Positions 1 through 33,615 of a stretch of DNA of 33,615 bases are shown here, piece by piece (the first letter of the stretch is position 1; every line of letters begins with the position of its first letter). The notes under the pieces are model-generated. The model had not been told where the DNA came from and ran no database searches. It saw only the letters and a program-made list of their open reading frames with translations. Origin of the DNA: Acidobacteriota bacterium (GTDB lineage: Bacteria > Acidobacteriota > Thermoanaerobaculia > Multivoradales > J023). The stretch spans positions 1 through 33,615 of the forward strand of contig JAJCXO010000212.1 of the NCBI GenBank assembly GCA_029263395.1, written 5' to 3'. The position numbers were made by a program, and so were the translations under genes.

Positions 1-1288
1 CCTGCCACCAGCGGGATGCTGGGCCCCAGGGGCCTTCTTGACCGAGGGCACAGTGTCTGTCGAGGGGACTCTGTCTGTTGAGGGGACTCTGTCTGTTGAG
101 GGGACTCTGTCTGTTGAGGGGACTCTGTCTGTTGAGGGGACTCTGTCTGTTGGGGGGACTCTGTCTGTTGAGGGGACTCTGTCTGTTGAGGGGACTGTGT
201 ATGTCGAGTTTCGGTAGGTGGTGGCGGCACAGATCTTCCCAAGCTTGAGCAGTCAGTTGATTCCAGCTGCGTTCGAGGATCAGCATCCGGACCGATCGTG
301 GGCTCGCCGCCAGCTGGCCGCGGTGGGGGGCTACCACCCGGAACCAGAATCGAAAAAAAGGATCGCTGATTTTGTAGAGTGCCCGTCGGCTCTTCTTTTC
401 GAGTTCGCCAAACGGTACTTCCCGGCGTACCAAACCCATTTCAACGAGTCGGTCGAGGGGGCGTGACATCGAGGTCGCCTGGCGGCCGAGTCGACCCGCT
501 ATCTCCGACACCCGGTGCGCTCCAGCGCCAATGGCGTCGAGTACGGGTCGTGTCTCGAGGGCGGATGGGATCTCTTCGAGCAGCAGGCGATCCGGCTCGC
601 GGTGGAGCAGGCCCATCGGATCGAGGGCTAATTGCTCGAGTCGTGAGCGGACATCCCCGTCGAGTTCAGAAGCGAGCTCCCAGTATCGGGGTATGCCGCC
701 CCAGGCTGTATAGGTCTCGACCAGCTCGATCCCGTTGCGTGGATGAAACACTGCATGAAGGTAGGACGAATCGATTGGGCCGAGCTCGAGGATCTCACGA
801 GCGCGACCAAACAGGGGGGCGTCACGCGACAGGACAAGCCCTTGCATCATCCGCTGGCTCGAGCCTGCGACCGCCACCAGCAACCCCGCGTCGCGAGCTT
901 CATGGTCGATCCAGCGCTGGAGGACACTTGGCATCTCGGGTGAAGCGACCACCAAATAGGGTAACTCGTCAAAGATGATCGGTCCTCGCCAACCCTTGCT
1001 GCTCGCTTCCTTGGCGAGCCGTTGTAGCACCGCACGCCAGTCGCGATAGTCGACGTCGGCAAATCCGGGGAGATGCTCGGCAACGGACTCTGCAAAGTAA
1101 CGCCGTTGGATCTCCGGCGCTGATTGATCCGCGACGGTATACAGGCCACCATGTCGACGGGACCACTCCAAGAGTAGACGCGTTTTACCGATCCGTCGTC
1201 GTCCGTAGAGGACCGCCAGGGCACCTTGATCACTTGCCGCCAAACGGTCGAGCCGTGCCATTTCTTCGCTGCGGTTGATGAAGTCCAT
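1..1288 (-). CDS. AAA/DUF234-type ATPase, 3' end beyond window
   Basis: Read on the minus strand from ATG at 1286-1288, this frame has no stop for 429 codons and leaves the window at position 1. It begins MDFINRSEE. A Walker A motif (GRRRIGKT, residues 29-36) and a Walker B-like motif (FDELPY, about 106-111) mark the P-loop ATPase domain. Next come a winged-helix-like stretch and the 'SDPFFRFWFR' segment typical of DUF234 ATPases, then 'WEDLCRHHLP' and finally 'WGPASRWWQ' near the window edge. Between these last two conserved pieces lies the 18-bp repeat array, translated in frame as NRQSPL hexapeptides from about residue 362. The usual family length is roughly 450-480 residues, so only the nuclease-like C-terminus should be missing. 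Cellular role unknown; such ATPases are often stand-alone and linked by some to mobile or defence functions. The reading frame is certain to me and the family call is strong. Confidence 0.85.
   Translation of the reverse strand, partial: MDFINRSEEMARLDRLAASDQGALAVLYGRRRIGKTRLLLEWSRRHGGLYTVADQSAPEIQRRYFAESVAEHLPGFADVDYRDWRAVLQRLAKEASSKGWRGPIIFDELPYLVVASPEMPSVLQRWIDHEARDAGLLVAVAGSSQRMMQGLVLSRDAPLFGRAREILELGPIDSSYLHAVFHPRNGIELVETYTAWGGIPRYWELASELDGDVRSRLEQLALDPMGLLHREPDRLLLEEIPSALETRPVLDAIGAGAHRVSEIAGRLGRQATSMSRPLDRLVEMGLVRREVPFGELEKKSRRALYKISDPFFRFWFRVVAPHRGQLAASPRSVRMLILERSWNQLTAQAWEDLCRHHLPKLDIHSPLNRQSPLNRQSPPNRQSPLNRQSPLNRQSPLNRQSPLNRQSPLDRHCALGQEGPWGPASRWWQ
44..205. repeat. 18-bp minisatellite, about 9 units, in frame
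   Basis: Units of GAGGGGACTCTGTCTGTT start at 62, 80, 98, 116, 134, 152 and 170. Degenerate outer units lie at 44-61 and 188-205, and the unit at 152 carries one A-to-G change. There are no spacers. Eighteen bases equal six codons, so gain or loss of units would keep the minus-strand ATPase in frame (hexapeptide NRQSPL). The almost perfect inner copies with worn outer copies suggest recent expansion by slippage or unequal exchange. Confidence 0.95.
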
Positions 1289-1289
1289 G

Positions 1290-1324
1290 ATTATGCAGCT
1301 CAGCATAATGCAAGTCTGCATAAT
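1290..1324 (-). promoter_or_regulatory. Nested ATTATGC/GCATAAT palindromes upstream of the ATPase
   Basis: Immediately 5' of the minus-strand start codon, ATTATGCA (1290-1297) is mirrored by TGCATAAT (1317-1324). A nested partner GCATAAT lies at 1303-1309. On the minus strand the motif repeats as TTATGCA/TTGCATTATGC, and ATTATGC could double as a -10 box. Inverted repeats this close to the start suggest an autoregulatory operator. This is inferred from sequence symmetry only. Confidence 0.5.
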
Positions 1325-1412
1325 CTTGCACGTTGGTCCGTTGTCGGCTTTCAGCCGCGAATACGCTGCTCTGAGGCGAAGCGTGAGACGCTATGAATGA
1401 TGAGCATGCTGG

Positions 1413-1434
1413 TCTGCCAGCCTTTGCTGGCAGA
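1413..1434 (+). other. Perfect 9-bp hairpin in permease leader
   Basis: TCTGCCAGC (1413-1421), loop CTTT, GCTGGCAGA (1426-1434). It lies between the divergent ATPase and permease genes, so it terminates neither. No T-run follows. If transcription starts upstream, it is part of the permease mRNA leader. A smaller stem AGCGT-GAG-ACGCT is at 1380-1392. I do not recognise a purine riboswitch core here. The rest of 1325-1558 holds nothing I can name. Confidence 0.5.
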
Positions 1435-1558
1435 TGAGGGTGTGTTACCTTCGAGAAAAGACCACACCATGACGAGTTAGAGCGCGGTAGGCTCGATGAG
1501 TTCTACTAGAGCCAGACGTTTTTGAACCGAGAATTCGGTCCTGAGGCGAGGAGATCGC

Positions 1559-3088
1559 ATGTCCAACGAACCCGCAGTCGGCCAACGCATCCGTAGTGTT
1601 CAACCGATCTATGGTCTGAACGACAAGCCCGCTTTCGGCCAGACGTTGGTGCTGAGCGCGCAGCATGTGCTGACGATGTTCGGAGCGACGGTGAGTGTGC
1701 CGCTGCTGTTTGGTCCGGCGATGGGAATGACTCCCGGGGAGATCGCACGATTGATCTCGTCCGTGATGTTGTGTTCGGGGTTGGCGACCTTGGTGCAGAC
1801 GACCATCGGCACCGGTTTGCCGATTGTGCAAGGGGTCTCGTTTGCGTTCCTTGGGGCGTTTTTCCTGATTGTCAGTGGCGCAACGGTAGAAGCGGAGGCG
1901 GCTGGCGTGGCCGCCGGACCGCTGGCGATGCAGTACATCGCCGGGGCGATCATTCTCGGTGCGTTGGTTGAGATGGTGGTTGGGTTCAGTGGCCTGGTGG
2001 GTGTGCTACGGCGGGTGTTGTCACCGGTTGTAATCGGTCCGGTGATCATGCTGATCGGGCTGGCGTTATTTCAGCACGGGGCTCCCAAGGCCGGTACACA
2101 TTGGCCGATTTCTGGGCTGACGATCGTGTTGATCATCGTGTTCTCACTGATCCTGTCGCGCAACAGTCGCTTCTTTCGATTGTTCCCGATCCTCACCGCC
2201 GTGGTTGCGGTGACCACGTTGTGTTTTATCTTGTCGAAGACCGGAGTGTTCCCGACCGGCCATCCCTCGAACGTCAACCTAGAAGCAGTACACGAGGCGC
2301 AGTGGATCCGGCTGACCCCTGGCGAGCTGCTGTTTCCCTGGGGCTGGCCGAAGTTTCATCTGGGTTTTTTCCTGGCAATTCTGGCGGGTTATCTAGCCTC
2401 GATGGTTGAGTCGATCGGTGACTACCATGCGGTGTCCTACATGGCGGGAGCGGGCGACCCGACGTCCAAACAGCTCAACCGTGGTATCGGTTCCGAAGGT
2501 GTCGGCTGCTTCCTGACCGGAGTGTTCGGAGGTTTTGCCTCGACCTCCTATTCGGAGAACATCGGGCTCGTCGGTTTGACCAAGGTGGCGTCGCGATGGG
2601 TGGTGCAGGTCGGCGCCGTGATCCTCATACTGCTCGGTGTTTTCGGCAAGTTTGGCGGCTTTGCCGCGGCCATCCCAGGCTCGGTGGTGGGCGGGCTGTA
2701 TTGTGCGCTGTTCGGATTGATCGCCGCGGTGGGAGTGCAGCAGTTGGCCAAAGCAGACCTCTCTAGCGATCGAAATCTGTTCATTTCTGGTTTCTCGTTG
2801 TTCATGGGGCTGTCGGTGCCGGCTTATTTTGCGGCCCGTGGCAGCGTCGAGGGGTTGCAGGCCGGTCAGGTGCTGGCGCTCTACACCCCGACGGTGGAAG
2901 GGCTGCTGGATTCCCTGGGGCCAACCCTGGCTGGCATCGTCAGCTCGATCGGCTCGACCGGTATGGCAGTTGCCGCGATCTGTGGCATCGTGCTCGACAA
3001 CGTGGTGCCGGGAACCGACGAAGAACGTGGCTTGACCCCGAGCCTCTTGGTGCCCGAAGGCGGCGACCTCGGCGTTGGCGACGACTGA
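1559..3088 (+). CDS. NCS2-family nucleobase (uracil/xanthine) permease
   Basis: A 509-residue polytopic inner-membrane protein of the nucleobase:cation symporter-2 (UraA/UapA/XanQ) family, which imports purines or pyrimidines with H+ or Na+. Family marks are visible. AQH (Q35-H36) sits in the first membrane segment, ESIGDYHA (E284) matches the substrate-binding TM8 acidic position, and ENIGLVGLT (from E333) is the NAT signature. About 12-14 hydrophobic segments span the protein. The SD GAGGCGAGGAG (1543-1553) is well placed for ATG 1559. The short acidic tail after the last segment is ordinary. The downstream Tsx-like channel (3414-4199) suggests joint nucleoside/base uptake. Substrate cannot be fixed from sequence; eukaryote-like xanthine/urate transport is possible. 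Confidence 0.9.
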   Translation: MSNEPAVGQRIRSVQPIYGLNDKPAFGQTLVLSAQHVLTMFGATVSVPLLFGPAMGMTPGEIARLISSVMLCSGLATLVQTTIGTGLPIVQGVSFAFLGAFFLIVSGATVEAEAAGVAAGPLAMQYIAGAIILGALVEMVVGFSGLVGVLRRVLSPVVIGPVIMLIGLALFQHGAPKAGTHWPISGLTIVLIIVFSLILSRNSRFFRLFPILTAVVAVTTLCFILSKTGVFPTGHPSNVNLEAVHEAQWIRLTPGELLFPWGWPKFHLGFFLAILAGYLASMVESIGDYHAVSYMAGAGDPTSKQLNRGIGSEGVGCFLTGVFGGFASTSYSENIGLVGLTKVASRWVVQVGAVILILLGVFGKFGGFAAAIPGSVVGGLYCALFGLIAAVGVQQLAKADLSSDRNLFISGFSLFMGLSVPAYFAARGSVEGLQAGQVLALYTPTVEGLLDSLGPTLAGIVSSIGSTGMAVAAICGIVLDNVVPGTDEERGLTPSLLVPEGGDLGVGDD

Positions 3089-3413
3089 ACCGAGTTTGGA
3101 CAGCGGAGTCCAGATAGATCCTGTCCCATAGGGCTTCGAGTACTCGGTTTCGGCACTAGGGCGCACAGCCGTGCGCCCCTACCCAGAGTCTTGCCGATCC
3201 GGCTGGTTCTTGGTGATGAAGTGGTAAGGATGAGGCTGCCCTCTGAGTGATACGCAAGAGTTTTTGTTGCCGTTGATGCTGGGTCTCGTTATGCTGTTTG
3301 CACTATCTAGGATCGATGTCGAGTCATGTTGAGGTGCCTCCGGGCTGCTCGCGAGACATCGATTCGATAACAGGAGATATTTGAACATTCAGCGTAGCCG
3401 GGGAGACTTCATC
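3089..3413. other. 325-bp intergenic gap, no gene seen
   Basis: This separates the permease from the Tsx-like gene. It contains the GC-rich palindrome at 3157-3181 and a more AT-rich stretch toward 3290-3380, which probably holds the promoter of the channel gene. I see no convincing coding frame. The channel gene could alternatively begin at TTG 3381, which has its own AGGAG (3372-3376). Confidence 0.5.
3157..3181. repeat. REP-like GC-rich palindrome
   Basis: GGGCGCAC (3159-3166), loop AGCC, GTGCGCCC (3171-3178), flanked by TA(G)/(C)TA. The stem is perfect and lacks a following T-run, so an intrinsic terminator is uncertain. Sequences of this TAGGG-palindrome-CCCTA form occur as dispersed intergenic repeats in many bacteria. 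It may act as a transcript end or a mobile REP-type element. Confidence 0.55.
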
Positions 3414-4199
3414 ATGGGTCATTTCAAGCATGTTAGAAACCTTTTCTTTGCCGGGCTCGCGCTGCTCTTGGCAAGCGTTCAACCGGTGAAGGCAGCGGAG
3501 TGGAGCAATACTGAATTTCAGATTCAATATGGAACCCTGGATACCCCCGGATTTGCCGGCGGAGGCAGGAAAGACACCCTCATCCTCACGTTTCAACATG
3601 CCAGTGGCTGGAAATACGGAGAAAATTACTTCTTTTTTGATGTACTGAATGCTGAAGGTAATGGCTTCAACGATTCGGATATTTATGGCGAGTGGTATCC
3701 CTACTTGAGTTTCGGCAAGATGTCCGGCAAGAGCGCGGGGTTTGGCATCATCAAAGATACCGGTCTGATCGGAGGCTTCAACTTCAGTGCGGATGCCAAA
3801 GTTCTGAAATATCTTCCAGGATTTCGACTCGCTCTCGATGTCCCGGGTTTTGCCTTTTTCAACGTCGATATCACGGCCTACATCGATGCCAGTGAGGGCG
3901 TCGACGCTGGGGGTGCTCCAGCTCAGGACGACAGTTTCCAGATCGAGGTCAACTGGCTCCTTCCCTTCAAGATCGGTCGCCACAGTTTTACCTTCGAGGG
4001 TCATGTTGAACATATCGGCGAACGTACCAATGAGTTTGGCGGTGAGGTCAGTGACTGGGTCCTGGCCCAACCCCAGTTGCGTTATGACGCCAACGCGCAA
4101 CTGGCGGTGGGTATCGAGTATCAGCTATGGCTGAATAAGCTGGGGGACGCGGCAACCGACGAGAATACCGTCCAGGCGTTGGTGGTATGGAAGTTCTGA
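3414..4199 (+). CDS. Tsx-like nucleoside-specific outer-membrane channel
   Basis: A 261-residue protein with a signal peptide (hydrophobic core FFAGLALLLASV, probable cleavage after PVKA). Alternating beta-strand segments follow, ending in a terminal aromatic WKF, as expected of an outer-membrane barrel. FQIQYGT near the mature N-terminus, SFGK, and the closing VQALVVWKF match the Channel_Tsx family, which passes nucleosides across the outer membrane. ATG 3414 is preferred because GGGGAG (3400-3405) lies 8 nt upstream and it starts at a normal signal peptide; TTG 3381 would add 11 residues. The gene is visibly more AT-rich than its neighbours, which may hint at transfer. It follows the NCS2 permease, a sensible functional partner. 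Confidence 0.85.
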   Translation: MGHFKHVRNLFFAGLALLLASVQPVKAAEWSNTEFQIQYGTLDTPGFAGGGRKDTLILTFQHASGWKYGENYFFFDVLNAEGNGFNDSDIYGEWYPYLSFGKMSGKSAGFGIIKDTGLIGGFNFSADAKVLKYLPGFRLALDVPGFAFFNVDITAYIDASEGVDAGGAPAQDDSFQIEVNWLLPFKIGRHSFTFEGHVEHIGERTNEFGGEVSDWVLAQPQLRYDANAQLAVGIEYQLWLNKLGDAATDENTVQALVVWKF

Positions 4200-4336
4200 C
4201 GAGCACCCCGTGAAGCATCGGATCCCCGGGGGAATGAATCTATTGGGCCCGAGGTCTTTCCCCGACCAGACACACACCTGTAGGCGAATCACCTGCATGA
4301 GATGAGAACCGGGCTCAGCCTAGATATCATGGCGCG

Positions 4337-4921
4337 ATGCGAAACCCTGGAGATATTACCCGGCTGCTGGTGGCGGTGCGGCAAGGGGAGCCGGCCGCTA
4401 TGGATCAGTTGTTTCCGCTGGTCTACCAGGAGATGCGGGGTATGGCCCGCCAGCGGCTGCGTCGACGTCGACCGGGGCAGACGCTGGACACGACGGCGTT
4501 GGTGCACGAGGCTTATCTCAAGCTGATCGACCAGACCCAAGCGCAGTGGGGTGATCGCAGCCATTTTCTGTCGGTGGCCTCGATCGCCATGCGTCATATC
4601 CTGGTGGATTATGCCCGTCGCCGCATGGCTCAGAAGCGGGGAGGTGAGGATCAGCAGGTTGTGCTCGACGAGCGCCATCTCGGGGTCTCCGCCCGCGCTG
4701 AGGAGATCTTGGCGATCGACCAAGCCCTGTCGTCTCTGGCCGAGCTCAGTGAACGACTGAGTCGGTTGGTGGAGCTGCGATTCTTCGGTGGACTGTCGGT
4801 GGCGGAGACCGCGGAAGTGCTCGGGACGTCGGAACGGACGGTCAAACGGGATTGGCGTAAGGCACGGGCTTACCTATTTCGTGCGCTCGGGGGATCTAAC
4901 GAGTCAGCAGCTTCGGAATAG
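4337..4921 (+). CDS. ECF sigma factor, TIGR02999/ECF43-like
   Basis: A 194-residue sigma-70 family factor with region 2 (about 20-90, including ALVHEAYLKL and HFLSVASIAMRHILVDYAR) and region 4 (about 125-185, with the helix-turn-helix SVAETAEVLGTSERTVKRDW). It matches the ECF subgroup that lies beside Ser/Thr kinases. In region 2.2 most ECF factors carry an acidic DAED-like motif for core RNA polymerase binding; here the sequence is LDTTALVHE, with Thr52-Thr53. In the studied ECF43 member EcfP of Vibrio, phosphorylation of a Thr at this region by a kinase substitutes for the acidic charge. No anti-sigma gene is visible, and the kinase begins 46 bp downstream. No clear SD precedes ATG 4337, so the start is likely but not certain. 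Confidence 0.9.
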   Translation: MRNPGDITRLLVAVRQGEPAAMDQLFPLVYQEMRGMARQRLRRRRPGQTLDTTALVHEAYLKLIDQTQAQWGDRSHFLSVASIAMRHILVDYARRRMAQKRGGEDQQVVLDERHLGVSARAEEILAIDQALSSLAELSERLSRLVELRFFGGLSVAETAEVLGTSERTVKRDWRKARAYLFRALGGSNESAASE

Positions 4922-4967
4922 ATCTAAGCTCAGACCGCACCCAAGGCGGTCAGTGACCGGGAGAAGG

Positions 4968-7900
4968 ATGACAGGCACCGGCAACTCAGGTACGCACAAC
5001 TCAGGCACCGGCACGTCAGACCGTTGGGCGCAGATCGACGAGCTTTTGGACGAGGCTCTCGAGCTTCCGGCCGAGGCTGTAGCGGCATTTCTCGACCGCG
5101 CTTGCGGAGACGATGCGGAGCTGCGTCACGAGGTCGAAAGTTTGATCGACGCCGACCGTCGAGCGGGGCAGTTCATGGAATCGCCGGTCGAAGAGTACGC
5201 GGCGCCACTGGTCGACGAGACCCTTCCATTGTCACAGCTTGATCCGCTCTTGGGTCGTCAATTGGGCCCTTACCGGGTCGAGCGCAGCATCGGTGGCGGT
5301 GGCATGGGGGTGGTCTACGAGGCTGTGGATACCCGGCTCGACCGTCGGGTGGCCCTCAAGCTGTTGCCGCTGGCGGTGAGCAGCGTTCCTGACGCCAAAG
5401 AGCGATTCGTGCGCGAGGCACGAGCGGCGTCGGCGCTCGATCATCCGAATATCTGCACCATCTTCGATATTGGTGAAACCGAGGGGGGGCGCATGTTCAT
5501 CGTGATGGCCTTCTACGATGGCGAAACCCTCGATCAACGGATGCAACGTGGGGCGCTGGAGATCGGGGAGGCACAGGACATCGCGATCCAAGTGGCGCGG
5601 GGCCTCGAGCGGGCACACGCCGCCGGTATCGTGCACCGCGATATCAAACCTGCCAACATCATTCTGACCTCCCATGGTGAGGTCAAGATCCTCGACTTTG
5701 GCGTCGCCAAGATGTCCGGCGCGGTAGATTTGACGGTCAGCGGGGTCTCGCCGGGTACGCCGGCCTACATGTCGCCGGAGCAGGCGCGGGGTGAGACGGT
5801 GGACGTGCGCAGTGACATCTGGTCGTTGGCGGCGATGCTCTACCAGATGTTGACTGGACGTCGGCCATTCGCTGGGCGCAGCGAGGTCGAGGTTTACCTG
5901 GCGATTCAAGACCAGGAGCCGGTACGGGTTGGTGAGCTGCGGGCTGCGGTGCCGGAGCCTCTCGAGCAGGCGGTCATGACAGCGTTGAACAAAGATTCGG
6001 ACGCTAGGCCGGAGAGCATCGGGGCGTGGCTCGAGGGTCTCGGTGTCGAGCCGCGGGAAGACTTCCTGAGCGGCCGAGTGCTGCTGCGGAATGAATCGGC
6101 GCCGGGCGCCAAGATACAGGACGAGTCGGTGTTGACTCAGTCTCGGACGGGGCAGCCGAGTTCTGGCACCTTGGTGGAGGGTACCGCGGTCCGCACCGTG
6201 ATGATGACGGATCTGGTGGCGTCGACCCAGCTGTCGCAGCAACTCGGAGATCGACGGTCGATCGAAGTGTCGGTTGCTCACGATCGCCTCGCCCGCGATT
6301 TGTTCGCCACCCACCACGGGCAGGAGATCGACAAGTCGGACGGCTTCTTGGTCCTCTTCGATCGTCCGATCGACGCCGTACGCTGCGCCTTGGCTTATCA
6401 CCAAGGTGCTGCCGAGCTGGGCGATGGCTTCGGCATCAACCTCCTTGCCCGGGTTGGTGTACATCTGGGAGAGGTGCACCTGCGCCGTAACTCGGCGGCG
6501 GATGTGGCGCGAGGTGCCAAGCCGATCGAAGTGGAAGGGCTCGCCAAGTCCTTGGCGGGTCGCGTCGCGTCGCTTGCTGAAGGGCACCAGACATTGGTCA
6601 CACGGGCGGCGTTTGATCTGGCGCGTCGGGCCGCTGACGATCAGCCATCGGATCTAGCAACCGACGCCCAGGCTGAATTGCGATGGATGGCACACGGGAC
6701 CTACGTTTTCCAAGGCGTTGCCGACTCGATCGAAGTTTTTGAGGTTGGCCGTGTGGGGCTGGCGCCGCTGACCGCGCCGAGTGACGTGGCCAAGGCTCAG
6801 CGTGCTACCGGCGGCGATACCCGAGTGATTTTGGGTTGGCGTGCCGCCGCCGGCCAGCCGCTTCCCGAGCGCCGCAATTGGGTGATGCGGCAGAAAATCG
6901 GCGAGGGTGGGTTCGGCGAAGTGTGGCTGGCGCGTCATGCCAAAACCGGCGAGCGTCGAGTCTTCAAGTTCTGTTACCAGGCGGAACGCCTGCGCAGCCT
7001 CGAGCGAGAGGTGACGTTCTTCCGTCTGATGAAAGAGTCCCTCGGCAATCGTCCAGACATCGTCCGTATTCTCGACTGGAGCTTCGATCAGCCGCCGTTT
7101 TATCTCGAGTCGGAGTATACGGACGGCGGCGATTTGGTCGAGTGGGCGACCCGTGAGGGTGGACTGGCCACCGTGCCGCTGGCAACTCGCCTCGAATTGG
7201 TGGCACAAGTGGCGGACGCGCTGGCCGCGGCCCACTCGGTAGGTATCCTGCACAAAGACGTCAAGCCGGCCAACATTCTGATCACCAGCGATGCCGCGGG
7301 GGGGCCGCGTGCCCAACTGACCGATTTTGGCGTCGGGCAGGTGGCGGATCCGTCGTTGTTGCCGGAGATCGGTGTCACCCTGTTGGGGCTGACCGAGGAC
7401 GACGCCTTCACCTCTGCCGGTACCCGATTGTACCTGGCACCTGAGATCCTCGAGGGTAAGCCGCCCAGTATGCAAGGGGATCTTTACGCTCTCGGGGTCA
7501 TGCTCTACCAGATGGTGGTTGGAGACCTGTCGCGGGCCTTGGCCCGGGGTTGGCAACGGGATGTCGCCGACGATCTGTTGTGTGAAGATATCGCGTGTTT
7601 TGTCGACGGATCGCCGGAGCGCAGGCCGAGCAGCGTCTCCGAGGTGGCTGAACGGCTGCGCGGTCTCGAGCAGCGACACACCGAGCGTGCCTCGCAAGAG
7701 CAGGCTGGGCTGGCTGCCCGAGAAGCGCAGGAGGCGCTCGAGCGCGGCCGCGCCCGACGTCGGCTGTTGGCGATGGCGGTGGTTGTGCTGGCGGTGTTCG
7801 CCACCGCTATGGCATTCCAGGTCCGGCGAACTCGGCAAGAAGCGGCGCGGGCCAATCGTGAAGCCGAGTCTGCGTTGCAGGTTGCCGGATTTCTAGAAGA

Positions 7901-8996
7901 CCTGTTCAAAGTGGTCGACCCTAGCGAAGCTCGCGGCAACTCGGTAACCGCCCGTGAGATTCTCGATCTCGGCGCTCAGCGAATCGACGAGGAACTGGAC
8001 GATCAACCGGCGATCCAAGCGCAGTTGATGGAGGTCATCGGTGGTGTCTACATGGGCCTGGGATTGCCCGCCTCAGCACGGCCGTTGTTGATCCGTTCGC
8101 TGGAAGAACGCCGGGCTCTCTATGGCCCTGATAACCAGCAAGTGGCGGACAGCCTGCAACGGTTGGCGCGCTGCGAGTATTCGCTCACCGACTACGAAGC
8201 CGCTGAACCATTGTTTCGAGAAGCCCTCGACATCCGTCGCCGGCTGTTGGGTGACGACCATGTGAAGGTGGCGAAAACCCTGTGTGATCTAGGGGATTTG
8301 CAGCATCGGGCTGGCGACCTGACGGCGGCGGAAACCTCCTACACGGAATGCCTGGCGATCGTTCAGCGCAGGTCTTCGCAGCCCGACGCCGCGCTGGCCG
8401 AGGCGATTGCCAATCTCGCTTGGTTGAAGGACTTTCAAGGCAAAACTCGCGAAGCCGCCGAACTGTATCCGCGAGCGTTGACGATGTCACGGCAGATCCA
8501 TGGTGATCGCCACCGGGAGGTGGCAATCACGCTCAATAACTACGGCTACTTCCTGATGAATCACCAGGAGGATGCAGCGAGCGCCGAGCCGTTGCTGCGC
8601 GAAGCATTGGCTACCGAGCAAGCCTTGGCCCCCGAAGCCATCGGCTGGCTGATCGTACAGAGCAACCTGGCGATGGTCCTCAACCTGTTGGAGAATCTTG
8701 CTGAGGCTGAGTCCTTGGCGCGAGAAGCCCGGTTGCAGCTGGCAGAAAGAGTGGGTGAGGACCATTGGGCCTTCGCCTATGCTCAAGGGGTCCTTGGTTC
8801 CAATCTTGCGGCTCAACGCCGGTTCGAAGAGGCGGAGGGTTTCCTCTTGGCATCTTATGAGTTCATGCGTCAGAACATGAACGAGACCGCTTATGCGCCA
8901 CAGTCGGTGGAGCGTTTGATCTCGTTGTACGAGACCTGGGGTAAAGAGGCCGAGACCTTTCGTTACACGGCGATCCGTCGCCAATACGAGTCCTGA
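4968..8996 (+). CDS. Kinase-cyclase-kinase-TM-TPR signalling protein
   Basis: 1342 residues from ATG 4968 (GGAG at 4960-4963); the frame stays open upstream but overlaps the sigma gene. Domains in order: Hanks-type kinase 1 (about 102-359; GGGGMGVV loop, VALK about 130, HRD about 223, DFG about 244). Then a class III nucleotide cyclase-like domain (about 408-588), kinase 2 (about 638-901; GEGGFGEV, VFK about 665, HKD about 762, DFG about 785, so non-RD), one membrane helix (about 931-952), and a C-terminal TPR array (about 995-1340). In the cyclase domain both metal aspartates can be placed (D415 in MMTDLVAST, D458 in KSDGF) and Arg532 is present. The usual GDG is SDG and the usual Asn is Ser528, so activity is uncertain. 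The TPRs would be outside if kinases are cytoplasmic. It probably phosphorylates the upstream sigma factor (inference). Confidence 0.93.
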   Translation: MTGTGNSGTHNSGTGTSDRWAQIDELLDEALELPAEAVAAFLDRACGDDAELRHEVESLIDADRRAGQFMESPVEEYAAPLVDETLPLSQLDPLLGRQLGPYRVERSIGGGGMGVVYEAVDTRLDRRVALKLLPLAVSSVPDAKERFVREARAASALDHPNICTIFDIGETEGGRMFIVMAFYDGETLDQRMQRGALEIGEAQDIAIQVARGLERAHAAGIVHRDIKPANIILTSHGEVKILDFGVAKMSGAVDLTVSGVSPGTPAYMSPEQARGETVDVRSDIWSLAAMLYQMLTGRRPFAGRSEVEVYLAIQDQEPVRVGELRAAVPEPLEQAVMTALNKDSDARPESIGAWLEGLGVEPREDFLSGRVLLRNESAPGAKIQDESVLTQSRTGQPSSGTLVEGTAVRTVMMTDLVASTQLSQQLGDRRSIEVSVAHDRLARDLFATHHGQEIDKSDGFLVLFDRPIDAVRCALAYHQGAAELGDGFGINLLARVGVHLGEVHLRRNSAADVARGAKPIEVEGLAKSLAGRVASLAEGHQTLVTRAAFDLARRAADDQPSDLATDAQAELRWMAHGTYVFQGVADSIEVFEVGRVGLAPLTAPSDVAKAQRATGGDTRVILGWRAAAGQPLPERRNWVMRQKIGEGGFGEVWLARHAKTGERRVFKFCYQAERLRSLEREVTFFRLMKESLGNRPDIVRILDWSFDQPPFYLESEYTDGGDLVEWATREGGLATVPLATRLELVAQVADALAAAHSVGILHKDVKPANILITSDAAGGPRAQLTDFGVGQVADPSLLPEIGVTLLGLTEDDAFTSAGTRLYLAPEILEGKPPSMQGDLYALGVMLYQMVVGDLSRALARGWQRDVADDLLCEDIACFVDGSPERRPSSVSEVAERLRGLEQRHTERASQEQAGLAAREAQEALERGRARRRLLAMAVVVLAVFATAMAFQVRRTRQEAARANREAESALQVAGFLEDLFKVVDPSEARGNSVTAREILDLGAQRIDEELDDQPAIQAQLMEVIGGVYMGLGLPASARPLLIRSLEERRALYGPDNQQVADSLQRLARCEYSLTDYEAAEPLFREALDIRRRLLGDDHVKVAKTLCDLGDLQHRAGDLTAAETSYTECLAIVQRRSSQPDAALAEAIANLAWLKDFQGKTREAAELYPRALTMSRQIHGDRHREVAITLNNYGYFLMNHQEDAASAEPLLREALATEQALAPEAIGWLIVQSNLAMVLNLLENLAEAESLAREARLQLAERVGEDHWAFAYAQGVLGSNLAAQRRFEEAEGFLLASYEFMRQNMNETAYAPQSVERLISLYETWGKEAETFRYTAIRRQYES

Positions 8997-9023
8997 AGCA
9001 GGATGCGATAAGATCTGAGAGCA

Positions 9024-9254
9024 ATGTTTAAAGACTGTTCGTCTGGGAAGGACCGTGCGTCTGGGAAAGACCGGACGTCCGTCGATTCACGGACTAATTT
9101 AGAGAAGCTCGATGACGCGGGGCTGGTGTCCGATGTCGTGTTTGAGAAGTATCAAACGAGTGTTGATGCGCTGGCCCCTGAGATCGTCGATGAGATGATC
9201 GCGGCCTTCAATCACAAAGCGGTCGACCCGGAGACGAGTTCAACGTCAGATTGA
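9024..9254 (+). CDS. Small acidic protein A, unknown
   Basis: 76 residues, 27 bp after the kinase stop. The N-terminus is polar and carries a duplicated SGKDR(A/T) segment encoded by an 18-bp direct repeat (9040-9057 and 9058-9075). The C-terminal half contains YQTSVDALAPEIVDEMIAAF, which aligns with two segments of the next protein (9291-9596), so the two are paralogous. It has no Cys-rich core, signal peptide or transmembrane helix. The SD is weak (GAGAG). It could be a peptide precursor, an adaptor, or a kinase substrate; I recognise no family. Start and expression are less certain than for the large genes, but paralogy with its neighbour supports it as real. Confidence 0.65.
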   Translation: MFKDCSSGKDRASGKDRTSVDSRTNLEKLDDAGLVSDVVFEKYQTSVDALAPEIVDEMIAAFNHKAVDPETSSTSD

Positions 9255-9290
9255 CGGAAGAATTGTGCGGACTTGTAAAAGCGAGAACAC

Positions 9291-9596
9291 ATGGCCAACG
9301 AAAATTACGAAGCCCTCAAATTTGCCGAGTTGACCTCCCCGGCGATCGATGACGATGTCGACGGAATCTTCAAGCCGGCTCTCGACACCCTCGACCCGGA
9401 GTTGGTCTCGGAGATCATCAGAGCTCGTCAAGGCTTGAACTACGCGATCCTCAGAGAAGCCGGATTGACCACCGAGACAATCGACAACAGCGACAAGTAC
9501 AAGGCTCAGCTCAATCAATTGCCGCTCGAACTGATCCTCGAGCTCGTCGGTTCGGTGGATGAGTTGGTGGATGACGGCGGCCAAGACTTCTCGTAG
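9291..9596 (+). CDS. Small acidic protein B, unknown, internal repeat
   Basis: 101 residues, strongly acidic, with no signal peptide or membrane segment. Two segments, FKPALDTLDPELVSEIIRAR (about 27-46) and YKAQLNQLPLELILELVGSV (about 70-89), share the pattern aromatic-x3-Leu-x2-Leu-x-Pro/Leu-Glu-hydrophobic with each other and with protein A. The motif therefore occurs three times across the two genes. The helical amphipathic pattern suggests a protein-binding module. It lies between the kinase and the NAGGN-type amidotransferase, so it may be a substrate, carrier or regulator for either. The SD is weak. It belongs to no family I can name. Confidence 0.75.
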   Translation: MANENYEALKFAELTSPAIDDDVDGIFKPALDTLDPELVSEIIRARQGLNYAILREAGLTTETIDNSDKYKAQLNQLPLELILELVGSVDELVDDGGQDFS

Positions 9597-9601
9597 AGCC
9601 T

Positions 9602-9618
9602 CCTCAACAATTTTGAGG
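9602..9618 (+). terminator. Small hairpin between protein B and amidotransferase
   Basis: CCTCAA (9602-9607), loop CAATT, TTGAGG (9613-9618), just after the stop of the small gene. The stem is only 6 bp and no long T-run follows, so it would act at most as a leaky attenuator or an mRNA-stabilising stem that lets the small protein be made in excess of the enzymes downstream. Confidence 0.35.
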
Positions 9619-9652
9619 TCGAATCGACCGTCGAGTCGAGGGTGATTCCGCA

Positions 9653-11449
9653 TTGTGCGGCATCTGCGGTGAGGTCCGGTTCGATGGCGAGGTCGCCTCG
9701 GTCTCCGCCGTCGACCGAATGGCCCAGGTGTTGGCACCGCGGGGTCCGGACGAGGCCGGAGCCTGGACAGATGGCCGCCTCGCGGTCGCCCATCGACGCC
9801 TGAAGGTTATCGATCCAGGTCCGCGCGCTTGCCAGCCGATGGTGGCCACCGAGCTTGGGTTGGGGCTGGTCTACAACGGCGCGATTTATAATTTTTGCGC
9901 CTTGCGACATGAGCTCGAAGCACTGGGATATCGCTTCCGGTCAGACGGCGACACGGAGGTAGTCCTCAAGGCCTACCATGCTTGGGGGGATGCCTTTGTC
10001 GAACGGCTCGACGGCATGTTTGCGTTTGCCCTGTGGGAGACCGCGAGTGGGCGTCTTGTGCTGGCCAGGGACCGATTGGGCATCAAGCCGCTCTACATGG
10101 CGGCGATGACCGGTGGCTTACGTTTTGCGTCGAGTGTGCCGGCGTTGTTGGCTGCGGGTGGCGTCGACACGGCGCTCGACCCGGTTGCGGTGCAGTGTTA
10201 TCTGACGCTCGGCGGCGCGGTACCAGCTCCACGGACGCTGCTTGCCGGAGTTCGCAAGTTACCCCCTGCAACGGTCTCGACCATTGAAGCGGACGGTACT
10301 CGCCAATCCACTCGGTTTTGGCAACTCGATCGAGTCTCTCCGGTGAGCGAGGAGATCGACGAAGCAGACTTGCGGGACGAGCTGTTGGCGATCTTGCGTC
10401 GAGCCGTGCAGCGTCGACTGATTGCTGACGTGCCGGTTGGGGCGTTCCTCTCCGGTGGTCTCGACTCGAGTCTGGTTGTCGGGTTGATGGCTGAGGCGAC
10501 GACGAGGCCGGTACCGACGTATTCGATCGGTTTCGAGCGTGTTGGTCGTTTGATCGGTCATGAGTTTCCTCAGTCCGATCGTGTGGCCCGGCGATTCGGC
10601 ACCGAACACCAGTCGTTGTCGGTTGGCCCGGTCGAGTTGGTGCGGAATCTCGAAGGCTGCGTCCGGGCGATGTCGGAGCCACAAACCGGCCGAGATGCCA
10701 TCGGTTTCTATCTGCTCGCTCGTCAGGCGGCCGAAGTGGTGGGCGTGGTGCAATCGGGGCAGGGGGCGGATGAGTTGTTCGGGGGGTATGTCTGGCACGG
10801 CGCGATGCGGACCTTGGCTGGTGCCAGTACCGAGGAGCTTACTGCTGCCTATCGCCGAGCGGCCTTTGGTCGTGACGACGCGACGGCCCATGACGCTCTG
10901 CATCCGAGCTTGATCGGTGACGATCATAGTGGACATCTGCTAGCCGAGCTGTTCGATCCAACCCATGAGCCTAAGGACGCTGGGCCGATTGCTGGGCCGC
11001 TCGCCCGAGTGCTGCGTTACGAGACCGAGGCGCAGCTGTGTGAGGACCCGTTGCAACGACTCGACAATATGACAATGGCGTCGGGGCTCGAAGCGAGGGT
11101 TCCGTTCCTCGATCACGAAGTGGTGGAGTTTGCGGCGCGCCTACCGGATCGCCTGAAAGCCTCCGGTAGCGGTAAGGTGCTTTTGCGGCAGGCAGCACGA
11201 AGTCTGCTGCCATCGGAGATTGTCGACCGACCCAAGGTCTACTTCCCGGTGCCGCAGCTGGGGGCGATCCGGGGTTCGGTGTTGGCGTTTGTTCGCGACG
11301 TGTTGACCCAGCCCAGTGCTGCAAGGCGTCAGTTGTTCCGTCCGGGGTATCTGGAGGACCTGCTGGCTGCGCCTAGGTCGCGCCGGAAGTCGAGGCGACT
11401 GTGGGAAGCGACGACCCTGGAGTGCTGGCTGCAAGTCCACGGTATTTAG
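9653..11449 (+). CDS. NAGGN-type asparagine-synthase-like amidotransferase
   Basis: 598 residues. The N-terminal class II glutaminase domain begins MCGICGEVRFDG, where Cys2 is the nucleophile that releases ammonia from glutamine. The start must therefore be TTG 9653, with GAGGGTG at 9638-9644. The synthetase domain has the pyrophosphate loop SGGLDSS (about 267-273), which adenylates a carboxylate. Segments such as ASSVPALLAAGGVDT, VVQSGQGADELFGGY and MSEPQ match, from memory, the TIGR03104 amidotransferase that makes N-acetylglutaminylglutamine amide, an osmoprotectant, more closely than housekeeping AsnB. The usual partner genes (GNAT/ATP-grasp dipeptide synthase and M42-like hydrolase) are absent from this window. 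Instead it sits between two small acidic proteins and an S41 peptidase, so the amidated substrate may differ. Confidence 0.88.
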   Translation: MCGICGEVRFDGEVASVSAVDRMAQVLAPRGPDEAGAWTDGRLAVAHRRLKVIDPGPRACQPMVATELGLGLVYNGAIYNFCALRHELEALGYRFRSDGDTEVVLKAYHAWGDAFVERLDGMFAFALWETASGRLVLARDRLGIKPLYMAAMTGGLRFASSVPALLAAGGVDTALDPVAVQCYLTLGGAVPAPRTLLAGVRKLPPATVSTIEADGTRQSTRFWQLDRVSPVSEEIDEADLRDELLAILRRAVQRRLIADVPVGAFLSGGLDSSLVVGLMAEATTRPVPTYSIGFERVGRLIGHEFPQSDRVARRFGTEHQSLSVGPVELVRNLEGCVRAMSEPQTGRDAIGFYLLARQAAEVVGVVQSGQGADELFGGYVWHGAMRTLAGASTEELTAAYRRAAFGRDDATAHDALHPSLIGDDHSGHLLAELFDPTHEPKDAGPIAGPLARVLRYETEAQLCEDPLQRLDNMTMASGLEARVPFLDHEVVEFAARLPDRLKASGSGKVLLRQAARSLLPSEIVDRPKVYFPVPQLGAIRGSVLAFVRDVLTQPSAARRQLFRPGYLEDLLAAPRSRRKSRRLWEATTLECWLQVHGI

Positions 11450-11544
11450 ATCGTGATGGCCCCGATCGACGATCGAATCCGTGGCAGAGATTGGCAGAGC
11501 ATGGGGGGATTTTGGTTCGAGCTATGACGATCAGGAGGATGACA

Positions 11545-13920
11545 ATGCAACAAAGCGATCCGATCGATGATGCCTCATTCCAATACGGAGTGTCTCCAGA
11601 TGCACCGGGCAGGGAGCCAGCTAGGCTGCCAAGTCCTGGAGAGTCGATACCGCTCGAGGCTCATCGCCTGTTGGCGTTGGCTGAGTTGACCCTGGAAGAC
11701 CGCAAACAGATCGTGGATCAGTCCATTTTCCTGCTCGAACAAGCTTATGCCCATCGTCGGCACAAACTAGCGGTGCATGGGACGAATCCCATCTTGCAAT
11801 TGATGGCTCTCAGGCGTCGCCTCGACAACCTCAATTCCAAGGACTTGACCGAAATGTTCCCGATCGGCCTCGCCGATTTCGCCACCGAGAGCCCACGATA
11901 TCCCGAGCTTGCCTTCCATCGCGAGATGACATCTATTTTCAACGGTTTGCGGGATCGACATACGCTCTACCTGCTGCCTGAGCCGTTCTCCGAGTTGATC
12001 GCCTTTCTTCATTTTGATGTCGAGCGGGCACGAGACGAAGAAGGGCGTTTCCACTATGTTGTGACCCGGGTGCTTCCCGGCGGGCATTACGTCCAGCCGT
12101 TGACCCGTGACGTCCCGGCGTTCCATCAACCGCCGGTGCAGGTGGGCTGGGAGATCGCTTATTGGAACGGTCAGCCGATCGAGCGCGCGATCGACATCAA
12201 TGCCTCGGAACACGCCGGTAGTAATGCTGCAGCGCGTGCAGCTCGCGGTCTCGAACGGCTCACGACCCGCCCCCTCATCGTTTCTCCGATGCCGACCGAA
12301 GCCCACGTCCAGGTCGGCTTCTTGACTCGCGGTGAGCGGTATGGCGAGATCGAGCCCAATGCGCCGCGCGACGTAGCGTATGAACGGATCCCGCGATCGG
12401 TCGTGATCAACTTTCCTTGGTTCGTGACCCGCCAACAGCGTGGTGACAGTATTTCCCGGCCGCGATTGAGAGGCCGTTTTGGGGGGCGTAAGCGCGTTCG
12501 TCGACTGGCTTTGGCCAATGCGCGGCGCCGTGAGGTCATGGGGCGTGGGCTCGATGTCGAAGTAGATCGGTTGCACGAGTTTCGGGCTGGCAACCTCAGT
12601 CAGAGTGCACCCACCGAGATGCCGGGCATCAAGAGGCTCGCGGTGCGTCCGCCGTTTGCTCGGAAGCTCGGTGCGTCGAGTATCGAAGTGGATGGTGAGC
12701 GTTACGGCTATCTGAGGCTCTACTCGTTCAATCAGGTGGCCCCGACAGCTTTCCTGCACGAAGTTGAACGACTGGTGACCCATCACGACATGCCGCAACA
12801 AGGTCTGGTGATTGATGTGCGCGGTAACGGTGGTGGTTTTATCCGAGCAGGTGAGTCGTTATTGCAATTGTTCACGCCGCGCTGGATCGAGCCCGAGCCT
12901 TTTCAGATCAGTGTCTCTTCGTTCGCCGGAGAGTTGACCGGTCGGGCGGATGGACGAGGAAAGTTGCCCGACCTCACGCCCTGGCAGGCTTCGGTGAAAC
13001 TTGGAGCGGAGACCGGGATGAGCTTCTCACGCGGGATTCCGATCACCAGCATTAAACGTTGCAATGTTCGAGGGCAGGTTTATTATGGTCCCGTCGTGCT
13101 GATTGTCGACGCCAATTGTTACAGCACAACCGACATTTTTGCCGCCGGGTTCAAGGATCATCAGATCGGGCCGGTGATCGGGATCGATGCCAACACCGGA
13201 GCGGGGGGAGCCAACGTATGGCAGCACAGCTTCTTGCGCAATGTGCTCGAGACCAAGAGCAGCACCAAGGGTGAGAGCGGGATCCAGTTACCCAAGCTGG
13301 CCAAGGGAGCCGACGTGAGTGTTGCGATTAGACGCAGCCTGCGGGTTGGACCTGATGCAGGTACGCCGCTGGAAGATATTGGCGTTGTTCCAGACTTCGT
13401 CTATTCGATGACCCTGCGTGATCTCTTCCGCAAGAACATGGATCTATTTGAGCAATCCGTCGAGCTCTTGCAGAGGCATGTCCCAGACGAACGTTGTCAC
13501 CTTCAGAGGCTGTCGTCGCTAGCATCGAGTTGGCCGGTTCCGGTCGCTCGCCAGCTGCGGCTGATCGATCTCGAGTGTGACGAGGAGTCCATCGCAGCCA
13601 GGGTCCAAACCGCGGGTATCGATCGCCTCGATGCGTTTGTTGGCGGGCATTGGGTAGGAACTGATCGATACGTCAAGGGTCGACCGGAGATCAGTCTCGA
13701 TATCGATCCGCCTGCGGACGGTGCTGAGTCCACCGTGACGGATTTTTGCCTTCTGCGGCGTTCCCACGAGTCCCGTGAGTCTCGCGAGTCTGGTGAACTC
13801 GAGTTGGAGGGTTACCGCAGAATCGGTGCCAATGGTCTTGACGATTGGGAACTCGTCGCGGTCTGGCGGCGGTCGGTTTCGGGTTACAAGAGACTTGGGT
13901 CTCGTGAGCGCACGGAATAG
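11545..13920 (+). CDS. S41-family (C-terminal processing) peptidase, cytoplasmic
   Basis: 791 residues from ATG 11545, chosen because a perfect AGGAGG (11533-11538) lies 6 nt upstream; the frame is open further up but overlaps the amidotransferase. The first 380 residues are helical and mixed, with HREMTSIFNGLRDRHT resembling the N-terminal part of S41 enzymes. The catalytic core has GLVIDVRGNGGG (about 420) and LIVDANCYSTTDIFAAGFKD (about 518-537), with Ser527 the likely nucleophile. No signal peptide or lipobox is seen, unlike most C-terminal processing proteases, and I see no clear PDZ domain. A HESRESRESGE run (about 741-751, 9-bp DNA repeats) precedes the C-terminus. It follows the amidotransferase by 95 bp and is probably co-transcribed. 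The last 37 bp overlap the convergent methyltransferase gene. Confidence 0.85.
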   Translation: MQQSDPIDDASFQYGVSPDAPGREPARLPSPGESIPLEAHRLLALAELTLEDRKQIVDQSIFLLEQAYAHRRHKLAVHGTNPILQLMALRRRLDNLNSKDLTEMFPIGLADFATESPRYPELAFHREMTSIFNGLRDRHTLYLLPEPFSELIAFLHFDVERARDEEGRFHYVVTRVLPGGHYVQPLTRDVPAFHQPPVQVGWEIAYWNGQPIERAIDINASEHAGSNAAARAARGLERLTTRPLIVSPMPTEAHVQVGFLTRGERYGEIEPNAPRDVAYERIPRSVVINFPWFVTRQQRGDSISRPRLRGRFGGRKRVRRLALANARRREVMGRGLDVEVDRLHEFRAGNLSQSAPTEMPGIKRLAVRPPFARKLGASSIEVDGERYGYLRLYSFNQVAPTAFLHEVERLVTHHDMPQQGLVIDVRGNGGGFIRAGESLLQLFTPRWIEPEPFQISVSSFAGELTGRADGRGKLPDLTPWQASVKLGAETGMSFSRGIPITSIKRCNVRGQVYYGPVVLIVDANCYSTTDIFAAGFKDHQIGPVIGIDANTGAGGANVWQHSFLRNVLETKSSTKGESGIQLPKLAKGADVSVAIRRSLRVGPDAGTPLEDIGVVPDFVYSMTLRDLFRKNMDLFEQSVELLQRHVPDERCHLQRLSSLASSWPVPVARQLRLIDLECDEESIAARVQTAGIDRLDAFVGGHWVGTDRYVKGRPEISLDIDPPADGAESTVTDFCLLRRSHESRESRESGELELEGYRRIGANGLDDWELVAVWRRSVSGYKRLGSRERTE

Positions 13921-14576
13921 AACCTCAAGCCGCCGCTGGAGAAGTAGGGTTCGGCTGCCACGAAATCGAGCCCGCCGCCCTCGATCATGCGTTGGAAGAT
14001 ATCGAGAGGTGGCTCCTGGCGTACGTCGTAAGGGACGGGTGAACCGGTCGAGGGGATTACGACCTTGAGTTTGTGCGGCTCGACTTCCGAGATGAACAGT
14101 TCGGCGCCGGGGTTGAGGTACGGCCGTACAGTGGCGTAGAACTCCTGATGGGTCGCCCAGTCGGGATCGTGGGGCCGGGGATCGTTGTGGCGTGCGGCGA
14201 AGAGGGGATGTTCGGGGTTCAGCCCACAGTAGCTTGGTGGGTTGCCGATGACGAGATCAAAGCGTTCGTCGGCAGGAATGGTCTGGAAGTTGTCGCTGCG
14301 GTAAAAGGTGATGTTGAGGTTGTTGGTGTCGCGAGTCCGTGCGACCCAGGGCTCGACAGCCGGATTCTTGTCGGCCAGCACAAGCTCGTCGATCAGGCCG
14401 GCGCGTAGCAATGTGATGCCTAAGAACCCCGGCCCAGCGCACCATTCGAGGCAACGGCCGTAGGGAGGATTCCCGGCACGTCGGAGATAGTTGGCGAAGG
14501 GGCGAGCCAGACGGCTGCCGAAACCGTCCAACTCGGGTGCGTAGTAGACCCACACGTCGCGGTACCGCCACTTCAT
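13884..14576 (-). CDS. Class I SAM-dependent methyltransferase, HemK/N6-MTase-like
   Basis: 230 residues if ATG 14576 (MKWRYRDVWVYYAPELDGF) is the start. A TTG at 14669 overlapping the stop of the TIR gene would add 31 residues and imply translational coupling; no strong SD decides. Motif I is CLEWCAGPGFLGI, the acidic end of strand 2 is VLADKN, and motif IV is VIGNPPSY. NPPY/NPPS in this position is found in methyltransferases acting on amide or exocyclic amino nitrogen (PrmC/HemK, RsmC, N6-adenine). The substrate cannot be chosen from sequence. It probably shares a transcript with the TIR gene upstream. Its 3' end overlaps the convergent S41 gene by 37 bp. Confidence 0.82.
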   Translation of the reverse strand: MKWRYRDVWVYYAPELDGFGSRLARPFANYLRRAGNPPYGRCLEWCAGPGFLGITLLRAGLIDELVLADKNPAVEPWVARTRDTNNLNITFYRSDNFQTIPADERFDLVIGNPPSYCGLNPEHPLFAARHNDPRPHDPDWATHQEFYATVRPYLNPGAELFISEVEPHKLKVVIPSTGSPVPYDVRQEPPLDIFQRMIEGGGLDFVAAEPYFSSGGLRFYSVRSRDPSLL

Positions 14577-14665
14577 CGCACATCTCGCGCTCTTTGGCCT
14601 CATCGGCAGAGGATATGCGATCGCTCCGCTCGGAGCACTGAGCGGTCTAGCAGCACGGAGCCATC

Positions 14666-16405
14666 TCAAAGCACGGTATAGGTGCGGCTGCCGATCAGCT
14701 GATCCGCACTGTTGTAGAGCCGAACCTCATATTGACCCGAGTCGACGTGACGCCGGCCGTAGAAGATTCGATAACCACTGCCGACGTTCCTGGAAACGTC
14801 GACCTTCCGGACATGGTCGATGGTGCCGTCAGCCCTAGTCCACTTCAGGGTGAGCGTCTCGCGTGACTGTGGCGCATGCACCCAGGCGAACATGTAGACC
14901 GATCCCGCTTGAAATTCGTCGGCAACTCCGACGGGTGCAGTAGGGAGACCTTCGCCGCGATGAACCTGTGCGCAAGTCACCAGCTTGTCCGAGCTAGTCA
15001 GGCTCGCCAGGTCGCCGCTGGGCGTCGTGGGCTGCTGCGTCGAGTGGCTGTTGCGCTCCAGGTTAGCTTGCCGCAATGGTGACATTTGTTGGGCGACGTC
15101 CAGGTTCTGCGAATCCGCCACCGCAGTCTCTGGTGTCTTCAACTCGTCGATGGTCTTCAAGACTCTGGCGGCGGCGGTGGAGTCGAGAAATTGGCGGGAG
15201 CTGGCCCACAACGTTTCATAAGCCAGCAAAAGCTCATCCCTATCGAGATCGGAAGCCTGCAGCTGGGAGAGGGTCCGGTAAGCGGCCAGCGCGGAAGCAG
15301 CGGGCCGCGGTGAGCTTGTGTCTTCGATCTCGCCTTGAGACGTGTTGTCGTTTGGCGTCACGGTCTCGCCTTGGAGGATTGCCTCGTCTTTGGGGACCGT
15401 CTCGCCGAGAGTCACCGTCTCGTCTTCGGGCACCGTCTCGTCTTTGATTGCAGTGGCGTCGCCAGCAATGGCAGCGGGGTACTGAAAGCCAGTCACCTGC
15501 TCGGTGGTAGACGAGCTCGACGGGGCAGGCGTCACAACGTCCACCGTTTCAAAGCCTACGAAGTCGACGTCTGAAAATTCGGTGCTCGAGCCTCCAGCCA
15601 TCGCATCCTCAACCGAGCTCTTGCTCGACGACTCCGGCTGCAGGCCGGTGTCTGCTGGGGCTGGCTCTATATCCGTGGTTCGATCTGTGCTGGTTGTTGC
15701 GGTCGGTATGGAGCGTGGCGCCTCTGAGGGTTGAGTTGACGCTATCTGCTCGAATTTTGGCAGGAGATCCGGCCGAGCGACACAGACGCCGACACTGGCG
15801 GCGGCGAGCAGGGTGATCGACACCGCGAACAAGGCCGCGCGAGAACGCCGCCGCATGTTGACGACAGGCTCGATGACGATCGGCGCCAGCGCGAGGGGTG
15901 CCCCCACTGCCAGCTCTGCGTCGTTACCGAACTCTGGGCCATCACCGGGCTCTGGGCCATCTCCATGGGGACCCATGAGCAGATCGGCAACCACCAGTTG
16001 AAATGTGCTGTCGGGGCTCTTACAGAGCATCGAAATCGAACTCAACACCCGATCGAAACCCGGGTGGGAAGACTGGCCGTCCCAATCGACGAGGTTGGCG
16101 GTTTGGAGCCGTCCGAAACCGAGAGGTACCGGCACGTCGTCGATCAAGATCGGCATCAGGATGCCTCGGTCTGCTCCCGCTTCGGCCTCTTCTTTGACCC
16201 AGTCGGACAGGACCGACTTCTCCGACCACAACACCACAACACACGAAGCATCGTCCAAAGCCTGTTGAATCACTTGATCGAAGGACTTGCCAGGCGGGAT
16301 CTTGCGATCCCACCAAACGGAGAAACCGTTGTCCTCGAGCGTCTCGGCAATTCGCTTGGCACGGGGGCGATCTTCTCTTTTGTAGCTGACAAATATGTGA
16401 CTCAT
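14666..16405 (-). CDS. Membrane-anchored TIR protein with DUF2914-like domain
   Basis: 579 residues from ATG 16405, with GGAGGAG ending 6 nt upstream; an ATG at 16411 abuts the SD and is less likely. The N-terminal TIR domain (1-140) has HIFVSYKRED, VWWDRKIPPG and VLWSEKSVLSDWVKEE, with Glu73 at the position of the catalytic Glu of NAD-cleaving bacterial TIR domains. A helix at about 190-210 crosses the membrane. A long Ser/Thr/Glu-rich linker follows and includes degenerate (D/G)ETV repeats. The C-terminal domain (about 473-579) ends with FYGRRHVDSGQYEVRLYNS, resembling DUF2914, and should face the periplasm. The protein could sense an envelope signal and couple it to NADase or adaptor activity in the cytoplasm (inference). 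A methyltransferase gene follows directly. Confidence 0.85.
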   Translation of the reverse strand: MSHIFVSYKREDRPRAKRIAETLEDNGFSVWWDRKIPPGKSFDQVIQQALDDASCVVVLWSEKSVLSDWVKEEAEAGADRGILMPILIDDVPVPLGFGRLQTANLVDWDGQSSHPGFDRVLSSISMLCKSPDSTFQLVVADLLMGPHGDGPEPGDGPEFGNDAELAVGAPLALAPIVIEPVVNMRRRSRAALFAVSITLLAAASVGVCVARPDLLPKFEQIASTQPSEAPRSIPTATTSTDRTTDIEPAPADTGLQPESSSKSSVEDAMAGGSSTEFSDVDFVGFETVDVVTPAPSSSSTTEQVTGFQYPAAIAGDATAIKDETVPEDETVTLGETVPKDEAILQGETVTPNDNTSQGEIEDTSSPRPAASALAAYRTLSQLQASDLDRDELLLAYETLWASSRQFLDSTAAARVLKTIDELKTPETAVADSQNLDVAQQMSPLRQANLERNSHSTQQPTTPSGDLASLTSSDKLVTCAQVHRGEGLPTAPVGVADEFQAGSVYMFAWVHAPQSRETLTLKWTRADGTIDHVRKVDVSRNVGSGYRIFYGRRHVDSGQYEVRLYNSADQLIGSRTYTVL

Positions 16406-16635
16406 GGTCATCTCCTCCGGAAACGACGGCCTGGCGTCGGTTGGGTATGGGATATCGACGGCTTGTCCCGCCTTCACCTTTGACAACGCGAGACGGCAGA
16501 GAAACGGGCCAAGTCGATTGCGGTCGGCAATCGAGGGGCGAAAAAAGAGCCCGGCGGAGTGGCCCCGTTTGTCTTCCCAATGCGTGACACCAGATAGACG
16601 AGGACACCACAGACCGCGACCGCAAGGAGATCACG
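16406..16635. promoter_or_regulatory. Divergent promoter region, TIR gene / GNAT-CNB gene
   Basis: This 230-bp gap separates two divergently read genes and must hold both promoters if each is transcribed on its own. The SDs are clear on each side: GGAGGAG for the minus gene (near 16412-16419) and AAGGAG (16622-16627) for the plus gene. I see no convincing -35/-10 pair or palindrome and no RNA gene. Confidence 0.4.
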
Positions 16636-17796
16636 ATGTTGAAGCAATGGCTGAGTCACCTCGAGACCGTTCACCGCGCTAAAACCCGCGAAGAGCGGGA
16701 GGCGATCTATCGTTTTCGGTACCGGATCTACTTCGAGGAGTTCGGCCGTGAGCTCGGATCACCGGATCACGACCGACAGTGGGTGAGGGACGAGGATGAC
16801 GAGGAAGCCACCAGTACGTTGCTCTACACCGGCTCGATCGACAACATCACCGGCACCGTGCGACTGCGTCATTGGGCGGCGGGTGCGGTACCAGAACACG
16901 ATGTTCACGAATTGTCGATGGAGCGGATACCTGACATCGAGCAACGCAATACCGGCGAAATTGGGCGTCTCATGGTGCGCCGATCGATGCGCGGCAAAAT
17001 TATCATCTCGTCACTGCTGAGAGCGAGTTACGAGATCTTCGCCGGCGAAACGGGCACTGACCTCGTGTTCTGCTACTGCTCGCCAGGATTGGTGCGTTAT
17101 TACCAACAGCTGGCGATGCGACCTTTCGGCGGACGGTTGGTCAACGCGCCCGATGGCATGATGGTACCGTTGGTCTCGGTGTTGTCGGACCGAGGCTACT
17201 ATCGGCAGATGCGTTCGTTATTGACGCCCTTGGTGCGGCGTTTTTTTGGACCAGGCAAGCGCCCGATCCTCGATATCGAACCTTATCGCCCGCTGTTCGC
17301 CGTTGGCGCCACCGGCATCGAATTCGAACCGGATCGAGTTTGGCAGCAAGTGGAAGCGAGCTTGTTGAACGAGGTCCCTGGCAGACCCCGGTCGATCCTC
17401 GACGTGTTACCCCGCAAGGCAGCGCAGAAGCTGGCCGCTTCCGGTCAGGTCCTCGACGTCGAGGATGGCACGTTGGTGACTCGCAAGGGTTTCTGTGAGC
17501 GCGAGCTCTACATGGTGCTCGATGGCTGCTTCGAAGCCACGGATAACGGTCGCACCCTGCGTCGTATGCACTCTGGCGACCTCTTCGGCGAGATCGCCTT
17601 TCTGAACCCTGAGGCTCGGCGCACCGCGTCCGTCATCGCACGGGGTAAGGGTCGAGTTCTGGTACTGCGTGGGCGGGCGATCGACAAGTTGATGGTGAGT
17701 GATCAGAGTCTCGGGGACACCCTCCGGGATGCGCTCCTCAGGCTCGAAGGTCAGCGGCTGGAGACTTCTAGTACGGCGTTGGCAGAAGTGGCTTGA
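16636..17796 (+). CDS. GNAT-like N-acyltransferase fused to cyclic-nucleotide-binding domain
   Basis: 386 residues, ATG 16636 with AAGGAG 8 nt upstream. Residues 1 to about 230 resemble the FeeM/LuxI-like branch of N-acyl transferases: YRFRYRIYFEEFGRELG, then TGTVRLRHW, EIGRLMVRRSMRGK and FCYCSPGLVRYYQQLAMRPFG. These enzymes join an acyl chain from acyl-ACP or CoA to an amino compound. Residues about 253-365 form a CRP-type cNMP-binding domain. Its phosphate-binding cassette FGEIAFLNPEARRTASVIA (317-335) keeps the Gly-Glu and Arg that contact cAMP or cGMP. There is no HTH, so this is ligand control of an enzyme and not a transcription factor. The cyclase-like domain at 4968-8996 is a possible local source of signal. 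Confidence 0.82.
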   Translation: MLKQWLSHLETVHRAKTREEREAIYRFRYRIYFEEFGRELGSPDHDRQWVRDEDDEEATSTLLYTGSIDNITGTVRLRHWAAGAVPEHDVHELSMERIPDIEQRNTGEIGRLMVRRSMRGKIIISSLLRASYEIFAGETGTDLVFCYCSPGLVRYYQQLAMRPFGGRLVNAPDGMMVPLVSVLSDRGYYRQMRSLLTPLVRRFFGPGKRPILDIEPYRPLFAVGATGIEFEPDRVWQQVEASLLNEVPGRPRSILDVLPRKAAQKLAASGQVLDVEDGTLVTRKGFCERELYMVLDGCFEATDNGRTLRRMHSGDLFGEIAFLNPEARRTASVIARGKGRVLVLRGRAIDKLMVSDQSLGDTLRDALLRLEGQRLETSSTALAEVA

Positions 17797-17943
17797 GGCT
17801 CCGTCGTCGAGGGCAACCTTGTGAGTCAGTGAACTTTCCGGGCAGCCGTTTCGTTTACCTGGGTGACCGTTGCCATCCGTCCTGGGCTAAAACCCATGGG
17901 CTTTCTGTCGACCGCCCTGGAGACCTGTTCCTGGAGTTCTGCC

Positions 17944-20409
17944 ATGCATGATTTTTTCCTCGCCATCCGTCTTGCCAGTCGGCGAGCGTCCAAGAACCTG
18001 ACGACCAGTGCTATCGCGGTGTTGACGATGGCACTGGGTATCGCGTTGGTGATATCAACCTTTGCAATCCTCGACGGTATTATGATCCGGGGCCTGCCTT
18101 TCGAAGATTCCGAACAGCTGGTTCACCTCGAACGCAGCCATCTCGAACGCGGTATCTCGAGTCTGGCGGCTAGCCAACACGATTTTGAGGATTGGCGGGA
18201 ACAGCAGGAGAGCTTCGAAGGACTAGCCGCATTTCAAACCGGCACGATCTATTTGGCTGGTGAGGGTTTGGCCGAACGTTATGCAGCTGCGAACCTGTCA
18301 GCCAACACGCTGGATTTGTTGCGGGTTGGGCCAGCGTTGGGACGCGGCTTCTTGGCCGCAGACGAACAACCTGGGGCCCCACAGGTGCTCCTGATTGGCC
18401 ACCATGTGTGGCAGAAGCGTTACGGTGGCGGAGACGACATTCTCGGCGCCGAAGTTTTCGCCAATGGTCTACCCGCGACGATTGTCGGCGTTTTACCGGA
18501 AGGATTCCGGTTTCCGGTAAGCCAGGATGTGTGGTTGCCGTTGCAGCTCGAGACCCATGAGCTAGCTCGTGGTGAGGGCCAGACTCTGGAAGTTTTTGGG
18601 CGGCTGCGTAGCGGGGTTTCGCGCCAGCAGGCGGCCAGCGGTATGGCGACGGTAGCAGAGCGCTTGGCGCAACAATATCCTGAGACCAATCGAGGCATCG
18701 GTGCCATTGTGCAGCCTTTTGTCAACGAGTTTGTTCCTCCGGATACCCGCGAGATCTTGACCTTGACGCTGGTAGCCGTCGGTTTGATCTTGCTGATCGC
18801 GTGTTTCAACGTCGCCAACTTGCTGCTCGGGCGAACGCTGGTGCGTCGCAGCGAGCTGGCGATCCGTTCCGTCCTCGGCTCTGGCCGTTGGCGGACGGTC
18901 GGTCAGGTGCTCGCCGATGCCACCCTGTTGGTGGTCCTCGGTGGCGGGTTGGGTCTGGTGTTTGCTCAGTTCACGTTGCAGATCGTCGACCAACAACTGG
19001 CTCGTTTCGACCTGCCGTTCTGGTACGACTTCCGCATTGACAGTCGGGTGCTGCTCTTCGCGTTACTTGCGACCGGCGTGGCGGTGGCTATCGCAAGTGC
19101 ACTGCCTGCATTACAAGCTACGAGGACGGGTCTCAATCAATTTTTGTCGGCGGCCGGCCGAAGCTCAACCGACTTTCGACAGAGCCGAGCAAGCCGTGCC
19201 TTGTTAGTATGCGAGGTTGCGTTCTCGTGCGCCCTCTTGATCGGTGCTGCGCTCACCGTACGCAGTGTGATCGAAGCCGGCCGTTTTGACCTTGGTTTTG
19301 GGACCGGTGATGTTTTGACGGCACGAGTGGGATTGGGTACGAGCTCTACTCCAGACCAGGACGGTCCGGAGGGCTTCAGTGGTCCGGAGGTCTACGAGCG
19401 GTTGCGGCAGCGGATCGCCGGGCACCCCGAGGTAGCGATGGTGGCGATTGCCGACGTCATTCCCACCGACACCAAACGGTTCGCAGCGCGGGTCCGATAT
19501 GAACAACCGGGAGAAACCTACGCCACACCACGGGAGATGCCGAGGTCCCGCCTATCGAGAGTCAGCCCGGAGTATTTCGAGGTCTTCGAGGTGGACATTT
19601 TGGCCGGTCGTGCTTTCACGGTTGCGGATCGCGAGGGCGCGGAGACGGTTGCAATCGTCAACGAGGCCTTCGCCCGTCGCGAATGGCCTGACCAGAATCC
19701 GATCGGGAAAACGGTCGACTTGTGGATGGGAGAGGAAAAAGAGGTCGCAACACCGGGAGCTGGGCAAGTCGAAATTGTCGGCATGGTGCCAACCCTTCGT
19801 TTTGCTGAGTTCGACAATAACGACGATCAGCAAGCCCTTTACTTGCCCGTGGCTCAGCAGCCGTTGCGTTCGGCATGGGTCGCGGTCAAGACGCGGTCCG
19901 GTGATCCGTTGGCGTTTGCTACCTCCTTGCGGGAGCTAGCAAGTGTCGAAGAGCCTGAGCTGGCGATCTACTGGGTACGCTCGATGGAGCAGGTGTTCAA
20001 GGACACCTTGTCGTATTCGAACTTGGTCGGCCTGCTGTATACGGTGCTTGCCGGGATCGCCTTGTTGTTGGCCTGCGTCGGGCTGTACGGTGTGATGTCC
20101 TTTGCCGTGAGTCAACGAGTCCACGAGATGGGGGTCAGGATGGCGATTGGTGCCACTGGCCGCGATGTGATGCGCCTTGTGTTGCGCGACGGCCTGAGCA
20201 AGGTACGGATGGGACTGTTGTTGGGTTTGGCAATGGGGTTGCTGCTATCTCTCGGCCTGCGAAACCTGATTTTCGGGATCGGTGCCCAAGACCCTGTGAC
20301 CTTCACCATCGTGCCGATCATGCTGTGGGTGGTTGCGGCCGCCGCCTGCCTGATCCCCGCCCGCCGCGCAGCTGGTGTTGATCCGATTCGGGCCTTGCGC
20401 AACGAGTAG
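17944..20409 (+). CDS. Orphan FtsX/MacB-like permease (acidobacterial ADOP type)
   Basis: 821 residues from ATG 17944 (GGAG 17931-17934); a GTG at 17863 would add 27 non-conserved residues. A first membrane helix (ALGIALVISTFAIL) leads into a large MacB-type periplasmic domain. Then come an FtsX domain (about 275-420), a second periplasmic domain, and a final FtsX domain ending in IPARRAAGVDPIRALRNE, the typical family terminus. This duplicated layout without an adjacent ATPase matches the 'acidobacterial duplicated orphan permease' family. The transported substrate is unknown, perhaps lipoprotein or antimicrobial peptide export, or mechanotransmission. It lacks the N-terminal prefix domain found in the second copy (29367-32171). 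Confidence 0.88.
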   Translation: MHDFFLAIRLASRRASKNLTTSAIAVLTMALGIALVISTFAILDGIMIRGLPFEDSEQLVHLERSHLERGISSLAASQHDFEDWREQQESFEGLAAFQTGTIYLAGEGLAERYAAANLSANTLDLLRVGPALGRGFLAADEQPGAPQVLLIGHHVWQKRYGGGDDILGAEVFANGLPATIVGVLPEGFRFPVSQDVWLPLQLETHELARGEGQTLEVFGRLRSGVSRQQAASGMATVAERLAQQYPETNRGIGAIVQPFVNEFVPPDTREILTLTLVAVGLILLIACFNVANLLLGRTLVRRSELAIRSVLGSGRWRTVGQVLADATLLVVLGGGLGLVFAQFTLQIVDQQLARFDLPFWYDFRIDSRVLLFALLATGVAVAIASALPALQATRTGLNQFLSAAGRSSTDFRQSRASRALLVCEVAFSCALLIGAALTVRSVIEAGRFDLGFGTGDVLTARVGLGTSSTPDQDGPEGFSGPEVYERLRQRIAGHPEVAMVAIADVIPTDTKRFAARVRYEQPGETYATPREMPRSRLSRVSPEYFEVFEVDILAGRAFTVADREGAETVAIVNEAFARREWPDQNPIGKTVDLWMGEEKEVATPGAGQVEIVGMVPTLRFAEFDNNDDQQALYLPVAQQPLRSAWVAVKTRSGDPLAFATSLRELASVEEPELAIYWVRSMEQVFKDTLSYSNLVGLLYTVLAGIALLLACVGLYGVMSFAVSQRVHEMGVRMAIGATGRDVMRLVLRDGLSKVRMGLLLGLAMGLLLSLGLRNLIFGIGAQDPVTFTIVPIMLWVVAAAACLIPARRAAGVDPIRALRNE

Positions 20410-20422
20410 GTAGCCCTTGGCC

Positions 20423-20477
20423 CGGCTGCTAACAGGTCGGCTGCCAACAGGTCGGCTGCTAACAGGTCGGCTGCTTA
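20423..20477. repeat. 15-bp tandem repeat, 3.7 copies
   Basis: Units CGGCTGCTAACAGGT at 20423-20437, 20438-20452 (one T-to-C change), 20453-20467 and a partial at 20468-20477. It lies in the short space between the two convergent genes for the permease and the VWFA protein, outside coding sequence. No stem-loop terminator is obvious there. Confidence 0.9.
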
Positions 20478-20509
20478 AAGGGCGAGGCGCCGAGGTGACG
20501 AAAGCATCC

Positions 20510-22174
20510 TTAGAGTGAGGTTGGATCGAACTCAACCAGGGTCGACAGGAACTGTTCTCCGGCTACGTCATAAAGGGCTAGTGCCAAGCGCTGCTTGGCC
20601 TTGCGTAACTTGAGCGAGGTTTCATAAACGGCGTAGGCTCCGGCAGCTGGTCGGGTTTTGCCGCCAATATTGACCGGGATGATCGGGATCTCGGAGCGGT
20701 CGCCATCCTCGCCCATGACTGCAACGCGGAGCTCGAGTTTGGCCTCGAAACCTCGCGCGACTGGCAGCATGACAATGTTGTCGAGCGGGACCTTGAATGA
20801 GATCGGGAGCTCGATCTTGCGTCGACCCGCGCGTTTCGGATTGCCGAGCGTCACGTCAAGCGAATGGTCTCCAAGGGGTGTCGAAAACAGCAGATTGCTT
20901 TCGACCAACATGGTGACTTCGGTCTGTCGCGAGAGGTCTTTGAAACCCTGCCGGCTGCGGCTCTTCAGATCCTTGCGAACCGTCTCGACTCGCACTTCAT
21001 GCTGTTCGTCATTGCGCTCCCAGGTTGGGGCGTAGCCGAGCCAATAGTAGTTGCCCGTGTCTTGAAGCGTCTCCTGTATGGCAGCTTGTCGCAAGCCGTT
21101 GAGCATCGCTAGACCGCCGGTCTTCTCAGCCAGGACCAGCAGTGGTAGTTCAACCTCATTCTCCCGTCCACCGGTCCTGCCAAAGGCACTGGTGGCCGGA
21201 TCGAAGGCTCCAGCAGCGGCTCCCACCGCTCGATCGCCGCCTTCTGCAGCGGTCGGTCCGCCAGATTGTTTGCCCGCCAAATCGATGGGATAAATTGTGT
21301 AGCCGAGCAAATTGGCGGTGTCGGCGAGGTCACGTAAAGCGTTCTTGGGTGAAGTGTAGAGTGAACGGTCCAAAATTTGCGCATTGGAAGGGTTGCCAGT
21401 GGCGTAGGTGACGGGCTCGTCAGGCCAGCCGCCCGACGTCAGCAGCAGGACTTTACGTCCGGGAGTTGACGCCATGGTCCGCATGGCGGTGGTTGCGGCT
21501 TTGACCACCGTGCCGACCTGTCGACTCAGCTTGGTGACGTATTGGACCAAAATGTTGCGGCTGGACTCTTCGATCAGTCCTGAGTTCAACGTTGCAAGTT
21601 GGGCTTCGTACTGGCCGAGCTCACCGCGGCGCTGGAGACCGAAAGCCGGTTGCTCCATGGCGGTTCGGAGCGTGTTTGCAATCGCTCCGGGAGACCCAGA
21701 CCAATCACCGACCAAGTCCAACTGTCGGCCGTTGAATGCAACGACGGCCATGCGGTCCTTGGGGCCCATCTCGGGGAGTCCGTCGATGATCTCTTGGAGC
21801 ACCACTTTGCGATCGCGGGCGTGGCCGAAGAAATTGTCGACAAAAAGCAGGAAGCTGGTACCGGCGACCTCACCGGGTGTCACCTGGGGAGCGGCGGCGA
21901 TCGCGCCAGGAGTTGACGACTTTGCGACCCCTTGGCGGATCTCGCTGAAATATTCGATTGGGACGCTCTCGCCGTCGACAAAAAGTCGGAAGTCCTCGGC
22001 TTGCAGTCCCGAAACGGACTGTCCGTTCTTGTCGGTAACCGCCACCTCGAGGTTCAGGACGCGAACATCAATCACCTCACCGAAGGCGCCTAGGCTCTGG
22101 TCGGGTTCTTGGCCTTGCAGGGCCTGGGTGGGGCAAAAGTACAGTAGAAGACAAGTTATTAGAATAGATCGCAC
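20510..22174 (-). CDS. Secreted VWFA-domain protein, acidobacterial type
   Basis: 554 residues from GTG 22174 (GGGGAG about 9 nt upstream). A signal peptide (ILITCLLLYF) is followed by LNLEVAVTDKNGQSVSGLQAEDFRLFVDG, the beta-rich segment that precedes the VWA fold in the TIGR03436-type family common in Acidobacteriota. The VWA core begins FLLFVDNFFGHARD (about 108-121). The metal-site DxSxS is replaced by DNFFG after Asp113, so canonical MIDAS metal binding is doubtful, although such DN variants recur in this family as I remember it. TPGRKVLLLTSGGWPDE is the strand-4 region. The C-terminal 180 residues look beta-rich. It is likely periplasmic or surface-associated; function unknown. Confidence 0.87.
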   Translation of the reverse strand: MRSILITCLLLYFCPTQALQGQEPDQSLGAFGEVIDVRVLNLEVAVTDKNGQSVSGLQAEDFRLFVDGESVPIEYFSEIRQGVAKSSTPGAIAAAPQVTPGEVAGTSFLLFVDNFFGHARDRKVVLQEIIDGLPEMGPKDRMAVVAFNGRQLDLVGDWSGSPGAIANTLRTAMEQPAFGLQRRGELGQYEAQLATLNSGLIEESSRNILVQYVTKLSRQVGTVVKAATTAMRTMASTPGRKVLLLTSGGWPDEPVTYATGNPSNAQILDRSLYTSPKNALRDLADTANLLGYTIYPIDLAGKQSGGPTAAEGGDRAVGAAAGAFDPATSAFGRTGGRENEVELPLLVLAEKTGGLAMLNGLRQAAIQETLQDTGNYYWLGYAPTWERNDEQHEVRVETVRKDLKSRSRQGFKDLSRQTEVTMLVESNLLFSTPLGDHSLDVTLGNPKRAGRRKIELPISFKVPLDNIVMLPVARGFEAKLELRVAVMGEDGDRSEIPIIPVNIGGKTRPAAGAYAVYETSLKLRKAKQRLALALYDVAGEQFLSTLVEFDPTSL

Positions 22175-22248
22175 TGTTTGATCTCCCCGGAAATTTCAGG
22201 AAAAGTAGACCATAGGTATAAAACTCAGACATAAAAACTCTACCATCT

Positions 22249-22271
22249 TCGAAGGATGTTACGTCCTTCGA
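22249..22271. other. 8-bp inverted repeat in the VWFA upstream region
   Basis: TCGAAGGA (22249-22256) and TCCTTCGA (22264-22271), 7-nt loop. It lies in the 250-bp gap between the MsrA-like gene and the VWFA gene, both on the minus strand. The gap is AT-rich toward the VWFA start (about 22190-22245), a likely promoter zone. The palindrome could be an operator, or the terminator of the MsrA-like gene; no T-run settles this. Confidence 0.45.
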
Positions 22272-22424
22272 TGAGCTTGCGTTTGATTCATCCTAAGAAA
22301 CGCTAGACTGTCAGCACGGCACGATCGGGATCAACGCAGCTGTTCATTGAGCCTAGCGTCGGGCTGAACAGGTGCACGGAGTTCATAGGTGCCGGGTAAG
22401 AACCTCCGAGCTTGATACCTCGAA

Positions 22425-22964
22425 TTAGCGGCTTTGCAGCCGGCGTTTCTGGTCGGCAGTCAACACGTCCGGCATCGGTCCACCGAAGTAGCTCCAGCTG
22501 TTGAGTGCGATGGCTTGTTCCTCGGTCAAACCAAGGGTTAGCAGCTCGGGGTAGCGGGTCCGCAGTGAATGTTTGGGGTCGATGAAGTGAGGGCTGCCGC
22601 GGCGTCTGTCAATGTCGCTCGACTCGACGTATTGCGTGGCCTCGTCGCGTGCCGCGTCGTCATTGGCGATCAGTGAATAAAACGAGCGTTGCTTTTTGAG
22701 GGTCTGGGTCAGCTCGCCGACGTTGGTTTGAGTAGGGTCATAGTCGACCTGGACAATTTCGGCGCCACCCCAATGCCCGATGCGGGAGGCGACCACACCG
22801 TGGACTCGGCCGAGAGTGGCTTCACCAGTCCAATAGCAGTACATCGAGAACGTCGCCGTCTCGGTTGACGAATTGGTATCGTTGGCGGTTGTTTTGTCCG
22901 AAGTGAACGCCGGGGCCGCAGCCAAAGCCAGAACGATCAACCCGATGAGTGAGATGGTTCTCAT
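22425..22964 (-). CDS. Secreted MsrA-like protein
   Basis: 179 residues from ATG 22964 with GGAGGA about 9 nt upstream. A signal peptide (LIGLIVLALAAAPAF) precedes a domain that follows MsrA (peptide methionine-S-sulfoxide reductase). YCYWTGEATLGRVHGVV has Cys43, Trp45 and Glu48 in the positions of the GCFW..E active site, then SRIGHWGGAEIVQVDYDP corresponds to the family's VGYAGG...VEV.FDP region. The rest is shorter and unlike standard MsrA, with no obvious recycling Cys pair, so the redox partner or even the catalysis is uncertain. It may repair oxidised envelope proteins, or be a divergent relative with another role. It is separate from the ACAD genes that follow downstream on the plus coordinate side. 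Confidence 0.7.
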   Translation of the reverse strand: MRTISLIGLIVLALAAAPAFTSDKTTANDTNSSTETATFSMYCYWTGEATLGRVHGVVASRIGHWGGAEIVQVDYDPTQTNVGELTQTLKKQRSFYSLIANDDAARDEATQYVESSDIDRRRGSPHFIDPKHSLRTRYPELLTLGLTEEQAIALNSWSYFGGPMPDVLTADQKRRLQSR

Positions 22965-23039
22965 GATGAGGTTCCTCCAGGGTCATTGGCTTGAAGCTAC
23001 GGCCGGCGCAGAATCACGGATTGTGTTCCGGCTCGACGC

Positions 23040-24170
23040 TTACTGACGATCGATGATCATCCGGGCAATCCGTTCACGGTGGAAGGTCGCATCACCGAAC
23101 AGCAGCTCATTCGATTTGGCACGTTTGAAGTAGAGCTGCAGATCGTGTTCCCAAGTGAAGCCGATGCCACCGTGGACTTGAATACCCGAGCTCGCGACCT
23201 CACGGGCAGCGTCCGAACAATACGCTTTGGTCACCGAAACCAGACGGTCGACCTCAGGATCGTCTTCTTGCACGGCCCAGGCGGCGGAGTAGGTTGCCGA
23301 GCGGGCGCTCTCCAGGCGGAGTAACAGGTCGGCACAACGATGTTGTACGGCCTGGAACGAGCCGATCGGTTTGCCGAATTGTTGACGGCTCTTGGCATAT
23401 TCCACCGTCGTTTCGGAAATCCACTGCATACCGCCAACCAGCTCAGCGCAGGCTGCGATGGTAGCTTCGTGGGTGGCCTTGGTGAGTGCCGATCGTGCCT
23501 GCTCACCACCTGCGAGCAGACGATCTGCTGGCACGGTGGCATCCGCAAGCGTCACCCGGTAGAGCTTGCGGGTGGCGTCGATGGCTGGCATTACCTCGAT
23601 TTCCATGTTGGCGATTCCGGCATTCAGGGCGAAAACTGCCAGCTCGTCCCCGAGCCGGGCGACCCACAGGATCAAGCCAGCGATTTCGGCGTCGGACACG
23701 AAAAGCTTCGTGCCATCGAGGCGATAGCCACCGCTGGCAGGCTGTGCCTTGGCCGTGGCGGTGACGCTGGCTGGATCCCAATCACCACTGGCTTCGAGCA
23801 GTGCAACCGTGGCGCGCAGGGTGCCGTCGACGATGGGTTCTAGATAGGCCTCGGGCAATGATTCATGACCAGAGGCAGCAAGGAGTGTCGCCGCCCAGTG
23901 GTTGGAAAGAAAAGGCCCAGGCAAACAGCAGGAGCCCATCACTTCGGCCACCGCGGCCAGGTCGACCGCACCCAACCCGAGGCCCTCGTGCTCTTCGGGC
24001 AGTGTGAGACCGAGTAGGCCTTGATCAGCCAGATGTTGCCAAAGGTCTTCGTCGAACGCGGTTTCGGTCGCCATCAGCTCGCGAACGCGCTGGGTGGGAC
24101 ATTCACGGGCAAGGAGCTCGCGCACGGAGCTCTGTAACAGTTTCTGAGGTTTGGATAACTCGAAGTCCAC
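23040..24170 (-). CDS. Acyl-CoA dehydrogenase, smaller subunit-like
   Basis: 376 residues from GTG 24170 (GGAGA upstream), 15 bp after the companion dehydrogenase. The N-terminal helical domain (MDFELSKPQKLLQSSVREL), middle beta domain, and C-terminal helical domain are all present. SRQQFGKPIGSFQAVQH and GIQVHGGIGFTWEHDLQLY are the usual C-terminal marks. It resembles the shorter partner (FadE27/FadE29-like) of heteromeric acyl-CoA dehydrogenases, in which paired genes make an alpha2beta2 enzyme for bulky or short-chain steroid-type acyl-CoAs. That reading is inference from gene pairing and general sequence feel. Electrons would pass to ETF. It is the last gene of the 27536-23040 operon. Confidence 0.9.
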   Translation of the reverse strand: MDFELSKPQKLLQSSVRELLARECPTQRVRELMATETAFDEDLWQHLADQGLLGLTLPEEHEGLGLGAVDLAAVAEVMGSCCLPGPFLSNHWAATLLAASGHESLPEAYLEPIVDGTLRATVALLEASGDWDPASVTATAKAQPASGGYRLDGTKLFVSDAEIAGLILWVARLGDELAVFALNAGIANMEIEVMPAIDATRKLYRVTLADATVPADRLLAGGEQARSALTKATHEATIAACAELVGGMQWISETTVEYAKSRQQFGKPIGSFQAVQHRCADLLLRLESARSATYSAAWAVQEDDPEVDRLVSVTKAYCSDAAREVASSGIQVHGGIGFTWEHDLQLYFKRAKSNELLFGDATFHRERIARMIIDRQ

Positions 24171-24185
24171 GGATGTCTCCTCGAG

Positions 24186-25379
24186 CTAGTAGCTCTTGGG
24201 GAAGCCGAGGACACGCTCGGCGACGATGTTACGCAGGACCTCACTGGTCCCTGCTTCGATGGTGTTACCGCGGGCGCGCAGGTAGGCATAAGAGATTTGA
24301 CCCCAAACCTCCTGCTCATCGGTCAGCTGTGAGTAGGGGCCGGCGATTTCCATCGCCGCCTGAGTCAATCGCTGATTGAGCTCGCTCCAGAACAGCTTGA
24401 GGATCGAACCCTCTGGACCTGGGACGCCGTCCGTTGCGATCCGCGCGAGGGCACGATCGGCAGTCATCCGGAATACTTCGAGATCAAGATGAGCCTGAGC
24501 GATCTGTTGACGCACCAGCGGGTCGCCTGCGGCGCTGCGGTTGGGATGATGGCTACTCGGACGTGGTATGTCAGGTAGGGCGTTGATCAGCGTTTCCAGA
24601 AAACGCGACAACATGACGCGGACCGCGGCGCCGAGGTTGGCGCGTTCGTTCATCAGCGCGGTGATGGCGACTCGCCAGCCACCGTCGATCTCCCCCAGCA
24701 CCTGGGTCGCTGGGACCCGCACATCGGTGAAGAAGATTTCGTTGAACGCGGCATCGCCGCTCATCATCCGCAATGGTCTGACGGTGATGCCTTCACTCTG
24801 CATGTCGACCAACAGGCAGGTGATGCCTTTGTGCTTTTGTGCGTCACGATCGGTCCGTACCAGCAGGAAGCAGTAGTCGGCGATGTGAGCGTAACTCGTC
24901 CAGATCTTCTGGCCGTTGACGATGAAGTCGTCGCCGTCGCGAACGGCGCGGGTTGCCAACGACGCCAGGTCGCTGCCTGAGTCGGGCTCCGAGAACCCCT
25001 GGCACCAGACTTGATCACCGGAGAGGATCGGTTCCAGATAGGCGGCTTTCTGCGCATCGGTACCCAGAGCGATGATTGTTGGACCGATGAGTCCGATACC
25101 GATTGCACCCACCACGTCGGGTGCGTTGGCGCGCGCCATCTCCTCGACAAAAATTGATTGTTCCACCGGCGTCGCACCGCGTCCGCCAAAGGCGGCGGGC
25201 CAGGTGAGCCCACTGTAGCCAGCCTCGAAGAGGCGACGTTGCCAGGCGCGCAGGTACTCGAGATAGTCGCGGTCTTCGCTATGGGCTTGGCCATCAAACG
25301 GCTCAGGTCGGTTGCTCTCGAGCCAGGCGCGCAGCTCGTCGCGGAAGGCGCGCTCGTCGGCGCTCAGAGTCAAGTCCAT
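24186..25379 (-). CDS. Acyl-CoA dehydrogenase
   Basis: 397 residues from ATG 25379, which directly follows the stop codon of the EtfD-like gene; its SD (GAGGAGGA) lies inside that gene's end, so translation is probably coupled. CQGFSEPDSGSDLASLAT and VNGQKIWTSYAHIADY form the flavin/substrate region, and GTSEVLRNIVAERVLG closes the protein. It oxidises an acyl-CoA to the 2-enoyl-CoA and hands electrons to ETF. With the 376-residue neighbour it may form a heteromeric enzyme, this one being the FadE26/FadE28-like partner. Chain-length specificity cannot be judged. Confidence 0.92.
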   Translation of the reverse strand: MDLTLSADERAFRDELRAWLESNRPEPFDGQAHSEDRDYLEYLRAWQRRLFEAGYSGLTWPAAFGGRGATPVEQSIFVEEMARANAPDVVGAIGIGLIGPTIIALGTDAQKAAYLEPILSGDQVWCQGFSEPDSGSDLASLATRAVRDGDDFIVNGQKIWTSYAHIADYCFLLVRTDRDAQKHKGITCLLVDMQSEGITVRPLRMMSGDAAFNEIFFTDVRVPATQVLGEIDGGWRVAITALMNERANLGAAVRVMLSRFLETLINALPDIPRPSSHHPNRSAAGDPLVRQQIAQAHLDLEVFRMTADRALARIATDGVPGPEGSILKLFWSELNQRLTQAAMEIAGPYSQLTDEQEVWGQISYAYLRARGNTIEAGTSEVLRNIVAERVLGFPKSY

Positions 25380-27536
25380 CTAGGTTCCTCCTCGGTGTCC
25401 AGGGACTCGGGATGTTGCATCGTGGGAAGGATTGGGTGAGCTGTCGCTCGTGGCGGCGGCATCCCACAGTAACTCGGCGATGTCTTTGACCACCATACTG
25501 GTTGCAGAAGATTCGCCCGCAGGTCGATCGCCTTGTACGGCGCCAACGCCGTCCTCTAGCATGGTGGTACAGAACGGGCAGCCGACGCCGACAACGTCGG
25601 CCCCAGTGGCGAGGGCCTGGCGCGCCCGTTGACGATTGACCCGTTGTTCGGCGGGCTCTTCAGCGAAGGACAAACCACCGCCGCCGCCGCAGCAGAACGA
25701 ATGTTCGCGGCTTTTGGTCATCTCTGGAGTGCGGCCACGGGTCGAGATCTGGACCAGTTGGCGTGGGGCGTCGAATTCGCGGTTGTAACGGCCGAGGTAA
25801 CAGGGGTCGTGGAAAGTGACGTTTTGCTCGGAGGCCTGAGTGGGACGGATCCGTCCTTCGTCCACCAGTTTGGCCAAGAAGGTGCTGTGGTGTTCAACTT
25901 GGTAGTTGCCATCCATCGCCGGATAGTCGTTCTTGAACGTGTTGAAGCAGTGTGGACAAGGGGTGACGATCTTGTCGACGCCATATCGTTCGAGCAGCGC
26001 CTGGTTCTTGCGGGCCATGGTCTCGAAGAGGAACTCGTTCCCCATGCGGCGGGCAGCGTCGCCATTACAACGCTCCTCACGCCCGAGGATGGCGAACGAC
26101 ACCCCCGCTTGTTGCAGCAGCTGGGCCAACGCTCGGACCGTGCTGTGATTCCGTTCGATGAGCGCGGTAGCGCAGCCGATCCACAGCAGGACATCAACTT
26201 CGTCTGGATCGTCGAGTTCGGACATCACCGGGACGTCGAGGCCGTCAGTCCAATCGATCCGCGACAGCCGGGTGCCAGGATAGGGGTGCCCGCGACGTTC
26301 GAGGGAGGTCATGGCGTCGGCCATGGATTGTGGCATCTCAGCCTCTTCCATCGTCAGATAACGGCGGACATCGAGAATTTTTGGGAGCTGTTCGATGTAG
26401 ACCGGGCAGACTTCCATACAGGCGGCGCAGGTGGTGCATTGCCACAGACTCTCCGCACTCAAGGTGCCGGTGGACTGCAGGATGGGCAGTACCGGCTCGT
26501 CGTCATCCACATCGTCTGTTGCGCCTCGAGGGGCTGCAAGCAGTGTTTCAGCGCCATCGTGCATCAGGTTGCGCAGATCCAGCACGATGTCGCGTGGTGA
26601 TAGCGACTTGCCGGCGGTATGGGCGGGACAGGCTGCGGTACATCGACCGCATTCGGTGCAGGCGTCGAGATCCAGTAGATCCTTCCAACTCATCTTCGCC
26701 AAGTCATGGACGCCGAGGGTTGCGTCGTCGTCGGCCTCGAAGTCCATCGGGCGCAACGAGGCGGCGTGACCGTCGAGGTTGGCGAAGAAGATGTTGAGTG
26801 GAGCCGTCACGACGTGGGCCAGCTTGGTGTAAGGCGCCCAGGCGAGGAAAGCAAAGGTGACGACACAATGCCCCCACCAGACCATCGCGTGAGCCGTAGT
26901 CAAGGTGCTTTCGCTCAGGATTGCCAACGAGCCTTGGGCAATCAGGTAGCCGATCGGTGACCACGATCCCCAAGGATCGTCAGTAGCGGCGATTCGCCAA
27001 CCCTCGACTAAAAAACCAGATGCAGCGACAACAAAGATAGCGATCAAGATGGCGCTGGCTTCGTCAGAAAACACCAGTCTCGAAGGTTTTTGACGCCATC
27101 GCCGGATCATGGCGAGGCCAATTCCCACCAATAGAAAGGCACCAAACAGGTCGACCGCCAACGACTGGAAGAAGAGGTAGAAGCCGCCACGCATGATCCG
27201 GGTGCCGAAATCGTGATCCAGCATGACGACTGTGGTCGCCATCGTCAGGACGACAAACCCGGTATAAATCATCAGATGGAATATGCCGGCGAACGAGAAC
27301 CCAGGTCGGGTCGTGCGCCGCAACGTTCGAGCCTGGCCGACCGCATGCCGAAAGACCAGCGCAAGCCGTTGCCTGGGGCGGTCCCAGCGCATCGCCGGTC
27401 CGCCGGTCCGCCACAGTCGGATGCGGCGATAGAGACCGTAGCCGCCGATCGCGACGGTTGGTACCAGCAGCACGTACATCAGCCATGGGAACGGGACGTT
27501 CCAGAAGATCTCCCGTGTCGCCTCGGCACGCTGCAT
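25380..27536 (-). CDS. EtfD-like membrane Fe-S oxidoreductase (ETF:quinone)
   Basis: 718 residues from ATG 27536. The N-terminal third has about six membrane helices of the NarI/cytochrome-b-like type. The middle carries two 4Fe-4S motifs, CTECGRCTAACP (about 290) and CTTCAACMEVCP (about 367). The C-terminal part has two CCG-type cysteine domains (CPHCFNTF, HDPCYLGRYN, CCGGGGG and CPFCTTM). This architecture matches the HdrD-like/EtfD family (for example Rv0338c), which moves electrons from reduced ETF to menaquinone during acyl-CoA oxidation. The two dehydrogenases downstream and EtfA at the right edge support this. The SD AGGGG lies inside the 27543-27587 hairpin. The hydrophilic Ser-rich tail is not conserved in my memory of the family. 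Confidence 0.9.
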   Translation of the reverse strand: MQRAEATREIFWNVPFPWLMYVLLVPTVAIGGYGLYRRIRLWRTGGPAMRWDRPRQRLALVFRHAVGQARTLRRTTRPGFSFAGIFHLMIYTGFVVLTMATTVVMLDHDFGTRIMRGGFYLFFQSLAVDLFGAFLLVGIGLAMIRRWRQKPSRLVFSDEASAILIAIFVVAASGFLVEGWRIAATDDPWGSWSPIGYLIAQGSLAILSESTLTTAHAMVWWGHCVVTFAFLAWAPYTKLAHVVTAPLNIFFANLDGHAASLRPMDFEADDDATLGVHDLAKMSWKDLLDLDACTECGRCTAACPAHTAGKSLSPRDIVLDLRNLMHDGAETLLAAPRGATDDVDDDEPVLPILQSTGTLSAESLWQCTTCAACMEVCPVYIEQLPKILDVRRYLTMEEAEMPQSMADAMTSLERRGHPYPGTRLSRIDWTDGLDVPVMSELDDPDEVDVLLWIGCATALIERNHSTVRALAQLLQQAGVSFAILGREERCNGDAARRMGNEFLFETMARKNQALLERYGVDKIVTPCPHCFNTFKNDYPAMDGNYQVEHHSTFLAKLVDEGRIRPTQASEQNVTFHDPCYLGRYNREFDAPRQLVQISTRGRTPEMTKSREHSFCCGGGGGLSFAEEPAEQRVNRQRARQALATGADVVGVGCPFCTTMLEDGVGAVQGDRPAGESSATSMVVKDIAELLWDAAATSDSSPNPSHDATSRVPGHRGGT

Positions 27537-27542
27537 CGGATC

Positions 27543-27587
27543 GGCCCCTCACTTGGTTCGCTTTACTGAGCGGTAAAGTAAGGGGCC
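27543..27587 (-). promoter_or_regulatory. SD-sequestering hairpin plus palindromic operator
   Basis: In the minus-strand mRNA the 12-nt arm at 27587-27576 pairs along its whole length with 27554-27543 (one G-U), leaving a 21-nt loop. The 3' arm contains the AGGGG ribosome site of the EtfD-like gene, 6 nt from the ATG. Inside lies a second inverted repeat, CTTTAC (27561-27566) and GTAAAG (27573-27578), within TTTACTGAGCGGTAAA (27562-27577), a shape typical of TetR-family operators in beta-oxidation operons. Both structures are visible; their roles are inferred. Confidence 0.6.
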
Positions 27588-27645
27588 AGGAGCCGATTGT
27601 CAAACTGTGGAGACTCAGCACCCCGCTGCCACGGTCAGGGAATGT

Positions 27646-28701
27646 TCAGTCACTGCTGCGTGCCAACTCGTCGTCGATCAGAGCGGAGAGCTGGTCGAAA
27701 GCCGATGGGCTCCGTGTCAGCTGCACCGGCCGGCCGTTGACGAACATCGATGGCGTTCCAGTGAGGCCCACCCGTTGGGCTTCTGCCATGTCCCGTTGCA
27801 CCGTTTGGGTGGCTTCGTCCTTGTCGAGGCAAGTGTCGAACACTCCGCCATCGAGTCCAACTTCGCGCGCACGTTCTTTGAGCTGGTCGATGCCGAGTTC
27901 CCGTTGGCGGGCGAAGAGTGCGTCGTGCATTTCCCAGAATTTGCCCTGGTTGGCGGCACAGATCGAAGCCTCTGCGGCTTTGAATGCTTGTGGGTGGATT
28001 GACGTCAGCGGCAACTGACGGAACTCAATGCGGAGCTGATCGCCGTAGGCTTCATGCAGCTGGTCGAGGGTAGGTACCATTCGGTTGCAGGCTGGGCATT
28101 GGAAGTCGGAGAACTCCACCAGGGTCACTGGGGCGCTACTGGGGCCTTTGGCAGGGCTGTCGTGTTTCGTGATCTCGACCCGGATCGGCTCGAGATGGAT
28201 CGCAACCTCGTATCGACCGCGAAGGCCAGTCATCAACTCCCGGCGCACCGGTTCGCTGCGCTGTTGGATGAGGTAGCCGCGGATCTGGTCGGCGACCGCC
28301 TCCTTGGTTTGTCGCATGCGGGCTTTGTTCTCGTTGTAGAACGCGTCGACCTCGGCGTCGGTCACCGCACTGATTTTGTCTTCGACCTCGATAGTCATGA
28401 GCTCCTCGACACTGATTCCGCGGCGAGAGGCTTCGAGCTCTGCGAGTCGAGTTTCGACGAACTGACCGAGGCTGGCCTCCAAGATTTGGTGGCGGCGTTG
28501 GTCAATTTCGGAGAGTTGTGGGGCGGCCCAGGCTTCGAGTTCGCTACGAGTGATCTTTCGGCCATCGATTTCGGCCACCGTTTGTTCGGTTTGAGTTGCG
28601 GTGTTGTGTGCGAGCGGAGAAGCGGCATCGGTGCAGGAGGCGCTGGTGAGCCAACCCAGGCAGAAGATCGGCAGAAGGAGGCGGCTTGAAATCGGGTTCA
28701 T
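27646..28701 (-). CDS. SurA-N-like / DsbA-like thioredoxin-fold protein
   Basis: 351 residues from ATG 28701. A signal sequence ends near Cys23 in an imperfect lipobox (SASC), so lipidation is possible but unsure. Residues about 40-165 look like a SurA/PpiC N-terminal chaperone region (VAEIDGRKITRSELE, then VTDAEVDAFYNEN). Residues about 175-345 are a DsbA/thioredoxin-like domain with CPAC (Cys202, Cys205) and the cis-Pro loop TGTPSMFVNG. It should act outside the cytoplasm in disulfide formation or isomerisation, perhaps on clients held by its chaperone part. It is separated from the EtfD-like gene by 109 bp including the operator hairpin, so it is probably not in that operon. Confidence 0.88.
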   Translation of the reverse strand: MNPISSRLLLPIFCLGWLTSASCTDAASPLAHNTATQTEQTVAEIDGRKITRSELEAWAAPQLSEIDQRRHQILEASLGQFVETRLAELEASRRGISVEELMTIEVEDKISAVTDAEVDAFYNENKARMRQTKEAVADQIRGYLIQQRSEPVRRELMTGLRGRYEVAIHLEPIRVEITKHDSPAKGPSSAPVTLVEFSDFQCPACNRMVPTLDQLHEAYGDQLRIEFRQLPLTSIHPQAFKAAEASICAANQGKFWEMHDALFARQRELGIDQLKERAREVGLDGGVFDTCLDKDEATQTVQRDMAEAQRVGLTGTPSMFVNGRPVQLTRSPSAFDQLSALIDDELARSSD

Positions 28702-28820
28702 CGGTGAGTCCTTTTGGGTCGAGAGTCGTTTGGTGGCCTGGCTAGTGCCAGGGAAAGGGGAGCGGCATTGCCGCGGAGCTCGAAACTACGGAACCGGCAC
28801 CGAGGAAGCTTGAGAGCGGG

Positions 28821-28880
28821 CTGAGATTTAGATCAGGAGAATCTCAGGCGAGACCTGAGATGAAGTTCTGAGATGAAGTC
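28821..28880. promoter_or_regulatory. Cluster of CTGAGAT motifs, possible operator
   Basis: CTGAGATT (28821-28828) is mirrored perfectly by AATCTCAG (28840-28847). Two further direct copies, as a 13-bp tandem repeat CTGAGATGAAGT(T/C), lie at 28855-28867 and 28868-28880. The cluster sits in the 317-bp gap (28702-29018) between the divergent DsbA-like and padR genes, upstream of the putative padR promoter. Regulation by the PadR protein itself is a natural guess. Confidence 0.5.
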
Positions 28881-28903
28881 CTGGATTGGAAGATGTCTTC
28901 ATC

Positions 28904-28933
28904 TTGACATCCCACAGGAAGGCCACGTACACT
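28904..28933 (+). promoter_or_regulatory. Putative sigma-70 promoter for padR-permease
   Basis: TTGACA (28904-28909), 18-bp spacer, TACACT (28928-28933), on the plus strand about 85 bp before the padR start. The -35 is perfect and the -10 matches four of six. Confidence 0.4.
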
Positions 28934-28960
28934 CCCTCCCTCATGCATCCCACAGGAAGG
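28908..28960. repeat. 15-bp direct repeat flanking the putative -10
   Basis: CATCCCACAGGAAGG occurs at 28908-28922 and 28946-28960, 38 bp apart. One copy overlaps the spacer of the proposed promoter, and the other lies just downstream of its -10. It may be a second operator pair or a footprint of a duplication. Confidence 0.6.
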
Positions 28961-29018
28961 GTGCCGCCCGAAGACTGCTCGATGAAAGACTGCATCAAGA
29001 CGCGTGAGGAAATCCCCT

Positions 29019-29363
29019 ATGCAAGAGACTCGCTCACCTATTCTTCAAGGTACCCTCGATCTGATGGTGCTCAAGACGTTGGAACAGATGGGGCCACTGC
29101 ACGGCTACGGCATTGCACGTCGTATCGAACAGGTTGGCCAAAATGCGTTGATCGTCAATCAAGGGACGATCTACCTCTGCCTGGTCCGGCTGGTTCAGAA
29201 ACAGTGGATCACTGCCGAGTGGGGCAAGTCCGACAACAATCGCAAGGCGAAGTTCTACTCCCTGACGCCGGCCGGCGAAGCGCAGCTCGCGGCTGAAACC
29301 GAAAATTGGGAGCGTATTTCGGACGTGATCGGCCGCGTCTTACAACCCGCAACGGGGAGTTGA
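29019..29363 (+). CDS. PadR-family transcriptional regulator, acidobacterial type
   Basis: 114 residues from ATG 29019 with GAGGA (29006-29010) 8 nt upstream; a GTG at 29004 would add five residues. The winged helix is complete: ILQGTLDLMVLKTLEQMGPLHGYGIARRIEQ, then the wing GTIYLCLVRLVQKQWITAEW and FYSLTPAGEAQL. This is the short PadR form (TIGR03433-like) that precedes orphan permeases in Acidobacteriota. Its stop lies 3 bp before the permease start, so the two are one operon and the regulator probably controls its own expression in response to a membrane-active or toxic compound. Confidence 0.92.
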   Translation: MQETRSPILQGTLDLMVLKTLEQMGPLHGYGIARRIEQVGQNALIVNQGTIYLCLVRLVQKQWITAEWGKSDNNRKAKFYSLTPAGEAQLAAETENWERISDVIGRVLQPATGS

Positions 29364-29366
29364 AGC

Positions 29367-32171
29367 ATGTGGATACCGCTTCGGGTTTTGGCAGCACGGG
29401 TTCGCGGCTTCTTGCGGCCCGGCGATCAAGAGCATGAGTTCGATCAGGAACTGGCGACCCATTTGGCGATGGCGGAAGAGGACAAGATCCGCCAGGGTAT
29501 GACAGCGCAAGAAGCCCGTCGGCAAGCCCGCGTCGAATTGGGCGGTCTGACGCAACTGCGTGAGGCGAGCCGAGCCGCTCGTGGCTTGCCGTGGTTGGGC
29601 ACTCTCGGGCTGGATGTCAAACTGGGATTTCGGATGCTGCGCAAGTCCTGGGGACTGACGCTGATCGGTGGTCTGGCGATGAGCGTTGCGATCGGCATTG
29701 GGGCGGTCGTCTTCGCCTTTTTTGATATCGGCTATTCCGGTACCTTGCCACTGGACGAAGGAGACCGAGTCGTCGCCCTACAGACTTGGGACGAAAGGGC
29801 CCATGACGGACAGCCGAACTCCTTGCTCGACTTCGAGCACTGGCGCGATGCGATGCGGTCGGTGGAAGATGTCGGCGCGGTCCGGACGATTGAACGCAAC
29901 CTGATCGTCGGAGACGGCCTTGCCAACCCGGTACCCATCGCCGAGATCACGGCGTCTGGATTCGACCTGGCACGGGTGGCCCCATTCTTGGGTCGGCCGC
30001 TCACTGAGGAGGATGAACAGCCTGCGGCTCCCCCAGTGGCTGTGATTGGCTACGATGTGTGGCAATCTCGGTTTGCGGCCGACCCGGCAATTCTGGGGCG
30101 GACGATTCGCTTCGGAGCCACAGTCCATACGGTGGTGGGTGTCATGCCGCAGGGCTTCGCGTTCCCGGTGAATCATCGGTTCTGGATACCCTTGCAGACG
30201 AAGCCCCCGAACCGCCTCGAGAACGAGCGGGCGTTTGACCTCGTTTTTGCGCGGCTAGTTCCTGGGGCGACGATGGAAAGTGCCCAGGCCGAGCTGATGG
30301 CGCTCGGATTGGTCCCCCGCGAAACTGCCTCTGACGACGAACAACTCCACCCGCGGGTCATGCCCTATGCGTTTGCGGTGTTCGACGACGAGCCCGGACA
30401 GTTTCGTTGGATGTCCCGCCTTGTCCTATTTTTGGTCAGCCTGCTACTCGTCCCACCGTGTGCAAACATCGCTATTCTGATTCACGCTCGGACGGTCACG
30501 CGCCAAGAAGAGTTCGCAGCGCGCTTCGTGCTGGGGGCGAGTCGCAGCCGCATCGTCGTACAGATTTTTGTCGAAGTGCTGGTCCTGGCTGCTGTGGCCG
30601 CTGTGGTGGCGCTTGGTTTTGTCCGATTGGCTATCCGGCAACTGAAGAGGGACAACCCTGATGTCCCATTCTGGATCGACTTTTCCCTCTCCTTCGAGAC
30701 GGTCCTGTTCACCGCTGGACTGGCAGTGCTCGCCGCCATGATCGCGGGCGCCGTTCCGGCTTTGAGAGCAACTGGGCGAGAGATGCAATCAGGGTTGAGC
30801 TCGCTGGGCAGCGGTACCGGCTTGCGACTCGGTGCAACCTGGACCGCCCTCGTCGTGGCCCAGGTCGCTTTCTCCGCAGCCGCGCTACCTTCGGCGGTCG
30901 AGATGGCCTGGGGCACGGTCCGGACCAGTGTCCTGGGGCCGGGGTTCGCATCCGAGGAGTATTTGACCGCCAGGATCGCCATGGACCAAGAGGCGTCTGT
31001 AGGTGCGGTAGCTGATGGGACGGTGGCCGAAAGCATGGCAGCCGATGGCGAACAACTCCCCATCGGTTCTCGATTCGGTAACCTCCAGCTCGAGTTGGTC
31101 CGGCAGTTGGAGGCCGAACCCGGCGTCTCGAGCGTGACGGTGGCGGCTGCGGTGCCCGGTGATGAGCCGTGGGCGACCGTTGAGGTCGAAGGCGACCCGA
31201 TTCAAGACGCCAGCATCTTCGCCGGCAACAGCATGGTCCAGTTCAATCAAATCGATGATGCCTACCTCGACGTCTTCGACGTCCCGCTCCTGCTCGGCCG
31301 CCGGTTCGATGCTCGAGACCACGAGTCCGAACGAGCTACGATCATCGTTAGCAGGACTTTTGCCGAGCTACTCATCGGCGACGGTAACCCCCTTGGCCAC
31401 CGGGTCCGGTACGGTTGGAGGGATAGTGACGTGGCTGAGGCGTTAGCTGCTTCACCGTCCGACCCGTCGGCGTCCGAGGCGGAGGCATCGCCGTCTGCCG
31501 TAACACCGTCTGCCACATCACCGGCCGAAGAGGTCGAGGCGCACACCTGGTACGAAATTGTCGGCGTTGTGGCTGATCTCCCGGCCAATGCAACCCATGG
31601 CAAGATCTACCATCCGATGGTCCCTGGCCGAGTGCAGTCGGCAAGCCTGGCCCTTCGCACGGGTCCCACGCCGGATAATTTGGTAGACCCGCTTCGCGAG
31701 ATCGCCACCAAGCTAGACCCAACCCTCATCCTCGAGGACATCCTCCCGCTGAATGAGATCTACCGCGACCACGCGGTGGGCAACAACATGGGAGCCACTG
31801 TCCTCGGGTTGGTCACCCTATGTGTCCTCCTGCTCTCCGGTGCTGGTCTCTACGCACTGATGTCCTTCACCGTCAATCAACGTCGCCGGGAGATCGGGAT
31901 CCGCTCAGCCCTAGGGGCGCCACCGCAGCGCCTATTGGCCGAAACGTTCAGGCGAGCGCTTGGGCAAGTTCTGGCCGGGGCTCTGGTCGGTATCCTGGTG
32001 GCGTTCTTGGTTGGTCACTACTTCCCCATCAGATTCATAGGCGGCTGGAACGTTCCCGGTGTTGTCCCTGCGGCGGCGGTTTTCATGATTTTGGTTGGCC
32101 TGCTCGCGACGGCCGAACCGGCCCGTCGTGGCCTCCGGGTCGACCCTATCGAGGAGTTACGCCAGGGTTAG
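29367..32171 (+). CDS. Orphan FtsX/MacB-like permease with prefix domain (ADOP type)
   Basis: 934 residues. The first 75 are the permease prefix domain (EFDQELATHLAMAEEDKIRQG, then EARRQARVELGG). Next come a first helix, a MacB periplasmic domain, an FtsX unit around 345-470, a second periplasmic domain, and a final FtsX unit ending PARRGLRVDPIEELRQG. A low-complexity Ser/Pro/Ala/Glu insert (about 691-718) interrupts the second periplasmic domain. The duplicated form and its PadR partner match the acidobacterial duplicated orphan permease family; no ATPase is encoded nearby. Substrate unknown. The 821-residue relative at 17944 lacks the prefix domain, so the two are not simple duplicates. Confidence 0.9.
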   Translation: MWIPLRVLAARVRGFLRPGDQEHEFDQELATHLAMAEEDKIRQGMTAQEARRQARVELGGLTQLREASRAARGLPWLGTLGLDVKLGFRMLRKSWGLTLIGGLAMSVAIGIGAVVFAFFDIGYSGTLPLDEGDRVVALQTWDERAHDGQPNSLLDFEHWRDAMRSVEDVGAVRTIERNLIVGDGLANPVPIAEITASGFDLARVAPFLGRPLTEEDEQPAAPPVAVIGYDVWQSRFAADPAILGRTIRFGATVHTVVGVMPQGFAFPVNHRFWIPLQTKPPNRLENERAFDLVFARLVPGATMESAQAELMALGLVPRETASDDEQLHPRVMPYAFAVFDDEPGQFRWMSRLVLFLVSLLLVPPCANIAILIHARTVTRQEEFAARFVLGASRSRIVVQIFVEVLVLAAVAAVVALGFVRLAIRQLKRDNPDVPFWIDFSLSFETVLFTAGLAVLAAMIAGAVPALRATGREMQSGLSSLGSGTGLRLGATWTALVVAQVAFSAAALPSAVEMAWGTVRTSVLGPGFASEEYLTARIAMDQEASVGAVADGTVAESMAADGEQLPIGSRFGNLQLELVRQLEAEPGVSSVTVAAAVPGDEPWATVEVEGDPIQDASIFAGNSMVQFNQIDDAYLDVFDVPLLLGRRFDARDHESERATIIVSRTFAELLIGDGNPLGHRVRYGWRDSDVAEALAASPSDPSASEAEASPSAVTPSATSPAEEVEAHTWYEIVGVVADLPANATHGKIYHPMVPGRVQSASLALRTGPTPDNLVDPLREIATKLDPTLILEDILPLNEIYRDHAVGNNMGATVLGLVTLCVLLLSGAGLYALMSFTVNQRRREIGIRSALGAPPQRLLAETFRRALGQVLAGALVGILVAFLVGHYFPIRFIGGWNVPGVVPAAAVFMILVGLLATAEPARRGLRVDPIEELRQG

Positions 32172-32193
32172 TCCGGTCGCCCCCTGGTTCGGC

Positions 32194-33261
32194 TCAACGG
32201 GGCGCGACGCCAGGACGTTCAACCGACGGAGGAATCACGATCTCGACATGAGGTGCGACACTCATCGCGACCTGGTTGGCAATCTCGCGTGACAGCTCCT
32301 GTTGTAAATCCAGCGCGTCGCCAATCTTGCGTTCATAGGTGCCGCCCCACAGGATCCGCCCGGCGCGAGCATCCACCAATTGGATCGAGATCCACAGACG
32401 ATCCCCTGAGCGCAAAACCGAGCCTTCCAGCACCGCATCAGCGGCCAGCTCGGTAGCCACTTGGTCGAGATCACGAGGCGGTGTGAGGTTGCGGGTCACC
32501 AACCCTGGCAACACATCGAGGGGGCCGAGGTAGGCGAGATCGGCGATCAACATCTCGGTCAGTCCGTCGGCGAAGAAGTCTTGCCGGCATTCTTCGGTGA
32601 AGGTCGAAAACGGCAGTACAGCCAGCGATTGCATTGGCCGGGTTGTGGCCTCGCCTGCGATTCCTTCAGCTTCCTGGGGGGCAGGTGTCTGATCGGCGGG
32701 AACGGGCTGGGGCGTGAACCATCGACCGGCGACCGCCAGCGCCAGAGCAGTGGCTAGAATCGCGAAGGCCCACCCCGCTGACCTCTGATTGAATCGTGTA
32801 CCCTGCGTTGGAGGTGCTGGTAGTGCAGCCGGAGTGGTGTCGGCACTAGGTTTCGTCGTGACAGAGTGCGTCGCTGTGGCAGGTTGCGTCGCCGTGGCAA
32901 GTTCTGAGATAGGAGCGATCAGGCGGTAACCACTCTTGCGGATGGTGTCGATGTAGGTTGGATTGCGAGCGTCGTCGTCGAGGGCCTTACGCAGTTCGTA
33001 GACCACGGTCGACAATGCTTCATCAGTGGTGAAGCTACCTTCCCACACCCGAGTGAAGAGCTCGTCTTTGGTCACTAGCTCGTGCGGTCGCTCAGCGAGA
33101 CAGAGCAGCACCGCCATGACCTTGTGCCCAAGCTTCCGAGTTGCCGGCTGCTGATGGTCGAGCTTGTCGCTGTCGTGCGCTCGGACGAGGTCTGGCGCTC
33201 GAACCAGCGTATTCAGCGATGGCTGGACAATCCACTCTCCGAGACGAAATTCAGCGTGCAC
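32194..33261 (-). CDS. CadC-like regulator: wHTH, TM, TolB-N-like domain
   Basis: 355 residues from GTG 33261 (GAGGAGAG upstream). Residues 1-115 form an OmpR/PhoB-type winged helix (LVTKDELFTRVWEG, ALSTVVYELRKALDDD, IDTIRKSGYRLIAP). A Thr/Pro/Ala-rich linker leads to one membrane helix (162-182). Outside, residues about 208-325 contain SLAVLPFSTF, FFADGLTEMLIADLA, AADAVLEGSVLRSGDRL and RILWGGTYERK, the TolB-N/FlgO-like domain often found in such one-component regulators. It would sense an envelope signal and bind DNA directly from the membrane. Target genes are unknown. It is convergent with the permease (22 bp apart) and follows etfA on the same strand by 62 bp. Confidence 0.9.
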   Translation of the reverse strand: MHAEFRLGEWIVQPSLNTLVRAPDLVRAHDSDKLDHQQPATRKLGHKVMAVLLCLAERPHELVTKDELFTRVWEGSFTTDEALSTVVYELRKALDDDARNPTYIDTIRKSGYRLIAPISELATATQPATATHSVTTKPSADTTPAALPAPPTQGTRFNQRSAGWAFAILATALALAVAGRWFTPQPVPADQTPAPQEAEGIAGEATTRPMQSLAVLPFSTFTEECRQDFFADGLTEMLIADLAYLGPLDVLPGLVTRNLTPPRDLDQVATELAADAVLEGSVLRSGDRLWISIQLVDARAGRILWGGTYERKIGDALDLQQELSREIANQVAMSVAPHVEIVIPPSVERPGVAPR

Positions 33262-33275
33262 CGTGGCTCTCCTCG

Positions 33276-33298
33276 CGTCTCGTAGACGTTACGAGACG
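33276..33298 (-). promoter_or_regulatory. Perfect 9-bp inverted repeat before the CadC-like gene
   Basis: CGTCTCGTA (33276-33284), spacer GACGT, TACGAGACG (33290-33298). It lies between etfA and the regulator, immediately upstream of the regulator's SD, with an AT-rich TAGAATATT block just beyond it that could be a -10. It is either an operator (autoregulation) or an RNA hairpin terminating etfA; no T-run follows the stem on the minus strand. Confidence 0.55.
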
Positions 33299-33323
33299 GA
33301 GAATATTCTAACGGCAAGCTCGG

Positions 33324-33615
33324 CTAACGGCTCGCGAGCTCGGCGAGTTTGGCGGTGAGTGCCGGAAGCACCTTGCGGTAGTCCTCGACCAAGCCGAACG
33401 CGGCATGCTTGAAGATCGGCGCCTCAGGATCGGAGTTGATCACGGCGATGACTTTGGCGTCGGCAATACCCAACAAATGTTGAGCGGCTCCCGAAATACC
33501 GATAGCCAGGTAAAGCTCGGGGGCGATTTTTTTGCCGGTTTGGCCAACCTGCCACGAGGCTGGCACCCAGCCTTCGTCGCAGGCGACTCGTGAGGCACCC
33601 ACCGCGGCGTCGATG
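33324..33615 (-). CDS. etfA: Electron transfer flavoprotein alpha subunit, C-terminal part
   Basis: The last 96 or so residues of EtfA; the gene enters from beyond the right edge. [37 protein letters not shown] and [15 protein letters not shown] are the FAD-binding signature segments of the alpha subunit, and [20 protein letters not shown] closes it. EtfA with EtfB takes electrons from acyl-CoA dehydrogenases and passes them to an ETF:quinone oxidoreductase. Both partners are in this window (23040-27536), although other genes intervene. Confidence 0.93.

Follow-up and report, generated by a model that had tools for sequence, protein, structure and literature searches.

Among the closest described systems to the locus considered here is one in which an asparagine-synthetase-like enzyme amidates a peptide. 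PesC, a member of the same enzyme family as the amidotransferase of this locus, amidates and then nitrilates the C-terminus of a RiPP precursor, and its authors count AsnO, which acts on a dipeptide, among the peptide-amidating enzymes (PMC13060819). About 300 uncharacterised asparagine-synthetase-like candidates are placed there near RiPP elements (PMC13060819). If the reading that we favour is true, the present locus would be one such candidate; its substrate, a folded protein, would be unusual, and the enzyme would be tied to kinase/sigma-factor control.

The locus lies in the window, by which we mean the whole stretch of DNA that was analysed (33,615 nucleotides), and contains the following genes:

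4337 to 4921, plus strand: ECF-type sigma factor, 194 residues, first of the same-strand run (TIGR02999 222.3 bits, cut-off 126.15)
4788 to 8996, plus strand: kinase/cyclase protein, a cyclase-like region flanked by two Ser/Thr kinase domains, with C-terminal TPR repeats
9024 to 9254, plus strand: protein A, 76 residues, a single repeat copy and a variable C-terminal tail
9291 to 9596, plus strand: protein B, 101 residues, two tandem repeat copies and then a conserved tail
9653 to 11449, plus strand: asparagine-synthetase-like glutamine amidotransferase of AsnO type, TTG start, Cys2 (TIGR03104 733.9 bits)
11524 to 13920, plus strand: S41 peptidase with CPAF-like motifs (Pfam S41 60.2 bits), start placed by eye in a frame that opens at 11401
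13884 to 14669, minus strand: small-domain methyltransferase (MTS 27.7 bits), start near 14579 by eye, convergent, membership uncertain
14666 to 16486, minus strand: TIR-domain protein (TIR_2 88.8 bits), its C-terminal part also in the second genome, membership uncertain

The same-strand order of sigma factor, kinase/cyclase, A, B, amidotransferase and S41 peptidase is conserved in two genomes, the one that holds the window (G000) and a second of the same genus (G001), whose counterparts of A and B are called A' and B'. Gaps of 27 bases separate the kinase gene from A, 36 A from B and 56 B from the amidotransferase gene. The kinase probably starts later than 4788, where its frame overlaps the sigma factor gene. 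A promoter-like site at 4302-4330, just 5' of the sigma factor gene, and the one site returned by a terminator scan of 4200-14700, at 13616 within the S41 gene, are consensus matches only. The preliminary description of this DNA had placed A and B exactly at these positions, and the kinase, TIGR03104-like amidotransferase and S41 peptidase that it named as neighbours were confirmed by Pfam and NCBIfam, with Pkinase in two stretches of the kinase protein together with TPR_12.

Both small proteins are acidic, as had been proposed (computed pI 4.47 for A and 4.05 for B), and the three repeat segments quoted for them were all found. Alignment and a model of the repeat unit agree with one copy in A and two in B; the repeat length of about 20 residues has to be revised, since the true unit has about 45 residues and the 20-residue motif is its second half. 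The units and the tail of B lie as follows:

9090 to 9218, plus strand: repeat unit of A (unit model E 1.5e-20, this unit being among the model's sources)
9297 to 9437, plus strand: first repeat unit of B (unit model E 4.1e-20, likewise a model source)
9432 to 9566, plus strand: second repeat unit of B (unit model E 3.2e-21, likewise a model source)
9564 to 9593, plus strand: B tail LVDDGGQDFS, ten residues identical in the two genomes

Across the six aligned units (three per genome), N3, L7, A10, L12, L28 and E35 are invariant, and the unit model, which was built from those same six copies, recovers three in each genome at E 3.0e-22 to 4.1e-20. That A and B are paralogues, as first suggested, is supported by shuffle tests, in which the alignment scores of 49 (A and B), 57 (A' and B'), 51 (A and B') and 58 (A' and B) were reached by 3, 0, 1 and 1 of 2000 shuffles, respectively, and by profile-profile comparison of A with B (probability 77.1, E 2e-5). 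The two halves of B' resemble each other significantly (score 52, 0/2000 shuffles); for the halves of B the score of 30 was equalled by 135 of 2000 shuffles and is not significant. An AlphaFold2 model of B, whose input comprised just two sequences, contains four short helices in each repeat copy, eight in all, with a mean pLDDT of 69.4 at best and a range of 40.8 to 69.4 over five models. The repeat is thus predicted, at modest confidence, to be helical, and B has the look of a folded repeat protein, not of a leader followed by a short core.

The reading frames are conserved at the protein level, a check that the preliminary description had proposed: dN/dS between the two genomes is 0.34 for A and 0.36 for B, so that both genes are coding and under purifying selection. 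The kinase, amidotransferase, S41 and methyltransferase genes give 0.13-0.16, and A and B are therefore constrained, yet more loosely than their enzyme neighbours.

Their distribution is narrow. B is present in two of 59 genomes (its own counted), in two of the 72 of the order and in two of the 148 of the class, with one spurious match in addition; among the matches listed for 396 phylum genomes there were its own genome and two spurious ones, G001 not being listed there, and these sets overlap. The spurious matches lie antisense to a large gene (G092) or within frames resembling, by eye, an enoyl-CoA hydratase (G435) and a 3-hydroxyacyl-CoA dehydrogenase (G249). An own-genome match (G000:C148) was likewise set aside, being antisense to what looks by eye like a non-ribosomal peptide synthetase frame; three further own-genome matches are weak (E 1.06 and worse). 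Full-length copies of the unit occur in G000 and G001 only among 147 class genomes, where the best further match reaches E 0.019 (G141, 32 residues within a 457-codon frame) and 16 other genomes give matches at E 0.04 to 0.48. Among the 396 phylum genomes full-length copies occur only in its own genome; a match in G340 (E 0.002) covers 20 residues within a 462-codon frame. That no family had been recognised for A and B is borne out by searches of Pfam, NCBIfam, PDB and the order, class and phylum genomes, which returned no credible relative beyond the genus. The B model (pLDDT only 69) had no match to PDB structures at E 0.001 or better, the unit profile none to PDB sequences lower than E 0.63, B and B' none in PHROGs below E 0.13, and B none in the plasmid search at E 1, and no Rfam family reached its gathering score over the window.

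Homologues at related loci, to which the preliminary description had looked for corroboration, were found as A' and B' in G001, with their neighbours in identical order up to the end of the contig inside the TIR gene, but the unit had no match at E 0.01 in 106 neighbourhoods of related genes (80 of amidotransferases, four of S41 peptidases, 20 of kinases and two stretches of genome G074). The suggested adjacency with amidotransferase and S41 genes is similarly kept in G001, although this amounts to n = 2 and both genomes are syntenic. Synteny extends over most of window positions 188-15297, to about the end of the G001 contig, and because it is so broad the shared gene order is weak evidence for joint function: two syntenic genomes cannot separate genes that work together from genes that lie together.

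The amidotransferase passes the cut-off of TIGR03104, the N-acetylglutaminylglutamine (NAGGN) enzyme, with 733.9 against 570.1 bits, and among PDB sequences it matches a hydroxyamidotransferase best (7ylz_A, E 2.7e-63). The catalytic residues Cys2, Arg49, Asn75 and Asp100 and the SGGLDSS loop are kept, as are Glu374 and Tyr379. This pair has the same five-residue spacing as the Glu/Tyr pair that PesC uses (PMC13060819). At least 76 of 80 relatives agree at 204 positions; both genomes keep 168 of these, whereas 36 are changed in one genome or both. The 28 that are changed in both include 15 that are invariant in 80/80 relatives, among them 346 and 382-383, the latter directly past Tyr379. In a tree with these relatives, made by a quick method with a midpoint root for drawing only, the enzymes of the two genomes are set off from the rest by a branch of at least 0.88; the relatives had been picked because they contain exact peptide patterns from the query, which biases them towards likeness. 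The partner synthetase of the NAGGN pathway lies in the DNA fetched around 65 of the 80 relatives; for the other 15 that DNA is without it, some of them being on short contigs. These 15 loci are L010, L016, L018, L019, L024, L030, L031, L033, L035, L041, L045, L048, L053, L058 and L069, and 12 of these 15 TIGR03104-like loci cluster together in the tree (support 92). An amidotransferase of 38% identity in G074 lies among genes that resemble glycan genes by eye.

One explanation that requires no role for A and B is that the product of the amidotransferase is the amide of a small molecule or dipeptide, as in osmolyte synthesis, with A and B being unrelated lineage-specific proteins. Members of the TIGR03104 family act on a dipeptide, and passing the equivalog cut-off is consistent with this. 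It is nevertheless unlikely, for residues invariant in the 80 relatives are changed here and no TIGR03103 partner synthetase exceeds the cut-off of 569 in either genome, the best scores being 176.8 bits in G000 (96% complete) and 173.1 bits in G001 (86% complete). The M42 peptidase of the NAGGN pathway was likewise absent among the scanned neighbours. Simple NAGGN synthesis is rejected because the partner synthetase is missing, and the protein may be a repurposed enzyme of AsnO type acting on another substrate. The curated name "N-acetylglutaminylglutamine amidotransferase" can thus fall on an enzyme whose genome has no partner synthetase over the cut-off.

Such a substrate may be provided by the adjacent small proteins. 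The ten C-terminal residues of B are identical in the two genomes even though six of their ten codons carry silent changes and the stop codon differs too; at the identity of B and B' the chance of a terminal identical run of ten is 0.00077, and that of such a run anywhere in B is 0.042. The C-terminal tail of A is not conserved between A and A'. Within the B tail lies GGQ (B residues 96-98, window 9576-9584), the motif methylated by PrmC in release factors. The neighbouring methyltransferase matches the PrmC model weakly (31.7 bits, cut-off 199.1), and its coincidence with GGQ may be due to chance.

Our preferred reading, with a probability of roughly 40%, makes A and B the substrates or carriers of a RiPP-like system: the repurposed AsnO-type enzyme would modify a carboxylate and the S41 peptidase would trim the product. 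The position of A and B had already been taken as that of substrates, carriers or precursors, and this gains support because the amidotransferase has no usual partner synthetase over the cut-off, because the B tail is conserved, because two neighbouring genes have relatives with RiPP-like neighbours elsewhere and because a RiPP pathway with an asparagine-synthetase-like enzyme, PesC, acting on a precursor C-terminus has been published (PMC13060819). In the same run there is also a candidate modifying enzyme with intact catalytic residues, as judged at family level. Both this assignment and the chemistry that follows are inferred. The repeat would serve as a docking, leader-like domain, and the amidotransferase would adenylate a carboxylate on the LVDDGGQDFS tail, at the C-terminus or on an Asp side chain, and turn it into an amide, perhaps carrying the conversion further. 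Trimming would fall to the S41 enzyme and methylation perhaps to the methyltransferase, and the sigma factor and kinase/cyclase would control expression or phosphorylate a component.

The proposed trimming enzyme departs from the C-terminal processing peptidases (Ctp). Ctp enzymes use a Ser-Lys dyad with the catalytic Lys within a GKG motif; this motif is absent from the S41 protein, where the region reads TGAGGAN in 5/5 aligned relatives. With four relatives the protein shares RD[RA]H, S-[TA]-[TAG]-D, TGAGGAN and E-D-[IL]-G, motifs that resemble CPAF more than the Ser-Lys Ctp enzymes, and it scores 52.8 bits against the CPAF model NF033424, below the cut-off of 250; no signal peptide was recognised by eye. 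None of these relatives (G000:C282, G111:C58, G046:C273 and G038:C48) is accompanied by a copy of the repeat unit according to the unit model; the first three were examined for frames of at least 200 residues, and the neighbours at L104 and the S41 protein of L102 were put to Pfam. At L104 (G046:C273:8001-22631, positions 5850-14591) an S41 peptidase of the same subtype lies amid a TonB-dependent receptor, a TIR protein and a CHAT-TPR protein.

Relatives of the methyltransferase occur in three of 147 class genomes, two of this genus and G074. The G074 stretch (L198, G074:C55:3000-12896, positions 805-8913) encodes the methyltransferase, in whose frame no start codon is listed before 8224, an asparagine-synthetase-like enzyme, PqqD (55 bits), an HPr-kinase-like protein, a 56-residue frame ending in GVTCPCT and two DUF455 ferritin-like proteins, and thus looks like a RiPP-like cluster from its gene content. 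The methyltransferase has a PDB sequence match in 9l4q_A (E 1e-25), and a literature search returned no paper naming PDB 9L4Q.

Strong relatives of the kinase/cyclase core occur at 41 places in 21 of 147 class genomes, two of these places being the run itself and its G001 counterpart. Neighbourhoods were fetched for 20 of the 39 others, two of whose contigs end within about 420 bases of the kinase gene or core, and RiPP-like enzymes were seen by eye in one of the 20 (G029), a lower bound as only this one was put to Pfam and NCBIfam. There (L183, G029:C30:2800-22700, positions 4825-12192) a kinase/cyclase lies directly upstream of an 81-residue frame ending in GGLGGTAVCP, followed by an LxmK-like kinase (71.1 bits, below the cut-off of 315), with a HopA1 protein (133.3 bits, cut-off 22.7) and a C39-like peptidase (33.3 bits). 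The kinase/HopA1 pair is a known feature of class V lanthipeptides, and L183 is, from its predicted proteins, a class V lanthipeptide-like cluster. No paper on a "peptide modification system cyclase" was found in the literature.

The position next to the kinase also admits a different role, in which A and B would be adaptor or regulatory proteins, scaffolding or inhibiting a kinase/cyclase-sigma switch through the repeat, and the amidotransferase and peptidase would be mere targets. ECF sigma factors activated by kinases are a described type of switch, and the 27-base spacing directly after the kinase gene, the predicted helical repeat (at modest confidence) and the lack of a conserved tail in A would fit such a role. 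We regard it as somewhat less likely than the RiPP-like reading, given that the unit is found in 0/20 of the fetched neighbourhoods of homologous kinase/cyclases and that scaffolding alone leaves the conserved tail of B unexplained.

If the run is taken together with the methyltransferase and the TIR protein, it could instead be an anti-phage defence island. A TIR domain is present and PADLOC models match the kinase (mad6, PD-T4-6), the TIR protein (SAVED-TIR, ThsB) and, in part, the methyltransferase (mad2, 47.1 bits); however, for the kinase the best of these fall on the general kinase domain, and A, B, the amidotransferase and the peptidase have no PADLOC match at E 0.001, which makes this very improbable.

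Several observations weigh against the RiPP-like reading as well. No PqqD/RRE match was obtained by Pfam or NCBIfam in 4788-16486 (a divergent RRE may escape such models, and some RiPP classes have none), no exporter was found among the genes scanned there, and only the single kinase neighbourhood appeared RiPP-like by eye. To these are added the unconserved tail of A, the folded appearance of B, the lack of the unit from the 106 neighbourhoods, the methyltransferase on the opposite strand and the broad synteny. A bolder version, in which A and B define a new class of modified proteins, is improbable as a whole: folded tandem-repeat carriers whose GGQDFS tail would be amidated or nitrilated by an AsnO enzyme drawn from osmolyte synthesis, trimmed by the S41 peptidase and possibly methylated at the Gln of GGQ by the neighbouring methyltransferase, with the sigma factor and kinase/cyclase in control.

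Compared with the nitrilobacillin (pes) pathway (PMC13060819), the locus likewise has two small proteins, precursors in pes, beside an asparagine-synthetase-like enzyme and a peptidase; it differs in that no MNIO or HExxH enzyme is found among the genes scanned here, that the peptidase is S41 rather than M16, and that A and B resemble folded repeat proteins. With NAGGN synthesis it shares an amidotransferase over the family cut-off with catalytic residues kept, whereas the TIGR03103 partner is not over its cut-off, invariant positions of the relatives are changed and small proteins adjoin the enzyme instead. Lasso peptide cyclases (NF033535) also place an asparagine-synthetase family enzyme beside a small protein, but the enzyme here scores 201.9 bits against a cut-off of 525, and neither a lasso protease nor PqqD is found among the genes scanned. 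The TIGR03903 (TOMM kinase/cyclase) and TIGR04510 ("putative peptide modification system cyclase") families occur near peptide-modification genes, and the kinase protein of this locus, like the TOMM kinase/cyclase fusions and TIGR04510 cyclases, combines kinase and cyclase regions in one protein, although it remains below both cut-offs, with 199.3 bits against 705.75 for TIGR03903 and, over residues 467-672, 194.4 bits against 400 for TIGR04510.
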